Source of the DNA: Hyphomicrobiales bacterium
GTDB taxonomy: Bacteria > Pseudomonadota > Alphaproteobacteria > Rhizobiales > Phreatobacteraceae
Direction of reading: 5' to 3'
Length of the DNA stretch: 64,000 bases
NCBI GenBank assembly: GCA_017304475.1
Contig: JAFKKV010000031.1
Span: 1-64,000 of the forward strand
The notes beneath the pieces are model-generated. The model worked only from the letters and a program-made list of their open reading frames with translations, had not been told where the DNA came from and made no database searches. Made by a program: the position numbers and the translations under genes. The stretch's first letter is position 1. Each line of letters opens with the position of its first letter. Shown here piece by piece: positions 1 to 64,000 of this stretch.

Positions 1-28
1 CGCGAAGGGCGACGCGAACGCTAGCCGG

Positions 29-1735
29 TCACGCCGAAACGCTGGACTGGCCGGCGGCGGCCGGCAGTGGCCCGTCGTCCTGCGCCTTGAGACGCGAGTC
101 GGAAAGCTCGCCGGCCGCTTCCAGGATCGGATAGGCGGTCGAGGCCAGGTGCCCGTGGATGCGCTTCAGGTCGCGCACGACATCGAGGTGGATCGTGCTG
201 GTTTCGATCGATTCGGGCCGCCCGGCCCGCAGCCTGGCATAGTGGTTCTCGGTCGCATTGCGCTCGGCGATGCGGATGGCCGATTTTTCGGCGACCAGGC
301 GGCGCGCCATGTCGACGTCGCGGGTCGCGAAGACGTTCAGCGCCAGCGCCATATTGGTCATGACGAGGGCGTGGAAGGCCAGGAGCTCCTCGCGCCCTTC
401 ATCGGAGAAGACCAGGCCCTTGCGGGCGCGCTTGGCGGCAAGCTCCATCAGGTTCTTGTCGATGATGTCGCCGATATGCTCGAGATGGGTCGCGAAGCTG
501 ACGATCTCCATCGCGCGCCGGCTCTCCTCCTCGGTCATCTCGGCTTGTGAAACCTTGACCAGATAGAGCTTCAGGCTCTCGAACAGCCGGTCGGCGACGT
601 CGTCGAGCTTTTCGATCTCGCGCACCACCCGGATGTCGCTGGCGGTCATCGCCTCCGGGATGCGGCGGACCATGGCGCTGACGTGATGGCCGAGTTCGAG
701 CGCTTCGCGCATGGCACAGGCGAGCGCCTCCGGCGGCGAGGTGACGAGGTTCGGATCGAGATGCCGTGCGAGGCCCGGATCGGCGCCGGCCGGAGGCTCG
801 GGCAGGAGGCGCTCCACCAGCCCCGCGACCGGTCCGCAGAGCGGCAGGAAGATCACGGCGAGCGCGACGTTGAACAGCGTATGCGCATGGGCCACCAGCC
901 GCGCCGGATCGGCCCCGCCGAGCCATTCGGCGAGGCCCGAGGCGGCGCCGAGCCAGGGCAGCACCGCTACCACCGCGACGGCGCGCATGAGGAGATTGCC
1001 GAGCGGCACCCGCCGCGCCGCGGCCGGCGAGCCGGACAAGGCCAGGAAGGGGGCCGCCGCGCCGCCGAGATTGGCGCCCAGCACCAGGGCGAGCGCGAGC
1101 ACGGGCGGCACCGCGCCTGAATGCGCAAGCGACATCGTGAACAGGATCATCGCCAGGCTGGAATGCACGGCCCAGGTGGCGAGCGCCATCACGGCGACCG
1201 CGAGCGCCGGTGCGCCGGCCAGCGCCCCGAGCGCGCCGCGGAACAGGTCCGAATGCTGCAGGACGGCAGCCGCCCCGCCGATTTCCCGCAGGGACAGCAA
1301 CATCACGCCGATCCCGAACGAGATCCGCGCCAGCCCGCGTGTCCGGCCCGTGTCGGTCGCCATGGCAAGGCCGACGCCGGTGGCGACCAGAACCGCCCAG
1401 AGCGCCTTGACGTCGAAGGCGAGCAACTGCGCGGCGAGCGTCGATCCGACATCCGCGCCCAGCATCATCGTCAGGGCGAGCGGCAGGGCGACCAACTTCT
1501 GGCCGGCAAAGGCGCCGACGAGCAGCGCGGTCGCGGTTGCCGATTGCAGCAGGCCGCTGACGATGCCGCCCATCAGGAAGGCCCGCCAGCGGCGGCGCGC
1601 CGCCGCCGCGAGCAGGCGGCGCAGTTCGGTGCCGAAGGCGCCGGTGACGCCGACACGCACCTGCCGGACGCCCCAGAGCAGCAGGGCGACGCTGCCCGCC
1701 AGTGTCATCACCAGCTCGGTCGGGCCTGCCGCCAT
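29..1735 (-). CDS. Na/Pi cotransporter family protein with C-terminal PhoU-like domain
   Basis: Predicted inner-membrane sodium-dependent phosphate transporter of the NptA/PNaS type (about 568 aa). The N-terminal half, to about residue 325, is a run of hydrophobic helices with a QSATAT motif near residue 70, a variant of the QSSSAT signature of the family, and a second GANLGG-containing half-repeat. From about residue 335 on it is hydrophilic, helical and PhoU-like, as in many bacterial members. I chose the internal ATG at 1735 because AGGAGG lies 7 nt before it; an ATG 18 nt further upstream has no good ribosome site. It is transcribed away from the phosphonate locus. A role in phosphate uptake or efflux is family inference; no Pho box was recognised. 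Confidence 0.85.
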   Translation of the reverse strand: MAAGPTELVMTLAGSVALLLWGVRQVRVGVTGAFGTELRRLLAAAARRRWRAFLMGGIVSGLLQSATATALLVGAFAGQKLVALPLALTMMLGADVGSTLAAQLLAFDVKALWAVLVATGVGLAMATDTGRTRGLARISFGIGVMLLSLREIGGAAAVLQHSDLFRGALGALAGAPALAVAVMALATWAVHSSLAMILFTMSLAHSGAVPPVLALALVLGANLGGAAAPFLALSGSPAAARRVPLGNLLMRAVAVVAVLPWLGAASGLAEWLGGADPARLVAHAHTLFNVALAVIFLPLCGPVAGLVERLLPEPPAGADPGLARHLDPNLVTSPPEALACAMREALELGHHVSAMVRRIPEAMTASDIRVVREIEKLDDVADRLFESLKLYLVKVSQAEMTEEESRRAMEIVSFATHLEHIGDIIDKNLMELAAKRARKGLVFSDEGREELLAFHALVMTNMALALNVFATRDVDMARRLVAEKSAIRIAERNATENHYARLRAGRPESIETSTIHLDVVRDLKRIHGHLASTAYPILEAAGELSDSRLKAQDDGPLPAAAGQSSVSA

Positions 1736-1845
1736 GAGACCGCCTCCTGCCATCCGGCGCGTTCAGGTCGCGCCGCGCATAAAGGCTATGGTCGGTGTTT
1801 CATAGAGAACAAGCGCTGGGGCACTATGGCGCCCATCGATAGCGT

Positions 1846-2766
1846 CTATGGCTCGCGGGTCGTCCGGGGCGGCGGCGCCGGCTCGTCCAGCCAATTGTTG
1901 TCGCTGGCGAGCTTGGCGGCCGTGTCGAAAAACAAGGCGACAAGCGACAGCGGCCGGCGCTCGACGAGGGTGACCGCATATTCCGCGACACCGAGTCCCG
2001 GCCCCTCGACGAACAGCGCGCGGAACCGCGGGTCGACGCCGAACTCGCTCAGGAAAACGACGCCGATGCCGAAATTCGACGCGACGGCCTCGCGCACGGC
2101 TTCGCGGGTCTGCACCTCGAACAGCGCCCGCGGCCGGACGCCGGCTTGCGCGAGCCGCGCCTCGAACACCTCGCGGGTGATCGATCCGCGCTCGCGGACG
2201 ACGAGGTCGCACCCGGCGAGATCCTCGATCTCCAGCGCGCCGCGATCCGCCCAGGCATGGTCCTTGGGTACGAAGACGACCAGCCGGTCGCGGCGCAGGG
2301 GGCTCGCCGCAAGCCGCGGGTCGGAGACCGGATGGGCCGTCACGGCGACATCGACCTCGAAGCCGAGCAGCAGGTTCAGCACATCCGCCGAATTGCCGAT
2401 GCGAAGCTGGAAGCTGAGGCTGCGATGCCGGTCGCGCATGGCGGCCAGCACCGGCATGACGTGATAGGCGCTGTCGGCGGCCACGCGCAAATGGCCGCGC
2501 ACGGCCCATTTGGTGCCGGCGAGCAGGATGCGGGCCTCTTCTTCCAGTCCGAAGAGCTGCGCGGTGATGCGGTGCAGGGACTGGCCCACCGGCGTGAGGC
2601 GGGCGCCGCGCCCCTTCCGGTCGAACAGGTTGACGCCATAGGCCTGTTCGAGCCCGCGCACCTGGCTCGACAGGGTCGGCTGGGACACGCCGGCCGTGCG
2701 CGCGGCCAGCGTGAAGCTGCCGGCGGCGGCGACCAGGTGAAAGGCACGAAGCTGTGTCAGGTTCAT
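1846..2766 (-). CDS. LysR-family transcriptional regulator, divergent from phnW
   Basis: LysR-type regulator of about 306 aa. The N-terminal winged helix-turn-helix begins MNLTQLRAFHLVAAAGSF and continues through SQPTLSSQVRGLE (about residues 1-60), followed by a periplasmic-binding-protein-like effector domain. I place the start at the ATG at 2766, which gives the usual LysR N-terminus; the reading frame could extend 11 codons further. It is divergent from phnW across 111 bp, the classic arrangement for a LysR activator of the adjacent catabolic operon, so it probably controls the AEP genes in response to AEP or a downstream intermediate. That ligand and role are inferred from position. Confidence 0.88.
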   Translation of the reverse strand: MNLTQLRAFHLVAAAGSFTLAARTAGVSQPTLSSQVRGLEQAYGVNLFDRKGRGARLTPVGQSLHRITAQLFGLEEEARILLAGTKWAVRGHLRVAADSAYHVMPVLAAMRDRHRSLSFQLRIGNSADVLNLLLGFEVDVAVTAHPVSDPRLAASPLRRDRLVVFVPKDHAWADRGALEIEDLAGCDLVVRERGSITREVFEARLAQAGVRPRALFEVQTREAVREAVASNFGIGVVFLSEFGVDPRFRALFVEGPGLGVAEYAVTLVERRPLSLVALFFDTAAKLASDNNWLDEPAPPPRTTREP

Positions 2767-2877
2767 TACGCTCTCATAGACAGGATCAATAGTCGCCATT
2801 CAAACGATAGGCTAGCCAATCTGGCCGGCGCGTCATTACCGTTCTTCGACATCGATGCGAAGCGCAGGAGGATGGAA
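2767..2877. promoter_or_regulatory. Divergent lysR-phnW promoter region
   Basis: This 111-bp gap separates the divergent LysR gene and phnW and must hold both promoters and the regulator's binding site. Several CTAT/ATAG elements occur around 2773-2812, but I cannot pick one convincing T-N11-A LysR box. AGGAGG at 2866-2871 is the phnW ribosome site. Confidence 0.4.
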
Positions 2878-4032
2878 ATGCCGGACGAGATGACGGTGGC
2901 CAGATCCGAGACGGGCGACCCGCTGCTGCTGACCCCTGGGCCGCTCACGACGTCGAAAAGCGTCAAGGCCGCCATGGTCCATGACTGGGGCTCGCGCGAT
3001 GCCACATTCGTGCGGATCAACCGTGAAGTCCTCGAACGGCTGCCGACCATCGTCAATGGCGGCGCGGATTACGTCACGGTGCCGGTGCAGGGCTCGGGCA
3101 CCTTTGCCGTCGAGGCCATGCTGACGAGCTTCGTGCCCGCCGACGGCTGCTGCCTGCTCGTCGTCAACGGTGCCTACGGCCAGCGCGCAAGGCGCATCCT
3201 GGAGATCGCCAAACGGCGCACGGTCGTCTGCGAGACGGCGGAGGACACGCCGCCGGATCTCGACCGGATCGAGCAGGTGCTGAAGGCCGATCCCGGCATC
3301 AGCCATATCTTCGTGGTTCACTGCGAGACCACCTCGGGCATTCTCAATCCGGTCCATGAGATCGGCGCGCTCGCGGCGAAATATGCCAAGGGTTACCTGG
3401 TCGACTCCATGTCGGCCTTCGGCGCCCTGCCGCTCGATGCACCCGCCGCCCATGCCGATGCCGTGGCGGCCTCCTCCAACAAATGTATCGAGGGCGTGCC
3501 GGGCCTGGGCTTCGTGATCTGCCGCAAGGCGGCGCTGGCGGCGACCGACGGCAATGCCACCACCCTGACGCTCGATCTCCTCGACCAGTCGCGGGTGCTG
3601 GAGAAGACCGGCCAATACCGTTTCACGCCGCCGATCCACGTCATCGTCGCCTTTCACCAGGCGCTGACAGAGTTCTTCGCCGAAGGCGGGCAGCCGGGCC
3701 GCGGCGGCCGCTACGCGGCGAACTGCCGGGAACTGATCGACGGCATGCGCGCCATGGGCTTCGAGACCTTGCTGCCCGACACGCTACAGGCGCCGATCAT
3801 CGTCACCTTCCGGATGCCCGCCGACCGCCGCTTCGTCTTCCAGACCTTCTACGACAAGCTGAAGGACCGTGGCTTCGTGATCTATCCGGGCAAGCTGACG
3901 GTCGCCGATTCCTTCCGCATCGGCTGTATCGGGCGGCTCGACCGAAGCCATATGCGGCTGGCCTTGGACGCCATTCGCGAGGTTCTGCATGAACTCGGCG
4001 TCGCATCGGTTGCCGCCCACAAGGCCGCGTGA
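2878..4032 (+). CDS. phnW: 2-aminoethylphosphonate--pyruvate transaminase
   Basis: PLP-dependent class V aminotransferase (384 aa) that moves the amino group of 2-aminoethylphosphonate to pyruvate, giving phosphonoacetaldehyde and alanine. The N-terminus has the PhnW-like LLLTPGPLTTS motif, and the PLP lysine is K202 in the SSNKCIEGVPG motif. AGGAGG at 2866-2871 suits the ATG at 2878 (6-nt spacing) better than the ATG at 2872 that directly abuts it. It is the first gene of phnW-phnA-phnY, 10 nt before phnA, and is divergent from a LysR gene. Pairing with phnA and phnY rather than phnX indicates the hydrolytic route through phosphonoacetate. Confidence 0.93.
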   Translation: MPDEMTVARSETGDPLLLTPGPLTTSKSVKAAMVHDWGSRDATFVRINREVLERLPTIVNGGADYVTVPVQGSGTFAVEAMLTSFVPADGCCLLVVNGAYGQRARRILEIAKRRTVVCETAEDTPPDLDRIEQVLKADPGISHIFVVHCETTSGILNPVHEIGALAAKYAKGYLVDSMSAFGALPLDAPAAHADAVAASSNKCIEGVPGLGFVICRKAALAATDGNATTLTLDLLDQSRVLEKTGQYRFTPPIHVIVAFHQALTEFFAEGGQPGRGGRYAANCRELIDGMRAMGFETLLPDTLQAPIIVTFRMPADRRFVFQTFYDKLKDRGFVIYPGKLTVADSFRIGCIGRLDRSHMRLALDAIREVLHELGVASVAAHKAA

Positions 4033-4042
4033 GGAGCCCATC

Positions 4043-5293
4043 ATGAACATGCAAACGCCGGTGACCGTCGACTGCAACGGCCGCACCTACCGGTTTCCGC
4101 GCACGCCGACAGTGGTCGTCTGCATCGACGGATCCGAGCCCGGCTATATCGAGGCGGCGATCGCGGCGGGCCTCGCGCCGAATTTCGACCGGCTCATGCG
4201 CACCGGTGCCCACCTGACCGCGAAATCGGTGATCCCGAGCTTCACCAATCCGAACAACATGTCGATCATCACCGGCCGGCCGCCGGCGGTGCACGGCATC
4301 GCCGGCAATTATTTCTACGACCGCGACGCGGGCGTCGAGGTGATGATGAACGAGGCGCGTTTCCTGCGCGCGCCGACCATCATGAAAGCCTTTCACGACG
4401 CCGGCGCCAAGGTCGCGGTGGTCACCGCCAAGGACAAGCTGCGCGCGCTGCTCGCCAAGGACCTCGACATGGCGAGCGGCCGGGCCATCGGCTTCTCCTC
4501 CGAAAAGGCCGACAAGGCGACGCTGGCCGAGCACGGCATCACCGATGTGCTCGGGCTCGTCGGCATGCCGGTGCCGGACGTCTATTCGTCCGACCTGTCC
4601 GAATTCGTCATGGCCGCCGGCGTCAAGCTGATGGAGAGCTTCCGGCCCGACGTGATGTATCTGTCGACCACCGACTATGTGCAGCACAAGGCGGCTCCCG
4701 GCTCGGCCTTCGCCAATGCCTTCTATGCCATGATGGACCGTTATGTCGGCGCCCTCGACGCGGCCGGCGCGGTCGTGGTGCTGACCGCCGACCACGGCAT
4801 GAACGACAAGCACCGCGCCGACGGCGAGCCCGACGTCGTCTACCTGCAGGAGCACCTGGACGCTTGGCTCGGTGCCGGGGCCGCCCGGGTCATCCTGCCG
4901 ATCACCGATCCCTATGTCGTCCACCACGGCGCGCTCGGCTCGTTTGCCACCGTCTATATCCATGGCGATGTCGACGTGCCGGATCTGATCGGCCGGATTG
5001 CCGCGCTCGAAGGCGTCGACCTCGTGCTGGCCGCCGACGAGGCCTGCCGGACCTTCAAATTGCCGGCCGACCGGATCGGCGACCTCGTGGTGATTTCCGG
5101 GCAGCACAAGGTGATCGGCACGTCGCGCGAACGGCACGACCTGTCGGGGCTGACCGAACCGCTGCGCTCCCATGGCGGCATCACCGAGCAGACGGTGCCG
5201 ATGATCGCCAACCGCAAGGTCGAGCTGCCGGCCGGCCATGCATTGCGCAATTTCGACGTGTTCGACGTCGCGCTCAACCGCGTCACCCCCTGA
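4043..5293 (+). CDS. phnA: Phosphonoacetate hydrolase
   Basis: Zinc-dependent alkaline-phosphatase-superfamily enzyme (416 aa) cleaving the C-P bond of phosphonoacetate to acetate and phosphate. Visible metal and nucleophile motifs are VVVCIDGSEPGY (D29), SFTNPNNMSIITG (T68 as likely nucleophile), STTDYVQHK and VLTADHGMND, with a C-terminal histidine in SHGGITEQ. The start follows GAGGAG at 4031-4036, directly after the phnW stop. Clustering with phnW and the aldehyde dehydrogenase phnY supports phosphonoacetate as substrate rather than another phosphodiester. Confidence 0.92.
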   Translation: MNMQTPVTVDCNGRTYRFPRTPTVVVCIDGSEPGYIEAAIAAGLAPNFDRLMRTGAHLTAKSVIPSFTNPNNMSIITGRPPAVHGIAGNYFYDRDAGVEVMMNEARFLRAPTIMKAFHDAGAKVAVVTAKDKLRALLAKDLDMASGRAIGFSSEKADKATLAEHGITDVLGLVGMPVPDVYSSDLSEFVMAAGVKLMESFRPDVMYLSTTDYVQHKAAPGSAFANAFYAMMDRYVGALDAAGAVVVLTADHGMNDKHRADGEPDVVYLQEHLDAWLGAGAARVILPITDPYVVHHGALGSFATVYIHGDVDVPDLIGRIAALEGVDLVLAADEACRTFKLPADRIGDLVVISGQHKVIGTSRERHDLSGLTEPLRSHGGITEQTVPMIANRKVELPAGHALRNFDVFDVALNRVTP

Positions 5294-5302
5294 GAGGCCG
5301 TC

Positions 5303-6784
5303 ATGGACGCTTCCGTCAAGCTGCCGCCGCACCAGGAACTGCCGCGCCAGGATGCGCCGCGTCGCGAGACGATGCGTATCGCCGGCCGCCTTGCCGAGAC
5401 CGGCGAGACCATCGAGGTGCGCAATCCCTATACCGGCGGGCTCGTCGGCACCGTGCCGGCGGCGCGCCCCGAACATGTGCGCGAAGCCTTCGCCAAGGCG
5501 AGGGCGTTCCGGTCCACGCTCTCGCGTTTCGAGCGCCAGCGCATCCTGCAGCGCACCGCCGAACTGCTGCGCGACCGCAAGCAGGACTTCGCCCGGCTGA
5601 TCAGCGCCGAAACCGGCCTGTGCTGGAAGGACGCGCTTTACGAAGCGAGCCGCGCCTATGACGTCTGGTCGTTTGCCGGCCAGCTCACCATCAAGGACGA
5701 CGGCGAGGCTTTTGCCTGCGACATCAGTCCGAATGGCAAGGCGCGGCGCATCTTCACCATGCGCACGCCGCTGCTCGGGGTGATCTCGGCGATCACACCG
5801 TTCAACCACCCGCTCAACATGGTGAGCCACAAGCTCGCGCCGGCGATCGCCACCAATAACCGCGTCGTGCTGAAGCCAACCGAGTTGACGCCGCTGACCG
5901 CGCTGGCTTTGGCCGATGTGCTCTACGAGGCCGGCCTGCCGCCGGAGATGCTGTCGGTCGTGACGGGCAACCCATCGACCATGGGCGACGCGATGATCAC
6001 CGATCCGGATGCCGACCTGGTGACCTTTACCGGCTCGGTGCGCGTCGGCAAGCACATCGCCAATACCGCCGGCTACAAGCGTGTCGTGCTCGAACTCGGC
6101 GGCAATGATCCCCTGATCGTCATGGAGGATGCCGATCTCGACAAGGCCGCCGAGCTCGCCGTGCAGGGCGCGACCAAGAATTCCGGCCAGCGCTGCACCG
6201 CGGTGAAGCGCATCCTGGTGGTCGAGAGCGTCGCCGACGCCTTCTCCGAGCGGGTGCTCGACAAGGCCCGCAAGCTGAAATGCGGCGATCCGGCCGACCC
6301 GGAGATCGATGTCGGCACGGTGATCAACGAGCGCTCGGCCAAGCTGTTCGCGGCGCGCGTGACCGAGGCGGTGGCGAAGGGGGCCAAGCTCCTGCACGGC
6401 AATGACCGCCAGGGCGCGCTCTATCCGCCGACCGTGGTCGACCATGTCCCCTATGACTGCGAGCTCGTCCGCGAGGAAACCTTCGGCCCGGTGATCCCGA
6501 TGATCCGTTGTCCCGACGATATCGGCGAGGTGATCAGGATCTCCAATTCGACCGCCTATGGGCTGTCCTCGGGCGTCTGCACCAACCGGCTCGACTATGT
6601 CACGCGCTTCGTGACCGAGCTCGAGGTTGGCACGGTAAATGTATGGGAAGTTCCCGGTTACCGGACCGAAATGTCGCCCTTCGGCGGCATCAAGGATTCC
6701 GGGCTCGGCGAAAAGGAGGGCGTGGTCGAGGCCATGAAGGGCTTCACCCATGTGCGGACATATTCACTGCCTTGGCCAGTCTGA
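5303..6784 (+). CDS. phnY: Phosphonoacetaldehyde dehydrogenase
   Basis: NAD-dependent aldehyde dehydrogenase (493 aa) oxidising phosphonoacetaldehyde to phosphonoacetate, linking PhnW to PhnA. ALDH hallmarks are TPFNHP (N168), the Rossmann FTGS (242-245), the general base E264 in LELGGND and the catalytic cysteine C298 in SGQRCTA. It starts 9 nt after phnA. Substrate assignment rests on the phnW-phnA-phnY neighbourhood; the fold alone would not separate it from other ALDHs. A GC-rich stem-loop lies just after the stop. Confidence 0.9.
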
Positions 6785-6800
6785 CAGCAGGCCCGTTTCA

Positions 6801-6829
6801 CCCCGCCCGGATTTTCAAGAGAGGCGGGG
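6801..6829 (+). terminator. Stem-loop between phnY and the AEP transporter genes
   Basis: CCCCGCC at 6801-6807 and GGCGGGG at 6823-6829 form a 7-bp stem with a 15-nt loop. No T-run follows, so this may be a partial terminator or an mRNA processing/stability element that separates enzyme and transporter expression. Confidence 0.35.
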
Positions 6830-6884
6830 GGCCGGGAGGGGACGTGCATGAGCGGCAAGTCGTCGATATCGGGAGGGAACCTTC

Positions 6885-7916
6885 ATGAGAGTTTTGTTGG
6901 TGCTGAGCTTCGTGCTCGCCATGGTGTTTGGGGCCGCCGCGCCGGCGGCTGCCCAGAAGACGCGTGTCACCATCTACACGGCGCTGGAAAATGAACAGCT
7001 CGCGCCGTTCAAGCAGGCGATCGAAGCCGCGGTGCCCGGCGTCGAGGTGGCCTGGCTGCGCGACTCCACCGGCGTCATCACGGCCCGCTTCCTCGCCGAG
7101 CGTGACCGGCCCCAGGCCGACATGGTCATCGGTCTCGCCGCCTCCAGCCTGCTGATGTTCGAACAGGCCAACCTGCTCGAAACCTATGCGCCGCGCGGCG
7201 TGGACACCCTGAAGCCGGTGTTCCGCGATCAGGCGGCGCCGGTCACCTGGACCGGCATGGACGCCTTTCTCGGCGTGATCTGCTTCAACACCGTCGAGGC
7301 CGGCAAGGCCAATGTGCCGGTGCCGGCGACCTGGCGCGACCTGACCGTGCCGGCCTTGCGCGGCCAGATCGTCATGCCGCATCCGGCCTCGTCCGGGACC
7401 GGCTATCTGATGGTCGCCATGTGGCTGCAGCTGATGGGTGAGGAGGCCGGCTGGCGCTTCATGGACCAGCTGCACGAGAATGTCGCGACCTATACCCATT
7501 CCGGCTCCGCGCCCTGCGTCCAGGCGGCGCGCGGCGAACGCATCGCCGGCATTTCGCTCGACATGCGGGGCGCCAGGGAACGCACCCAGGGCGCGCCGAT
7601 CGAGGTGGTGGTGCCGGCCGAGGGCACCGGCTGGGACATGGAGGCGGCGGCGATCGTGCGCGGCCGCCCCCAGGCGCAGACGGATGCCGCGCGCCGCATC
7701 ATGGACTGGGTCGCGACCAAGGCCGCGAGCGAGCTCTATGCGCGTTTCTATGCGGTCGTCGCCTATCCCGGCGTGACCAGCGCTCCGCCGAACTATCCGG
7801 CCAATGCGGAGGCCCGCATGTTCGCCAACGATTTCGGCTGGATGGCTTCGAACCGCGCGCGCATCCTCACCGAATGGTCGCGCCGCTACGAGGCCAAGGC
7901 TGCGGCGCGCAACTGA
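6885..7916 (+). CDS. phnS: 2-aminoethylphosphonate ABC transporter, substrate-binding protein
   Basis: Periplasmic solute-binding protein of the iron/AEP-type extracellular binding family (343 aa). The first 24 residues form a signal peptide ending AAPAAAQ, followed by TRVTIYTALENEQL, the typical mature start of this class. GGAGGG precedes the ATG. It is followed by a cognate ATPase and a two-domain permease, and preceded by phnWAY, so AEP is the most likely ligand. The iron-binding branch of the same family is the alternative; context argues against it. Confidence 0.82.
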   Translation: MRVLLVLSFVLAMVFGAAAPAAAQKTRVTIYTALENEQLAPFKQAIEAAVPGVEVAWLRDSTGVITARFLAERDRPQADMVIGLAASSLLMFEQANLLETYAPRGVDTLKPVFRDQAAPVTWTGMDAFLGVICFNTVEAGKANVPVPATWRDLTVPALRGQIVMPHPASSGTGYLMVAMWLQLMGEEAGWRFMDQLHENVATYTHSGSAPCVQAARGERIAGISLDMRGARERTQGAPIEVVVPAEGTGWDMEAAAIVRGRPQAQTDAARRIMDWVATKAASELYARFYAVVAYPGVTSAPPNYPANAEARMFANDFGWMASNRARILTEWSRRYEAKAAARN

Positions 7917-7992
7917 GCCGAGAGCGGATCGGCGGGCGCTCGCTTGCGGCTCGCCGGTTCGGTTCCTGACACGCCGAGCGTGAGGTGCGCCT

Positions 7993-9135
7993 ATGCTTCG
8001 TGACGATCTCTTGCCGATGTCGGCCACGCCGGAGCCGGCCGGGGCCGCGCCTTTCCTCGGTATCCGCGGGCTGGTCAAGCGCTTCGGCGCCTTCACCGCG
8101 CTCGATACGGTCGATCTCGATGTCGCGCGTGGCGAGTTCGTCTGCTTTCTCGGGCCCTCCGGCTGCGGCAAGACCACCTTGCTGCGCGCCATTGCCGGCC
8201 TCGAGCGGCAGAATGCCGGCACGATCAGCCTGGGTGGCAGGGACGTGTCGCAGGCGCCGCCCTCGGAGCGGGACTTCGGCATCGTCTTCCAGTCCTATGC
8301 CCTGTTTCCCAACCTGACCATTGCCGACAATATCGGCTATGGCCTGGTCAACCGGCGGCAGGCAAAGGCCCAGATCGCGGCGCGGGTGGCCGAGCTCCTG
8401 GCGCTCGTCGGCCTGCCCGACCAGGGGCTGAAATATCCGGTGCAGCTCTCCGGCGGCCAGCAGCAACGCGTGGCGCTCGCCCGCGCGCTCGCCACGGTGC
8501 CGAGCCTGCTGCTGCTCGACGAGCCGCTCTCCGCGCTCGATGCCCGGGTGCGGATGCGACTGCGCGACGAGATCCGCGGCATCCAGCGCCAGCTCGGCGT
8601 CACCACCATCATGGTGACCCACGACCAGGAGGAGGCGCTCACCATGGCCGACCGCATCGTGGTGATGAACCAGGGGGTCATCGAGCAGATCGGTTCACCC
8701 TTCGAGATCTATTGCCGGCCGGCAACCGCCTTCGTCGCCGATTTCGTCGGCCACATGACTTTCCTCGACGCCACCGTCACCGGGCCGGGCAAGGTGACGG
8801 TCGGCGCGCTCGAACTCGACGTGGCGGATTGCCGCGACTATCGCCCGGGCACGGCCGTGCGCCTGGCGATGCGCCCCGAGGATGTCCGCACCCGCAGCAT
8901 CGATGCCGGCACGCCGAACCGGTTCGAGGCGAGGATCGAACAGCTCGCCTTCCTGGGCGCGTTCTGCCGCGCCGAACTGGCGCCGCTGGTCTCGCCGGAC
9001 ACCCCGATCTCGGCCGATTTCTCCACCAATGCCATGCGCGATCTCGGCATCGCCGCCGGCCAGACGCGTGTCGTCGCCTTTCCGCCGGAATCCCTCAGGG
9101 TGTTTCCGCGCGAGGATGCGGGAGGCCGCGCATGA
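7993..9135 (+). CDS. phnT: 2-aminoethylphosphonate ABC transporter, ATP-binding protein
   Basis: Cytoplasmic ATPase of an ABC importer (380 aa). Walker A is GPSGCGKTT, the signature is LSGGQQQR, Walker B is LLLLDEPLSALDAR, and the H-loop is VTHDQEEAL. A C-terminal TOBE-like region from about residue 290 matches the PotA/CysA/FbpC class. The start is ATG 7993 with GAGGTG upstream; Met9 is an alternative. The stop overlaps the permease start by 4 nt (ATGA), implying translational coupling. It should energise AEP uptake with the neighbouring subunits. Confidence 0.87.
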   Translation: MLRDDLLPMSATPEPAGAAPFLGIRGLVKRFGAFTALDTVDLDVARGEFVCFLGPSGCGKTTLLRAIAGLERQNAGTISLGGRDVSQAPPSERDFGIVFQSYALFPNLTIADNIGYGLVNRRQAKAQIAARVAELLALVGLPDQGLKYPVQLSGGQQQRVALARALATVPSLLLLDEPLSALDARVRMRLRDEIRGIQRQLGVTTIMVTHDQEEALTMADRIVVMNQGVIEQIGSPFEIYCRPATAFVADFVGHMTFLDATVTGPGKVTVGALELDVADCRDYRPGTAVRLAMRPEDVRTRSIDAGTPNRFEARIEQLAFLGAFCRAELAPLVSPDTPISADFSTNAMRDLGIAAGQTRVVAFPPESLRVFPREDAGGRA

Positions 9136-10844
9136 ACACCGTCACCGCGACAGCGCGTGCCACCGCGCCGGTCCGGCGCAGGACGGCGCAGGTGCGTGAA
9201 GGCCTGGTCGCGGCGGTGCTGGTCTGGGGTCTCTGCGCGCTTCTTGCCGGCATCATCGCGCTGCCCTTATGGGCGCTGCTGTCGAAAAGCTTCCAGAATG
9301 CCGATGGCGGCTTTGTCGGGCTGGCGAATTACCTGCGCTATTTCTCGACGCCGACCCTGTTCGTATCGCTGCTGAACAGCGTCATGATCGCGGCGCTGAC
9401 GACCGCCATCGTGGTGCCCCTGGGCTTCGTCTACGCCTATGCGCTGACCCGCAGCCGCATGCGGCTGAAGCCCCTGTTCTATGCGCTCGCGCTGCTGCCG
9501 ATCTTCGCGCCGTCGCTGCTCTCGGCCCTGGCGCTGGTTTATGTGTTCGGCAATCAGGGCCTGCTCAAGGGCTGGCTCGCCGGCGGCTCGATCTACGGGC
9601 CGATCGGCATCGTGGCCGGCCAGATCGTCTACTGCCTGCCCTATGCCGTCCTGATCATGGTGACCGCACTGTCGATCGCCGACGGGCGGCTCTATGAGGC
9701 CGCCGAGGCGCTCGGCACGTCGCGCTCCCGGGTGTTTCGCACGGTGACCTTGCCTGGTGCCCGTTATGGCCTGATCTCGGCGCTGTTCGTGGTGTTCACC
9801 CTCTCGGTCACCGATTTCGGCATCGCCAAGGTGACCGGCGGCAATTTCGCGGTGCTTGCCACCGATGCCTACAAGCAGGTCGTCGGCCAGCAGGACTTCG
9901 AGATGGGCGCGGTCGTCGGCATGATCCTGCTGATCCCGGCGGTGATCGCCTTCCTGGTCGAGCGGGCGGCGCAGAAGCGGCAGGTGGCGCTCCTGTCGGC
10001 GCGCGCCGTCCCCTTCGAACCGCGCAGCCGCTTCGGCCGCGATGCCCTGCTCACGCTCTATTGCCTCACCGTCGGCGGGCTGGTGCTGGCGCTTTATGGC
10101 GTCGCGGTCTGGGCGTCGTTCATCCGCTACTGGCCCTACAACCTGTCGCTGACGACAGCCAATTACGACTTCGCCAATTTCGAGCCGACCGGCTGGCAGC
10201 CCTATTTCAATTCGCTTTTGGTCGCGGCGGCCGCGGCGGTGATCGGCACCATCCTCGTCTTCGTCGGCGCCTATGTGATCGAGAAGCTGAAAGTCGCCCC
10301 GGTCGGCCGGCAGATCGCCAGCTTCCTGGCGCTGCTGCCCATGGCGGTTCCCGGTCTCGTCCTCGGCCTCGGTTATGTCTTCTTCTTCAACGCGTCCTGG
10401 AATCCGCTCAACGTTCTCTATGGAACGCTGACCATCCTGGTGATCAACTGCGTCGCGCATTTCTATACGACCGGCCATATCACCGCGACCACCGCCCTGA
10501 AGCAGATCGACCCGGAATTCGAGGCGGTCTCCGCCGCGCTCAAGGTGCCGTTCTGGGTGACCTTCCGGCGGGTTATGGTGCCGATCTCGATGCCGGCGAT
10601 CCTCGACATCGCGGTGTTCATGTTCGTCAACGCCCTGACCACGGTCTCGGCGGTGATCTTTCTCTATGGCGGCGACAGCAAGCTCGCCTCGGTCGCGATC
10701 GTGCACATGGACGAGGCCGGCGCCATCGCTGCAGCGGCGGCCATGGCCAGTTGCATTCTGTTCACCGCCATCCTGGTGCGTGGACTGCATATTCTGGTCG
10801 AAAGGACGCTGCTGGCGCGCCTTCAGGCCTGGAGGCGACGCTGA
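9132..10844 (+). CDS. phnU: 2-aminoethylphosphonate ABC transporter, fused permease
   Basis: Inner-membrane permease of 570 aa holding two BPD_transp_1 (MetI-like) domains in one chain, roughly residues 30-290 and 315-565, about 12 membrane helices in all. Each half carries an EAA loop, seen as YEAAEALGTSRSRVF in the first and FEAVSAALKVPFWVTF in the second. A single fused permease is normal for AEP and iron(III) importers of this family. It overlaps the ATPase gene by 4 nt and its stop overlaps the next start by 1 nt, so the transporter and the following PLP enzyme are co-translated. Confidence 0.87.
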   Translation: MNTVTATARATAPVRRRTAQVREGLVAAVLVWGLCALLAGIIALPLWALLSKSFQNADGGFVGLANYLRYFSTPTLFVSLLNSVMIAALTTAIVVPLGFVYAYALTRSRMRLKPLFYALALLPIFAPSLLSALALVYVFGNQGLLKGWLAGGSIYGPIGIVAGQIVYCLPYAVLIMVTALSIADGRLYEAAEALGTSRSRVFRTVTLPGARYGLISALFVVFTLSVTDFGIAKVTGGNFAVLATDAYKQVVGQQDFEMGAVVGMILLIPAVIAFLVERAAQKRQVALLSARAVPFEPRSRFGRDALLTLYCLTVGGLVLALYGVAVWASFIRYWPYNLSLTTANYDFANFEPTGWQPYFNSLLVAAAAAVIGTILVFVGAYVIEKLKVAPVGRQIASFLALLPMAVPGLVLGLGYVFFFNASWNPLNVLYGTLTILVINCVAHFYTTGHITATTALKQIDPEFEAVSAALKVPFWVTFRRVMVPISMPAILDIAVFMFVNALTTVSAVIFLYGGDSKLASVAIVHMDEAGAIAAAAAMASCILFTAILVRGLHILVERTLLARLQAWRRR

Positions 10845-12235
10845 TGCTGTCCCCTGGCGGTTCCGGCCCGGCTTCGGTCGCGCAATCGGAAAGCGACACC
10901 AATCTCACCGACCGGCGTCTCGCCTGGCAGCGGCAGGCGCTCGATGCCCCGACGCGGCGGATCCTGGCCGAGGATGCGCGCCATTTCCTGCACCAATCGG
11001 TGTCGACCCCCTGCCTGAACGCCATTGCCAAGGCCGAGGGATTGTACATCCAGGACGTCGCCGGCCGGCGCTACATGGATTTCCACGGCAACAATGTCCA
11101 TCATATCGGCTATGGCCATCCGCGCCTGAAAGCGGCCATCGCCCGGCAGATGGACGAATTGCCCTTCGCGCCGCGCCGCTATGCCTGCGAGCCGGCCGTG
11201 CTGCTGGCCGAAAAGCTCGCCGCCATCGCACCCGGCGGCCTGTCCAAGGTGCTGTTCACCACCGGCGGATCCGATGCCGTCGAGGTCGCGGTCAAGGTTG
11301 CCCGCGCCGCCACCGGGCGGTTCAAGACTCTGTCGTTCTGGGATGCCTTTCACGGGGCGGGCTTCGGCGCGGCGAGCCTGTCCGGCGAGGCGCTGTTCCG
11401 CTCCGGCCCGGCCGCGCCGCTGCTTGCCGGCGCGCAGCACGTCGCCCCCTTCGGCTGCTATCGCTGTCCCTATGGCCATCCCGTCGATGGCGACGGCCGG
11501 CCCGATCTCGACCGCTGCCGCATGGCCTGCGCGACCATGGTCGACTATGTGCTGTCGCGCGAGAGCGACGTCGCGGCTGTCATCGCCGAACCGGCCCGGG
11601 CTGTACCTTATCTGCCGCCGCCGGGTTATTGGCGGGCCGTGCGCGAAGCCTGCGACCGGCACGGCGTGCTGCTCATTTTCGACGAGATCCCGACCGGCCT
11701 CGGCAAGACCGGCCGCATGTTCGCCTGCGAGCATGACGGCGTCGTTCCCGACATCCTGGTGCTCGGCAAGGGCCTGGGCGGCGGCATTCTGCCGATCGCC
11801 GCGGTCATCGCGCGCGCCGAGCTCGATGTCGGCGGCGCCTATGCCTTCGGCCACTACACCCACGAGAAGAACCCGGTGACGGCGCGCGCGGCGCTCACCA
11901 CGATCGAGATCATCGAGGAGGAGGGGCTGGTGGAGAACGCCGCGCGCGTCGGCGCGCTGGCGCTCGCGCGCCTGCACGACATGAAGCGGCGTCTGCCCGC
12001 CATCGGCGACGTGCGCGGCCGCGGCCTGCTGCTCGGTATCGAGCTGGTGAAGAGCCGGGCGGGCAAGGAGCCGGATTTCGATCTCGCCGAGGCTGTGATG
12101 TATCGCGCGCTCGATCGCGGCCTGTCGTTCAAGACGACCATGGGCAATGTGCTGACGCTGACGCCGCCGCTGATCGTCACCGAGACCGAGATGCATCGCG
12201 CCCTCGATATCCTGGAGGAAGCGATCGCGGGGTAG
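10844..12235 (+). CDS. pbfA: Class III aminotransferase-fold PLP enzyme, probable (R)-1-hydroxy-2-aminoethylphosphonate ammonia-lyase
   Basis: PLP enzyme of the class III aminotransferase fold (463 aa). The cofactor aspartate is D280 in LLIFDEIPTG and the PLP lysine is K309 in VLGKGLGGG. A four-cysteine segment (C205, C208, C225, C229) lies in the middle. It overlaps the transporter permease stop (TGATG). PLP enzymes of this fold at the end of AEP operons have been shown to be PbfA, which converts hydroxylated AEP to phosphonoacetaldehyde and ammonia and feeds the PhnY-PhnA branch. That identification is from gene context and fold, not a residue-level test; an ordinary omega-aminotransferase is the alternative. 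Confidence 0.62.
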   Translation: MLSPGGSGPASVAQSESDTNLTDRRLAWQRQALDAPTRRILAEDARHFLHQSVSTPCLNAIAKAEGLYIQDVAGRRYMDFHGNNVHHIGYGHPRLKAAIARQMDELPFAPRRYACEPAVLLAEKLAAIAPGGLSKVLFTTGGSDAVEVAVKVARAATGRFKTLSFWDAFHGAGFGAASLSGEALFRSGPAAPLLAGAQHVAPFGCYRCPYGHPVDGDGRPDLDRCRMACATMVDYVLSRESDVAAVIAEPARAVPYLPPPGYWRAVREACDRHGVLLIFDEIPTGLGKTGRMFACEHDGVVPDILVLGKGLGGGILPIAAVIARAELDVGGAYAFGHYTHEKNPVTARAALTTIEIIEEEGLVENAARVGALALARLHDMKRRLPAIGDVRGRGLLLGIELVKSRAGKEPDFDLAEAVMYRALDRGLSFKTTMGNVLTLTPPLIVTETEMHRALDILEEAIAG

Positions 12236-12347
12236 AGGTGGATGCGTCGAGATCGAAGTGTTCGAAGGACGACAGGCCGATGCGCCGTCAAGCTCGGGCC
12301 GCTCTTCTTCTCCCTCGCGGCCTCGCGGAATGCGACAAGTGTGCGGT

Positions 12348-12511
12348 ACGTCACCCCCGGCCGAGCGCAGCGAGGGGAAGGGGGTCCAGGAGTTGCAGAT
12401 CTCCTGCTCCGACACCGCGAAATTTCTCGTCCATATGCGCTGAAAGGGCGGTTGAAGCGACCCCTGGACCCCCTTCCCGCCTTCGCTCCGCTCAGGCGCC
12501 GGGGGTGACGT
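12348..12511. repeat. Palindromic dispersed element, copy 1 (MITE/BIME-like)
   Basis: A 164-bp element bounded by the perfect inverted repeat ACGTCACCCCC / GGGGGTGACGT, with a second nested perfect inverted repeat GGGAAGGGGGTCCAGG / CCTGGACCCCCTTCCC inside. A close relative is at 56541-56726 and shares both inverted repeats and the intervening GAGTTGCAGA segment. It sits in the 320-bp gap between two convergent genes (the PLP enzyme and xerC). No transposase is nearby. It may also act as a bidirectional transcription barrier. No other feature is visible in this gap. Confidence 0.8.
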
Positions 12512-12555
12512 CCTGAGCATTTACTTGGTCCGAGAGATGGCCAATGCCATAGCCC

Positions 12556-13524
12556 TCACGCCCTCGGATGGGCGCTCTCATAAACCTTGAGCAATGCCGC
12601 GGTATCGACCTCGGTATAGATCTGCGTCGTCGACAGGGAAGCGTGGCCGAGCAGTTCCTGGATCGAGCGCAGGTCGCCGCCGCGGCCGAGCAGGTGGGTG
12701 GCGAAGGAATGGCGCAGCGCATGGGGCGTGGCGCTGTCGGGCAGGCCGAGCGCACCACGCAGCCGCTCCATGGTCAGCTGGATGATACGCGGCGACAAGG
12801 GGCCGCCCTTGACCCCGACGAACAGAGGATCGCCGGCGCCGAGGCTCCAGGGGCAGATCTTGCGATAGTCGGCGATGGCGTCGGCGACCTTGGCGATGAC
12901 GGGTACCTGGCGCACCTTCTGGCCCTTGCCGGTCACCGTGACCTGGCCGTTGGCGCCCGGAGGCGGCGCATCGCTCTGCTTCAGCCCGAGCGCTTCCGAA
13001 ATGCGCAGGCCCGAGCCGTAGAGCAGGCCGAGCACCGCGGCATCGCGGGCGATCACCCAGGGCGGGGCATCGTCATGGTCGCGGGCGGCGGGGGAGGCGA
13101 CGTGGCGCGCCGCGCCGATCGCCAGCGGGCGCGGTAGCCGGCGTCCGGCCTTCGGCGAGCGGATCGCCGCGAAGGCCGCCATGCGGCCCTCGCCGTCACG
13201 TTCGAGAAAGCGGGTGAAGGAGCGGATCGCGGCGAGCGCCCGGCCGATCGAACTCGGATCCAGCTTGTCGGCGCGCCGCCGCGCCATGAAGGCGCGCACG
13301 TCGCGTGGCGCGACCTGGCCGAGCGCGGTCAGAGACACCGCTTCGCCGAGATGGCCGGAGAGAAAACCGAGAAACACCCTGACGTCGCGGCCATAGGCTT
13401 CCAGCGTCTTCGGCGACAGGCGTTTCTCGGTGCCGAGATGGCGGAGCCAGCGGCCCACCGCCGCGACCGTATCGGCCGCGGCGCCGGGCATCAGCAGGTC
13501 AGCGGGCGCATCGAAATCGGACAT
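12556..13524 (-). CDS. xerC: Tyrosine recombinase XerC
   Basis: Site-specific recombinase (322 aa) that with XerD resolves chromosome dimers at dif. The N-terminal SAM-like core-binding domain covers about residues 20-112. The catalytic set is complete: R174 (GSGLRISEALG), K200 (VTGKGQ), H268 and R271 (HALRHSF), H294 (LLGHASL) and the nucleophile Y303 (QIYTEVD). Placement beside priA and housekeeping genes, with no integrase hallmarks around it, supports XerC rather than a phage integrase; XerC versus XerD is judged by eye. Confidence 0.88.
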   Translation of the reverse strand: MSDFDAPADLLMPGAAADTVAAVGRWLRHLGTEKRLSPKTLEAYGRDVRVFLGFLSGHLGEAVSLTALGQVAPRDVRAFMARRRADKLDPSSIGRALAAIRSFTRFLERDGEGRMAAFAAIRSPKAGRRLPRPLAIGAARHVASPAARDHDDAPPWVIARDAAVLGLLYGSGLRISEALGLKQSDAPPPGANGQVTVTGKGQKVRQVPVIAKVADAIADYRKICPWSLGAGDPLFVGVKGGPLSPRIIQLTMERLRGALGLPDSATPHALRHSFATHLLGRGGDLRSIQELLGHASLSTTQIYTEVDTAALLKVYESAHPRA

Positions 13525-13575
13525 GGACCGACCATGCCATGGACCGGTTCATGCGCGGTGAACGGCGCTGAGCCT

Positions 13576-14055
13576 TCAGTGGTCGAGTTCGCCGATATGC
13601 TTCTGGGCGTAGAGCTGGATGCCGACCGTCTTGATCACGTCGAGCTGGGTCTCCAGGAAGTCGATATGGCCTTCCTCATCGGTCATCAGCTGGATGAACA
13701 GGTCGCGCGAGGGGTAATCCTTCACCGTCTCGCAATAGGCGGCGGCTTCCTGGTAGAGCTTGCGGGCGCCGATCTCGGCCTTGAGGTCGCAGGAAATGAC
13801 TTCCTTGATGTCCTGGCCGATTTCCAGGGGATCGAGAACCTGCAGGTTCGGATGGCCTTCGAGGAACAGGATCCGGTCGATGAACTTGTCGGCGTGAACC
13901 ATCTCCTCGATGGATTCCTTGCGCCAGGTCTTGGCCAGCTCCTTGAAGCCCCAATTGTCGAGCATGCGGTAGTGCAGCCAGTACTGGCTGACGGCGGTCA
14001 GCTCGCTGCGCAGGCCCTTGTTGAGATATTCGATGACCTTCTTGTCGCCCTTCAT
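13576..14055 (-). CDS. bfr: Bacterioferritin
   Basis: Heme-containing iron-storage ferritin (159 aa, family-typical). Ferroxidase ligands match the Bfr pattern: E18, E51, H54, E94, E127 and H130, and the heme-binding M52 is present in IEEMVHADKF. It forms a 24-mer in the cytoplasm and releases iron through Bfd, whose gene lies immediately upstream in the same orientation. An Irr-box-like palindrome lies upstream at 14107-14123, consistent with iron control. Confidence 0.95.
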   Translation of the reverse strand: MKGDKKVIEYLNKGLRSELTAVSQYWLHYRMLDNWGFKELAKTWRKESIEEMVHADKFIDRILFLEGHPNLQVLDPLEIGQDIKEVISCDLKAEIGARKLYQEAAAYCETVKDYPSRDLFIQLMTDEEGHIDFLETQLDVIKTVGIQLYAQKHIGELDH

Positions 14056-14106
14056 GAGCCTCGTCCTCTCGCTGATTGCGCCAGCCCTGCTTGATTACGC
14101 GGCCAG

Positions 14107-14123
14107 TTTATAATCATTCCAGA
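14107..14123. promoter_or_regulatory. Irr-box (ICE)-like site upstream of bfr
   Basis: TTTATAATCATTCCAGA matches the remembered alphaproteobacterial ICE palindrome TTTAGAA-N3-TTCTAAA at 11 of 14 defined positions. It is 52 nt upstream of the bfr start. A similar-quality match precedes bfd. Irr control of bfr is known in Rhizobiales; binding here is inferred. Confidence 0.5.
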
Positions 14124-14249
14124 GAAGAGCGCAAGGCGGCAAGGCGCATCGGGCGGCAGGCGCGCGCGTCGCCGGCGTGGCGACAGGAGGGGACGCCCGA
14201 AACGATCGGGTGGACACGGAACGCCGGGGAGACCGATGGAAAAGCCGGA

Positions 14250-14495
14250 TTACTCGGCGGCGACGAGCTGCGGCGCTTCGTGATGCGCGCATTGGCCGAT
14301 GGGGCAGGTGGAGCAGCCTTGCTCCGCGCCGGCCTCACGCATGATCGCCAGGATGGTGCGGGCGCAGCGTCCGCAATTCGGGCTGCAGCCGAGGCAGGTA
14401 TAGACCTCACCGACAGCGCGCGGACATTCGGGGCCGTCGCCGAGACACGCTCTCACGTCGTGGTCGCTGAACACATTGCAATGGCAAACGATCAC
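14250..14495 (-). CDS. bfd: Bacterioferritin-associated ferredoxin
   Basis: Small [2Fe-2S] ferredoxin (81 aa) that reduces the bacterioferritin core to mobilise iron. Cluster cysteines are visible as CHC at residues 4-6 and CSPNCGRC. I start it at GTG 14495, which yields the standard MIVCHCN N-terminus and has GGAG at a 7-nt spacing; upstream ATG codons would add 6-12 atypical residues. The C-terminal tail after the BFD domain has two extra cysteines (CSTCPIGQC) and is longer than in the E. coli protein. It is in tandem with bfr, 194 nt apart. Confidence 0.88.
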   Translation of the reverse strand: MIVCHCNVFSDHDVRACLGDGPECPRAVGEVYTCLGCSPNCGRCARTILAIMREAGAEQGCSTCPIGQCAHHEAPQLVAAE

Positions 14496-14592
14496 TGCGT
14501 GTCTCCGCCCCATCCGCGAAAAAAGCCGCAAGACTCCCGGGGCGCTCGATTTCTAGCGCGAAAAGCTCATGATTTCAACGACTTGATGTGAA

Positions 14593-14609
14593 CTTAGAGT
14601 CGTTCGAAA
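14593..14609. promoter_or_regulatory. Irr-box (ICE)-like site upstream of bfd
   Basis: On the minus strand TTTCGAACGACTCTAAG matches the ICE palindrome TTTAGAA-N3-TTCTAAA at 11 of 14 positions. It is about 98 nt upstream of the bfd start, in the divergent bfd-priA gap. Together with the bfr copy it suggests paired Irr regulation. Confidence 0.5.
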
Positions 14610-14789
14610 GAGTCCTGCAAGTGGCAGAAGCACTGACGTTTTTCGACAAGTCCCGAATCATTCCAAACTGAAGACACGCATTTGTGGTCCCGATGGTGGC
14701 GCACCTGGCGCACGCCGAAACCTGCGCCACCGGGGCTGGCCGCGGGCCGGGGCATAGCCCCTGCGCGAAATCCGGGCTAGGCCTTGGCC

Positions 14790-16967
14790 ATGTCCGCGCC
14801 GCGCTATGCCGATGTCCTGATTCCCGTCGCCGTCGACCGTCCCTACAGCTACCGCATCCCTGCGGATCTTGCCGTCGGGCCGGGCGACCTCGTCGCCGTG
14901 CCGCTCGGCAATCGTACGGCGGTCGGTGCCATCTGGCGGCTGCGCGACGAGCCGGGCGGTGTCTCGCACAACCGGCTGAAGGATATCGCGGAGCGCCACG
15001 ACGTTCCCCCCGTGCCGCACGAAATCCGCCGCCTGGTCGACTGGATCGCCGACTACACGCTGGCGCCGCGCGGCATGGTGCTGCGCATGGCGATGCGTGA
15101 TCCCGAGGCTCTCGCGCCGCCGCGGCCGCGCATCGGCGTGCGCGCGACGGGCGCCGCGCCGAGCCGCCCGACACCGTCGCGCGCCAAGGCCATGGCGCTG
15201 ATGGCCGACGGCCTGGCGCGCGGCAAGAGCGAGGCGGCGCGCGAGGCCGGCGTCTCGGTCGGCGTCATCGACGGCCTGGTCGATGACGGCGCCCTGGAGG
15301 CGATCACCTTGCCGCCCGAGGCGGTCGCCCTGCCGCTCGACCCGGCCTATGCGACGCCGAACCTCAATCCGGCTCAGAAGGAGGCCGCGCTCGCCGTCGC
15401 CGATGCGGTCGCGGCCGGCGGCTTCCAGGTCTTCCTGCTCGACGGCGTCACCGGCTCGGGCAAGACCGAGGTCTATTTCGAGGCAGTGGCGGAAGCGCTC
15501 CGGCAGGACAAGCAGAGCCTCATCCTGGTGCCCGAGATCGCGCTGACCACCCAGTTCCTCGACCGTTTCGCCCAGCGTTTCGGCCACCGCCCGGCGGCCT
15601 GGCATTCCGGCGTCGGTGCGACCAGGCGAGGCAGGGTCTGGACCGGCGTGGCGAGCGGCGAGGTCAAGGTGGTCGTCGGCGCGCGCTCGGCGCTGTTCCT
15701 GCCGTTCCAGGCGCTCGGCCTGGTCATCGTCGATGAGGAGCATGAACAGGCCTACAAGCAGGACGACGGCGTTCACTACCATGCCCGCGACATGGCGGTG
15801 GTGCGCGCCCGCCTGCACGAGGCGCCGGTGGTGCTCGCTTCCGCGACCCCTTCGGTCGAATCCAGGGTCAATGCCGACAAGGGGCGCTACCGGCGGCTGA
15901 TCCTGCCCGAGCGTTTCGGCGGCCGGGAAATGCCCAAGATCGCCACGGTCGACCTGAAGACCAGGGGAGCGCCGCACGGCCGCTGGATTTCGCCGGCGCT
16001 GGAACTGGCCGTTCGCGACACCTTCGCAGCCAAGGAACAGTCGCTCTTGTTCCTCAACCGGCGCGGCTATGCGCCGCTGACGCTCTGCCGGGCCTGCGGC
16101 GAGCGGGTGCAATGCCCCAACTGCACGGCCTGGCTGGTCGATCACCGGTTCCGCAGGCGGCTCGTCTGCCACCATTGCGGCTTCTCCATGCCGCCCTTGC
16201 AGCACTGTCCCAAATGCGACGCGGTCGACAGTTTCGTCGCCTGTGGCCCGGGCGTCGAGCGGCTGGCGGAGGAATGCGCCACGCTGTTCCCGGAGGCCCG
16301 CCTGCTCGTGCTGTCCTCCGACATGGCCGGCGGCATCGAGCGGATCCGCCAGGAGATCGAGGCGGTGGCCAAGGGCGAGGCCGATATCGTCATCGGCACC
16401 CAGCTCGTCGCCAAGGGCCACAACTTTCCGCATCTCGCTCTGGTCGGTGTGATCGACGCCGATCTCGGCCTGTCCAATGGCGACCCGCGGGCCGGGGAAC
16501 GAACCTTCCAGCTGCTGCAGCAGGTGGTCGGCCGCGCCGGCCGCGCCAAGGACGGCTCACGCGCGCTGATCCAGACCCACCAGCCCGCGCATCCGATCAT
16601 CGACGCCATTGTCAAAGGCGATCGCGAAGCCTTTTACGCCGCCGAAATCGCCATGCGCGAAGAGGCGCAATTGCCGCCCTATGGCCGCCTGGCGGCCCTG
16701 GTCGTCTCGGCCGAAGCGCAGGCCGATGCCTTCGCTTATGCCCGCGCGATCATGCGCGGGGTGCCCGCGGGTTCCGATGTCCGCCTGCTCGGCCCGGCCG
16801 AAGCGCCGCTCGCTCTGGTGCGCGGCCGCCACCGCGTGCGCCTGCTGGCGCGTTCGGCGCGTGCCTTCGATCTCTCGGGCTGGCTGCGCGCCTGGCTCTC
16901 CTCGGTGGAAGCGCCGCGCGGCAATGTCCGGCTCGAGATCGACGTCGATCCGCAGAGCTTCCTGTAG
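14790..16967 (+). CDS. priA: Primosomal protein N' (replication restart helicase)
   Basis: Superfamily 2 DNA helicase (725 aa) that reloads the replisome at stalled forks. Walker A is GVTGSGKT (219-226), Walker B is DEEH (315-318), and eight cysteines of the two zinc sites appear in LCRACGERVQCPNC and VCHHCGFS...HCPKC. The helicase C-terminal part includes GTQLVAKGHNFP and QVVGRAGRA. I use ATG 14790 rather than a TTG two codons upstream. It is divergent from bfd. Confidence 0.95.
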   Translation: MSAPRYADVLIPVAVDRPYSYRIPADLAVGPGDLVAVPLGNRTAVGAIWRLRDEPGGVSHNRLKDIAERHDVPPVPHEIRRLVDWIADYTLAPRGMVLRMAMRDPEALAPPRPRIGVRATGAAPSRPTPSRAKAMALMADGLARGKSEAAREAGVSVGVIDGLVDDGALEAITLPPEAVALPLDPAYATPNLNPAQKEAALAVADAVAAGGFQVFLLDGVTGSGKTEVYFEAVAEALRQDKQSLILVPEIALTTQFLDRFAQRFGHRPAAWHSGVGATRRGRVWTGVASGEVKVVVGARSALFLPFQALGLVIVDEEHEQAYKQDDGVHYHARDMAVVRARLHEAPVVLASATPSVESRVNADKGRYRRLILPERFGGREMPKIATVDLKTRGAPHGRWISPALELAVRDTFAAKEQSLLFLNRRGYAPLTLCRACGERVQCPNCTAWLVDHRFRRRLVCHHCGFSMPPLQHCPKCDAVDSFVACGPGVERLAEECATLFPEARLLVLSSDMAGGIERIRQEIEAVAKGEADIVIGTQLVAKGHNFPHLALVGVIDADLGLSNGDPRAGERTFQLLQQVVGRAGRAKDGSRALIQTHQPAHPIIDAIVKGDREAFYAAEIAMREEAQLPPYGRLAALVVSAEAQADAFAYARAIMRGVPAGSDVRLLGPAEAPLALVRGRHRVRLLARSARAFDLSGWLRAWLSSVEAPRGNVRLEIDVDPQSFL

Positions 16968-17020
16968 GTTCTATTGGACTGTGGCTTTTGCCGAAACGCT
17001 GGCGCCTTGCAGGTCGGTCA

Positions 17021-17064
17021 GCCGTCCTTCGAGGCTCGCAAGGGCTCGCACCTCAGGATGAGGG
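17021..17064 (+). repeat. REP-like palindromic unit A
   Basis: A GC-rich unit running GCCGTCCTTCGAGGCTCG ... GCTCGCACCTCAGGATGAG. It occurs again, inverted, at 17147-17192, 82 nt away, in the 260-bp gap between priA and ygfZ, whose 3' ends converge. Units with this wording are widespread extragenic repeats in Rhizobiales. Confidence 0.8.
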
Positions 17065-17146
17065 GAGGAAACGAGTTGCATCAGGGTGGTTCATGAAGCG
17101 TAACGCGAAGTGCGCATTCGACACCAACGCCGCTGCCATGCACCAC

Positions 17147-17192
17147 TCTCCTCATCCTGAGGTGCGAGCGAAGCGAGCCTCGAAGGACGGCT
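17147..17192 (-). repeat. REP-like palindromic unit B (inverted copy)
   Basis: Reverse complement of unit A at 17021-17064 apart from a few bases in the middle (TTCG in place of AAGG). The pair forms a BIME-like arrangement that could fold into a long cruciform or mRNA hairpin and terminate or protect both convergent transcripts. Confidence 0.8.
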
Positions 17193-17227
17193 AACGGTGC
17201 TGCAGCGCTCGTCAAGCGCATCTCGAT

Positions 17228-18094
17228 TCAGGCGCGGACGACCTCGCCCGGCCAGGCGAAGCGCGCCCAGTCCGGCTTGACCGGGGTCAGGGCTGTGCCG
17301 CCGGCGGTGATCGCCTGGCCTGCGGCCAGCGCATCCTCGATCCGGTCGAGCCGGAGCTTGGCGAGACCGTGGCCGCCCGCTGCCGAACCCATCTGGCCGA
17401 TCAGCTTGTCTCCGGCGGTGACGTCGAGGCCGGCTTCAGGCGCCGGGCCGTCGAAGCGGACCGGCACGACACGGGTGCGCGCCGTGCCGCGATGCTGCAT
17501 CCGGCTGACCACCTCCTGGCCGATGAAGCAGCCCTTGTCGAAGGCGACGCCGGCGAGCTGGTCCATGTCGACCTCGTGCGGGAAGGCGTCGCCATAGGCG
17601 AAATCCTTGCCACCCTCGGGAATGCCGAGCCCGATGCGATGGGCCTGATAGGCTGCCGCGCGCGCCTCGGCGCCAGCCACGGCCGGCAACGGGCCGATGA
17701 CCCGCCAGCCAAGTGCCGAATGGCGCGGATCGCGCGCGACGAGCTCGCCTTCGGGCGCCGCATCGGTGGTCCACGCCGCGGTGACGCCGAGGCTTGCCGA
17801 AAGGTCTTCGATCATCACCTTGGCGCGCAGCTTGTAGAAACCGAGCTTCTTGACCAGATCGGCCGTCAGCGCCCTGGGCATGTCGAGGAACAGCCCGCCG
17901 CCCGCGCTTGCCGGCGCCTTGATGATCAGGAAATCGGCGATGATCTTGCCCTGCGGGGTCAGCAGGGCGCCGAAACCGGCCGTGCCCGGCGCGATGGTTT
18001 CGAGATCGCAGGTCACCAACCCCTGCAGGAACTTGGCCGCATCGTCGCCGGTCAGCTTCACCACGCCCCGCTCGGGCAGAAAGGCCGATTGCAT
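17228..18094 (-). CDS. ygfZ: Folate-binding YgfZ-like Fe-S cluster repair protein
   Basis: Tetrahydrofolate-dependent protein (288 aa) of the GcvT/YgfZ fold that helps assemble or repair some Fe-S enzymes. The family signature is present as KGCFIGQEVVSR near residue 190, holding the essential cysteine. I start it at ATG 18094 (MQSAFLPERGV), with AGGGAG upstream; the open frame extends 44 codons further but with non-family sequence. It is divergent from the dihydroorotase-like gene. Confidence 0.9.
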   Translation of the reverse strand: MQSAFLPERGVVKLTGDDAAKFLQGLVTCDLETIAPGTAGFGALLTPQGKIIADFLIIKAPASAGGGLFLDMPRALTADLVKKLGFYKLRAKVMIEDLSASLGVTAAWTTDAAPEGELVARDPRHSALGWRVIGPLPAVAGAEARAAAYQAHRIGLGIPEGGKDFAYGDAFPHEVDMDQLAGVAFDKGCFIGQEVVSRMQHRGTARTRVVPVRFDGPAPEAGLDVTAGDKLIGQMGSAAGGHGLAKLRLDRIEDALAAGQAITAGGTALTPVKPDWARFAWPGEVVRA

Positions 18095-18224
18095 CCCTGT
18101 GGCTCCCTGCGGCCAGCTCCACGCGATCCCGTCGCGTGACTTGGCACCTTGTCCGATCTCCGACATAAGCGTGTCGGCACACCGCTCCAAGGGTGCCGTC
18201 GTCACGATGCCGGAGATAGCAGCC

Positions 18225-19565
18225 ATGTCCCAGACCTTCGACGTGATCTACCGCAACGGCACGGTGGTCAACCAGGACGGCCGCGGCCAGCGTGACATCG
18301 GCGTCACCGGCGGCCGGATCGCCGCGATCGGCGACCTTTCGCGCGCTTCCGCAGGCGAGGTGGTCGACTGCACCGGCCTGCACATCCTGCCGGGCGTCAT
18401 CGACAGCCAGGTGCATTTCCGCGAGCCGGGGCCGAGCCACAAGGAAGACCTGGAGACCGGGTCGCGCGCCGCCGTCATGGGCGGCGTCACGGCGGTGTTC
18501 GAAATGCCCAATACCGATCCGCAGACCACCACCGAGGCGGCGCTGGCCGACAAGGTGGCGCGCGGCACGGCGCGCATGCATTGCGATTTCGCCTTCTGGG
18601 TCGGCGCCACCCATGGCAATGCCGGCGAGGTCGCCGAGCTGGAGCGCCTGCCGGGCGCTGCCGGCATCAAGGTGTTCATGGGCTCCTCCACCGGTTCGCT
18701 GCTGGTCGAGGACGACGAGGGCGTCGCCTCGATCCTGAAGCACACGCGCCGCCGCGCCGCCTTCCACTCCGAGGACGAATATCGCCTGCGCGAGCGCAAG
18801 GACCTGCGCATCGAGGGCGATGCCCGGTCTCATCCGGTCTGGCGCGACGAGATCGCCGCGCTCACCTGCACCGAGCGCCTCGTCGGTATCGCCAAGCGCT
18901 TCAACGCCAAGATCCACGTGCTGCACATCTCGACGGCCGAGGAGATCGACTATCTCCAGGGCCACAAGGATGTCGCGACCTGCGAGGCGACGCCACATCA
19001 CCTCACCCTGGTCGCGCCCGACTGCTACGAACGGCTCGGCACGCTCGCCCAGATGAACCCGCCGGTGCGTGAGGCGCGCCATCGCGACCGCATCTGGCAC
19101 GGCATCGGCCAGGGCATTGTCGACGTGCTCGGCTCCGACCATGCGCCGCATACGCTGGAGGAGAAGGCCAAGACCTATCCGAATTCGCCCTCCGGCATGA
19201 CCGGCGTGCAGACCCTGGTGCCGATCATGCTCGACCATGTGAATGCCGGGCGGCTGACGCTGGAGCGCTTCGTCGACTTGTCGAGCCACGGACCGGCGCG
19301 CATTTTCGCGATCGCCGGCAAGGGCCGGATCGCCGCCGGCTACGATGCCGACCTGACCATTGTCGATCTGAAGCGCAAGGCCACGATCAGCAATTCCTGG
19401 ATCGCCTCGAAGAGCCAGTGGACGCCCTATGACGGCCTCGAGGTGACCGGCTGGCCGGTCGGCACGGTGATCCGCGGCCGCCGCGTGATGTGGGAGGGCC
19501 AGCTGGTGACGCCGTCGGGCGGCGAGGCGGTCCGGTTCCAGGATGCCGGCGGGCCGTCCCGTTGA
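18225..19565 (+). CDS. Dihydroorotase-like amidohydrolase (class I PyrC family)
   Basis: Cyclic amidohydrolase of the class I dihydroorotase/allantoinase family (446 aa), expected to interconvert carbamoyl aspartate and dihydroorotate in pyrimidine synthesis. Seen motifs are VIDSQVHFREPG, KVFMGSSTGSL (candidate carboxylated lysine), AFHSEDEYRLRE, VLHIST and VLGSDHAPHT (catalytic Asp). In the first motif the usual HxH metal pair is QxH, so one ligand is missing. Such Q-variants may be specific to this alphaproteobacterial clade; whether it is a true PyrC is uncertain. Start ATG 18225 has GGAG 9 nt upstream. Its stop overlaps the next start. Confidence 0.8.
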   Translation: MSQTFDVIYRNGTVVNQDGRGQRDIGVTGGRIAAIGDLSRASAGEVVDCTGLHILPGVIDSQVHFREPGPSHKEDLETGSRAAVMGGVTAVFEMPNTDPQTTTEAALADKVARGTARMHCDFAFWVGATHGNAGEVAELERLPGAAGIKVFMGSSTGSLLVEDDEGVASILKHTRRRAAFHSEDEYRLRERKDLRIEGDARSHPVWRDEIAALTCTERLVGIAKRFNAKIHVLHISTAEEIDYLQGHKDVATCEATPHHLTLVAPDCYERLGTLAQMNPPVREARHRDRIWHGIGQGIVDVLGSDHAPHTLEEKAKTYPNSPSGMTGVQTLVPIMLDHVNAGRLTLERFVDLSSHGPARIFAIAGKGRIAAGYDADLTIVDLKRKATISNSWIASKSQWTPYDGLEVTGWPVGTVIRGRRVMWEGQLVTPSGGEAVRFQDAGGPSR

Positions 19566-20173
19566 GCGACGGCAAGCGCTCGACCGACGGTTACGCCGAG
19601 AATGCTGCGGCGCTTGTCGTGCAATATGAGAGCATCACGTTCGACGACGTGCATCGCGACATCCTGCATCTCGTCCCGGCCGCGCCCGCCCGTGCCATCG
19701 ATATCGGCGCCGGCACCGGCCGCGACGCGGCGGCGCTCGCCGCCCGTGGCCACCAGGTGCTGGCGGTGGAACCGACCGCCGAGCTGCTGGCCGAGGCCCG
19801 GCGGCTGCATGCGAGCCCTCTGATCGAATGGCTGGATGACGGCTTGCCGGAACTGGCGCGCGTCCGGGCGCGCGGCGAGCGTTACGACCTCGCCTTCCTC
19901 ACCGCGGTCTGGATGCATCTCGACGCCGCCGAGCGCGGGGCCGCGATGGCGGCGCTGGCCAGCCTGCTCACACCCGGCGGCCTGGTCTTCATGACGCTGC
20001 GCCACGGGCCGGTGCCGCCGGGCCGTCGCATGTTCGACGTTTCGGCCGATGAGACCGCGGCACTCGCCGGCGCCAATGGCCTGGCCGAGATCCATAGGGG
20101 CTCACGCGAAGACATGCTCAGCCGTGGCGCCGTCACCTGGAGCGTCCTGGCGTTGCGGCGGGGCGGGGTCTAG
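19562..20173 (+). CDS. Class I SAM-dependent methyltransferase
   Basis: Small Rossmann-fold methyltransferase (about 203 aa). SAM motif I is AIDIGAGTGRDAAALA near residue 45, motif II is VLAVEPT, and the motif IV region is YDLAFLTAVWMHLD. I choose TTG 19562, which overlaps the preceding stop (TTGA) and suggests coupled translation; the reading frame also extends upstream inside the previous gene, but that part is not methyltransferase-like. The substrate is unknown. The family includes both small-molecule and tRNA methyltransferases. Confidence 0.75.
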   Translation: MSDGKRSTDGYAENAAALVVQYESITFDDVHRDILHLVPAAPARAIDIGAGTGRDAAALAARGHQVLAVEPTAELLAEARRLHASPLIEWLDDGLPELARVRARGERYDLAFLTAVWMHLDAAERGAAMAALASLLTPGGLVFMTLRHGPVPPGRRMFDVSADETAALAGANGLAEIHRGSREDMLSRGAVTWSVLALRRGGV

Positions 20174-20217
20174 CCGTTCAAGCAAGGAAACAGTTCGGCG
20201 TGCTGCCCGAGCCCGCT

Positions 20218-20658
20218 TTATGAACGCGCGGTCCCGTTCGACTCCGCTTGGACCTCTGCAAAGACGCTCTGCAGATAATGCGAGGCGGAAAGACCTATGC
20301 CCGCCCGCGCCATGAACGCGATGAACTCGGTCGGCCACGTATAGGAAAACATCGCCAGATCGCCGTAAACGGCGATGGCGATATCGAGCTTGCAGCGTCG
20401 GCAAAATGCCGCGTCTCGAAGCAGAGGGGCGCCGTCTTTTTCCACTTCGGAGAGGATGTCGACAATAAGGTCGCACGCCTCCGGTATCGGAAGCTCCGTC
20501 TCCGTTGGAAACAAATCGTAGACGAACTCCGAAGGCGCGCCGTTCTTGTCGAGATGGGTCGTTATCGGTGGGGCATCCAGGAGGGGCGCGGGGCCGGACC
20601 AATCTTGCGCATCGAACCTGAGCACTGCGTAGAAGATTTTTTTGTTGTCCATGGCCAT
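20218..20658 (-). CDS. Hypothetical protein, possibly DUF4279-like
   Basis: Protein of 146 aa with no signal peptide or membrane segment. The pattern of YAVLRFDA at the start, a helix around CDLIVDILSEVEK, then LDIAIAVYGD and GIGLSASHYL at the C-terminus resembles DUF4279 proteins, small globular proteins common in accessory DNA; this is a weak match by eye. Codon use is less GC-biased than its neighbours (AAG, TTC/TTT runs, a poly-A-like stretch at the start), hinting at recent acquisition. It converges with the methyltransferase gene. Confidence 0.6.
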   Translation of the reverse strand: MAMDNKKIFYAVLRFDAQDWSGPAPLLDAPPITTHLDKNGAPSEFVYDLFPTETELPIPEACDLIVDILSEVEKDGAPLLRDAAFCRRCKLDIAIAVYGDLAMFSYTWPTEFIAFMARAGIGLSASHYLQSVFAEVQAESNGTARS

Positions 20659-20724
20659 CTACATCCAGAACTCGGCGGCTGATGGAAACGGCTCGGCCGG
20701 GTCGGGCTTGCGCAACCGTCCCGC

Positions 20725-21489
20725 TCACTCACCGGCCAGGAAATAGTGCAGCGTGCCGTCCGGCCCGATGCCCAGCCGCCAGAACACCCAGGCGTTCAGC
20801 ACCCGCATGTCGCGCACGTCCTGGGCGGTCATCAGCCGGTAGAGATCGACCGATTGCTGGGGTGTCAGCCGGTCGAGCGGCACATGGGCGAGATAGGGCC
20901 AGACCGTCATTTCCTGCGGCGTGCCCTTGTTGATCACCGCCGCCGGCAGATCGAGGATGTTCAGGAGAATAGCCAGGATCTCGTGACCCTGGCCGTCGCC
21001 CGAGGCCTGCTTCCAGAACGCCACCGGATCGCGCTCCGGCCCGCGGCTGAACACCGGCATGGTCTCGTTCATCTGGAACACCACCGCCAGGCGCTCGATA
21101 TTGCCCGAGCGGGCGGCGAGAATCAGCTTTTCGCGGGTATGGCCGACGCGCTCGCGCAGGTCCTCATTGTCGGGCAGCAAGTCGATCGAGACGGGCTGCG
21201 GCGCGCGGCGTGGCGTGGCTTGCGGCGGTGTCGCGGAGGGCGCCGGCGCAGCGGCCGGCGCGGGTGCGGCGCCAGCCGGGGCGGGTGTCTGGGGCTGGGC
21301 GTCGCCGGCACGCGGCGTCACGTCGCGAATCGTCGAGCGGAGCGCGGGCGCGGTGGTACCGGTCGGGCTGGGCGGCTGGATGGCGGCCGGCAGCCGTGCC
21401 CGGTCGGTCGGCATGACCTGGGCGACCGCGACGCCGAGCGCGGTCACCGACACGATCGACCCGAGGATCGCGATGGTCCGTGGGTTCAA
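20725..21489 (-). CDS. Conserved hypothetical protein, membrane-anchored or secreted
   Basis: About 254 aa. Residues 5-25 are one hydrophobic segment (signal anchor or uncleaved signal), followed by a long proline/alanine-rich linker (about residues 30-98) and then a soluble helical domain containing DLRERVGHTREKLILAARSGN and DPVAFWKQASGDGQG. The apparent start is TTG at 21489; no better ATG keeps the membrane segment. Likely a periplasmic-facing protein of unknown function conserved in Rhizobiales. It follows a small gene in the same orientation, 29 nt away. Confidence 0.65.
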   Translation of the reverse strand: MNPRTIAILGSIVSVTALGVAVAQVMPTDRARLPAAIQPPSPTGTTAPALRSTIRDVTPRAGDAQPQTPAPAGAAPAPAAAPAPSATPPQATPRRAPQPVSIDLLPDNEDLRERVGHTREKLILAARSGNIERLAVVFQMNETMPVFSRGPERDPVAFWKQASGDGQGHEILAILLNILDLPAAVINKGTPQEMTVWPYLAHVPLDRLTPQQSVDLYRLMTAQDVRDMRVLNAWVFWRLGIGPDGTLHYFLAGE

Positions 21490-21518
21490 CAGGCGAGCCC
21501 CCGCAGCCGCTTGACCGC

Positions 21519-21785
21519 TCAGTGCGCCGAGCGGTCCACCGTGAATTCGCCGCCGCGCACGCGTTCAGCCAAGCGTTCGGCGAAGACGGCGGCGGCTTCC
21601 TCGCCATAGGTCGCGACCATCTCGACGAAAGACGCGAAGACGGCAGCCTGCGCGATGCAGTCGACGTCGAGGCCGTCGAGGCGCGCCTCGGCGAAGGCCT
21701 CCGACACATAGCCCATGGCTGCCTGACGCTGGTCTTCGGCCTCGGCTGCACGTGCGGATATCGCGGGAGCAAACTGCATCATCAT
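21519..21785 (-). CDS. Small conserved hypothetical protein
   Basis: About 88 aa, mainly helical and acidic, without membrane segments (SARAAEAEDQRQAAMGYVSE, ATYGEEAAAVFAERLAERV). The start is one of three tandem ATGs at 21785-21777; AGGA just upstream fits the second or third best. It is in tandem with the secreted hypothetical gene downstream. Function unknown. Confidence 0.6.
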   Translation of the reverse strand: MMMQFAPAISARAAEAEDQRQAAMGYVSEAFAEARLDGLDVDCIAQAAVFASFVEMVATYGEEAAAVFAERLAERVRGGEFTVDRSAH

Positions 21786-21981
21786 GTCCTGAAGGGGGAC
21801 CAGCGGGCCTGATTTGCCCCATGACGAAACACTAGCATGCGCTTTGCCCAAGGGCAGCCAATTCTCACCGGAAGGTTAACATCGGTGAATAAATCCGACC
21901 TGATCCCAAAATGACACGTGGGCTCCAGATGCCCCGCCCGCTCCGGGCCGTTTTCGGGCCCCGCCGGGCGCGGGAAAGGGG

Positions 21982-22401
21982 CTAATTCACGAACCGGCTC
22001 GTGATGTCGGCAACGATGCGCTGGCCCTCGTCGAGATAGCGCCGCGTGGCGACCTGGGCGGCCGGCGTGCAACTGCGATGGGTCTGCTCGAAACCGGCAT
22101 AACCGCGGTTGAAGCGGAGCGTCAGCCGCTCGCGCCGCTCGGCGCTGCTGGCCTCGGCGTCGAGCAGAGCCTGCATTTCGCGGCGCCAGGCGCCGGTCTC
22201 GGGTCCGGTGCACAACATGCGCAAATAGTGCAGCGCGCCCATGATCTCGGCCAGCCGCAGCAATTGCGGTTCGTAGGGCGCCTGGAGCAATGCTTCCGGT
22301 ACGGCCGGCTGGGGCGGCGGCGGCGCGGCCGCGCGCTGCGCCCATGCCGCTGTCGGCAATGCGAGAGCCAGCATCAGGGCGAAAGCAGCGGGGCGGACCA
22401 T
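21982..22401 (-). CDS. TIGR02301 family protein
   Basis: Small exported protein (about 139 aa) of a family restricted to alphaproteobacteria, function unknown. It has an N-terminal signal peptide (RPAAFALMLALALPTAAWA), then a Pro-rich stretch and a helical domain with two conserved cysteines (RMLCTGPE and HRSCTPA). I start at ATG 22401; a GTG at 22446 that overlaps the NUDIX stop is an alternative. It is downstream of the NUDIX gene in the same direction, likely one operon. Confidence 0.75.
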   Translation of the reverse strand: MVRPAAFALMLALALPTAAWAQRAAAPPPPQPAVPEALLQAPYEPQLLRLAEIMGALHYLRMLCTGPETGAWRREMQALLDAEASSAERRERLTLRFNRGYAGFEQTHRSCTPAAQVATRRYLDEGQRIVADITSRFVN

Positions 22402-22438
22402 GGCCAAGATATGCGCCAGCCCGCCGGACTGCGCAATA

Positions 22439-22897
22439 TCAGGCACGAATCAGGGTTGATGGCCGGCCCGGGGCAAGAGCAAAGGCGGCCCGCGCGACCT
22501 CGCCGAGCCCCTCCGTGGTGGCCAGGTGATCGAACCCGTCGAGGCCGATCCAGCGGATGTCGCTGGCTTCGGGCGAGCGCTCGCCTTCGCCCGCGATCCA
22601 CAGCGCGGCGTAGCTGACCACCACGAAATGCCTCTCCACCTGGCCGGTGGCATCCCGCATGATGATGTCGCGGGCGCCGCAGAGGCCGATCGGTTCGGCC
22701 TCCACCGCGACCTCTTCCATCAATTCGCGGGCGGCCGCCTCGGCCAGCGTCTCGCCGATTTCGACCAGCCCGCCCGGCAGGCTGTAGAGACCTTGGCCCG
22801 GCGGCTTGGCGCGCTGGGCGAGCAGGATCCGGTCGCCGCGAATCACCGCGGTCGAGACGGCCAGGATCGGACGTGGCGGGTAGGAGCGATCGGTCAT
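22439..22897 (-). CDS. NUDIX hydrolase
   Basis: NUDIX-fold pyrophosphohydrolase (152 aa). The NUDIX box is GLVEIGETLAEAAARELMEE at about residues 42-61, matching GX5EX7REUXEE with Ala in place of the last Gly. The small RSYPPRPILAVSTAVI start is typical of MutT/ADP-ribose-type members. Substrate undetermined. It is the first gene of a tandem pair with TIGR02301. Confidence 0.85.
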   Translation of the reverse strand: MTDRSYPPRPILAVSTAVIRGDRILLAQRAKPPGQGLYSLPGGLVEIGETLAEAAARELMEEVAVEAEPIGLCGARDIIMRDATGQVERHFVVVSYAALWIAGEGERSPEASDIRWIGLDGFDHLATTEGLGEVARAAFALAPGRPSTLIRA

Positions 22898-22942
22898 GGT
22901 CCGGGATCCGGCCAGGCGAGGGGGCGGGCGGGCCGCACGCTA

Positions 22943-23455
22943 TCAGCGCGTCATCAGGGCGTCGATGGTGTCCTGCGCCGAGGCCGGCGCGGCCAGATTC
23001 TCGTCCTCGTCGATCACCGCATTCATAACGCCGACGGCCTGTGCGGCGAGCGGCTTCAGGAGGAAGCCCGCCTCTTCGGCGATGATTGCCGCCTCGGGAC
23101 CTGGACCGACCGTCTTCAGGCCCTCGATGGCCGTGGTCATCAAGAGGTCCATCTCGTCGATGACCGCATGAAGGCGCCGCAGCACGGCGGCGGGGGCGTG
23201 CTGGTAGGCGGTCAGCACCAGCTCCTTGTCGCGATAGCTCGAGCGCAGGAAATGCTGTTCATAGCTCAGCGGCGTCCAGCCGATCACGTCGTCCATGCAG
23301 TCGGGCATGGACGGGACCAGTTCGAGCAGCATGATCACTTCGTTGAAGTGGTTCAGATAGTCCGTGGCAAGGCGCGTCTCGGGATGGATATTGGCCGCGC
23401 GCAGGCGCTCGGGCGTCAACAAGAGGTGCGCGTCCTGGAGATCGTCGGCCATCAT
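22943..23455 (-). CDS. Conserved hypothetical protein
   Basis: Protein of 170 aa, all-helical by composition, no signal peptide, no recognised domain. Notable segments are TDYLNHFNEVIMLLELVP and PLSYEQHFLRSSYRD. Similar proteins appear in many Rhizobiales, but I do not recognise a function. It ends 45 nt before the NUDIX gene start, so the three minus-strand genes may form one operon. Confidence 0.65.
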   Translation of the reverse strand: MMADDLQDAHLLLTPERLRAANIHPETRLATDYLNHFNEVIMLLELVPSMPDCMDDVIGWTPLSYEQHFLRSSYRDKELVLTAYQHAPAAVLRRLHAVIDEMDLLMTTAIEGLKTVGPGPEAAIIAEEAGFLLKPLAAQAVGVMNAVIDEDENLAAPASAQDTIDALMTR

Positions 23456-23621
23456 CGGCTAATGTGTGTCCTTCTGGGCCCCCCTATCAGCCATGGCCAT
23501 GGTGAAAGAAGGCTTAAGCGGATGCCCGGCGCGCGGTTTCACGACGCCATGATCGCGCGAATGTCGCAGGAGGCGGGCCGAGGCCGGAGGCCGACGATCC
23601 GCCAGGACCGGGATTGATGAC

Positions 23622-24383
23622 ATGTGCGGACGTTTTGCCATCGCGACCATGCCGGAGCTGCTCAGGGAGCGCTTTGGTTATGTCGACCAGCCGAATTTTC
23701 CGCCACGCTACAATATCGCGCCGACCCAGCCGGTGCCTGTCGTCACCATCATCGAGGGGCGGCGGCGCTTCGTGCTGATGCGCTGGGGCTTCCTGCCCGG
23801 CTGGGTCAAGGATCCCAACGAATTTCCACTGGTCATCAATATCCGCGCCGAGACGGCCCGCGAGAAGCCGTCCTTCCGCGCCGCCTTCCAGCGCCGGCGC
23901 GGGCTGATGCCGGTCGACGGCTTCTATGAATGGCGCCGCGACGGCCGGGCCTCCACGCCGTTTCTGATCCGCCGGCGGGACGGCGGTCCCTTCGCCTTTC
24001 CGGCCTTGTGGGAGACCTGGGCCTCGGCCGACGGTTCGGAGATCGACACGGCGGCGCTGATGACCACCGAGGCGACCGGCGCCTTGCAGACGATCCATCC
24101 GCGCGCGCCGATCATCCTCGATCCGAAATCCTGGGAGGAGTGGCTCGATCCGGCAACGACGCCGGACCGGGCCGAGGCGCTGCTCAAGGAGCCGCTGCAA
24201 GGCGAACTGGAGCTTCGCCGCATTGGCCTCGGCGTCAACAAGGTGAGCAATGACGGGCCGGAAATCCAGGCCGAGGCGGGCGAGGAGGATCTCGCCCCGC
24301 CGCCCAAGGCGACGAGGCCACCGAAGTCCGTCGCCAAGCCGACGAAGACGGGTGGCGGGGGCGAGCAGGGCAGCCTGTTCTAG
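23622..24383 (+). CDS. yedK: SOS response-associated peptidase (SRAP/HMCES family)
   Basis: SRAP protein (253 aa) that shields abasic sites in single-stranded DNA by covalent cross-linking through the N-terminal cysteine. C2 is exposed after removal of Met1 (MCGRFAI); other conserved motifs are RYNIAPTQ, NIRAET, DGFYEWR and HPRAPIIL. The C-terminal 35 residues (EDLAPPPKATRPPKS...) are a basic low-complexity tail beyond the domain. No LexA box was identified upstream. Confidence 0.9.
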   Translation: MCGRFAIATMPELLRERFGYVDQPNFPPRYNIAPTQPVPVVTIIEGRRRFVLMRWGFLPGWVKDPNEFPLVINIRAETAREKPSFRAAFQRRRGLMPVDGFYEWRRDGRASTPFLIRRRDGGPFAFPALWETWASADGSEIDTAALMTTEATGALQTIHPRAPIILDPKSWEEWLDPATTPDRAEALLKEPLQGELELRRIGLGVNKVSNDGPEIQAEAGEEDLAPPPKATRPPKSVAKPTKTGGGGEQGSLF

Positions 24384-24840
24384 CCGGGCGCGCAGGCCGG
24401 CGTTTAGGGAATCTGCCTTCCTCTGCGAGCAGACGAGATCGCGACCGTCAAACTGTCCCGGTGAAGACGGGCATTTCGCGAAAGGCTGTCGCTCGTCAGA
24501 ACAGGCGACCGGAAAGATCGCTCCGATGTGGTCGGACGAAGTGGGCAGGCGGGCCATCAAAGCCTTGGCGGCCCCGCGGGGAATGGCCTGCGAGGAACCA
24601 GCACCGGCGACGGTCAGCGGTTCCGGGATTGCCGCAGCCGTGCCCGGTGTCGACTATGTCGATATATCGTATCGTAATTCGATACGAAAATAAGCCCATT
24701 ATATCAATTGCCTATGACATAGCGCGCGAAGTGACGCACTCATCGTGTCGCATTCCTATCGCAATATCGGAAAAAATGACCTTGCGTATCGATATGGAGG
24801 TCGCATAGTCTTTTCATGAACCGAGGGGGGAGTGGCCGGG
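24384..24840. promoter_or_regulatory. 457-bp intergenic region carrying the first operator
   Basis: The left 270 bp holds no gene that I can support; short open frames there lack ribosome sites and homology. From about 24655 the base composition turns sharply AT-rich, an obvious promoter island, and carries the operator at 24669-24685. GGGGGGAG at 24824-24831 is the ribosome site of the downstream SDR. Confidence 0.6.
24669..24685 (+). promoter_or_regulatory. Operator 1 (GTATC-N7-GATAC) before the SDR-RidA-ThDP operon
   Basis: GTATCGTAATTCGATAC, a perfect 5-bp inverted repeat, followed by GAAAATA. Related copies occur at 28103, 33365 (inverted) and 33540. Proposed binding site of the IclR-family regulator encoded at 32320-33090. 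Confidence 0.65.
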
Positions 24841-25635
24841 ATGAAGCACGCGAACAAGATAGCCATCGTGACCGGCGCGGCGCAGGGCATCGGCCTGGCC
24901 TGTGCGCAGCGGCTGCATGAGGAGGGGGCGGTCGTCTGGTTGTCGGATCAGAATGCCGAGAAGGTGAGCGCTGCGGCGGCCACGCTCGACCCCAGCGGCA
25001 CCACCGCTTTCGCTTTCACCTGCGACGTCTCGAAGCGCGCCGACGTCGCGGCTCTGGTGGCCAAGGTCGTCGAGCAGTGCGGCCGGCTCGACATCATGGT
25101 CAACAATGCCGGGATCACGGTCTCGAAATCGGTGCTGGAGCTCACCGACGAGGATTATTCCCGCGTCATCGGCGTCAACCTCAACGGGACCTTCTACGGC
25201 ACCCAGGAGGCCGCGCGTGTCATGGTCAAGCAGGGTGGCGGAGCCATCGTCAACATGTCCTCGATGCAGGCCATCCTGACGATTCCCACCAATGTTCCCT
25301 ATGGCATCTCGAAGGCCGGCATCAATCAGATGAGCCGCATCTTCGCTGTCGCACTGGCCAAGGAAAATGTTCGGGTCAACGCCGTCGGCCCGGGCACCAT
25401 TCTCACCGACCTGACGCGCAATGGCGTTCTGTCGAACGAGGAATCCTATCGCCGCATTCTCTCCCGCACACCCATGGGGCGTTGCGGCGAGCCTGAGGAG
25501 GTGGCCAGCGTGGTCTCGTTCCTGGCCAGCGATGACGCCTCCTATGTCACCGGCCAGGTGCTCTACATCGACGGCGGGCGGATGCCGCTGAACTACACCG
25601 TTCCGGTGGATGCGCTGCCGGCGCCGAAATCCTGA
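24841..25635 (+). CDS. SDR family NAD(P)-dependent oxidoreductase
   Basis: Classical short-chain dehydrogenase (264 aa). Cofactor motif TGAAQGIG (residues 11-18), NNAG, catalytic serine in NMSSMQA and the YxxxK pair in PYGISKAG are all present; the C-terminus has YVTGQVLYIDGG. It resembles 3-oxoacyl-ACP reductase/3-hydroxyacyl-CoA dehydrogenase types, so it could perform the hydroxyacyl oxidation of the locus. I use ATG 24841, 9 nt after a strong ribosome site, not the abutting GTG 24832. It opens an operon with ridA and a ThDP enzyme and lies behind operator 1. Confidence 0.88.
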   Translation: MKHANKIAIVTGAAQGIGLACAQRLHEEGAVVWLSDQNAEKVSAAAATLDPSGTTAFAFTCDVSKRADVAALVAKVVEQCGRLDIMVNNAGITVSKSVLELTDEDYSRVIGVNLNGTFYGTQEAARVMVKQGGGAIVNMSSMQAILTIPTNVPYGISKAGINQMSRIFAVALAKENVRVNAVGPGTILTDLTRNGVLSNEESYRRILSRTPMGRCGEPEEVASVVSFLASDDASYVTGQVLYIDGGRMPLNYTVPVDALPAPKS

Positions 25636-25650
25636 GCCGAGGGGAAATCC

Positions 25651-25998
25651 ATGCAGATCGAACGTATCGGCGTCGGCCAGCGGATGAGCAAAGCCGTCTG
25701 CACCGACGGTATGGTCTTCACCTGCGGTGAAGTCGCGACCGACAAGACCAAGGATGCATTTGGCCAGACCCAGGAGATCCTGGACGCCCTGGACGCGAGC
25801 CTCCGTCAGGCCGGGACGCACAAGGAGCGAATTCTCAGCGCCACCGTATGGCTCGCCGACATCAAGGATTTTGCCGAGATGAACCGAGCCTGGGACGCCT
25901 GGGTCCCCCAGGGCCACACCCCCGCGCGGGCGACCGTCGAGGCCAGGCTCGTTTCCGCGACCGCCAAGGTGGAAATCGCGATCATCGCCCTGCGCTGA
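25651..25998 (+). CDS. RidA family protein
   Basis: Reactive intermediate deaminase family (115 aa). RidA proteins hydrolyse enamines/imines released by PLP enzymes, or act as imine hydrolases inside catabolic pathways. Recognisable parts are CGEVATD, TVWLADIKDFAEMN and ARATVEARLVSATAKVEI; the residue after AR that binds the substrate carboxylate is conserved. It is 15 nt after the SDR. Its presence in an amino-compound locus fits an imine intermediate, but it may belong to a non-RidA subfamily. Confidence 0.85.
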   Translation: MQIERIGVGQRMSKAVCTDGMVFTCGEVATDKTKDAFGQTQEILDALDASLRQAGTHKERILSATVWLADIKDFAEMNRAWDAWVPQGHTPARATVEARLVSATAKVEIAIIALR

Positions 25999-26290
25999 AG
26001 CGCCGGGCGCGCACCGAATGGACGGTCTGGCCAATCCTCTTCCCGCGCCCGCGCCGAAACGCCTTGCGCCGTCGGCGCCGGGCGAAGGACGGGGCCGGCC
26101 GGTCGCCTGAAGCGGCGCTCGGGAGCCGCCGCGCCGTCCGGCTCAGGCAAGTGGCCTGCGCCTGCGATGCGGCAGGCCCGAGGCTGCGAACGGCCGCCCG
26201 TCCGACCCGGACGCGCAGCCGAGGCCTTCAATGGCCGAACGATCAGGCGGTGTCGCGCGGTGATGCCGGATGTCCTCGAGGAACCATGAC

Positions 26291-27940
26291 ATGGCAATCA
26301 AATCCGATATCGCGCAGCCGCGGACGATGACCACGGCAGAGGCCGTCGTCGATCAACTCGCGCGCAATGAGGTGTCCACGGTTTTCGCTCTTCCCGGCGT
26401 GCAGAACGACCACCTGTTCGATGCCTTTGCCGGGGCCGCGGACCGGATCAAGCTGATCCATACGCGTCACGAGCAGGGCGCCGCCTATATGGCGCTCGGC
26501 GCGGCGCTCGCGACCGGCAAGCCTTCCGTCTTCACGGTCGTTCCCGGCCCGGGCATCCTCAATGCCTCCGGAGCGCTCTGCACCGCCTATGCCCTGAACG
26601 CTCCGGTGCTGGCCTTGACCGGGCAGATCGCCAATGCGGCCATCGGCAGGGGCCTTGGCCTTCTGCACGAGATTCCGGACCAGCTCGGGGTCCTGCGCTC
26701 GCTGACCAAATGGGCGGACAGGATCCATGCGCCGCACGAGGCGCCGCTGAAGGTCAACGAGGCCTTCGCGCAGATGCGCAGCGATCGGCCACGCCCGGCG
26801 GCCCTCGAATGTGCCATTGATGTCTGGCCCCGGCGCGCACCGGTCGCTTGCCTCGATGGAGCGGTGCCGCGCGCCATTCCGGTCGACGACGACGCGGTCA
26901 GGGCCGCGGCCAGGCTTCTGAGCGCGGCGGCCCGGCCGCTGATCATCGTCGGAGGTGGCGCGCTCGACGCCGGCGAGGCGGTGAGGGAGGTGGCGGAGAT
27001 CCTGCAGGCGCCGGTCTCCAGCCACCGGACCGGCCGGGGTGTCCTGGACAGCCGCCATCCCCTGAGCGTCAACAGCGCCGTCGGCCACAGGCTGTGGCGC
27101 GATGCCGATGTGGTGCTGGCCGTCGGCACGCGATTGCAGCTGCAGCAGCTGCAATGGGGGCTCGACGACAAGATCAAGATCGTGCGCATCGACGCGGATG
27201 CCGACGAGCTGGATCGGGTTCGACCGGCCAGTATCGGCATCGTCGGCGATGCCGGTCCGGTCATGGCCGCCCTGGCGCGCGAACTGGCGCGCCAAGCGGG
27301 TTCGCGGCCCTCCAGGACCGATGAATTGCAGCAGATCAGGGCGCTGTCCGATGCCGACTGGGCCCAATGCCGGCCGCAGATCGATTTCCTGGAGGCGATC
27401 CGATCGGAGCTTCCCGAGGACGGCATCTTCGTCGACGAGCTGACCCAGCTCGGCTACGTCAGCAGGCTGTCATTTCCGATCTACAAGCCGCGCACGTTCA
27501 TCACGCCCGGCTATCAGGGAACGCTGGGCTGGGGACTGGCCACCGCGCTCGGCGTCAAGGCGGCCATGCCGGACAAGGCCGTCGTGGCGGTCAGTGGCGA
27601 CGGCGGCTTCATGTTCAATGTCCAGGAACTCGCGACAGCCGTGCAGCATCGCATTCCCGTCGTCGTCGTGCTGATGAACGATGGTGCATTCGGCAATGTG
27701 ATGCGGACGCAGACCGAGGATTTCGGCAACCGCAGGATCGCCAGCAATCTGACCAATCCCGACTTCGTGAAGCTGGCGGAAAGCTTCGGCGCGCTCGGGC
27801 TGCGGGCGAAAACGCCGGCGGAGCTGAAGCAGGCGCTGCGACAGGCCTTCCAGTCCGGTTTGCCCACCGTCATCGATGTTCCCGTCGGGCCGATGCCGAG
27901 CCCCTGGAACGTGCTGCGTTTCACCCGCTCGCGCCCGTGA
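26291..27940 (+). CDS. Thiamine pyrophosphate-dependent enzyme (acetolactate synthase-like)
   Basis: ThDP enzyme of the acetolactate synthase/2-keto-acid decarboxylase superfamily (549 aa) with all three domains. The catalytic glutamate is in HTRHEQGAAYMA (about residue 55) and the ThDP/Mg motif is GDGGFMFNVQEL ... LMNDGAFGN. Chemistry is likely decarboxylation or carboligation of a 2-oxo acid, or C-C lyase action on a 2-hydroxyacyl-CoA. It is separated from ridA by 292 bp with no visible feature, so it may have its own promoter. Start ATG 26291 has GAGGA upstream; ATG 26270 is possible. Substrate not predictable. Confidence 0.82.
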   Translation: MAIKSDIAQPRTMTTAEAVVDQLARNEVSTVFALPGVQNDHLFDAFAGAADRIKLIHTRHEQGAAYMALGAALATGKPSVFTVVPGPGILNASGALCTAYALNAPVLALTGQIANAAIGRGLGLLHEIPDQLGVLRSLTKWADRIHAPHEAPLKVNEAFAQMRSDRPRPAALECAIDVWPRRAPVACLDGAVPRAIPVDDDAVRAAARLLSAAARPLIIVGGGALDAGEAVREVAEILQAPVSSHRTGRGVLDSRHPLSVNSAVGHRLWRDADVVLAVGTRLQLQQLQWGLDDKIKIVRIDADADELDRVRPASIGIVGDAGPVMAALARELARQAGSRPSRTDELQQIRALSDADWAQCRPQIDFLEAIRSELPEDGIFVDELTQLGYVSRLSFPIYKPRTFITPGYQGTLGWGLATALGVKAAMPDKAVVAVSGDGGFMFNVQELATAVQHRIPVVVVLMNDGAFGNVMRTQTEDFGNRRIASNLTNPDFVKLAESFGALGLRAKTPAELKQALRQAFQSGLPTVIDVPVGPMPSPWNVLRFTRSRP

Positions 27941-27946
27941 CGGCGG

Positions 27947-27967
27947 GCGCCGCGCGGCCCGCGGCGC
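27947..27967 (+). terminator. GC-rich stem-loop after the ThDP enzyme gene
   Basis: GCGCCGCG and CGCGGCGC form a perfect 8-bp stem with a 5-nt loop, 6 nt after the stop codon. No T-run follows. It separates this operon from the AT-rich promoter of the transporter operon. Confidence 0.4.
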
Positions 27968-28102
27968 GGTCGCCTCGGTGAGTGCGACAATCTGCTCCAG
28001 CCTGTCGTCCTGACACGCATCGTGCTCCGCCGGGGCACTCGAAATGGCTTTGGCGGCGGCACATTGCTGCTTCCATGCGCTGTCGTGCCTGTTTCGAGTA
28101 TC

Positions 28103-28119
28103 GTATCGTATATTGATAC
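28103..28119 (+). promoter_or_regulatory. Operator 2 (GTATC-N7-GATAC) before the Aap-type transporter operon
   Basis: GTATCGTATATTGATAC, followed one base later by GAATATTTC. It is 92 nt upstream of the transporter's first gene, in an AT-rich island (28085-28160) within GC-rich DNA. Same motif and orientation as operator 1. Confidence 0.7.
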
Positions 28120-28211
28120 AGAATATTTCATATAGACCTGCTATATTTATTGTGTATCGTTCCCTCTGGGTGACCTGAACGTATTCAAAGACAATCAGAG
28201 GGGCGTCGGGC

Positions 28212-29237
28212 ATGAAACTCAATATCGCTTTGATCTGCGGCTTGTTGTTCGCAAGTTCACTTCAGGAAGCGTCGGCGCAGGGCCCGACACTCGATGCCAT
28301 CAAGCAGCGCGGCAGCCTGCAGTGCAGCACCATCGCCGGCGGCTCGCCCGGCTTTTTCGAGCTCGACGACAAGGGCCGCTGGAACGGCTTCGACTCGGAG
28401 ATTTGCCGCGCGGTCGCGACAGCGATCCTGGGGGCGCCGGACAAGGCGGTCTTCGTGCCGCTGAGCTGGCCGCAGCGTTTCCCGGCGCTTCAGTCCGGCA
28501 GCGTCGACATCGTCGTCAACCACACGAGCTGGACGCTTCAGCGTAACTCCGTTCTCGGCTTCCAGTTCACGCTGCCCTATTTCTTCGGCGGCACCCAGTT
28601 CATGATCAAGAAGCGGGCGGGCGTCACCAGCGCGGCGCAGCTCGACGGCGTCACGGTCTGCGTACCCGCGGGCACGACGACGGAGCGGCTCGCGGCGGAT
28701 TATCTCGCGTCGAAGAAGCTCAATTTCAGGATGCTCCCCTTCGAGAAGACCGAGGATGCCCGCGCGGCCTATCTGGCCGATCGCTGCGACACCATTGCCG
28801 GCTGGGGGCCGACGCTGGCGGTCTTCGGGGTTCGCCGCTCGCGCGACGCCGCGGAGAACATCGTGCTGCCGGAGGTGCTGACCAACGAGCCGGTCTCGGC
28901 GGTCGTTCGCCAGGGCGACGAGAAGTTCCTCATCCTGGTCAACTGGGTGATCGCGGCGCTCATCGAGGCCGAAGAGCTCGGCATCACCAGTGCCAATGTC
29001 GATTCCATGAAAGGCCATGCCGATCCCCGGGTCGCGCGGCTCCTGGGCTCCCAGCCCGGGCTGGGCAAGGGACTGGGCCTGCGCGACAGCTGGGCCTATG
29101 ACGTGATCAAGCAGATCGGCAATTACAGCGAGATCTTCGGACGCAATCTCGGCGCCGGATCGGCCTATAATCTGCCGCGTGGGTTGACCCGGCTCTGGCG
29201 CGATGGCGGCGTGCTCTACGCGCCGGTCTTCGACTGA
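28212..29237 (+). CDS. Amino-acid ABC transporter substrate-binding protein (AapJ-like)
   Basis: Periplasmic binding protein of the general L-amino acid (AapJ) type (341 aa). Signal peptide residues 1-22 end ASAQ; mature segments include RGSLQCSTIAGGSPGF, WNGFDSEICRAVA and DIVVNHTSWTLQRN, all typical of AapJ. AapJ systems take up a broad set of L-amino acids; this copy sits inside a catabolic regulon, so a related nitrogenous acid is plausible. Followed 9 nt later by the first permease gene. Confidence 0.87.
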   Translation: MKLNIALICGLLFASSLQEASAQGPTLDAIKQRGSLQCSTIAGGSPGFFELDDKGRWNGFDSEICRAVATAILGAPDKAVFVPLSWPQRFPALQSGSVDIVVNHTSWTLQRNSVLGFQFTLPYFFGGTQFMIKKRAGVTSAAQLDGVTVCVPAGTTTERLAADYLASKKLNFRMLPFEKTEDARAAYLADRCDTIAGWGPTLAVFGVRRSRDAAENIVLPEVLTNEPVSAVVRQGDEKFLILVNWVIAALIEAEELGITSANVDSMKGHADPRVARLLGSQPGLGKGLGLRDSWAYDVIKQIGNYSEIFGRNLGAGSAYNLPRGLTRLWRDGGVLYAPVFD

Positions 29238-29246
29238 GGCCCGGTC

Positions 29247-30482
29247 ATGCGCACTATCGGCTCGGAGCGCTCCCCCTGGCTTGTGGTACGCGGCCTCTGG
29301 TTTCACCGGCAGCTTCGCAGGTATGTGGTCCAGGGCCTGTTTCTCTGCGCGGTCGTGCTGGCCCTGGCGACCACCATCAGCAATGTGCACGCCAACCTGG
29401 TTCGCCAGGGCATGGCTTATGGCTGGGACTTTCTCTGGCGGAACACAGGGTGGCGGTTGTCCACCTCCATTCTGAGCCAGGACCTGGGTGACCCCTACTG
29501 GTGGACGATATCCATGGGCGTGCTCAACACGCTCGTCCTCGGCCTGCTCTGCATCGTCTTCGCGACCATCGTCGGCTGCTGCATCGGGCTTTTCCGCCTG
29601 TCGTCCAACGCGGCGCTGCGGGCCTTCAGCACCGTCTATGTCGACCTGCTGCGAAACGTGCCCGTGATCATGCAGATCTATTTCTGGTACGAGATCTTCA
29701 AGCACGCTCCGATCGAGCGTAAGGCGCTGGCTTTCGGCGGCGGGTTTTTCCTGAGCAGCCGGGGCTTCTACTTTCCGGCCGTGTGGATCGAGCCCGGCGC
29801 GGGCCTGCTGCTGTTCGGCCTGATGGTGCTGGTCGGCGCCACCGCCTACATGGCGATGAAGGGCCGATCCTTCTATCCCTTGCTGGCGACCCTGGCGGCG
29901 AGCGCGCTCGTCCTGGGGTGGCCCGGGGGAGCACTGCAGGTTCAGTTGCCGGTCTTGCAGGGCTTCAGCTTCCGGGGCGGCAACCGGATGCCGGTCGAGT
30001 TCGTGGTCCTGCTCGTGGCGATCACGCTCTACTCCGCCAGCTATATCGCCGAGATCGTGCGCGGCGGCCTGCTCGCGGTCGACAACGGCCAGATCGAAGC
30101 CGGGCGTGCGCTCGGCCTGAAGGAGCGGAACATCAACTGGCTCATTCGCTTTCCGCTGGCGATGCGAAGCGCCCTGCCGCCATTGAGCAACCAGTATCTC
30201 ATCACCATGAAGGTCACGTCGCTCGGCGCGGCCATCGGCTTCGCGGATCTGTTTTCCGTGACATCCAGCAGCATCAACCACGCCGGCCAGACGATCGAGA
30301 TGCTGGTCGTCATGATGGGCTCCTATCTGCTGATCAACTATGTGCTGGCGAGCGCCATGCAGCGGCTGAATCAGCGCGTCGCGTTGAAGCGCCACGATTC
30401 GTCGGCGCTCCAGTCGCCGATCCGCGCGCGGAGGTCATGGTTCAAGGGCCGCGCCGCCAGGCCGGAGCCCGTCAGCCCATGA
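29247..30482 (+). CDS. Amino-acid ABC transporter permease (AapQ-like)
   Basis: Inner-membrane permease of the polar amino-acid HisM family (411 aa), the long AapQ form with an insertion before the BPD domain. The EAA loop appears as QIEAGRALGLKERNINWLIRFPLAM. Several hydrophobic helices flank it. Its stop overlaps the next permease start by 4 nt (ATGA). Works as heterodimer with the following gene. Confidence 0.87.
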   Translation: MRTIGSERSPWLVVRGLWFHRQLRRYVVQGLFLCAVVLALATTISNVHANLVRQGMAYGWDFLWRNTGWRLSTSILSQDLGDPYWWTISMGVLNTLVLGLLCIVFATIVGCCIGLFRLSSNAALRAFSTVYVDLLRNVPVIMQIYFWYEIFKHAPIERKALAFGGGFFLSSRGFYFPAVWIEPGAGLLLFGLMVLVGATAYMAMKGRSFYPLLATLAASALVLGWPGGALQVQLPVLQGFSFRGGNRMPVEFVVLLVAITLYSASYIAEIVRGGLLAVDNGQIEAGRALGLKERNINWLIRFPLAMRSALPPLSNQYLITMKVTSLGAAIGFADLFSVTSSSINHAGQTIEMLVVMMGSYLLINYVLASAMQRLNQRVALKRHDSSALQSPIRARRSWFKGRAARPEPVSP

Positions 30483-31531
30483 GGTCCCCGGTCACCCTGC
30501 GCGCACAGCTGTTCGGCACCAAGGCCAATATGCTGCTCACCCTGGCGCTGGCGGCCGTCGGGTTGTTCATCCTGGGCTCGGTCGTCCGCTGGGCCTTCAT
30601 CGACAGCCTCTGGAAGGAAACCTACGAGGGGCAATGCGCCACCGTGCCGGGCGCGTGCTGGGCGGTCATCCATGCGCGCTACAGGCTCATTCTCTTCGGG
30701 CTTTATCCCTATGAGGAACACTGGCGTTCCGCCCTGGCTTGCGTCGTGGCCCTGTCGATCGTGGTGCTGAGCTGCATGCCGCGGTTCTGGAGCCTCACCC
30801 GTCTGGTCGCGATCTGGCTGTGCGGGGCCGCCATCTTCGTGCTGCTGATGCGCGGCGGCATCCCGGGCCTGCCCCTGGTGACGACCGACAAGTGGGGCGG
30901 TCTGGCGCTGACCCTCTACGTCTATCTCTCCACCATCATCATCGGCGTTCCCCTGGGCATCATTCTCGCCCTGGGTCGTCAGTCGGACCTGCCGGCGATC
31001 CGCATCGTCGTCACCATGGTGGTCGATTTCGTCCGATCGATCCCGATCCTCGCCGTGGTGTTCTGCGCGGCCCTGTTCGCGCCGTTCATCCTTCCGGGTT
31101 GGCTCAATCCCGATACGCTCTATCGCGTCATCGCCGCCTTCGCCTTCTTCTTCTCCTGCTACTACGCGATGATCGTGACGGGGGGCATCCAGGCGGTGGC
31201 GCCGGGGCAATACGACGCCGCGGCCGCTCTCGGGCTGGGTTATTGGCGCTGTCGCCTGCTGATCGTCATGCCACAGGCGCTGCGCACGGCGCTGCCGGCA
31301 ACGGTCAATCACATGGTGATCACGCTCAAGGAAACCTCCGTGCTGATCATCATCGGAATGTTCGAACTGACGGCCTCCGGCAACGCGGCGCTGCAGAGCG
31401 GTGCATGGCAGCAGTATTACGTTGAAGTCTACATCTTCGTTTCGCTGATCTACTTCACGCTCTCGTTCTCGTTGTCGCGCTACGGCGCGTATCTGGAGCG
31501 GAAGATGCGGGTCGGCTCCATCTCCCGGTGA
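30479..31531 (+). CDS. Amino-acid ABC transporter permease (AapM-like)
   Basis: Second permease subunit (350 aa) of the AapM type with EAA loop QYDAAAALGLGYWRCRLLIVMPQAL, and hydrophobic helices before and after it. The next gene is an SDR, not the expected ATPase AapP, which is absent from the whole locus. The importer therefore needs an ATPase encoded elsewhere. Confidence 0.87.
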   Translation: MRSPVTLRAQLFGTKANMLLTLALAAVGLFILGSVVRWAFIDSLWKETYEGQCATVPGACWAVIHARYRLILFGLYPYEEHWRSALACVVALSIVVLSCMPRFWSLTRLVAIWLCGAAIFVLLMRGGIPGLPLVTTDKWGGLALTLYVYLSTIIIGVPLGIILALGRQSDLPAIRIVVTMVVDFVRSIPILAVVFCAALFAPFILPGWLNPDTLYRVIAAFAFFFSCYYAMIVTGGIQAVAPGQYDAAAALGLGYWRCRLLIVMPQALRTALPATVNHMVITLKETSVLIIIGMFELTASGNAALQSGAWQQYYVEVYIFVSLIYFTLSFSLSRYGAYLERKMRVGSISR

Positions 31532-31560
31532 CGTTCCGGCTCCAGCCTCGAGAGGTTTCC

Positions 31561-32310
31561 ATGTCCGACCAGAAGACCGTCATCGTCACCGCCGCCAGCC
31601 GCGGCATCGGGGCCGCATGCGCGCGAACGCTTGCCGCCAAGGGGTGGCGCGTGGTGCTCATGTCCACCTCCGAAGGCTGCGAAACCCTGGCCGCGGAACT
31701 CGGCGGCTATGCCCTGCGCGGTTCGGTCACCGAACCGGCGGATCTGGCGGCGCTGGTGGCCCTGGCCATGGAGAAGACCGGCCGCATCGACGCTCTCGTC
31801 GCCAATACCGGGCATGGCCCTGGGCTTTCCGAGGTGAAGGCCGGGCCGGCCTATGGTCCCGATTCCGCCGGCCATCTTCTAGATATCGACGATGCCGACT
31901 GGCATGCGGCGCTCGACATGTACGTGATGAATGTCATCCGGCTGGCGCGGCTGATCACGCCGATCATGATGCGGCAGGGGAGCGGCGCGATCGTCGCCAT
32001 CTCGTCGAAGATCGCGGTGGAGCCGAAGCCGACCTATCCGACCAGCGCCTTGCGGCTGGCGTTGCATGCCTTCGCGAAACTCTATGCCGATCGCTACGGC
32101 CGCGCCGGCATCCGCTTCAATTGCGTGCTACCAGGCCTGATCGAAAACTGGCCGGTGCCGGAACAGTCTCTGCAGCAACTGCCGCTTGGCCGTGCCGTGA
32201 AGCTGGACGAGCTCGCCGAAACCGTCGCCTTCCTGGTCTCGGAGGCGGCCGGCGGTGTCACCGGCCAGAGCATCCTGGTCGATGGCGGCTCCGCGCGCGG
32301 CGTGCGCTAG
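31561..32310 (+). CDS. Atypical SDR family protein
   Basis: SDR-fold protein (249 aa). The cofactor motif TAASRGIG and a C-terminal GVTGQSILVDGG are canonical, but the active site is not: NNAG is replaced by NTGHG, the serine-tyrosine spacing is about three residues short, and the YxxxK motif reads YPTSA, so the catalytic lysine is missing. It may use another base or have lost dehydrogenase activity. I use ATG 31561, preceded by GAGAGG, not an overlapping GTG at 31528. Last gene of the operator-2 operon, convergent with iclR. Confidence 0.8.
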   Translation: MSDQKTVIVTAASRGIGAACARTLAAKGWRVVLMSTSEGCETLAAELGGYALRGSVTEPADLAALVALAMEKTGRIDALVANTGHGPGLSEVKAGPAYGPDSAGHLLDIDDADWHAALDMYVMNVIRLARLITPIMMRQGSGAIVAISSKIAVEPKPTYPTSALRLALHAFAKLYADRYGRAGIRFNCVLPGLIENWPVPEQSLQQLPLGRAVKLDELAETVAFLVSEAAGGVTGQSILVDGGSARGVR

Positions 32311-32319
32311 GGCAGGGCG

Positions 32320-33090
32320 CTACGGGGCATCGCCCGCCGTCACCGGATAGCTTCCGCCCAGGACGCGCGTCGCCTGTTCGGCGACCGAAATGGCCAGCGC
32401 TCCGACGCGGTCGAAGTCGGAATGGGGCAAAGTGACGGAATCGCTGGTCAGCACGACCGAGCCGACCGGCGTCGGCCCGCTGCCCCAGACGGGGGCGGCG
32501 ACGCTGCTGATGCGCGCCGTGGAGCCGCGCTCCGAACAGGCATAGAGACGCTGGCGGATGAGTTTGATCTCCTTGCGCAGGTCAGCCGCCGCGTCGCCGG
32601 TCGCCGCGGCCTCCTTGGTCAGCTTTCCGGCGATCTCTTCGATCGAGGCTTCGTCGAGAAACGCAAGGATCGCGCGTCCGGAGGCGGCGACATGCATGGG
32701 AATCCGCTGCCCGGGATCGGAGGAATTGGCCCGCCCCTTCTCGCCATCGATCTTGTCGAGATAGATGATGTCGGGAAAATCCGCCCAGGCGAAATAGGTG
32801 GTTAGTTCGGAATTCTTGGCGGCATAGCGCAGGATCGGATGGACCAGGCGCCGCGCCTCGTTCTGGGCGATGACGCGCGATCCCAGCTCCCATATCCGAA
32901 GCGTCGGCCGGTAGCGGCTCGAATCGGCGGTCTTCTCGATATAGCCCTCTTCCAGCAGGGTCTGGAAAATGCGCTGAACCGCGCTCTTGTTGAGCTTGAT
33001 CGCGCGGGCCAGCTCCGAAATGCCGCGCGGCGTGTCGGAGAGCGCGAGTGATTCCAGGATCCGGAGGCTCTTGCGAAGGGTCGTGCTCAT
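32320..33090 (-). CDS. IclR family transcriptional regulator
   Basis: IclR-type regulator (256 aa). The N-terminal winged HTH (about residues 5-60) contains GISELARAIKLNKSAVQRIFQTL, and the GAF-like effector domain follows from about residue 75 with IYLDKIDG and MHVAASGRAILAF. It is the only regulator inside the 24.8-45 kb locus, so it probably binds the GTATC-N7-GATAC palindromes before all four transcription units, including its own (33365-33381, inverted). ATG 33090 is preferred over a TTG 24 nt upstream. Repressor or activator role and ligand unknown. Confidence 0.88.
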   Translation of the reverse strand: MSTTLRKSLRILESLALSDTPRGISELARAIKLNKSAVQRIFQTLLEEGYIEKTADSSRYRPTLRIWELGSRVIAQNEARRLVHPILRYAAKNSELTTYFAWADFPDIIYLDKIDGEKGRANSSDPGQRIPMHVAASGRAILAFLDEASIEEIAGKLTKEAAATGDAAADLRKEIKLIRQRLYACSERGSTARISSVAAPVWGSGPTPVGSVVLTSDSVTLPHSDFDRVGALAISVAEQATRVLGGSYPVTAGDAP

Positions 33091-33364
33091 TGCTCGTCGA
33101 TCGTCTCGGTCCAAAGGCGGCGGCTGGGAAGGCCACGGAAATCAGTTGAGCGGTAGGTTAGAACATCGTCGGCGTCAATTGACGCATTGCATCGCAATAC
33201 GACACGCGCGCTCGATGTCGCGACGGCATGATCCGCGATTGCGCGTCCGCTCCAGCCATTAGTCGCAATCCAGGCCGGATGTTCAAGCCGACGCGGCGCT
33301 AGCCTCATGGGTGGTCTCCCGCTGGTCGATGCCATGTGAACAGAAGTGGCCGACGAAATATTTC

Positions 33365-33381
33365 GTATCAAAATACGATAC
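33365..33381 (-). promoter_or_regulatory. Operator 3 (GTATC-N7-GATAC), oriented toward iclR
   Basis: On the minus strand GTATCGTATTTTGATAC, directly followed by the perfect palindrome GAAATATTTC (33355-33364). It differs from operator 2 at one position within the 17-mer. It lies about 275 nt upstream of iclR, suggesting autoregulation. Confidence 0.7.
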
Positions 33382-33539
33382 AATCAGCGCGCTCTGGCGG
33401 CAAGCGGGAATAATTCGCCGAATCTGAGCTGCAACGCGCAAAATATTGCTGTGTTGGACGAACTCGAAGCCGTTGTCTCATTGGCGCGCGCTTCCGGTCT
33501 GGCGCTTGACAACCCGTCATTGGCGTATTCAAGTACGGC

Positions 33540-33556
33540 GTATTGTATTTTGATCC
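33540..33556 (+). promoter_or_regulatory. Operator 4 (degenerate copy) before the acyl-CoA dehydrogenase operon
   Basis: GTATTGTATTTTGATCC, 15 of 17 bases identical to operator 3 read on its own strand. It lies 63 nt upstream of the acyl-CoA dehydrogenase start. The two changes fall in the half-sites, so binding may be weaker. Confidence 0.55.
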
Positions 33557-33619
33557 GAAGTACCAAAAAATGCTGATGCGATCCGCAAAGGGCATGCATC
33601 ACGCCGACGGGGGACCCGC

Positions 33620-34807
33620 ATGACGTCCGATACGTTTTCGCTGCCCTCCGGAGCCTGGGAGCTGCCCGACGAACTTGCGTTGCTGCGGGACACGGTGGCC
33701 CAGTTCATGCGCAACGAGGTGCGGCCGGCCGAGGATCGCCAGCCTCATGATTGCTACGAGCTGCCGGAGGCCGACCTCGCCAGCCTGCAGGCCAAGGCCC
33801 GGGCGCTCGGACTGTGGTGCCTGGCGTCGCCGCATCAGCATGGCGGCGGTGGCATCGGGCTCCTGGCCCAGGTCCTGGTCGCGGAGGAAGCCGCCAAGTG
33901 CAAGATGGGCGCCTATGTCCCCGCCTGCGGCGCTTTCGGCATCGATCCACCGAGCGTCATCTGGCTCGGCAATGACGATCAGGTCAAACGATATGGCGTG
34001 GCCGGCATTCAGAACGGCAAGAAGAGCTTTGTCGCCATCTCCGAGGCGGATGGCGGCGCCGACCCGGCACGTTCGATCAAGACGCGCGCCGAGCGGGCCG
34101 GCGACCACTACGTCATCAACGGCACGAAGATGTGGATCACGGCCGCGGGCAAGGCGGACTGGGGGCTGGTCTTCGCGCGCACCGGCGAGGCGGGCGACCG
34201 CGGCGGCATCAGCTGCTTCATCGTCGATCGGGACATGCCCGGCATCAGTATCCGCGAGATCCCGGTGATCCGTTCCTACGCGCCCTTCGAGGTGCATTTC
34301 GAGAATGTCAAAGTCCCCGTCGAAAATCGTCTCGGCGCGGAAGGCGAGGGGTTCGCGGTCTGTCAGAAATGGCTGGTGCACGCCCGCGTTCCCTATGCCG
34401 CCGGGGTCATCGGCATCGCGCAGGAGGCCCTCGGCATGGCGACCGCCTGGGTCCGGCAGCGCAAGGCCTTCAAGTCCGCGCTGGCGGACAAGCAGGCGAT
34501 CCAGTGGATGATCGCCGATTCGGAAATGGAGCTGCGCGCGGCGCGGCTTTTGACCTATCAGGCGGCATGGCGGGCGGACCTTGGGCACGACATCAAGATC
34601 GATGCCTCGATCGCCAAGGTGACGGCCACCGAGACGGCGGGGCGCGTGATCGACCGCTGCGTCCAGATGTTCGGCGCGCTCGGCGTCGCCAAGGAACTGC
34701 CGATCGAGCGGTGGTACCGCGAATTGCGCATCAAACGTATCGGCGAGGGGCCGTCCGAGGTCCAGCGCATGGTGGTGGCGCGCCACCTCATCAACGGCGG
34801 CAGGTGA
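33620..34807 (+). CDS. Acyl-CoA dehydrogenase
   Basis: FAD-dependent acyl-CoA dehydrogenase (395 aa, standard length) introducing a 2,3-double bond into a CoA thioester. Seen parts are AISEADGGAD, the FAD-binding GTKMWITAAGKADW, and the C-terminal RWYRELRIKRIGEGPSEVQ where the glutamate is the usual catalytic base position. First gene of a ten-gene operon whose spacing is mostly below 20 nt or overlapping. Substrate chain unknown; electrons would go to ETF. Confidence 0.9.
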   Translation: MTSDTFSLPSGAWELPDELALLRDTVAQFMRNEVRPAEDRQPHDCYELPEADLASLQAKARALGLWCLASPHQHGGGGIGLLAQVLVAEEAAKCKMGAYVPACGAFGIDPPSVIWLGNDDQVKRYGVAGIQNGKKSFVAISEADGGADPARSIKTRAERAGDHYVINGTKMWITAAGKADWGLVFARTGEAGDRGGISCFIVDRDMPGISIREIPVIRSYAPFEVHFENVKVPVENRLGAEGEGFAVCQKWLVHARVPYAAGVIGIAQEALGMATAWVRQRKAFKSALADKQAIQWMIADSEMELRAARLLTYQAAWRADLGHDIKIDASIAKVTATETAGRVIDRCVQMFGALGVAKELPIERWYRELRIKRIGEGPSEVQRMVVARHLINGGR

Positions 34808-34814
34808 GGCGGCG

Positions 34815-35588
34815 ATGGCTATCGACTTCTCGACCGAAGACGGCGTCGCCGTCATCACCATCAACCGCCCCGAACGGCGCAACGCCCTCGATGCCGAGCA
34901 CTACGACGCCTTGTCCAAGGCCTGGCAGCGCGTGCGCGACGACGACGCCATTCGCGTCGCGGTGATCACCGGCGCGGGCGACAAGTCGTTCTGCGCCGGA
35001 GCGGACATCAAGTCCTTCGTCGGGCGTGATGTCGAACTGTCCGAACTCTGGCTGACCCAGAAGGGCCAGCTGCTGAACCGGGGGCTCGAGATCTGGAAGC
35101 CGGTCATCGCCGCGGTGAACGGCGCCTGTGTCGGCGGCGGCATGACCTTGCTCCTGGCGACCGACATCCGCGTCGCCGTGGCAGGGGCCGTCTTCAGCGT
35201 CTCCGAGGTCAAGCGCGGGATCATCGCCGCCAATGGCGGGACGCAGCGGATCATGCAGCAACTTCCCTATGCCGTCGCGATGGAGATGCTTCTGACCGGG
35301 GAAGCCATCGACGCCGAAACGGCTCTGCGCTGGGGCCTGATCAACAAGGTGGTCGAGCCGGCGGACCTGCTCGACGCAGCCCTCGATTATGCGCGCCGGA
35401 TCGCCGCCAACGCGCCGCTGGCATTGCAGGCGGCGAAGGAGCTGGCGGTCCGATCCCGCGACATGGATCTGGCGACTGGCTTGCGCATGGAGCAACTGGT
35501 CAACCGCATCCTGCACCATTCCGAAGACACCAAGGCCGCCAAGGCGGCCTTCGCCGAGAAACGCCAGCCCGCATTCAAGGGACGGTGA
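34815..35588 (+). CDS. Enoyl-CoA hydratase/isomerase family protein
   Basis: Crotonase-fold enzyme (257 aa). The oxyanion-hole regions are SFCAGADIKSF and ACVGGGMTLLLATD, with VSEVKRGIIAANGGTQR carrying the second catalytic region; the glutamate normally expected in the GGG-side motif is not obvious, while the EVKRG glutamate is. It should hydrate the enoyl-CoA made by the preceding dehydrogenase. It starts 7 nt after it. Confidence 0.87.
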   Translation: MAIDFSTEDGVAVITINRPERRNALDAEHYDALSKAWQRVRDDDAIRVAVITGAGDKSFCAGADIKSFVGRDVELSELWLTQKGQLLNRGLEIWKPVIAAVNGACVGGGMTLLLATDIRVAVAGAVFSVSEVKRGIIAANGGTQRIMQQLPYAVAMEMLLTGEAIDAETALRWGLINKVVEPADLLDAALDYARRIAANAPLALQAAKELAVRSRDMDLATGLRMEQLVNRILHHSEDTKAAKAAFAEKRQPAFKGR

Positions 35589-35593
35589 CGGCC

Positions 35594-36814
35594 ATGGCGA
35601 ACGCAGCCTCCGGGACGACCGACCAGGCCCTGCCGCTCGCGGGCCTGCGCGTTCTCGATCTCACGCAGATCTATAACGGCCCCTATGCGACCTTCCTGAT
35701 GGCCATGGCGGGCGCCGAGGTCATCAAGGTCGAGCCGCCGGGCGGCGAATTCCTCCGCAGGCGCGACGCCCGCAGCGGGGCCGGCGTGCCCTTCGCGATG
35801 CTGAACGCCAACAAGCGTTCCGTCTCGCTCAATCTGAAGTCGCCGCGCGGCCGCGACATGCTGCTCGACCTGGTTCGCCAGGCGGATGTCCTGGCGGAGA
35901 ATTTCGCCCCTGGCGTGATGGACCGCCTCGGCCTCGGCTATGATGCGCTCCGGGCCGTCAATCCGCGCATCATCTACGCCGCCAGCAGCGGCTATGGCGA
36001 TGCCGGCCCCTATCGCGACTATCCGGCCATGGACCTCACCGTGCAGGCCATGTCGGGGGTCATGAGCATTACCGGCTTCTCTCATAACGCTCCGGTCAAG
36101 TCGGGCGCCGCCCTGTGCGACTTCTTCGGCGGCGTGCATCTCTACGGTGCGATCACGACGGCGCTCTTCGGTCGCGAGCGCAGCGGCAAGGGGTGCCGGA
36201 TCGAGGTCGCCATGCTCGAGGCGGTCTATCCCTCGCTCGCCTCGAGCATCGGCATGACCTATGGCGAGCGCGGCGACATTCCGCTGCGCACGGGCAACCG
36301 GCACGGCGGCCTGTCGCTCTGTCCCTACAATGTTTATCCGGCAAGCGACGGCTTCGTCGCCATCATCTGCAACAACGACAAGCACTGGCTCTGCCTGGTC
36401 GACGCGATGGAACGGCCCGACCTGAAGGCCGATCCGCGGATGGCGACGATGCGCGACCGCGTCGCTCATATGGAGCTGATCGACGGCATCATCTCGGAAT
36501 GGACCTTGCCGCAGTCGCGCGACGACCTGTTCGGCAGGCTCGCCGCCTTTCGCGTGCCGTCGGCGCCGGTGCGCGACCTGCCCGAGGTCATCGCCGATCC
36601 GCACATGCATGAGCGCGGCATGCTGCTGGAGGTCGACCATCCGCAATACGGCCCGATCACCGTTTGCCGCAGCCCGATCAACTATTCCGGCGTGGCGCAG
36701 CCGGACTATCGGGTCAGCCCGGCCTATGCGGCCGACAACGAGGCGGTCTACGGGGGCATGCTGGGCATCGCCGCCGCCGATCTCGCGGCCCTGCGCGCCG
36801 AGGGAGTGGTCTGA
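35594..36814 (+). CDS. Class III CoA transferase (CaiB/BaiF family)
   Basis: Family III CoA transferase (406 aa) that moves CoA between carboxylic acids, commonly from succinyl-CoA. The N-terminus LPLAGLRVLDLTQIYNGP and the catalytic aspartate at about D147 in YPAMDLTVQAMSG are visible, as are RTGNRHGGL and NNDKHW. It would activate the free acid of this pathway. GTG 35585 overlapping the previous stop is a possible start, but ATG 35594 has better ribosome-site spacing. Confidence 0.9.
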   Translation: MANAASGTTDQALPLAGLRVLDLTQIYNGPYATFLMAMAGAEVIKVEPPGGEFLRRRDARSGAGVPFAMLNANKRSVSLNLKSPRGRDMLLDLVRQADVLAENFAPGVMDRLGLGYDALRAVNPRIIYAASSGYGDAGPYRDYPAMDLTVQAMSGVMSITGFSHNAPVKSGAALCDFFGGVHLYGAITTALFGRERSGKGCRIEVAMLEAVYPSLASSIGMTYGERGDIPLRTGNRHGGLSLCPYNVYPASDGFVAIICNNDKHWLCLVDAMERPDLKADPRMATMRDRVAHMELIDGIISEWTLPQSRDDLFGRLAAFRVPSAPVRDLPEVIADPHMHERGMLLEVDHPQYGPITVCRSPINYSGVAQPDYRVSPAYAADNEAVYGGMLGIAAADLAALRAEGVV

Positions 36815-37944
36815 TGCGAGGGCGCGCCGTCATCGCGGGCATCGGCCACACCACTTATGGCAAGCATCCCGGCCGGGATCGGGTTTCGCTCATCGTCGAG
36901 GCGAGCCGCAAGGCGCTGGCCGATGCCGGCATCGCCAAGGACATGGTCGATGGCGTGCTGGTGAAGATGGCCAATGCCGAGCCCTCGATCCTCTATGGGC
37001 AGAAGGTCGCCGAGGCGCTGGGCATGCGGCCGAAAATCGGCTGCGCCCTGGATCAGGGCGGAGCCGCCAATATCGCGCTGATCAGCTACGCGGCGATGGC
37101 GATCGAGGCGGGCCTGATGGACATCGCCATCATCTGCTACGGCGATACGCCGCGCACCGGCAGCCGCAAGGTCTATGGCCGGCCGCGCGGCGACGACGCC
37201 GTCTATGGCTGGTATTCGACCGCCGCCGGATATGCCCTTCTCCACCAGCGCTACAGGCAGCAATACGCCATTCCCGACGCGCATTTCGGCGCCGTCGCCG
37301 TCACCTGCCGGGATCATGGCGCACGCAATCCCAACGCCCACCTCCAGAAGGCGATAACCCTCGACGAATACATGGCGTCGCCCTTCGTGGTCGAGCCGTT
37401 GCGGCGGGACGATTGCTGCCTGCTGTCCGATGGGGCGGCGGCGGTCATCGTGATGTCCGCCAGGCGCGCGGCCGAGCTGCGGATCGCCAAGGCCGTCCCG
37501 ATCCTGGGATTCGGCCAGGCGCAGGAATCCTGGGATGTGCATCTTCGTCCGGATCTGACCCGCACGATATCGGGCGTCGCCGGCGAGACGGCGCTCAAGA
37601 TGGCCGGCCTCGAGCGGCGCGATATCGCGGTGGCCCAGCTCTACGACTGCTTCACCGTGACGCCGTTGATCACGCTCGAGGACTACGGCTTCTGCAAGCC
37701 GGGCCAGGCGGCGCGTTTCGCTGCGGAAGGCGGCATCGCGCTCGACGGCCGGTTGCCGCTGAACACCAGCGGCGGCCTGCTGTCGGAAAGCGGCACGCCC
37801 GGGCTTCAGCTGGTGATCGAGGGTGTCCGCCAGATGCGCGGCGACGCCAACCTTCAGGTTCGCGGCGATGGAGCCTGCATCGTCAGCAATCAGGGCGGCA
37901 CCATGCACACGCATGCGACCTTGGTCCTGGGGAGAGCGGCATGA
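36814..37944 (+). CDS. Thiolase-fold protein lacking the nucleophilic cysteine (probable Ltp2-like retro-aldolase)
   Basis: SCP-x/Ltp2-type thiolase-fold protein (376 aa). At the position of the thiolase nucleophile the sequence reads DQGGAANIALISYAA, with Gly instead of Cys, and the C-terminal motif is NTSGGLLSESGTPGLQ, without the usual GHP or second active cysteine. Such proteins paired with a DUF35 partner act in steroid side-chain loss as retro-aldolases on 3-hydroxyacyl-CoA. The next gene is exactly that partner, overlapping by 4 nt. True thiolytic activity is unlikely. Confidence 0.82.
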   Translation: MRGRAVIAGIGHTTYGKHPGRDRVSLIVEASRKALADAGIAKDMVDGVLVKMANAEPSILYGQKVAEALGMRPKIGCALDQGGAANIALISYAAMAIEAGLMDIAIICYGDTPRTGSRKVYGRPRGDDAVYGWYSTAAGYALLHQRYRQQYAIPDAHFGAVAVTCRDHGARNPNAHLQKAITLDEYMASPFVVEPLRRDDCCLLSDGAAAVIVMSARRAAELRIAKAVPILGFGQAQESWDVHLRPDLTRTISGVAGETALKMAGLERRDIAVAQLYDCFTVTPLITLEDYGFCKPGQAARFAAEGGIALDGRLPLNTSGGLLSESGTPGLQLVIEGVRQMRGDANLQVRGDGACIVSNQGGTMHTHATLVLGRAA

Positions 37945-38348
37945 ACTTTCCCCAGCCCGACGTGACACCCCTGAACAAGCCGCATTGGGATGGCCTGAAG
38001 CAGGGCCGGTTGATGTTCCAGCAGTGCCGCAGATGCGGACATGCATGGCTGCCGGCGCGCGAGGCCTGCCCGGAATGCCTCGCGCCGGAACCGGAATGGC
38101 GAGAGGCCGCGGGCGAGGGCACGGTGGTGAGCTGGGTCGTCTACCACGTCGCCTATGACGAGGCGTTCAACGGCCGCCTGCCCTACGACGTCACCTGCGT
38201 CGAACTCGACGAGGGCCCACGCATCCTCACCAATATCGTCGACAGCGACGCGGGCGCCAGGCTTCGCATCGGTCGCCGCGTCAGCCTCTGCATCGAACAT
38301 GAAGGTGACCTGGCACTCGCGCGCTTCAAGCTGGCCGAGCCCGGTTGA
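37941..38348 (+). CDS. Zn-ribbon OB-fold (DUF35) protein
   Basis: Small DUF35 protein (135 aa). A rubredoxin-like zinc ribbon with C29, C32, C43 and C46 (CRRCGHAW...CPEC) is followed by an OB-fold (GTVVSWVVYHVAY, VTCVELDEGPRILTNIV). DUF35 proteins bind thiolase-like or hydratase-like partners and contribute acyl-CoA binding. The 4-nt overlap with the thiolase-fold gene implies a stoichiometric complex. Confidence 0.9.
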   Translation: MNFPQPDVTPLNKPHWDGLKQGRLMFQQCRRCGHAWLPAREACPECLAPEPEWREAAGEGTVVSWVVYHVAYDEAFNGRLPYDVTCVELDEGPRILTNIVDSDAGARLRIGRRVSLCIEHEGDLALARFKLAEPG

Positions 38349-38388
38349 CCCGAGATCCACGACATCGCTCCAGGAGCATCGAAACACC

Positions 38389-39312
38389 GTGTCCAAGTCA
38401 GCGCCTCAGTTCATCGTCCTGAACGGCAACCTGATCCCCTATGAGGAGGCGACGGTCCATGTGATGTCGCCCGCGCTCAAATATGGCCTGTCGGTGTTCG
38501 AGGGCTTGCGGGCCTATTGGAGCGACGCGCACCAGGATCTCTACGTCTTCCGCCTCCAGGACCATACGGACCGGCTGCTGCAGTCGATGAAGCTTTTGCG
38601 CTTCAAGCACGATTTCGACGGTGCCGAGATCAACAGGATGACGCTTGATCTCCTGCGCCGGAACGACGTCAGGGCGGCGGCGCATATCCGCACGACGGCC
38701 TATCTCGATGGCCAGGGGGAGCAGCAGGTCAAGGGGCCGGTGAGCTACGCGATCTCGGCGCTCGAAAAGCCGCGTACGGCCAAGATCGACGCCGGCATTC
38801 GCTGTCAGGTCAGTTCCTGGATGCGCATGGCGGACAATGTCATGCCGCCGCGCATCAAATGCGGCGGCAATTATGTCAACGGGCGCCTTGCGCGCTATCA
38901 GGCGATCCAGGACGGCTATGACGAGGCCATTTTGCTCAACACGCTCGGCAAGGTCGCCGAGGGGCCGGGAACCTGCATCTTCTTCGTGCGCAAGGGCGAG
39001 CTCGTCACACCGGACATGGCCAGCGGCATCCTGGAAAGCCTGACGCGCGATACGGTCCTGAGGCTTGCGCGCGAACGTGGAATTGCCGTCTCGGAACGCA
39101 CCGTCGACCGCACCGAGCTCTATGCCGCCGACGAGGTGTTCATGGTGGGCTCGGCGGCCGAGCTGGTTCCCGTCGTCGATATCGATGGCATCGCCATCGG
39201 ACCCGGCCTGCGCGGGCCGCTGACGACCCAGTTGCAACAGGCCTATTTCGAAACGGTCACCGGCGCGATAAAGGCCCCCGCGGGCTGGCTTACCTCGGTC
39301 CACAAGAGCTGA
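38389..39312 (+). CDS. Class IV aminotransferase (branched-chain aminotransferase-like)
   Basis: PLP fold-type IV transaminase (307 aa). SPALKYGLSVFEGLRAYW is the typical IlvE N-terminal motif, the PLP lysine is in PRIKCGGNYVNGRLA, and EGPGTCIFFVRKG and ITRDTV-like SLTRDTVLRLARE follow. Start codon is GTG 38389, with AGGAG about 12 nt upstream, a rather long spacing. In this operon it would transaminate the pathway's amino acid rather than serve biosynthesis. It could also be a D-amino-acid or omega-type member. Confidence 0.83.
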   Translation: MSKSAPQFIVLNGNLIPYEEATVHVMSPALKYGLSVFEGLRAYWSDAHQDLYVFRLQDHTDRLLQSMKLLRFKHDFDGAEINRMTLDLLRRNDVRAAAHIRTTAYLDGQGEQQVKGPVSYAISALEKPRTAKIDAGIRCQVSSWMRMADNVMPPRIKCGGNYVNGRLARYQAIQDGYDEAILLNTLGKVAEGPGTCIFFVRKGELVTPDMASGILESLTRDTVLRLARERGIAVSERTVDRTELYAADEVFMVGSAAELVPVVDIDGIAIGPGLRGPLTTQLQQAYFETVTGAIKAPAGWLTSVHKS

Positions 39313-39314
39313 CG

Positions 39315-40400
39315 ATGCAAAGCCTGCCCGAGTGGGTCGAAATGCTGGAGGAGGGCGGCCGGATCGGCCGCTCCGAACTCGTCGATCGAAGCGCCGATAT
39401 CCTCGCCGCGGCGGGGGTCCCCGTCATGGCCGCCGCCCGCGCGTCCGAATTGCTGGTGGAGTGCCAGGTCCGCGGCATCGACAGTCACGGCCTCGCGCAT
39501 CTGCCGGCCTATCTCCAGAGGATCCGGATCGGCGCGATCGATCCGAAGGCGATCCCCGCCATTGTCGATACCGGCGCCGCCACCGCTGTCGTCGACGGGC
39601 GCAATGGACTGGGCGTGCTGGTCGGGCTGGCGGCCATGGACGAAGCGTGCCGCAGGGCGAAAGCCATCGGCATGGGGGCCTGTGCCGTGCGCGACAGCAA
39701 TCACTTCGGCGCGGCAGCGCCCCTGGTGGACCGTGCCGCGCGCGAAGGGCTGATCGCGCTGGCGCTCTCCAATGCGGGGCCGACCATGGCCCCGACCGGC
39801 GGACGCGAGGCGATCCTGGGCACCAACCCGCTCGCCGCCGGCTTTCCGCGCGCGGGCCGGCCACCCCTCGTCATCGACATGGCGACGAGCGCGGTGGCAC
39901 GTGGCCGCCTACGGCAGGCCGCGCTCAAGAAACAGGTCATTCCCGCCGAATGGGCGCTCGATGCCGCCGGCCAGCCGACCACCGATGCCGAGGCGGCGCT
40001 TGCCGGAACCGTCCAGCCCCTGGGCGGCGCGAAGGGCTACGCGCTGACCTTGATGGTCGAGCTACTCTGCACCGCGCTTTCAGGCGGCCGGCCCGGCTAC
40101 GAGGTGCTCACGCCGCACGATCCGGCCGCGGCCGGGGCGGGGGTCAGCCACCTCTTCATCGCCTTCGATCCCCAGCGGTTCGCGGGGCTGGACGAGGCTC
40201 GCTCCGCGGTCACGCGGCTTGGCGCCCGCATCGAGGCGAGCCCGCCGGGTGCGGCGGGCGAAGCCCCGCGCCTGCCGGGAGCGCGGGCGGAGACGACGGC
40301 CGCCGCGCGCCAGCGTGATGGCATTCCACTGACGGCCGATCTTTTGGCCCATCTGCGCAAGGCGGTTCGGCTCGTGGCCGAAACGCCGGCGCACCCGTAA
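39315..40400 (+). CDS. Ldh family NAD(P)-dependent oxidoreductase
   Basis: Member of the malate/L-lactate/ureidoglycolate dehydrogenase (Ldh2/YlbC) family (361 aa). The catalytic histidine is H58 in GIDSHGLAH; SNHFGAAAPLVDRA and GTNPLAAGFPR form the NAD and substrate sites. The family also includes cyclic-imine reductases for piperideine- and pyrroline-2-carboxylate, of interest beside an aminotransferase and RidA. It starts 2 nt after the aminotransferase stop without its own strong ribosome site, so coupled translation is likely. Confidence 0.85.
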   Translation: MQSLPEWVEMLEEGGRIGRSELVDRSADILAAAGVPVMAAARASELLVECQVRGIDSHGLAHLPAYLQRIRIGAIDPKAIPAIVDTGAATAVVDGRNGLGVLVGLAAMDEACRRAKAIGMGACAVRDSNHFGAAAPLVDRAAREGLIALALSNAGPTMAPTGGREAILGTNPLAAGFPRAGRPPLVIDMATSAVARGRLRQAALKKQVIPAEWALDAAGQPTTDAEAALAGTVQPLGGAKGYALTLMVELLCTALSGGRPGYEVLTPHDPAAAGAGVSHLFIAFDPQRFAGLDEARSAVTRLGARIEASPPGAAGEAPRLPGARAETTAAARQRDGIPLTADLLAHLRKAVRLVAETPAHP

Positions 40401-40416
40401 GTTTCAGGAGCGATCC

Positions 40417-42516
40417 TTGGCCTACCAGATTGCAGTCGATGTCGGCGGAACGTTCACGGACGGGGTCCTTCTGGATGAGGCGGCCAATACGATCTGGGTG
40501 GCCAAGTCTCTCACCACGCCCACGGATCCCGGCGAAGGCATCGCGCGGGTCGTCGAAATGCTGCTGGCCAAGAAGCCGGGAGCGGCGGGCCATGGTGCCG
40601 GCGACATCGAGCGCGTGGTGCATGGCACCACACTGATCACCAACACGCTGCTGGAACGTAAGGGCGTCAGGACCGCTCTGGTGGTGACCCGCGGGGTCGA
40701 GGACACCTTGGATATCCGCCGCGAGATGCGATACGACACCTACGATCTCGCAGCGACCTTCCCCGAGCCGCTGGTGCCGCCGGCCTTGCGATTCACCGTC
40801 GGCGAAAGGATCGGCCCCACCGGCGACATCTGGCGGCCCCTCGATCAAAAGGGCGTGGAAGAACTCGGCGAGCGCCTCGCCGGGGAGGATGTTTCCGCGG
40901 TCGCGATCTGCTTTCTGCATGCCTGCGTGAACGGCGCGCATGAGCGCCAGGCCGCCGACATCCTGCGCATGAGATCTCCGGAGCGCAGCTATTCCCTGTC
41001 GTCGGAAGTCGCCAGCGAGGTCGGCGAATATGAGCGCATGTCGACCGTCGTCGCCAACGCCTATGTCCAGCCCATCGTCGACCACTATATGGGCGTGCTG
41101 GGCAAGCGGCTGACCGGGCTCGGCATCACCGGCCGGCTGGATATCATGGTTTCGCACGGCGGCTTCACGGAAGCCGAGGTCGCGGCGCGGTTTCCGATCC
41201 GCCTGCTCGAATCCGGTCCGGCGGGCGGCGTCCTCAGCGCCATCAATTGCGGAAGCGCGGAAGGCATGGATCGCATCCTGGCCTTTGACATGGGCGGCAC
41301 GACCGCCAAATCCTGTGTCTCGATCGGCGGTGTCCCGGCGATCACCAACGTCTTCGAATTCGCGCGCGTCCGGCGTTTCAAGCGCGGCAGCGGCCTGCCG
41401 GCGGTATCACCCAGCATCGACCTGATCGAGATCGGCGCGGGCGGCGGCAGCATCGCGCGGCTGAGCGCCCTCGGCCTCCTGCAGGTCGGCCCTGATAGCG
41501 CGGGCTCAGAGCCCGGTCCCGCCTGCTACGCGCTTGGCGGAATCCAGCCGACGGTTACCGACGCCGATCTCGTCCTCGGCTATCTCGACGCCGACGATTT
41601 CCTGGGCGGGGCAATGAAGCTCGACGTCGAGAAAGCCACGGAAGCACTCGGCGCGCTCGGGGGGCAGCTCGGGCTCTCGGCCGAGGAGACCGCCTGGGGC
41701 ATTCACGACATCGTCAATGAGAACATGGCGGCGGCGGCCCGTACCCATATCGCCGAACACGGCCATGACGCCCGAAGCTTCACTTTCGTCTCCACCGGTG
41801 GGGCGGGGCCGGTCCACGCGATCGATGTGGCGCGCAGGCTGCGTATTCCCCGCGTTCTCTGTCCGATCGCCTCCGGTGTCGGGTCATGCCTCGGCTTCCT
41901 CGCCGCGCCGGCGCGTGCTGACCGCTCCTGGTCGCGGCTCGAACCGGTCGGCGATGTCGATCGCGATGGCCTGGCCCACCGGATCGAGGCGGCGCGCGAC
42001 GAGATCGCCGGCGAGCTCGCCAAGGCGCATGTGGCGCGGACCGACATCGTCTGGCGAACCGCCGCCGAGATTCGCTATCGCGGCCAGGGCGCCAGCATTG
42101 AAATCGATTTCGGCGCGGCCGCGATCGCCGATCTCGAAGCGGAGCGGCTGCTCGCCGGCTTCGAGGCGGAATACAAGCGGCTCTACACGCGCATCGTGCC
42201 CGATGGCGTTCCGGAAATCGTCACGTGGCGGATTTCCGGCCAGTCGCCGCGGGCCCAGCGGCGCTACGCCTTTCCGGCATCGGACGAGGCGCGTTTCTCC
42301 ACCGCGCCCAAGGGCAGCCGGCATATCTACCTGCCCGGCGAAAAGCGCTACGCGACCGTGCCGGTCTATGACCGCTACCGGTTGCCGGCAGGCGCGGTGA
42401 TTGCCGCGCCGGCCGTTATCGTCGAGCCGGAATCGACGCTGGTGATTGGCCATTCGGCCAGCATTCGCGTGCTTCCGACCGGCACGATCCAAGTCGATCT
42501 GGAGTATGCACGATGA
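40417..42516 (+). CDS. Hydantoinase/oxoprolinase family protein, subunit A (HyuA)
   Basis: ATP-binding ASKHA-fold subunit (699 aa) of the hydantoinase/5-oxoprolinase/caprolactamase/acetone-carboxylase family. IAVDVGGTFTDGVLLD is the phosphate-1 motif, HGTTLITNTLLERKG and LAFDMGGTTAKSC follow. With HyuB it phosphorylates and opens cyclic amides, or carboxylates ketones. Start is TTG 40417: CAGGAG lies 6 nt upstream and no ATG fits the conserved N-terminus. The stop overlaps hyuB by 4 nt. Confidence 0.88.
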   Translation: MAYQIAVDVGGTFTDGVLLDEAANTIWVAKSLTTPTDPGEGIARVVEMLLAKKPGAAGHGAGDIERVVHGTTLITNTLLERKGVRTALVVTRGVEDTLDIRREMRYDTYDLAATFPEPLVPPALRFTVGERIGPTGDIWRPLDQKGVEELGERLAGEDVSAVAICFLHACVNGAHERQAADILRMRSPERSYSLSSEVASEVGEYERMSTVVANAYVQPIVDHYMGVLGKRLTGLGITGRLDIMVSHGGFTEAEVAARFPIRLLESGPAGGVLSAINCGSAEGMDRILAFDMGGTTAKSCVSIGGVPAITNVFEFARVRRFKRGSGLPAVSPSIDLIEIGAGGGSIARLSALGLLQVGPDSAGSEPGPACYALGGIQPTVTDADLVLGYLDADDFLGGAMKLDVEKATEALGALGGQLGLSAEETAWGIHDIVNENMAAAARTHIAEHGHDARSFTFVSTGGAGPVHAIDVARRLRIPRVLCPIASGVGSCLGFLAAPARADRSWSRLEPVGDVDRDGLAHRIEAARDEIAGELAKAHVARTDIVWRTAAEIRYRGQGASIEIDFGAAAIADLEAERLLAGFEAEYKRLYTRIVPDGVPEIVTWRISGQSPRAQRRYAFPASDEARFSTAPKGSRHIYLPGEKRYATVPVYDRYRLPAGAVIAAPAVIVEPESTLVIGHSASIRVLPTGTIQVDLEYAR

Positions 42517-44081
42517 GCGGGACCAGGCAGGCGATCGATCCGATCACCCTGGAGATTCTCTGGACACGGCTGGTCAGTGCCGTGGACGAGGCGGCCGCGA
42601 CTTTCGTGCGCACGTCCTTTTCGACCCTGGTCCGAGAGGCGAACGACTATGCCGTGGTGCTGACCGACCGGAAGGGGCGCAATATCGCGCAATCGTCGCA
42701 GAGCATTCCCTCCTTCATCTCGACCATGCCGGTCACGATCCGGCATTTCATCGAGACGTTCGGCATCGACAGCATGCGTGAAGGCGACGCCTTCATCACC
42801 AATGATCCCTGGATCGGCACCGGCCATCTCAACGACGCCAGCCTCGCCGCTCCGATTTTCCGGAACGGCGAGGTCATCGGTTTCGCCGGCGTCGTCAGCC
42901 ATTTGCCCGATATCGGCGGACGGCTGCGCAACGCCGCCAATCGGGAGCTGTTCGAGGAGGGATTGCAGATCCCGCCGATGCGCATCCTCACCGCCGGAAA
43001 GCCCGAAGCGCTGCTGATCCAGATGATCCGCGCGAATGTGCGGGTGCCGGACGAGACGATGGGCGACATCTGGGCGCAGATTTCCTGCTGCGGCACGCTG
43101 GCCGAGCGGATCAATGTGCTGATCGAGGAAACCTCCATCGATTTCGACGCATTCTCCGACGAGATCATCCAGCGCACGGGCAAGGCCATGCGCGATGCTA
43201 TCACCGCGGTCCCCGACGGCACCTATCACTATGTCGTCGAGAACGATGGACCTGCCGAAATGCCCGGTGGGGTCATCCGCATCGCCTGCGCGGTGACCGT
43301 GGCGGGCGACCGGATCGCCGTCGACTATGCGGGGTCGAGCCCACAGGTCAGCCTGGCGATCAACACGGTCGCAAACTACACCTTCGCCTACAGCGCCTAT
43401 GCGCTGAAAGCGCTGCTGGCGCCTTGGATCCCCAACAACGAAGGCAGTTTCCAGGCGATCTCGGTGACCGCGCCGGAAGGCTCGATCCTCAATCCGACCA
43501 AGCCGGCTCCCTGCGGCGCGCGCGGAATGATCGGCCATCTCCTGCCGCCGGCGATCTTCGGGGCCCTCGCCGAAGCCTTGCCGGACCGGATACAGGCATC
43601 GCCGGGCTCGCCTTCCAACAATGTGCAATTGGCCAGTTTGAGCGGCAAGGTCCGCTATGCGGTGAACGCCTTCATCGGCGCGGGGCAGGGCGCGGCGCGG
43701 GATCAGGATGGCATTTCGGCGATCAGCTTTCCAAGCAATCTGTCGAATACGCCCATCGAAGTCCTCGAATCCCAGGCGCCGATCGAGGTCAGGAGCCGCG
43801 CCATCCGCCGCGGCTCGGGCGGTCGCGGCCATCGCAGCGGCGGCGATGGCATCCGCTTCGAATTCGAGATGCTCGGCGACAGCCCGGCCATCGCATCGTT
43901 CATGGTCAACCGGGTGCGGCGGCCCGCGGCCGGCCTCGCTGGCGGCGAGCCCGGCGCGCCCGCCCGTTTCGAGTTGAACGGAACCACGACCGAACCATCC
44001 GGTCAGCATGTGCTGCGCAAAGGCGACGTCGTGCTGATCGAGACCGGCGGCGGCGGCGGCTTCGGCAAGCCCAAGGATTGA
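42513..44081 (+). CDS. Hydantoinase B/oxoprolinase family protein (HyuB)
   Basis: Second subunit (522 aa) of the HyuAB-type enzyme. It has the conserved start DPITLEILWTRLVSAVDE, the metal-site segment INDPWIGTGHLND (seen as TNDPWIGTGHLND), GFAGVVSHLPDIGG and the glycine-rich C-terminal GGRGHRSGGDGIRFEFE. Likely forms a heteromer with HyuA. Whether the pair opens a lactam, a hydantoin or carboxylates a ketone cannot be decided; the amino-compound setting favours ring hydrolysis. Confidence 0.88.
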   Translation: MSGTRQAIDPITLEILWTRLVSAVDEAAATFVRTSFSTLVREANDYAVVLTDRKGRNIAQSSQSIPSFISTMPVTIRHFIETFGIDSMREGDAFITNDPWIGTGHLNDASLAAPIFRNGEVIGFAGVVSHLPDIGGRLRNAANRELFEEGLQIPPMRILTAGKPEALLIQMIRANVRVPDETMGDIWAQISCCGTLAERINVLIEETSIDFDAFSDEIIQRTGKAMRDAITAVPDGTYHYVVENDGPAEMPGGVIRIACAVTVAGDRIAVDYAGSSPQVSLAINTVANYTFAYSAYALKALLAPWIPNNEGSFQAISVTAPEGSILNPTKPAPCGARGMIGHLLPPAIFGALAEALPDRIQASPGSPSNNVQLASLSGKVRYAVNAFIGAGQGAARDQDGISAISFPSNLSNTPIEVLESQAPIEVRSRAIRRGSGGRGHRSGGDGIRFEFEMLGDSPAIASFMVNRVRRPAAGLAGGEPGAPARFELNGTTTEPSGQHVLRKGDVVLIETGGGGGFGKPKD

Positions 44082-44123
44082 AAGCCCGTTCGTCAAAGTG
44101 GCTTCTGGGAGGAAAGAACAATC

Positions 44124-44951
44124 ATGTCAGCTTGCATCATCACCATCGCGATGACCGGCTCCGTGCCGAGAAAGAAGGACACGCCGGCCGTTCCCGTCAC
44201 GGTCGCCGAACAGATCGAATCGACCCACGAGGCCTTCGAGGCCGGGGCCTCGCTCGCCCATATCCATGTCCGGGACGATCAGGAGAACTCATCATCCGAT
44301 CCCGAACGTTTCGCCGCCGTCCAGGACGGCATCCGCAAGCACTGTCCCGGCATGATCATCCAGTTTTCCACCGGCGCGCGCGGGCGACAGCTCAGCGAGC
44401 GCGGCGGGATGCTTCATCTGCGCCCCGACATGGCGTCGCTGGCGACCGGATCGGTCAATTTCCCGACCTTCGTCAACGAGAATCCGCCCGATTTCATCAG
44501 GGGTCTCGCCCAGACCATGCTCGACCACGACGTCAAGCCTGAATGCGAGATCTTCGATCTGGCCATGCTCTACAATGCCGCGGATCTCGTCCGGGAAGGG
44601 TTGCTGAAGTCACCGCCGCACGTGCAATTCGTGCTCGGCGTCAAGAACGCGCTTCCCGCGCGCCGCGAGATCCTCGAATTCGAAGTGGCCCAGCTGAAGT
44701 CGATCCTTCCGGATGCGACCTGGACGGCGGCGGGCCTTGGCCGTCATCAGTTCGAGGTCAATCACTGGGCGCTCGAAATGGGCGGCCATTGCCGGACCGG
44801 CCTCGAGGACAACATTCGCTTCGACCAGTCCCGACTGGCCAAAAGCAATGCTGAACTGGTCAGGCGATTGGCCGAACTCTGCGGCGAATACGGGCGCCGA
44901 CCCGCGACCGCCAGCGAAGCCCGGTCCATCCTGGGCCTGCGCGAAGCCTGA
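44124..44951 (+). CDS. BKACE family beta-keto acid cleavage enzyme (DUF849)
   Basis: Zinc TIM-barrel enzyme (275 aa) that condenses a beta-keto acid with acetyl-CoA and splits it into acetoacetate and a new CoA ester; the prototype acts on 3-keto-5-aminohexanoate. Zinc ligands H46 and H48 lie in AHIHVRDD and the third, E228, in GLEDN. Start ATG 44124 has GGGAGGAAAG upstream. Last gene of the operon, followed by a strong stem-loop. It gives the pathway a CoA-transfer cleavage step; its beta-keto acid is unknown. Confidence 0.87.
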   Translation: MSACIITIAMTGSVPRKKDTPAVPVTVAEQIESTHEAFEAGASLAHIHVRDDQENSSSDPERFAAVQDGIRKHCPGMIIQFSTGARGRQLSERGGMLHLRPDMASLATGSVNFPTFVNENPPDFIRGLAQTMLDHDVKPECEIFDLAMLYNAADLVREGLLKSPPHVQFVLGVKNALPARREILEFEVAQLKSILPDATWTAAGLGRHQFEVNHWALEMGGHCRTGLEDNIRFDQSRLAKSNAELVRRLAELCGEYGRRPATASEARSILGLREA

Positions 44952-44970
44952 TGAATTGTCGATCGAGGCC

Positions 44971-44993
44971 CAAGGGCCGCCGGGTGGCCCTTG
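44971..44993. terminator. Stem-loop at the end of the catabolic operon
   Basis: CAAGGGCC and GGCCCTTG form a perfect 8-bp stem with a 7-nt loop, 20 nt after the BKACE stop. A second short palindrome (CGGCAAG-G-CTTGCCG) follows at 44997-45011. It lies between convergent genes, so it may act in both directions; there is no long T-run. Confidence 0.5.
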
Positions 44994-45038
44994 CGGCGGC
45001 AAGGCTTGCCGAAGGGACGATCGGCCTTCGGCGCGGAA

Positions 45039-46484
45039 CTAGAGCACCTTGCCCGGGTTGAGGATGCCGTTCGGATCCAAAAGCGCTTTCAGGCTGCGCA
45101 TCAGCTCCAGCTCCACCGGATCCTTCACGCCGGGCAGCAAATAGCGCTTCATCCGGCCGATGCCGTGTTCGGCCGAGATCGAGCCGCCGAACCGGGCGAC
45201 GATGCCGTGGACGAGCTTGTTCACCGCCTGCCATTGATCGAGGAAGGCGGCCTTGTCGGCACCGACGGGCTGGCTGATGTTGAAGTGGATATTGCCGTCG
45301 CCGAGATGGCCGAACGGCACCACGCGGCAGCCCGGGATCAGCTTTTCGCAGGCCGCCGTCGCCTCGGCGATGAAGGCGGGCACGGAGGCGACCGGCACCG
45401 AGACGTCGTGCTTGATCGAGCCGCCTTCCGGTTTCTGCATCTCGCTCATGCCCTCGCGCGAGCGCCAGAAGGCATTGCGCTGCTCGACGCTCTCGGCGAT
45501 CGCCGCATCCTGCACGACGCCGTCCTCGTAGCCGGCGGCCAGCACATCCTCCAGCGTGTCGCGCAGGCCCGCGGCCGCGGCCGACGACAATTCGACCAGG
45601 CAATACCAGGGCGCCGGCTCGGCCAGCGGATCACGCGCGCCGGGCATGTGCCTCAGCACGAATTCGAACAGGTTGCGCGGCATCAGCTCGAAGCCGCTCA
45701 CCGCCGGGCCTGCGCGCTCCTGTGCCCGCGCCAGCAGTTCGAGGGCGGCGGCGGGCGAGGCGACACCGACCCAGGCCGCCTCGATCGAGCGCGGCGCGGC
45801 GACGAGCTTCAGCACGGCCGCCGTGATGATGCCGAGCGTGCCCTCCGCGCCGACGAACAGGTGCTTCAGGTCGTAGCCGGTATTGTCCTTCTTCAGGGTG
45901 CGCAGGCCGTGCCAGATCCGGCCGTCGGCGAGCACCACTTCGAGGCCCAGCACCAGGTCGCGCGCCAGGCCATAAGCGACCGCTTGCGTGCCGCCGGCAT
46001 TGGTCGCCAGGTTGCCGCCGATGGTGCAGGAGCCCTTCGAGCCGATATTGAGCGGGAACAGGCGGTTCACCGCCGATGCCGCGTCCTGCGCTTCCTGCAG
46101 CGTGACGCCGGCCTCGACGATCAGCGTATTGCCGGCCGGATCGACCGCCCGGATCGCCTTCATGCGGTTGAGCGAGACGATGATCTCGGCACCTTCCTCA
46201 TAGGGCAGGTGGCCGCCCACCAGTCCGGTGCCGCCGCCCTGGGGCACGACCTTGGTGCCGGTCTCGTTGGCGAGCTTCAGGATCGCCGCGACCTCGTCGG
46301 TCGAGCCGGGCCTCAGCACCAGCGGCGTCCGCGCGACATAGAGCTCGCGCCAGTCCTTCAGATAAGGCGCCTGATCGTCCGGCGCGGTGATCGCATAACG
46401 CGCGCCGACGATTGCGGCGAAGCGCTCGAGCAGGTCGGGCGGGAGCGGCGGAGCGGCGGCGGCGGAAGACTGCGGAAGCGGCAT
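45039..46484 (-). CDS. FAD-binding oxidoreductase (GlcD/D-2-hydroxyacid dehydrogenase-like)
   Basis: FAD-linked oxidase of the VAO family (481 aa), oxidising D-2-hydroxy acids such as D-lactate, glycolate or D-2-hydroxyglutarate. FAD_binding_4 motifs are VVPQGGGTGLVGG and GGNLATNAGGTQAVAYG; the C-terminal domain has FGHLGDGNIHFN and EHGIGRMK. I start at ATG 46484 because the 35 upstream codons look random. It converges with the catabolic operon and has no operator of that type, so it is probably independent. Confidence 0.87.
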   Translation of the reverse strand: MPLPQSSAAAAPPLPPDLLERFAAIVGARYAITAPDDQAPYLKDWRELYVARTPLVLRPGSTDEVAAILKLANETGTKVVPQGGGTGLVGGHLPYEEGAEIIVSLNRMKAIRAVDPAGNTLIVEAGVTLQEAQDAASAVNRLFPLNIGSKGSCTIGGNLATNAGGTQAVAYGLARDLVLGLEVVLADGRIWHGLRTLKKDNTGYDLKHLFVGAEGTLGIITAAVLKLVAAPRSIEAAWVGVASPAAALELLARAQERAGPAVSGFELMPRNLFEFVLRHMPGARDPLAEPAPWYCLVELSSAAAAGLRDTLEDVLAAGYEDGVVQDAAIAESVEQRNAFWRSREGMSEMQKPEGGSIKHDVSVPVASVPAFIAEATAACEKLIPGCRVVPFGHLGDGNIHFNISQPVGADKAAFLDQWQAVNKLVHGIVARFGGSISAEHGIGRMKRYLLPGVKDPVELELMRSLKALLDPNGILNPGKVL

Positions 46485-46629
46485 GGCGGGTTCGGTCTGG
46501 CTGCGGAATCTCTTGAGTTCGCCACTAGGGCCGGGCTTTGCCGCGCGGTCAACCGATCGCGCGGGATAGCAGTGCTGAATGGCCGACAAGGCCCTTCCGC
46601 TTCGCCGCGCGAGCGCCTATCTTCGTGAC

Positions 46630-46812
46630 AGAGCTGCGACGCCCGTCAGGACCACAATTCCCCGGGGCCTTATCGATCTCAACGGGAGCTGTCCCTGACC
46701 CGGTCCCTGGACTGGGATATATGGCGCCCACCTACTTAGGTAGGTTCCCGGGATCGAGCGTCCAACGACGAAGCGGCTCTACCTGTTTTCTCTCTCCTCG
46801 CGTCGCGGGACG
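46630..46812 (+). ncRNA. ssrS: Putative 6S RNA
   Basis: This GC-rich non-coding stretch directly precedes the 5-formyl-THF cyclo-ligase gene, the usual position of 6S RNA in proteobacteria. GCGACGC (46636-46642) pairs with GCGTCGC (46800-46806) as a closing stem, and the middle contains GGTCCCTGGACTGGG and CACCTACTTAGGTAGG hairpins, resembling alphaproteobacterial 6S. The other 145 nt of the 328-bp gap show nothing else. Ends are approximate. 6S RNA binds housekeeping RNA polymerase in stationary phase. Confidence 0.62.
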
Positions 46813-47382
46813 ATGCCGCATCTGTCCAAATCCGCCTTGCGCGAGGCGGCCCTCGGCCGCCGCGACGCACTCGGGCCCGAGGCCCGCATCGAGGCGGCGC
46901 TGGCGATCGCCGAACTGTTCCCGCTCGACCGCATCGCGGTTGCGGGCAAGATCGTTTCGGGCTTCCTGCCGATCCAGTCGGAAATCGACGTCCGTCCGCT
47001 GATGGACCGGCTGCGTCTCGCCGGTGCGCGCCTGGCGCTGCCGGCCTTCGATACACGCAAGTCGCCGATGACCTTCCGGGTGCTGGAGCGCGGCGCGCCG
47101 CTGGTGCCAATGGGCTTCGGCACTTTTGGCCCCGGCCTGGATGCGCCCGAGGTCGAGCCGGACATTCTGCTCACCCCGCTTTCGGCCTTCGACCGGGCCT
47201 TCCACCGCATCGGTTACGGCAAGGGCCATTACGACAAGGCGCTCGCGCGGCTGGATCAGACGGGCAGCCGATTGGCCATCGGGGTTGCATTTTCCACCCA
47301 GGAAGTCGAAGTGGTGCCAGCCGAGCCGCATGACCGCAGGCTCGACGCCATTTTGACCGAGACCGGATTCAGGGCCCCGTGA
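46813..47382 (+). CDS. fau: 5-formyltetrahydrofolate cyclo-ligase
   Basis: Enzyme (189 aa) converting 5-formyl-THF with ATP to 5,10-methenyl-THF. Conserved parts are SKSALREAALGRRDAL at the N-terminus, LLTPLSAFDR and the substrate motif RIGYGKGHYDKAL near residue 140. It follows the 6S-like RNA and overlaps the next gene's start by 1 nt (TGATG), so fau and the phosphoesterase are co-translated. Confidence 0.93.
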   Translation: MPHLSKSALREAALGRRDALGPEARIEAALAIAELFPLDRIAVAGKIVSGFLPIQSEIDVRPLMDRLRLAGARLALPAFDTRKSPMTFRVLERGAPLVPMGFGTFGPGLDAPEVEPDILLTPLSAFDRAFHRIGYGKGHYDKALARLDQTGSRLAIGVAFSTQEVEVVPAEPHDRRLDAILTETGFRAP

Positions 47383-48191
47383 TGCGCCTTCTGTTTCTCG
47401 GCGACGTTGTCGGCAAGTCCGGCCGGGTCGCCGTCACCGAAAAACTGCCCGGCCTCGTCGCCGACCTGAAGGTCGACTGCGTCGTCATCAATGGCGAGAA
47501 CGCCGCCCACGGCTTCGGCATTACCGAGGCGATCTACCAGGAACTGCTGGATGCCGGCGCCGATTGCGTGACGCTCGGCAATCATTCCTGGGACCAGCGC
47601 GAGGCGCTTGTCTTCATCGACCGGGCGCCGCGGCTTGTGCGGCCGGTCAATTATCCCGCCGGCACCCCCGGGCGCGGCGCCGCCCTGGTCGAGACCCGCA
47701 AGGGCGCGCAGGTGCTGGTGGTCAATGCCATGGGCCGGGTCTTCATGGACGCCATGGACGATCCCTTCGCGGCGGTCGAGCGTGAGATCGAGGCAGCCCC
47801 GCTCGGCCGGGTCGCCGATGCCATCGTGATCGACATCCATGCCGAGGCCACCAGCGAGAAACAGGTCTTCGGCCACGTCTTCGACGGCCGCGCGTCGCTC
47901 GTCGTCGGCACCCACACCCATGTGCCGACCGCCGATCATCGCATCCTGCCGGGCGGCACCGCCTTCATGACCGATGTCGGCATGTGCGGTGACTATGATT
48001 CGGTCATCGGCATGGATAAGAGCGAGCCGTTGCGCCGCATGCGCGAGAAAACCCCCGGCGGCAAGTTCGAGCCGGCGAGCGGCCCGGCCACCCTGTCGGG
48101 CATCCTGGTCGATCTCGGCGCCAATGGCCTGGCGACCAAGGTGGCGCCGCTGCGTGTCGGCGGCCGTCTGGAAACCAGCATTCCCGCCTGA
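47382..48191 (+). CDS. YmdB-like metallophosphoesterase (TIGR00282)
   Basis: Calcineurin-fold phosphoesterase (269 aa); members hydrolyse 2',3'-cyclic nucleotides and influence RNA turnover and developmental switching in Bacillus. Metal motifs are LGDVVGKSGR, INGENAAHG, LGNHSWD, DIHAEATSEK and VGTHTHVPTAD. ATG 47382 overlaps the fau stop; a GTG one codon earlier is also in frame. The fau pairing is common in Rhizobiales. Confidence 0.9.
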   Translation: MRLLFLGDVVGKSGRVAVTEKLPGLVADLKVDCVVINGENAAHGFGITEAIYQELLDAGADCVTLGNHSWDQREALVFIDRAPRLVRPVNYPAGTPGRGAALVETRKGAQVLVVNAMGRVFMDAMDDPFAAVEREIEAAPLGRVADAIVIDIHAEATSEKQVFGHVFDGRASLVVGTHTHVPTADHRILPGGTAFMTDVGMCGDYDSVIGMDKSEPLRRMREKTPGGKFEPASGPATLSGILVDLGANGLATKVAPLRVGGRLETSIPA

Positions 48192-48358
48192 CCGCCCGCA
48201 CAGCGCGCAGGCTCATCACGCATTGGTGTTGGGCTGCGCGCGGTATTCCGCCGCCGCCGCGCGTCCAATCCTCCGCGCCCCGGTTTCTCCACAGGTCCAG
48301 GCACCGGCTTGGTCGGCCGGCCCCCGCCAAGCGCGGGCCATGATCCGTGGAGATTCTC

Positions 48359-48967
48359 ATGAAGACGTTCGAACGCCGTCAGGTGGCGACCCTTCTTGCC
48401 GCCACAGCCCTGGGCATTTTTACCGGCACGCTGCCTGTTTCCGCCCAGATGTCGCAGATGAGTCCGATGGGCCAGCGCCAGCGCGTGCCGATGGTCGGCG
48501 GCGCGCCGATGTATCCGACCAAGACGATCGTCGAGAACGCCATCAATTCGCGCGATCACACGACCCTGGTCGCCGCGGTGAAGGCCGCCGGCCTCGTCGA
48601 TACGCTCTCCGGTCCCGGACCCTTCACGGTGTTCGCGCCGACCAATTCGGCCTTCGCCAAGCTGCCGCGCGGTACGGTTCAGACGCTGGTGCGTCCGGAG
48701 AACAAGCAGACCTTGACCTCCATCCTGACCTACCATGTCGTCGCGGGCCGGTTCTCGGCGAACGACCTGATGGCCCAGGCCATGGCCAATGGCGGGCGCA
48801 CGACATTGCGCACGGTCAATGGCGGAACCCTGACCGTCCGCACGCGGCGCAATGGCCGCGGGCTGGATGTCGTCGACGCCAAGGGCAATGTCTCCCGCAT
48901 CACGATCGCCGATGTCGGCCAGTCCAATGGCGTCATCCATGTCGTCAACACGGTGCTGATGCCCTGA
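48359..48967 (+). CDS. Fasciclin domain-containing secreted protein
   Basis: Exported protein (202 aa). Signal peptide about residues 1-30 (FERRQVATLLAATALGIF ... VSAQ), then a Met/Gln-rich spacer and one fasciclin (FAS1) domain with TLVAAVKAAGLVDTLSG, FTVFAPTNSAFAKLP and a C-terminal GVIHVVNTVLMP. FAS1 domains mediate adhesion; in rhizobia similar proteins affect symbiosis or biofilm. ATG 48359 has GGAG at 6 nt. Stands alone. Confidence 0.9.
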   Translation: MKTFERRQVATLLAATALGIFTGTLPVSAQMSQMSPMGQRQRVPMVGGAPMYPTKTIVENAINSRDHTTLVAAVKAAGLVDTLSGPGPFTVFAPTNSAFAKLPRGTVQTLVRPENKQTLTSILTYHVVAGRFSANDLMAQAMANGGRTTLRTVNGGTLTVRTRRNGRGLDVVDAKGNVSRITIADVGQSNGVIHVVNTVLMP

Positions 48968-49108
48968 TGCGGCAGGCTCGATCGCGGCCGCCCGGGGTGA
49001 TCGAGGCCGGGCCCGTCGACGTCATGTCGCCGGGTCCGGTCGCCGCGGCACGGGCCTCCGGCCGCGACGCGGCTTGACCCTTCGCGACATCGCGCCTAAC
49101 CAACCGCC

Positions 49109-50194
49109 ATGTCGCACAACACCTTTGGCCACCTGTTCCGCGTCACCACCTTCGGCGAGAGCCACGGGGTGGCGCTCGGCTGCGTCGTCGACGGCTGCCC
49201 GCCGCGCATCCCGATCACGGCGGAGGAGATCCAGGCCGATCTCGACCGGCGCCGGCCGGGCCAGTCGCGCTTCACCACCCAGCGCCGCGAGCCGGACGAG
49301 GTGAAGATCCTGTCGGGCGTGATGGTCGATGACGACGGCATCCAGGTGACCACGGGCACGCCGATCGCGCTGCTGATCGAGAACACCGACCAGCGCTCCA
49401 AGGACTACTCCGAGATCAAGGACAAGTTCCGTCCGGGCCATGCCGATTTCAGCTACGAGATGAAATATGGCATCCGCGATTATCGCGGCGGCGGCCGATC
49501 CTCGGCGCGTGAGACGGCGGCGCGGGTCGCGGCCGGCGCCATCGCGCGCAAGATCGTGCCCGGCCTCGATGTGCGCGGCGCGCTGGTCCAGATGGGGCCG
49601 CATGCCATCGATCGCGACAAGTGGGACTGGGACGAGATCGGCAACAACCCGTTCTTCTGCCCGGACAAGGACAAGGCGGCCTTTTACGAGAGCTATCTCG
49701 ACGGCATCCGCAAATCCGGCTCGTCGATCGGCGCCGTGCTGGAGATCGTCGCCGAGGGCGTGCCGGCGGGCCTCGGCGCGCCGATCTATGCCAAGCTCGA
49801 TGCCGAGATCGCTGCGGCGCTGATGGGCATCAATGCGGTGAAGGGTGTCGAGATCGGCGCGGGTTTCGGCGCGGCTTCGCTTTCGGGCGAAGAGAATGCC
49901 GACGAGATGCGCATGGGCAATGACGGCAAGCCCTTGTTCCTCGCCAACAATGCCGGCGGCATCCTGGGCGGCATTTCCACGGGCCAGCCGATCGTCGCCC
50001 GTTTCGCGGTCAAGCCGACCTCGTCGATCCTGACCCCCAGGCTCACCATCGACAAGCAGGGCGCCGAGGCCGACATCCTGACCAAGGGCCGCCACGACCC
50101 CTGCGTCGGCATTCGCGCGGTGCCGGTGGGCGAGGCGATGGTCGCCTGCGTCATCGCCGATCACTATTTGCGCCATCGCGGCCAGAACGGCTGA
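49109..50194 (+). CDS. aroC: Chorismate synthase
   Basis: FMN-dependent enzyme (361 aa) making chorismate from EPSP, last step of the shikimate pathway. Family motifs are [49 protein letters not shown] and the C-terminal [18 protein letters not shown]. Start [18 protein letters not shown] is standard. Downstream lies ribBX; an inverted repeat TCAGCTC/GAGCTGA (50198-50223) follows the stop. Confidence 0.97.
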
Positions 50195-50233
50195 TATTCA
50201 GCTCCGCCGAATTGCAGAGCTGATATCCGGGAT

Positions 50234-50250
50234 TTTCAGTTTGACTGAAA
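50234..50250. promoter_or_regulatory. Perfect palindrome TTTCAGT-TTG-ACTGAAA upstream of HTH-RibBX
   Basis: A 7-3-7 perfect inverted repeat, 25 nt before the ATG at 50276. Its size and place at a promoter fit an operator for a small XRE-type HTH, possibly the one encoded by the gene itself. It is not an FMN riboswitch. Confidence 0.5.
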
Positions 50251-50275
50251 GCTTCGGCGCGCCCATCTTTCCCCC

Positions 50276-51601
50276 ATGAAGCTCGACATCTGGCTCACCC
50301 GTGCCGGTATCACCCGGCTTGCCTTCGCGAAAAAGCTCGGCGTCTCGCCGGGCACGATCACCGCGTTGTGCAATGGCGAGGCGCCCTGGATGTCGCGCGA
50401 CACGGCCGAGCGCATTGCCGGACTGACCGGCGGCGCCGTGACCCCCAATGATTTCATCGGCCTGAAAGGGCCGCGCGACGAGGAGAGAGCCATGCTGGAA
50501 GCCACCGAGCGGGTCAAGGCAGCCCTCGATGCCTTCGCCAAAGGCCAGATCGTGGTGGTCACCGACGACGACGACCGCGAGAACGAAGGCGACCTGATCG
50601 TCGCGGCCTCGCTCTGCACGCCCGAGCAGATGGCCTTCATCGTCCGCCACACCTCCGGCATCGTCTGCACGCCCCTGTCGGTCGAGGAGGCGCGCCGCCT
50701 CAGGCTCGACCCCATGGTGTCGTCGAACGACAGCCCGCACGGCACCGCCTTCACCGTGTCGGTCGACTATCGCCACGGCACGACCACCGGCATTTCCGCC
50801 GATGACCGCACGGCGACCGTGCGCGGCCTCGCCAATCCCAATGCCGGCGCGGTCGATTTCGTCCGTCCCGGACACATCTTCCCGCTGATCGCCAAGGATG
50901 GCGGCGTGCTGATGCGCTCCGGCCATACCGAGGCCGCGGTCGATCTCTGCAAGCTCGCCGGCCTGCCGCCGGTCGGCGTCATCTGCGAACTGGTCAATGA
51001 CGACGGCACGGTCACGCGCGGCCCGCAGGTGGCGGCCTTCGCCGAGAAGCACGGCCTCGTCACCGTCTCGGTGGCCGACCTCATCAAATACCGCCAGGCG
51101 CGCGACCGGCTGGTCGAGCGGGCCGGCGAGTTCCCGGTCGAGACCCCTTATGGGCCGGCACGCGGCATTGCCTATCGCACGCCCTATGACAAGGTCGAGC
51201 ATCTCGCCATCGTGTTCGGCGAGGTCGAGGACAATGGCCCGACGCTCGTCCGCCTGCATCGCGAGACCGTGCTGCGCGACGTCTTCGGCAAGAACCCGGT
51301 GATCGATTGCGCGGTGAAGCGGCTCGCCGAAAAAGGCGGCGTGCTGATCTATCTGCGTGACGGCACGGCCGGTGTGCCGAGCCAGTCGCTGGCAGCCTCC
51401 GCACCCCAGCCCGACGTCCATGAAAGCCATGGCTCGGCCAAGATGCGTGACGAGCAATGGCGTGAGATCGGCCTCGGCGCGCAGATCCTGCGCGACCTCG
51501 GCGTCCACACGATTTCGCTGCTGGCCTTCCGCAACCGCCACTATGTCGGCCTCGGCGGCTTCGGCATCGAGATCAAGTCGACCGAGATGCTCGACGGCTA
51601 A
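50276..51601 (+). CDS. ribB: HTH domain fused to 3,4-dihydroxy-2-butanone 4-phosphate synthase with degenerate GTP cyclohydrolase II domain (RibBX)
   Basis: Riboflavin pathway enzyme (441 aa if started here). Residues 1-60 look like an XRE-type HTH (LAFAKKLGVSPGTITALCNGE). DHBP synthase follows from about residue 78, with DDDDRENEGDL, RHTSGIVCTPL and RSGHTEAAVDLCKLAG. The C-terminal GCHII-like part lacks the zinc cysteines (VLRDVFGKNPVIDCAV in place of a CxxxxxxCxC pattern), so only RibB chemistry is expected. ATG 50276 has no Shine-Dalgarno, whereas Met73 (50492) has AGGAG 6 nt upstream, so both a long and a short form may be made. Confidence 0.88.
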   Translation: MKLDIWLTRAGITRLAFAKKLGVSPGTITALCNGEAPWMSRDTAERIAGLTGGAVTPNDFIGLKGPRDEERAMLEATERVKAALDAFAKGQIVVVTDDDDRENEGDLIVAASLCTPEQMAFIVRHTSGIVCTPLSVEEARRLRLDPMVSSNDSPHGTAFTVSVDYRHGTTTGISADDRTATVRGLANPNAGAVDFVRPGHIFPLIAKDGGVLMRSGHTEAAVDLCKLAGLPPVGVICELVNDDGTVTRGPQVAAFAEKHGLVTVSVADLIKYRQARDRLVERAGEFPVETPYGPARGIAYRTPYDKVEHLAIVFGEVEDNGPTLVRLHRETVLRDVFGKNPVIDCAVKRLAEKGGVLIYLRDGTAGVPSQSLAASAPQPDVHESHGSAKMRDEQWREIGLGAQILRDLGVHTISLLAFRNRHYVGLGGFGIEIKSTEMLDG

Positions 51602-51619
51602 GGGCGCGTCCGGCCGGCC

Positions 51620-52024
51620 TCAATGGGCCGGATCGAGGAAGGGCGTTCCGGGATCGCCGACATAAAGGATGACCAGGCGCAGCGCCTCGGTGGCGCTGCG
51701 GTTATAGCCGGTCATCCGGACATGCGGCGGCTCGACGAAGGATTGGCCGGCCCGGATCACCGTGGCTGGCCGGCCCTCCAGTTCCAGGGTGAAGCTGCCC
51801 TCCATGATATAGACGGTGACCGGAAAACGGTGGGTGTGGAACACCGTGCTCTGACCGGGCAGGAAATGCGCCGTCATCACGTGGACTTCCTGCTTCTCGC
51901 CACGCGGCATCCCCTCGACGACTTCGCGTAAGACCGGATCGGGCCGGGCGAGGTCCTGGGCGATGGCCGGCGCGACCGACGCCATTGCTGCGATCAGGAC
52001 CATGCAATTCAGCGCTTTGCGCAT
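51620..52024 (-). CDS. Secreted cupin domain protein
   Basis: Small exported cupin (134 aa). Signal peptide residues 1-22 (MVLIAAMASVAPAIA), then one cupin_2 barrel with STVFHTHRFPVTVYIMEGSF as first motif (H-x-H and a later E expected) and PPHVRMTGYNRS. GGAGGA lies 7-8 nt before ATG 52024. Last gene of the minus-strand MFS-amidohydrolase unit; a dioxygenase- or sensor-like role is possible but unproved. Confidence 0.82.
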   Translation of the reverse strand: MRKALNCMVLIAAMASVAPAIAQDLARPDPVLREVVEGMPRGEKQEVHVMTAHFLPGQSTVFHTHRFPVTVYIMEGSFTLELEGRPATVIRAGQSFVEPPHVRMTGYNRSATEALRLVILYVGDPGTPFLDPAH

Positions 52025-52106
52025 GACGCATTCCTCCGTCGGGGCCTCGCGCCATCTCGGCCCCGAACGCGTCATTTGTAAAGTCGCCGGGCTCAGGGCC
52101 TGGTCG

Positions 52107-53030
52107 TCAGCGGACCAGGCCGGCGTCGCTGGCCGCGACGGGCCGAAATCCGTAAAGCCGATGCGCATTGTCCACGAAGACGCGGTTGCGCGCCGTGTCG
52201 TCCGGGACCCAGTCGGCCATGAGGTCGAGAAGGTCGCCGACATTCATCATGGGTCCCCAATGGGCGACATGGGGCCAGTCGGAGCCCCAGACGCAGCGAT
52301 CCGGGGCGGCGGCGTGCAGCAGCCGCACGAACGGAATCGTATCGGTATAGGGTGGTCCGCCGACAGTGTTGCGATAGGCGCCCGACAGCTTGACCCAGGC
52401 GCCATCGCGCACGAGCGAGACAAGTGTCCGGAAGCCCGGATCGTCGAGCCCGCGCGAGACCTGAAAATGCCCCCAGTGATCGATGACGAAGGGCACCGGC
52501 AAGTCGGCGAGTTTCGGCGCGAGCGCCGCGAGATCTCGCGCATCGATCAGGAACTGCAGGTGCCATCCCATCTCCCGGGCAAGGGCTGCATAGGATGAGA
52601 GCTGCTCGAAACCGATGCCGCCGCCGTAGAGAATATTGAGGCGCAAGCCGACAATGCCGGCATCCTTCAATGCCGCAAGTGCGTGGTCGGGCAGGCCGAG
52701 AGGGATCACCGCTATGCCGCGCAGGCGTTCTCGATGTGCCCTCAAGGTCTCCAGGGTGAGCCGGTTGTCGGTGCCATGCACGCTGACCTGGATCAGCACG
52801 CCGTGGGTCATGCCGGTGGCATCGAGCATGCCGAGATAGCGCTCGGCGGTCGCCTCGGGCGGCGTATAGCTGCGGCTCGCCACGAAGGGATAGGCGGGCG
52901 GCAGGCCGATGACATGGGCGTGGGTGTCGACCGCGCCGGGCGGCACGCGATAGCGTGTCGGCCCGTGCGGCCGGAGGTCCGGTCCCGGGCAAGCCGGGGC
53001 CGGATCCATGCTGGAACCTGGCTCATGCAT
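52107..53030 (-). CDS. Amidohydrolase family protein (PDC hydrolase/LigI-like TIM barrel)
   Basis: Amidohydrolase_2-type enzyme (about 307 aa) resembling 2-pyrone-4,6-dicarboxylate lactonase and related lactone hydrolases. Metal motif VDTHAHVIG, FVIDHWGHF and WGSDWPHV (catalytic Asp) are visible. Start probably ATG 53030, overlapping the transporter stop; ATG 53009 is possible. With an AAHS-like MFS transporter and AraC regulator it likely handles a carboxylated aromatic- or sugar-derived lactone. Confidence 0.8.
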   Translation of the reverse strand: MHEPGSSMDPAPACPGPDLRPHGPTRYRVPPGAVDTHAHVIGLPPAYPFVASRSYTPPEATAERYLGMLDATGMTHGVLIQVSVHGTDNRLTLETLRAHRERLRGIAVIPLGLPDHALAALKDAGIVGLRLNILYGGGIGFEQLSSYAALAREMGWHLQFLIDARDLAALAPKLADLPVPFVIDHWGHFQVSRGLDDPGFRTLVSLVRDGAWVKLSGAYRNTVGGPPYTDTIPFVRLLHAAAPDRCVWGSDWPHVAHWGPMMNVGDLLDLMADWVPDDTARNRVFVDNAHRLYGFRPVAASDAGLVR

Positions 53031-54309
53031 CGGCATGAAGCACTTTGCCGCGGGTCTCGGGCAAAGCATAAGCCGCCGCAAAGAACACCACATAGGCGAT
53101 CACGGCGAAGATGCAGATCGCATTGGCAAGCGTCGTGGTCTGCGAGAGATAACCGACCAGGAAGGGGAACAACGCCCCGATGCCGCGTCCGAAATTGTAG
53201 CAGAAGCCTTGGCCCGAGCCGCGCAGGCGCGTCGGGTAGAGTTCGGTCAGGAAAGCGCCCATACCGGAAAAGTAGCCGGAGGCGAAGAAACCGAGCGGAA
53301 AACCGAGGACCCAGAGCACCTGGTTCGACAGCGGCAACTGCGTGTAGAGCATCACAACTGCCATCGCACCCAGAGAGAAGACCAGGAAGAGGTTGCGCCG
53401 GCCATATCTGTCGGCATACCACGCGCCCACGAGATAGCCGACGAACGAGCCGACGATCAGCGCGGAGAGATAGCCGGTCGAACTGACGATCGACAGCTGA
53501 CGCTCGGTCGTCAGGAAACGCGGCACCCAGAAGGTGATGGCGTAATAGCCGCCCTGGCAGCCCATCGAGACGAGCGAGGCGAGGATCGTCACCTTCAGGA
53601 TCGGGCCCTGGAAAATCTCGAGGATGGACGGGCTGTCTCCCGTCGCGGCGGTTTTGGCGCGGGTCGCGGCCGCCACCTCGGGTTCCTCGACATAGGCCCT
53701 GAGATACAGGACCAGCAGCGCCGGCAACGCGCCGATCGCAAACATCCAGCGCCAGGCCTGTTCGGGCGGCAACCAGGAAAACAGGACGGCCTGCGCCAGG
53801 ACGGCAAGGCCCCAGCCCACGGCCCAGCCCGATTGCACCGAGCCGACGGCGCGCCCCCGGTACTGTGCGCGGATGGTCTCGCCCATCAGCACGGCGCCGG
53901 CCGCCCACTCGCCGCCGAAGCCGAGGCCGAGCAGGGCGCGGCAGATCAGCAACTGTTCGAAATTCTGCGCGAAGGCGCAGAGCAGCGAAAAGAACGAGAA
54001 CCACAGGATCGTGAGCTGGAGTGTTCGCACGCGACCGATCCGGTCGGCGAGGTAGCCGGCTCCCCAGCCGCCGAGCGCCGAGGCGAGCAGCGTCACCGTG
54101 CCGGCGAGGCCAGCGGTTCCGGCTTCGACCTTCCAAAGCGCGATGATCGTGCCGATCACCAGCGGATAGATCATGAAATCCATGCCGTCGAGCGCCCAGC
54201 CCGTGGCGCAGGCCCAGAAGGTCCGTTTCTCCGGGACGGTCATGTCCCGGTAGAAGCCGGTGAGGCTCGTATCCTCGATGGGAACGATCGTTGCTGGTGT
54301 CGTCGACAT
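53023..54309 (-). CDS. MFS transporter (aromatic acid:H+ symporter-like)
   Basis: Twelve-helix major facilitator (428 aa). The TM1 motif GWALDGMDFMIYPLV (DGxD) and the loop GYLADRIGRVRTL are characteristic of the AAHS/SHS acid symporters, and the second-half loop reads YADRYGRRNLF. Probable import of an organic acid for the adjacent amidohydrolase, whose start overlaps its stop. Confidence 0.9.
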   Translation of the reverse strand: MSTTPATIVPIEDTSLTGFYRDMTVPEKRTFWACATGWALDGMDFMIYPLVIGTIIALWKVEAGTAGLAGTVTLLASALGGWGAGYLADRIGRVRTLQLTILWFSFFSLLCAFAQNFEQLLICRALLGLGFGGEWAAGAVLMGETIRAQYRGRAVGSVQSGWAVGWGLAVLAQAVLFSWLPPEQAWRWMFAIGALPALLVLYLRAYVEEPEVAAATRAKTAATGDSPSILEIFQGPILKVTILASLVSMGCQGGYYAITFWVPRFLTTERQLSIVSSTGYLSALIVGSFVGYLVGAWYADRYGRRNLFLVFSLGAMAVVMLYTQLPLSNQVLWVLGFPLGFFASGYFSGMGAFLTELYPTRLRGSGQGFCYNFGRGIGALFPFLVGYLSQTTTLANAICIFAVIAYVVFFAAAYALPETRGKVLHADA

Positions 54310-54445
54310 TCGTTGTCTCCCAATGCCTCACCTTCGAATGGGCGAGCGATAGAGGCGGGAAGATGCCGCGATGGGGCCGATAATGTCTGCCAGAAAACAG
54401 GCAATGGGGATGCTTGGGCGGGCGCTTCTGTCAGAAAATGACTTC

Positions 54446-55342
54446 TCAACCGCGCCGGAGACGTCGAAAACGCGCCGGGCTCAAGCCCGTCGTTGCACGG
54501 AACGCGACCCCGAGATGCGACTGCGAGGAGAAGCCGACGGCGAGCGCGATGTCCGCGATCGGCATGTCGGAGCCGGCAATGAGATCCCGCGCCGCGTCGA
54601 CCCGTTGTTCGACGACGAAGCGATGGGGCGTCACGCCGACCGATCGCTTGAAAGTGCGAATGAAACCGGACGGGCTCATGCCGGCGACCTTGGCCATCTC
54701 GGCCAGCGTAATGGAGCGCCCGGGATCGGCGCGCACGAAATCCGAGATCAGGGTGCGTATTCCCACGTCAAGATTGGGCGCGGACTCGGCCGGTGATGCA
54801 GACGGAACCGCATAACGGTCCGCCAGATGCAAGGCGAGGGTGTAGGCAAGCTGTTCAGCCAGAAGAGAATTGCCTGAGCGGGCCGTTTCGCTGGCCTCGA
54901 CGAGACGTTGCGCCGCGAGTGCGAGAAGCGGGTCGTCGACATCCCAAGCCCTGTCCATCAGCGCGATCGGCGAGGCATCGCCCCGCGCACTGCCCACCTC
55001 CTTCATCAGGCTGTCGCCCAGATAGAGCAGCAGCAGTTTGCCCGACCGGACATCCGGCACCGCGTCGACGGTGACCGCTCTCCCGGGCTGCCCGATACGA
55101 AAGCGGCCGGCCGAAACCCGGCCGTCACGGCGCACCCGTTCGTTCTCGATGAGGACATGGCGGCGAACATCATAGAGCGTGATCGCGACCGTCGTGATCG
55201 GGAGCGCGCCGAATTGGTAGATATGCGGGCCGGTGACGTCGCTGAGCGCGGCCGCAAATCCCGTCGTCGACCAAAGGTTGACGAGCGCCGATTGCTTGCG
55301 CCCGGTCACCAGTTCCGCATGTCGTATGGGGTCAAGTCTCAT
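54446..55342 (-). CDS. AraC family transcriptional regulator
   Basis: AraC-type activator (298 aa). Residues 1-185 are an AraC_N-like ligand domain (LNxWSTTG and LPITTVAITLYD); the two C-terminal HTHs contain ITLAEMAKVAGMSPSGFIRTFK and IADIALAVGFSSQSHLGVAFR. It precedes the MFS-amidohydrolase-cupin genes on the same strand and probably activates them. Confidence 0.9.
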   Translation of the reverse strand: MRLDPIRHAELVTGRKQSALVNLWSTTGFAAALSDVTGPHIYQFGALPITTVAITLYDVRRHVLIENERVRRDGRVSAGRFRIGQPGRAVTVDAVPDVRSGKLLLLYLGDSLMKEVGSARGDASPIALMDRAWDVDDPLLALAAQRLVEASETARSGNSLLAEQLAYTLALHLADRYAVPSASPAESAPNLDVGIRTLISDFVRADPGRSITLAEMAKVAGMSPSGFIRTFKRSVGVTPHRFVVEQRVDAARDLIAGSDMPIADIALAVGFSSQSHLGVAFRATTGLSPARFRRLRRG

Positions 55343-55500
55343 CGGAGACTACCAAATGGCTGAGATCGCATCAGTCGAAGAGCCGGATGCCTCACCGACC
55401 ACGAGGCGTCGGCCTGTGGTGACTTTATTCCATCCCGCCACGACAAGGACAGTTGAAATTCCACCGGCGTCAATCAGTTCGGGATTGCTTCGCTTGAATG

Positions 55501-55530
55501 TCTCGGACGGCAGGCCACAGCCGTCCGAGA
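55501..55530 (-). terminator. Strong stem-loop after the SDR gene
   Basis: TCTCGGACGG and CCGTCCGAGA form a perfect 10-bp stem with a 10-nt loop in the 264-bp gap between the SDR gene and araC. It is placed as terminator of the SDR transcript; there is no T-run, so it is assigned by stem strength. Confidence 0.5.
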
Positions 55531-55606
55531 AACGTAGCCGAGGCCGCGCGGCCCACGGGACCTGCGCTGCCGGCGCGGCAAGAATGCCGCCGGAAACCCC
55601 TCTGGA

Positions 55607-56482
55607 TCAGCGCTTCAGCGGACCGTAGCTCGCGCTCTCGGGCGGCTTGATCGCTTCGGGCACGAAGAAGTCGGGCGCCAGCGCCTGGCTCGGGTCGACC
55701 CGATAGCGATCGAAATCGGTCACGCCCTCGCCGGCGAGGAACGTGTCGTCGATCAGGAAGTGGCCTGAGAAATTGGCCGGCTTGTTGAAGATGAGATGGG
55801 CGGCATCGGCCAGGATCTCGGGCGAGCGGCTCATGCTCATCAGATTGTCGCCGCCGAGCAGGTTCTTGACCGCCGAGGTGGCGATGGTCGTGCGCGGCCA
55901 CAGCGCATTGACGCCGACCTGGCCCTTCAGTTCGCCCGACAGGCCGAGAATGACCAGGCTCATGCCGAACTTGGCCATGGAATAGCCGGTCGATCCGGCG
56001 AACCATTTGACGTTCATGTCGAGTGGCGGCGACAGCGCCAGGATATGCGGGTTGCGGCCGGCTTCCGCACTCTTCTTCAGGTGCGGAATGGCATATTTCG
56101 AAACGAGATAGGTGCCGCGGGCATTGACCTGATGCATCAGGTCGAAACGCTTCATGTCGAGCTTCTCGACCGGCGCGAGATTGATCGCCGAGGCATTGTT
56201 GACGACGATGTCGAGGCCGCCGAAATGTTCGACGGTCTTGGCCATCGCACCGGCGACGCTCTCCTCGTCGCGGACGTCGACCACCAGCGGCAGTGCGTCG
56301 CCGCCGGCGGCCTTCAGCTCGTCGGCCGCCGAATAGATCGTGCCGGGCAGTTTCGGGTGCGCCGTCTCGGTCTTGGCGGCGACCACGATATTGGCGCCGT
56401 CGCGTGCCGCGCGCAGCGCGATGGCGAGGCCGATGCCGCGCGATGCGCCGGTAATGAAAAGCGTCTTGCCCTTGAGGGTCAT
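55607..56482 (-). CDS. SDR family oxidoreductase (HSDL2-like)
   Basis: Short-chain dehydrogenase (291 aa) of the hydroxysteroid dehydrogenase-like 2 type. TGASRGIGLAIALRAARDGA (cofactor), NNASAINLAPV, the serine in ILALSPPLDM and the YxxxK in STGYSMAKFGMS are visible; a FDRYRVDP tail is characteristic of the group. Neighbouring enoyl-CoA hydratase and acyl-CoA dehydrogenase genes suggest fatty or branched acyl-CoA metabolism. Human HSDL2 carries an SCP2 domain that is absent here. Confidence 0.87.
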   Translation of the reverse strand: MTLKGKTLFITGASRGIGLAIALRAARDGANIVVAAKTETAHPKLPGTIYSAADELKAAGGDALPLVVDVRDEESVAGAMAKTVEHFGGLDIVVNNASAINLAPVEKLDMKRFDLMHQVNARGTYLVSKYAIPHLKKSAEAGRNPHILALSPPLDMNVKWFAGSTGYSMAKFGMSLVILGLSGELKGQVGVNALWPRTTIATSAVKNLLGGDNLMSMSRSPEILADAAHLIFNKPANFSGHFLIDDTFLAGEGVTDFDRYRVDPSQALAPDFFVPEAIKPPESASYGPLKR

Positions 56483-56540
56483 GGTGTCCTCCCGTTGCGT
56501 TGATGCCGGTTATGGCCGGTCCTCGGCGTGTCCCGAACCA

Positions 56541-56726
56541 CTGACGTCACCCCCGGCGAGCCGGAGCAGAAGCTCTTGCTTCTGCGGAGGCGAGGGAAGG
56601 GGGTCCAGGAGTTGCAGAGCGGAACTTCGAAGCCGCGAAACTCACGAGCGACATGCACCGAGAGCGCGGACGAAGCGGCCCCTGGACCCCCTTCCCCTCG
56701 CTACGCTCGGCCGGGGGTGACGTCAG
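56541..56726. repeat. Palindromic dispersed element, copy 2 (MITE/BIME-like)
   Basis: A 186-bp element with a perfect 17-bp terminal inverted repeat CTGACGTCACCCCCGGC and the inner inverted repeat GGGAAGGGGGTCCAGG / CCTGGACCCCCTTCCC, both shared with copy 1 at 12348-12511. It lies in the 310-bp gap between the enoyl-CoA hydratase 3' end and the SDR start. The interior between the inner repeats is the least conserved part. Nothing else is seen in the gap. Confidence 0.8.
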
Positions 56727-56792
56727 AGCGTATCGACGAATGCAGCGGACAACCTCGCATGCGGCGCAGCGTCCCGTCTTGCGCTGAGTGGC

Positions 56793-57536
56793 TCACTTGC
56801 GCGTCATGAACGCCATGAATGCCTGCTTGGCCTCGTCCGACATCAATTGCTGGCCGAACAGCCGGCCTTCCTCGTCCATGCGCTCGCGCAGCGCCGCAGC
56901 GCCGCCGCGCAGCAGGCGGCGCGTATGAGCCAAGGCCTGGGGTGGCTTGGAGGCGAGCTTGGTCGCGGCCTCCAGCGCCTTCGCCTCCAGCTCGGCCTCG
57001 GGCACCTGGGCATTGATCATGCCCATGCCGACCGCCTCGGCCGCCCCGAAACCTTCGGCGAGCATCAGATATTCGGTTGCCTTCTTCAGGCCGGCGAGCT
57101 GCGGCAGCAGCAGCGAGGAGGCGGCTTCCGGCACCAGGCCGAGATCGACGAAGGGCATGCGGAACAGGGCACGCGGGCTCGCATAGGCGAGATCCATATG
57201 CAGCACCATGGTGGTGCCGACGCCGATGGCGAGGCCGTCGATCGCGGCGATCATCGGCACTTCGACGGTGGCCAGCGCCTTGATGAACTGGAAGGCCGGC
57301 GACGCGCCGCCGCCGCTCGAGCGGGCGATGAAATCGCCGATATCATTGCCCGAGGTGAACACGCCGGGACCGCCGGCAAACACCACCGCGCGGGTGCCCT
57401 GCGCCCCGGCATTCTCGATCACGCCGCGCATGGCGTCATACATGTCGCCGGTCAGCGCATTCTTCTTGTCGAGCCGGTTCATGCGAACCAGCACGACACC
57501 CTTGTCGTGCCTGGTGATGCTGATGTGGTCGGTCAT
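56793..57536 (-). CDS. Enoyl-CoA hydratase-related protein
   Basis: Crotonase-fold protein (247 aa). Oxyanion-hole segments are VFTSGNDIGDF and DGLAIGVGTTMVLHMD, with VDLGLVPEAASSLLLPQLAG after; the SGND form resembles the PaaG/ECI-like group, so isomerase activity is possible. Directly follows the DmdC-type acyl-CoA dehydrogenase on the same strand, 74 nt apart. Confidence 0.88.
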   Translation of the reverse strand: MTDHISITRHDKGVVLVRMNRLDKKNALTGDMYDAMRGVIENAGAQGTRAVVFAGGPGVFTSGNDIGDFIARSSGGGASPAFQFIKALATVEVPMIAAIDGLAIGVGTTMVLHMDLAYASPRALFRMPFVDLGLVPEAASSLLLPQLAGLKKATEYLMLAEGFGAAEAVGMGMINAQVPEAELEAKALEAATKLASKPPQALAHTRRLLRGGAAALRERMDEEGRLFGQQLMSDEAKQAFMAFMTRK

Positions 57537-57610
57537 TTCAAGGGTCCTTGCGCGATCCTCGGGACGGTTGTTCTTGTTTGCGGCGAAGCGTCTCGTCTCC
57601 GCCGCTCCGT

Positions 57611-59395
57611 TCAGCCTGCGAGCTGCAGCTGGATATCGTTGATGCTGTCGGCGCCGGCGGTCACGCTGACCTCCAGGCCGGTCGCGGCGGTCGCGAGGTT
57701 CTCGGCGAAGAAACGGGCCGTGCCGGTGCTCTCGGCGCGCAGCGCTTCCGCCGCGCCATTGTCGCGCTGGGCCAGCGCCTTTTCGGCGAGCGCCGTGCCG
57801 CCGAGCGCCAGGCCGAACAGGCGCGCGTAAGGCGTGGCGCCGGCGAGCGCATCCGCCGGATTGGCTTTCAGCGCCGCCAGCAGATGGCCGGTCGCCCGCT
57901 CCAGGCTGTCGATCGCTTCCGTCAGGCGCGCCGCGGTACGGCCGAAATCGGCGGCATTGGTGCCGGCCACCTTGGCCGCCACCGCCCGCATGCGGCTGAT
58001 CTCGTTGGTCACCAGCGCGCCGCCTTCGAGCGGGATCTTGCGGGTGACGAGGTCGATCGCCTGAATGCCGTTAGTGCCTTCATAGATCGCGAAGATGCGC
58101 GCGTCGCGCATGTGCTGGGCGGCCCCCGTCTCCTCGACGAAGCCCATGCCGCCATGCACCTGGACGCCGAGGGAGGCCACCTCGTTGCCGATGTCGGTCG
58201 AGAACGCCTTGGCGATCGGGGTGAGCAGGGAGGCGCGTGCCTGGCCGGCCTGGCGCTCGGCCTCGGTCTTGCCGAGATGGGCGCGGTCGATCTCCGCGGC
58301 CAGCATGTAGCAGATGGCGCGGGCGCCCTGGGTATAGCCGCGCATGGTGAGCAGCATGCGCTTGACGTCGGGGTGCAGGATGATCGGGCTCATGCCTTCG
58401 CCGGCATAGCCGGGCGCGCGGCCCTGGCGCCGCTCGGCGGCATAGGCGATGGCCTGCTGGGTCGCCCGCTCGGCGATGGCCACGCCCTGCAGCGCCACGG
58501 CCAGGCGGGCATTGTTCATCATGGTGAACATGGCGGCGAGGCCGCGGTTCTCCTCGCCGACGAGATAGCCGACCGCGCCGCCGTCATCGCCATAGACCAT
58601 GGTGCAGGTCGGCGAGCCGTGGACACCGAGCTTGTGCTCGATCGAATGGCAGCGCACGTCGTTGCGGGCGCCGATCGAACCGTCGGCATTGACCAGGAAT
58701 TTCGGCACGATGAACAGCGAGATGCCCTTCGTGCCGGCCGGGGCATCGGGCAGCCGCGCCAGCACGAGATGCACGATGTTCTCGGTCAGGTCGTGCTCGC
58801 CATAGGTGATGAAGATCTTGTTGCCGGTGATCCGGTAGGTGCCGTCGCCGGCGCGCTCGGCCTTGCTGCGCAGCGCCGCGAGATCGGAACCCGCCGAAGG
58901 TTCGGTCAGGTTCATCGTGCCGGTCCATTCGCCCGAGATCATCTTGGGCAGATAAATCGCCTTGAGCGCATCGGACGCATGGGCGGTGATCGCCTCGATG
59001 GCGCCCTGGGTCAGAAGCGGGCCCAGCCCGAAGGAGCTGCAGGCGGCGTTCCACATTTCGAGGCAGGCGGCGTTGATCACGCAGGGCAGGGCCTGGCCGC
59101 CGAATTCGGCATCGGCCATCAGGCCGTTCCAGCCGGCCGCCGCCCAGTCGGAATAGGTGTCCTTCCAGCCCGGAGGCATGGTCACCTTACCGTCCTTGAA
59201 CGGCGTGCCGAGCTTATCGCCGACCGTGTTGAGCGGGGCGATCCGCTCGGCGGCGAATTTGCCGGCCTCCTCCAGCACCGCGTCGACCAGATCGGCGGTC
59301 AGGTCACCGTAGAGGCCGTCGGCCAAAGCCTGGTCCAGGCCGGCGACATGTTTCAGCGTGTTGGCGATGTCGGTGACGGGCGCGCGATAGCTCAT
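57611..59395 (-). CDS. Acyl-CoA dehydrogenase, DmdC-like long form
   Basis: Long acyl-CoA dehydrogenase (594 aa) with the extra N- and C-terminal domains of the DmdC/3-methylmercaptopropionyl-CoA dehydrogenase group. MNLTEPSAGSDLAAL, GNKIFITYGEHDL, VQVHGGMGFVEETGAAQ and the catalytic glutamate in IYEGTNGIQAIDL are seen. ATG 59395 follows GGAGGAAG. Despite the DmdC length its real acyl substrate is often a medium- or long-chain acyl-CoA. Confidence 0.9.
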   Translation of the reverse strand: MSYRAPVTDIANTLKHVAGLDQALADGLYGDLTADLVDAVLEEAGKFAAERIAPLNTVGDKLGTPFKDGKVTMPPGWKDTYSDWAAAGWNGLMADAEFGGQALPCVINAACLEMWNAACSSFGLGPLLTQGAIEAITAHASDALKAIYLPKMISGEWTGTMNLTEPSAGSDLAALRSKAERAGDGTYRITGNKIFITYGEHDLTENIVHLVLARLPDAPAGTKGISLFIVPKFLVNADGSIGARNDVRCHSIEHKLGVHGSPTCTMVYGDDGGAVGYLVGEENRGLAAMFTMMNNARLAVALQGVAIAERATQQAIAYAAERRQGRAPGYAGEGMSPIILHPDVKRMLLTMRGYTQGARAICYMLAAEIDRAHLGKTEAERQAGQARASLLTPIAKAFSTDIGNEVASLGVQVHGGMGFVEETGAAQHMRDARIFAIYEGTNGIQAIDLVTRKIPLEGGALVTNEISRMRAVAAKVAGTNAADFGRTAARLTEAIDSLERATGHLLAALKANPADALAGATPYARLFGLALGGTALAEKALAQRDNGAAEALRAESTGTARFFAENLATAATGLEVSVTAGADSINDIQLQLAG

Positions 59396-59618
59396 GATCT
59401 TCCTCCGCACGGCCGATCCAAGGTCCAGATGCCTCCGGCCGAGAGAATGCCCGCACCATGGCGGAGCACCCACGGTCGTGCAACGGCACGATGGCGAGGC
59501 TGGCCGAACGAGGGATAGGAGCGTTTGACGTTTACGTCAACGGAATGCAGGCAGCTGTCGAACGGAATTGGGCTGCGTCGTTTTGGCGCCGGGCCGCGGC
59601 TGTGCTAAGCGCCGCGCC

Positions 59619-60584
59619 ATGATCCAGCGCCTGACCCGCCGCCTTTCCGCAGATGCCGCCGGCCTTGCCGAGGCCGGAGCCATTCTGCGCGCCGGCGGCC
59701 TGGTCGCTTTCCCGACCGAGACGGTCTACGGCCTCGGCGCCGATGCGACCGACGGCCGCGCGGTCGCCGGCATCTATGAGGCCAAGGGCCGACCGAGCTT
59801 CAACCCGCTGATCGCCCATGTCGCCGAGACCTCCGACGCGCTGGCGCTGGGCCGCTTCGATGCGCATGCCGAAAGGCTCGCCGGGGCTTTCTGGCCGGGA
59901 CCCTTGACCCTGGTGGTGCCGGTCGCCACGGGGTGTCCGATCTCCGATCTTGCCCGCGCCGGCCTCGACACCGTGGGATTGCGCGTGCCGGACCACCCGG
60001 CCGCCCATGCCCTGCTGCAGGCGGCCGGCCGGCCGATCGCCGGCCCTTCGGCCAACCGGTCGGGCCATGTCAGTCCGACCGATGCCGATCATGTGCTCGC
60101 CGATCTCGACGGCCGGATCGACGCGGTGGTCGATGCCGGCCCCACCGAGGTCGGTGTCGAATCGACCATTGTCGCCTGCCTCGGCGGCGTCCCGGTTCTG
60201 CTGCGCCCGGGTGGCGTGTCGCGTGCGGCGATCGAGGCGGCGATCGGCCGGCCGCTGGCGGTCCGCACCCAGGAGACAACCATCGCGCCGGGAATGCTCG
60301 CCTCGCATTATGCGCCCAAGGCCGGCGTCCGGCTCGACGCGACCAGCCTGCAAGCGGGCGAGGCTCTGCTCGCCTTTGGCGGCGAGGTTCCCGACGGCGC
60401 GACCGTCATGCTCAACCTGTCGCCATCAGGCGATCTCGCTGAAGCCGCCAGCAATCTCTTCGGCCATCTGCGTGCGCTGGATGCCGCCGGCGCCGGCCGT
60501 ATCGCGGTCATGCCGATCCCGCATGACGGCTTGGGCGAGGCCATCCGCGACCGGCTGGTCCGCGCCGCGGCACCGCGCAGCTGA
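59619..60584 (+). CDS. tsaC: L-threonylcarbamoyladenylate synthase
   Basis: Sua5-type enzyme (321 aa) making threonylcarbamoyl-AMP for t6A37 of ANN-decoding tRNAs. The YrdC domain has FPTETVYGLGADA, KGRPSFNPLI, SANRSGHVSPT and ESTIV; the C-terminal Sua5 domain has the linker PGMLASHYAPKAGV. Essential housekeeping gene, monocistronic, divergent from the acyl-CoA dehydrogenase. ATG 59619 gives the family-typical length. Confidence 0.93.
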   Translation: MIQRLTRRLSADAAGLAEAGAILRAGGLVAFPTETVYGLGADATDGRAVAGIYEAKGRPSFNPLIAHVAETSDALALGRFDAHAERLAGAFWPGPLTLVVPVATGCPISDLARAGLDTVGLRVPDHPAAHALLQAAGRPIAGPSANRSGHVSPTDADHVLADLDGRIDAVVDAGPTEVGVESTIVACLGGVPVLLRPGGVSRAAIEAAIGRPLAVRTQETTIAPGMLASHYAPKAGVRLDATSLQAGEALLAFGGEVPDGATVMLNLSPSGDLAEAASNLFGHLRALDAAGAGRIAVMPIPHDGLGEAIRDRLVRAAAPRS

Positions 60585-60595
60585 GCCGAGCGCGG

Positions 60596-61504
60596 TCAGG
60601 CGCGGTGCGGCTCCTCCGCCGGCCTCTGCGCCTCGCGCAACAGCCAGGCGCTGAAGGCCGCGACCACGGGGCGATCGGCGACCTCGGGCAAACTCACGAT
60701 GTAATAGGCGAACTGGGCCGGCCATGATCGGTCGAGCACCAGCGCCAGGCGGCCGGCGGCGATTTCGTCATAGGCATAGATGTCGCGGACCAGGGCCAGC
60801 CCCTGGCCGGCTTCGGCCGCGCGAACGAGCAGAAATCCGTCATCGAAACTCGGGCCGCGCTCGGCGCGCGGGTCGCTTTCGACACCGAGCGCCTTCAGCC
60901 ATAGCGGCCAGTCGGCGCGATCGTGATCCTGCAGCAGCGGATAGGCCAGGCAATCCGCGGGTTCGTGGATCGGCGGGCCGCCGGCCAAAAGCCGCGGACT
61001 GCCGACCGGGATCAGCACCGGCGCCATCAGCGGTATCGTCTTGAGGCCGGGATAGTTGCCGAGCCCGTGCCGGATCGCCACGTCGACCCGGCCGTCGCGC
61101 AGGTCGACCACGCGGTTCGTCGCCTCGACGCGGACCTCGAATTCCGGGTGCTCGTCGCTGAAGCGGCCGAGCCGCGGCACCAGCCATGATGCGGCGAAGG
61201 ACGGGGCCGTGGTGACGGTGAGCGTCTGGCGGGTCTTGACGGTTTCGAGCGTCCCAAGGGTCAGCGCGATCTGGTCGAACGCCTTGAGCAGGGGTGGATG
61301 GATCCTGGCCCCAGCCTCGGTCAGTTGCATGCCGTAGCGGGTGCGGCTGAACAGCGCGACACCGACACGCTCTTCCAATTGCCGGATCTGCTGGCTGACC
61401 GCGCCAGAGGTGACGCCCATGGCCTCGGCGGCGAGCTTGATGCTGCCATGCCGGCCGGCTTCGGTGAAGGCGCGGAGCGCCAGCAAGGGCAGGACGGATC
61501 CCAT
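60596..61504 (-). CDS. LysR family transcriptional regulator (GcvA-like)
   Basis: LysR regulator (302 aa). HTH region LRAFTEAGRHGSIKLAAEAMGVTSGAVSQQIRQLE, effector domain with VTTAPSFAASWLVPRL and FDDGFLLVRAAEAGQGLALV, the pattern of the GcvA/AmpR group. Divergent from the MFS-GST operon, which it likely controls. Its stop is 11 nt past the tsaC 3' end on the opposite strand. Confidence 0.9.
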   Translation of the reverse strand: MGSVLPLLALRAFTEAGRHGSIKLAAEAMGVTSGAVSQQIRQLEERVGVALFSRTRYGMQLTEAGARIHPPLLKAFDQIALTLGTLETVKTRQTLTVTTAPSFAASWLVPRLGRFSDEHPEFEVRVEATNRVVDLRDGRVDVAIRHGLGNYPGLKTIPLMAPVLIPVGSPRLLAGGPPIHEPADCLAYPLLQDHDRADWPLWLKALGVESDPRAERGPSFDDGFLLVRAAEAGQGLALVRDIYAYDEIAAGRLALVLDRSWPAQFAYYIVSLPEVADRPVVAAFSAWLLREAQRPAEEPHRA

Positions 61505-61528
61505 CAGGATTTAGCTCAGCTACATTTT

Positions 61529-61588
61529 GAAGGCAGAATGCATCGTTTCTATCGCCAGGTCGAAAGCGATATTCATGCGGAAGGCAGA
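61529..61588. promoter_or_regulatory. Paired direct repeats in the LysR-MFS divergent promoter
   Basis: GAAGGCAGA occurs at 61529-61537 and again at 61580-61588, starts 51 nt apart (about five helical turns), in the 121-bp gap between the divergent genes. Possibly the two contact sites of the LysR regulator. Confidence 0.35.
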
Positions 61589-61625
61589 GTTTAGCATTTC
61601 TCCTGCCTGATAGCGAGACGAACGG

Positions 61626-62909
61626 ATGCGTTCAAGCCCTCCCTCACAGCCCTCCATGGACAGGCCGGGCGCCGGTCCCTGGCTTCTGGTCCTTGTCGGT
61701 TTCGCCGCACTGGCCGTTTCGTTCTCGGTGCGCGCGGTGCTGGGCCTGGCCATGCCGGTGATCGAAACCGAACTCGGCTGGTCGCGCTCGCTGCTGTCGG
61801 GCATCGGCGCGCTGGCCTTGCTCATCATGGCCTGCGCCGCTCCCTTCGCCGGCAGGATCATCGACGACAGCGGGCCGCGCATGCTCCTGACCGGCGGGCT
61901 CGTCGCCATCGCCATTGGCGCGGGGCTCGTGTCGGTGGCCTCGTCGCTCGCACTGTTCGTCCTTGGCTTCGGCATTGTCGCCGCGGTCGGTTTCACCGCG
62001 GTCGGCACCAATATCGTCGCCGCGGCCATCGCCAAGAGCTTCGAGGCCGGCCGGGGCCTCGCGACCGGCATCGGTACGTCGGGCGCGACAGCCGGCCAGC
62101 TCCTCGTCGTACCGGCGGTTGCCATTCTCATGCAGACGGCGAGCTGGCGTTACGGCTTTGCGGCCCTTGCAGCCCTCGCTCTCGTTCTCGCCGCCTGCGC
62201 CTTTGTCCTGCTGCCGGGACGGCGCCCGGCCACGGCCAGCGGAGCGCTGGCCCCGTCGCGCGGATCATTGCTCGGCGAGATCGGCGCGCTCGGGCGCCTG
62301 CCGGCCTTCCATGTCCTGTTCTGGAGCTTCCTGATCTGCGGCTTCACCACCACCGGCGTGATCGAGACGCACCTCTTGCCCTATGCCGCCTTTTGCGGCT
62401 TTCCGCCGCTGCCGAGCGCCACCGCCTATGGCGTGCTGTCCGCGGTCAATCTGGGCGGAATGGTGCTGGCCGGCTTCCTGACCGACCGCCTGCACAGGCC
62501 GACGCTGCTCGGCGCGATCTACCTGATACGCGCGCTCAGCTTCATCCTTCTCGCCTCCATCGGCCCGGATATCCGCTTGCTTTACGTCTTCGCCGTGCTG
62601 TTCGGCCTGGTCGACTATTCCACCATACCGGTGACGGTCGGCCTGGCGGCGAGCCATTTCGGCGTCAGGCGGCTCGGCCTCGCCATGGGCCTCATTTCGA
62701 GCGGCCACGCCCTTGGCGGGGCTCTGGGAGCGCTCGCCGGCGGGCTGCTCTTCGATGCCGGCGGCTCCTATGGCCTGCTCTGGTTCGGCGCCTTCGGCCT
62801 GTCGACGCTCGCCGGCCTGGTGGTCTTCCTGCTGCGCGACCAGCCGTCGGAACCGGGACGCAGCAGCGAACCGGTGCTTGCGGCCCGCGCCGGTGAGGCC
62901 ACGTCGTGA
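61626..62909 (+). CDS. MFS transporter
   Basis: Twelve-helix major facilitator (427 aa) of the monocarboxylate-porter-like or CynX-like group: VIETELGWSRSLLSGIG, a FAGRIIDDSGPR loop and a TDRLHRP loop in the second half. Could export or import a small organic molecule; paired by 4-nt overlap with a GST gene and controlled by the divergent LysR. ATG 61626 is used, ATG 61656 is possible. Confidence 0.87.
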   Translation: MRSSPPSQPSMDRPGAGPWLLVLVGFAALAVSFSVRAVLGLAMPVIETELGWSRSLLSGIGALALLIMACAAPFAGRIIDDSGPRMLLTGGLVAIAIGAGLVSVASSLALFVLGFGIVAAVGFTAVGTNIVAAAIAKSFEAGRGLATGIGTSGATAGQLLVVPAVAILMQTASWRYGFAALAALALVLAACAFVLLPGRRPATASGALAPSRGSLLGEIGALGRLPAFHVLFWSFLICGFTTTGVIETHLLPYAAFCGFPPLPSATAYGVLSAVNLGGMVLAGFLTDRLHRPTLLGAIYLIRALSFILLASIGPDIRLLYVFAVLFGLVDYSTIPVTVGLAASHFGVRRLGLAMGLISSGHALGGALGALAGGLLFDAGGSYGLLWFGAFGLSTLAGLVVFLLRDQPSEPGRSSEPVLAARAGEATS

Positions 62910-63529
62910 TCAGGCTCTATACCGACAGTTCGCCGAACGGCTTCAAGGCGACCATCGCGCTCGAGGAACTGGGGCTGCCCTATACGCTCCACCACATCCG
63001 GATCGAGGCGGGCGAACATCGCCAGCCGGCCTTCCTGGCGCTCAATCCGCACGGCCGCATCCCGGTCATCACGGATGAGGAGACCGGCATCACCCTGTTT
63101 GAATCCGCGGCGATCCTGCTCTATCTCGCCGAGAAGGCCGGCCGTCTGCTGCCGATGGACCCGAAGGCCCGCTGGGAAGCGATCCAATGGCTGCAGTTCC
63201 ACGCCGCCAGCGTCGGGCCGATCCTGGGCCAGCGGGTCCATTTCGAACTGTTCGCCAAGACCCCGATGCCCCAGGCGATCGCGCGCTATCAGCGGCTCAC
63301 CGACGAAGCCTTCGCAACCCTCGACGGGCGGCTCTCGGGCCGGCCTTTTCTTGCCGGCGACGACTATTCGATCGCCGACATCGCCACATTCGGCTGGACC
63401 CATATCGCCGACATCTGCGGCTTCCGCTTCGACCGGCACGTCAACCTGAGCCGCTGGCATGAGCGCGTCGCCGGGCGCCCGGCCGTGCAACGTGGCATCG
63501 CGCTGCCGGTCCCGGCGACCGGGCCCTAA
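62906..63529 (+). CDS. Glutathione S-transferase family protein
   Basis: GST (207 aa) with an N-terminal thioredoxin-fold domain ([20 protein letters not shown], where the SPN serine is the likely catalytic residue; NPHGRIPVI and ESAAILLYL) and a helical C-domain ending [12 protein letters not shown], a nu/Ure2p-like pattern. Start is GTG 62906 overlapping the MFS stop. The stop overlaps the convergent RNA methyltransferase stop (CTAA). Confidence 0.88.
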
Positions 63530-64000
63530 CGCGAAAAGGTCGCCACCAGCTCGACATGGGCCGACCAGCGGAACTGGTCGACCGGCGTCACGGATTGCAG
63601 TTTCCAGCCGCCGGCGATCAAGGTCGCGGCGTCGCGGGCGAACGTGCCGGGGTTGCAGCAGACAGCGACGATGCGGCCGATATCGGCCTTGGCCAGGATT
63701 TTCGCCTGCGTCTCGGCTCCCGCCCGCGGCGGATCGAACACCACGGCGTCCAGGCCCTTCAGGTCGGCCGCCATCATCGGCCGGCGGAACAGGTCGCGGG
63801 TTTCGGTGGTGATCGGTTTCAGGCCGGACGCACCGCGCACGGCGGAAGCAAGCGCTGCGACCGCAAGGGCGTCCGCATCGACGGCGTGAACGCGGGTCTG
63901 CGCCGCGAGCCTCAGCGCGAAGGGGCCGACGCCGCAGAACAGATCGGCGGCCTTCTTCGCCTTGCCGACACCGTCGAGCACCAGGCGCGACAGGATCTCT
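63526..64000 (-). CDS. rlmD: RlmD/TrmA-family RNA (uracil-5-)methyltransferase, 3' part
   Basis: The gene runs off the right edge; only its C-terminal 157 residues are in the window. They include the SAM-binding [27 protein letters not shown] and the catalytic cysteine in [13 protein letters not shown], all typical of 23S rRNA m5U1939 methyltransferases. TrmA or RlmC cannot be fully excluded without the N-terminal TRAM and Fe-S part. Confidence 0.85.

Follow-up and report, generated by a model that had tools for sequence, protein, structure and literature searches.

The window, i.e. the whole stretch of 64 kb of DNA that was analysed, carries a catabolic locus in which a short palindrome, GTATC-N7-GATAC, recurs in front of genes for uptake, catabolism and regulation. 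The question is whether these palindromes are operators and, if so, which protein would bind them. The most likely answer, to which a probability of about 0.82 is given, is that they are operators of the regulator encoded within the locus itself, an IclR-family protein. Features are listed in Table 1.

Table 1. Putative operators, genes and a possible promoter of the locus (window positions)
Feature	Positions	Strand	Description
Putative operator 1	24669..24685	+	GTATCGTAATTCGATAC; exact match; centre -164 from SDR gene ATG (24841)
Putative operator 2	28103..28119	+	GTATCGTATATTGATAC; exact match; centre -101 from solute-binding-protein gene ATG (28212)
Putative operator 3	33365..33381	-	GTATCGTATTTTGATAC (minus strand); exact match; centre -283 from iclR
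Putative operator 4	33540..33556	+	GTATTGTATTTTGATCC; two arm mismatches; centre -72 from acyl-CoA dehydrogenase ATG (33620)
Weak partner site	33560..33576	+	GTACCAAAAAATGCTGA; exactly 20 bp from operator 4; weight-matrix score 9.0
Weak candidate fifth site	33184..33200	-	GTATTGCGATGCAATGC; 1 mismatch to GTATT-N7-AATAC; centre -102 from iclR
iclR	32320..33090	-	IclR-family regulator; recognition helix NKSAVQRI; Pfam HTH_IclR and IclR_C
Unit 1 (assumed)	24841..27940	+	SDR dehydrogenase, Rid-family protein, thiamine-diphosphate enzyme
Unit 2 (assumed)	28212..32310	+	family-3 solute-binding protein, two ABC permeases, SDR dehydrogenase
Unit 4 (assumed)	33620..44951	+	acyl-CoA dehydrogenase, enoyl-CoA hydratase, class III CoA-transferase, thiolase, ChsH2-like OB protein, class IV aminotransferase, Ldh_2 dehydrogenase, hydantoinase A and B, BKACE
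Possible promoter, acyl-CoA dehydrogenase unit	33506..33534	+	TTGACA 33506-33511, 17 bp, TCAAGT 33529-33534; hand-read

A first-pass annotation of this DNA had placed exact copies of the palindrome at 24669, 28103 and 33365. All three are present, and the exact palindrome is absent elsewhere in the window; for the full 64 kb two composition models give an expectation of 0.008-0.016 copies. The copy at 33540 is degenerate at two positions, as had been described. Also as described, the interior GTANTTN is common to the copies at 24669, 33365 (minus strand) and 33540, unlike the interior of the 28103 copy, which is GTATATT; GAATATTTC follows the 28103 copy, one base further on, and GAAATATTTC follows the 33365 copy on the minus strand. 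The copies sit in AT-rich islands, with 45-55% G+C in the 150-bp windows around them vs 67% for the window as a whole. Each copy had further been read as oriented toward the gene it precedes; this can hold only for the asymmetric interior, because the arms are symmetric and without direction. All four copies lie within 9 kb, each upstream of iclR or of adjacent catabolic genes, which is the arrangement of a local IclR regulon.

The 33540 copy is not significant by mismatch count, since at two or fewer mismatches the window holds 11 matches and shuffled sequences lead one to expect 10.75; there is no excess, and this measure was rejected. By weight matrix the same copy scores 24.0 bits, but this support is circular because the matrix was trained on the same four sites (by chance, 0.13 sites of ≥14 bits are expected per 20 kb). 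The looser pattern GTATY-N7-RATAC at one or no mismatch adds a single site in the window, the weak candidate upstream of iclR at 33184-33200. An overlapping register, 33189-33205, has a weight-matrix score of 15.7, and the candidate is kept as GTATTGCAATGCAATGC in the closest ortholog.

The regulator of the locus belongs to the IclR family, with HTH_IclR at 42.0 bits (cut-off 22) and IclR_C at 72.5 bits (cut-off 24). The assumed unit 2 shows no ATPase gene among its members.

In the closest orthologous locus the intergenic DNA around the kept copies, 28103, 33365 and 33540, has otherwise diverged. Operator 4 is identical at 17/17 bases, and operator 2 also keeps 17/17, inside a conserved block of approximately 70 bp. 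Operator 3 keeps the arms at 10/10 and the interior at 4/7 in diverged surroundings, and operator 1 is degraded to 11/17 bases (GTATTGAATATAGATAT). In L103 the solute-binding-protein gene is preceded by GTATTGTAATTTGATCC, a sequence near-identical to operator 4. G011, G480 and G420, whose IclR proteins show 94, 83 and 71% identity, have exact or 1-mismatch sites, and so does G494, upstream of two more distant IclRs (35-41% identity). G480, G420 and G494 represent other families, in which sites of this quality accompany the regulator to as low as 35-36% protein identity. They precede the solute-binding-protein gene, iclR or both; the G420 site belongs to the transporter gene, and near iclR that genome has only a 2-mismatch site. 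The expectation that orthologous loci with iclR also keep the palindrome holds for these four genomes but fails in G352, which keeps iclR (38-39% identity, helix NKSNVQRV) and much of the locus and shows no upstream site.

A scan of the whole genome (8.38 Mb) gives five exact copies, three of them within 9 kb at the locus, and one exact copy of a reversed-pattern control. Spread to unrelated genes, which had been named as a possible refutation, was not found: both copies outside the locus are directly upstream of other IclR-family genes. One paralogous IclR, on contig C8, has the recognition helix NKSAAQRI and the same arms upstream of its gene (GTATCGATAATCGATAC). A Gln-Arg recognition helix is found in 2 of the 38 IclRs listed for the genome, the locus IclR being one. 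No regulon members are claimed outside the locus, because the looser GTATY-N7-RATAC gives 10 matches genome-wide vs 5 for the reversed control; one such extra hit is C1:99384, in front of a gene that was identified by eye as amidohydrolase-like. A sample of 12 genomes of the genus has 21 exact sites vs 6 reversed-control sites. Excluding the locus and its G011 counterpart, an IclR gene is near 7 of 16 exact sites, one of them at the 3′ end of the gene, when about 1.5 kb on either side of the site is considered. In a 121-genome sample of the order, per-genome motif counts appear by eye similar to the reversed control among the matches listed, and 2 of 30 loci taken from this sample contain an iclR gene.

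The motif was also compared with the recognition helix of the regulators, by scanning the upstream regions of 207 distinct IclR genes for GTATY-N7-RATAC. The exact pattern is upstream of 30/49 IclRs with Gln32-Arg33 vs 1/158 others; the Fisher value of 4e-22 for this comparison ignores relatedness, and one gene (L084) entered the set on account of its motif, the Gln-Arg count without it being 29/48. The exact reversed control is upstream of 0/207 IclRs, and at 1 mismatch of 5/207. For helices of the form KS[AN]xQR the exact pattern is present in 26/31, vs 4/18 for other Gln-Arg helices. In a set of 155 genes, a site within 1 mismatch is found for 20/25 KS..QR regulators vs 2/130 others. The phylum-wide sample shows an exact site in 5/20 Gln-Arg regulators (8/20 at one or no mismatch), and Gln-Arg regulators outside that sample in 25/29. 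Nineteen of the 49 Gln-Arg IclRs have no exact site, and 14 lack one even at 1 mismatch, including L089, a 71% ortholog. L005 carries the exact motif despite a different helix, DKNTTRRL. A phylogeny-corrected independent-pairs test of helix vs motif is not significant, with few independent changes.

A second pattern, TGTTC-N7-GAACA, is upstream of 6/30 Arg-32 regulators, all with the TRAGARR helix. GTTTC-N7-GAAAC for His/Phe/Tyr-32 regulators, at 2/74, is too infrequent to claim. The odds appear about even that a helix K-S-[A/N]-x-Gln-Arg specifies GTATY-N7-RATAC in the IclR family, some Arg-Arg regulators (TRAGARR) sitting with TGTTC-N7-GAACA. On this reading operators could be predicted from regulator sequence, the Gln-Arg pairing having had at least two origins, in different clades of the IclR family.

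Tandem IclR sites have been published at a spacing of about 20 bp (PMC8222616). A secondary site of ≥8 bits is found at exactly 20 bp in 7/40 tested positions vs 5/1400 at other offsets of 10-45 bp. These 20-bp partners fall within the spacing of tandem IclR operators, centres 18-22 bp apart; among the operators in the window, operator 4 alone has such a partner. Most IclR sites, a majority and not a rule, are reported at −20 to −80 from the start codon (PMC8222616); operator 4, at −72, is in this range and the others, at −101, −164 and −283, are outside it. The TTGACA of the hand-read promoter is conserved in the closest ortholog, and with this promoter the first base of operator 4 would come immediately after the −10 element. 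A consensus sigma-70 promoter scan of the region found none, and thus repression is argued from this one hand-read promoter at operator 4.

Chance palindromes in AT-rich intergenic islands would account for a window that, at two or fewer mismatches, is no richer than shuffled sequence, but they are barely credible given three exact copies where at most 0.016 are expected and the excess over the reversed control genome-wide, and conservation in orthologs contradicts them. It is also quite improbable that the palindromes belong to a regulator of another kind or to a structural DNA element, the closeness to iclR being coincidental. A palindrome alone names no protein, and L005 has the motif beside a different helix; against this, both exact copies outside the locus precede iclR genes, the motif follows the recognition helix (30/49 vs 1/158), and the tandem spacing is 20 bp. 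The C8 paralog deserves somewhat more weight, since its recognition helix is very similar and it could cross-bind the locus sites. That it binds them mainly or also, with a shared or cross-regulated regulon, is nevertheless unlikely: the arms upstream of its own gene are the same but the interiors differ (site GTATCGATAATCGATAC for the paralog and GTATCGATATTCGATAC for its G008 relative, interior GTATCGTA for the locus), and locus-type sites accompany the locus IclR in other families. The interior of the site varies among other relatives of the C8 paralog.

A different alternative concerns the mode of action. The locus IclR may bind these sites as an activator, like PcaU or PobR, and not as a repressor. 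This is the less probable mode, although a serious one, in that PcaR/PcaU/PobR is the best named subfamily hit, though far below its cut-off, and operators at −101, −164 and −283 could suit upstream activation. The conserved TTGACA with a 17-bp spacer, hand-read and not called by the consensus scan, would instead place operator 4 over the start site.

The locus IclR had been named as the natural candidate to bind, and sequence analysis supports it by the rarity and clustering of the motif, its cross-genus conservation with the regulator, the 20-bp tandem spacing, and the helix-motif correlation. In the operator model preferred here, one recognition helix (N-K-S-A-V-Q-R-I) of an IclR dimer would read each arm, GTATC or its weaker form GTATT, through the major groove, the arm starts being 12 bp apart on the DNA. 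Where a weaker site lies 20 bp from the first, as at some promoters, a second dimer would be able to sit on the same DNA face. Targets of the locus-encoded IclR would be its own gene and the neighbouring units for uptake and catabolism, all of which it most likely represses until its C-terminal domain is bound by a compound of the pathway. What we infer in this model is the binding itself, the choice of repression over activation, the effector, and where the promoters lie.

For an uncharacterised catabolic locus that several families of one bacterial class share, the palindrome set offers an operator model open to testing. It also suggests a simple rule, from protein to DNA, that would cover part of the large IclR family. 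IclR regulators of the locus type may be recognisable by a short protein stretch. If the helix rule is true, operators and regulon members of such IclRs could be called from genome sequence alone.

A literature search returned, in the accounts it covered, nothing relevant linking IclR with GTATC, GATAC or GTATT, nor a Phreatobacter regulon. The best-scoring named subfamily for the locus IclR, PcaR/PcaU/PobR (TIGR02431), scores 97.1 bits, yet this is far below the curated cut-off of 284.75, outside membership; the operators tabulated for PcaU and PobR are TTTGTTCGATWATCGMACAMA and TTGTCCGATSATCGGACAR (PMC8222616). IclR group 1 operators are given as GKTYCRYW3-4RYGRAMC, with a subgroup GTT-11-AAC (Suvorova and Gelfand, 2021, PMC8222616). 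This consensus has T/A at symmetric position 3/15, but the locus has A/T (GTATC...GATAC), a pair absent from all four of the subgroup consensuses given in section 12 of that text; thus the locus palindrome is a variant and not a member of the printed group 1 consensus. All sites compared (23/23) carry A/T at 3/15, having been chosen by a pattern that includes this pair, with one or no mismatch. The GenR operator, ATTCC-N7(5)-GGAAT, also has 5-bp arms and a 7-bp spacer and belongs to an IclR regulator of a catabolic locus, but its arm letters and pathway are different (PMC8222616). With the group 1 systems the locus shares a 17-bp palindrome whose 5-bp arms flank a 7-bp centre, a tandem spacing of about 20 bp, and, as proposed here, a regulator that would control its own gene and adjacent operons (PMC8222616).

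The first-pass annotation claimed three exact copies of GTATC-N7-GATAC and one degenerate copy in the window. A pattern search bears this out (operators 1-4 in the table), and base composition predicts 0.008-0.016 exact copies. The genome-wide scan that it proposed shows five exact copies in the whole assembly (8.38 Mb) versus one of the reversed pattern. Three are within the window locus; the other two, one on contig C8 and one on contig C37, are each directly 5′ of another IclR-family gene. The assembly (8.4 Mb, 38 IclR-type matches, listed contamination 5.44%) can be set beside 11 other genus members, ten of 4.1-5.0 Mb with 5-18 IclR-type matches and one of 7.4 Mb with 26.

When up to two mismatches are allowed, no enrichment of the motif is found in the window, thus operator 4 requires further support. 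A weight matrix from the four sites ranks next in the window a weaker fifth site 5′ of iclR (15.7 bits at 33189). GTATY-N7-RATAC with at most one mismatch occurs at just five places in the 64-kb window, this candidate included.

Predicted operators and associated features (window positions unless a locus is named)
Feature	Position	Strand	Remarks
Operator 1	24669		exact; upstream of SDR unit
Operator 2	28103		exact; upstream of solute-binding-protein unit
Operator 3	33365	minus	exact; upstream of iclR
Operator 4	33540		two arm mismatches; upstream of acyl-CoA dehydrogenase unit
20-bp partner of operator 4	33560-33576
Fifth weak candidate site	33184-33200	minus	best register as relaxed GTATY-N7-RATAC; conserved
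Candidate promoter at operator 4	TTGACA 33506		17 bp, TCAAGT; TTGACA conserved
Polar amino-acid type ABC importer	28212-31531		solute-binding protein, two permeases
Conserved block	24770-24815		5′ of SDR gene
11-codon frame	24776-24808		ATG...TAG, MTLRIDMEVA
GTATY-type sites, C8 IclR and G008 relative	L054 4033, 8969, 9148; L109 5407, 9021, 9199
L106 (genome G494) sites	10214, 13901		between IclR and divergent ABC substrate-binding gene; 5′ of dienelactone-hydrolase-like gene (both names by eye)
Exact motif, L005	1501-1517 (G000:C37:88450)		directly 5′ of IclR gene, helix DKNTTRRL

In the closest orthologous locus, L006, whose IclR is 94% identical, operators 2 and 4 are retained at 17/17 bases and the arms of operator 3 at 10/10, and in the aligned stretches the sequence surrounding the conserved islands has largely diverged; operator 1 has decayed (11/17). 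The conserved block 5′ of the SDR gene is near-identical in L006, where the preceding DNA differs and the small frame reads MILRIDMEVA; it is possibly a leader peptide or 5′ UTR element.

Among 385 searched genomes of the class, 11 show an IclR match at E 1e-25 or better, the window's own included. Identity to the locus IclR is 83% in G480, 71% in G420, and 40% or less in G494, G352 and others. Gene content is largely shared by G480, G420 and G352 and partly by G494. G480 has an exact site 5′ of the solute-binding-protein gene, a one-mismatch site 5′ of iclR, and the near-unchanged operator 4 form, GTATTGTAATTTGATCC, 5′ of the solute-binding-protein gene; one further exact match, within the acyl-CoA dehydrogenase coding region, is taken as chance. 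G420 shows a one-mismatch site 5′ of the solute-binding-protein gene and a two-mismatch site near iclR. In G494 two regulators have one-mismatch sites upstream, and one of their loci additionally carries an exact site, 66 bp 5′ of what is presumably a dienelactone-hydrolase-like gene (named by eye). In G352 none was found upstream of iclR. The L106 IclR is 35-36% identical, with helix NKSNVQRI; its operator type is that of the window locus and, going by gene names assigned by eye, its pathway is different.

The motif also correlates with the regulator's recognition helix. Among 155 distinct loci (178 fetched by protein or family; L004, L005 and L050 were motif-fetched, yet are present in the family list), a site within one mismatch accompanies helix.KS..QR in 20/25 and other regulators in 2/130 (reversed control, 2/155). 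In an enlarged set of 207 distinct genes (a phylum-wide addition plus the motif-fetched L084), exact GTATY-N7-RATAC is found within 400 bp upstream of 30/49 Gln-Arg regulators and 1/158 others (reversed, 0/207). KS[AN]xQR helices show this association most strongly (26/31), other Gln-Arg helices weakly (4/18); the phylum-wide addition alone gives 5/20. TGTTC-N7-GAACA within one mismatch accompanies 6/30 Arg-32 and 0/49 Gln-Arg regulators. The sole exact exception to the pairing of Gln-Arg with GTATY-N7-RATAC is L005. Of the assembly's 38 IclR matches, all of which were read, just two carry Gln-Arg in the helix: the locus IclR and the C8 paralog. The latter and its G008 relative have GTATC-N7-GATAC at the regulator and more GTATY-type sites about 3.6-5 kb off, thus the C8 IclR may govern a small local regulon of its own. 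In a tree built from the effector domains of 107 regulators, Gln-Arg members fall in separated groups, which suggests that the pairing arose more than once, although the deep branches are weak; an independent-pairs test of helix against motif is not significant. In published correlations Gln32 goes with A/T at alignment positions 9/23, and Lys28 with G/C at 7/25 (PMC8222616). Under our mapping of the numbering, these fit T at motif position 2 (23/23 sites) and G at 18 (18/23). Position 0, on the opposite side, displays no clear preference among the 23 sites.

IclR regulators are described as binding DNA as dimers or tetramers, usually controlling the gene that encodes them together with one or two neighbouring operons, and their tandem sites have centres 18-22 bp apart, mainly 19-21 (PMC8222616). 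For 20 sites, taken from the window and from relatives, 7/40 tested positions exactly 20 bp off score at least 8 bits versus 5/1400 at other 10-45 bp offsets, with independence incomplete since orthologous pairs are included. Operator 4 is the one site of the window with a partner of this kind.

The locus encodes SDRs, a Rid protein, a thiamine-diphosphate enzyme, acyl-CoA dehydrogenase, enoyl-CoA hydratase, class III CoA-transferase, thiolase, aminotransferase class IV, Ldh_2 dehydrogenase, hydantoinase A/B and BKACE. Together with the importer, this set suggests that an amino- or lactam-type compound is taken up and degraded. No ATPase gene for the importer is found among the genes scanned (24841-44951); in one G494 locus a frame that looks ATPase-like by eye lies next to the transporter. 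The locus IclR would repress its own gene, the transporter, and the SDR/thiamine-diphosphate and long acyl-CoA units, until a pathway intermediate binds it. A promoter can be proposed at operator 4 alone, where the conserved TTGACA/TCAAGT would set the operator over the start site; a consensus promoter scan did not call it. Activation by the locus IclR, rather than repression, is possible.

The regulator is an IclR-family member, and its predicted operator is like the published group 1 IclR motif in length and architecture but departs at symmetric position 3/15 (PMC8222616). GTA...TAC is absent from all four group 1 subgroups printed there, the comparison covering the printed subgroups. We rate the operator as a variant of the known group 1 type, new against those printed subgroups; the paper's supplementary tables may list it.
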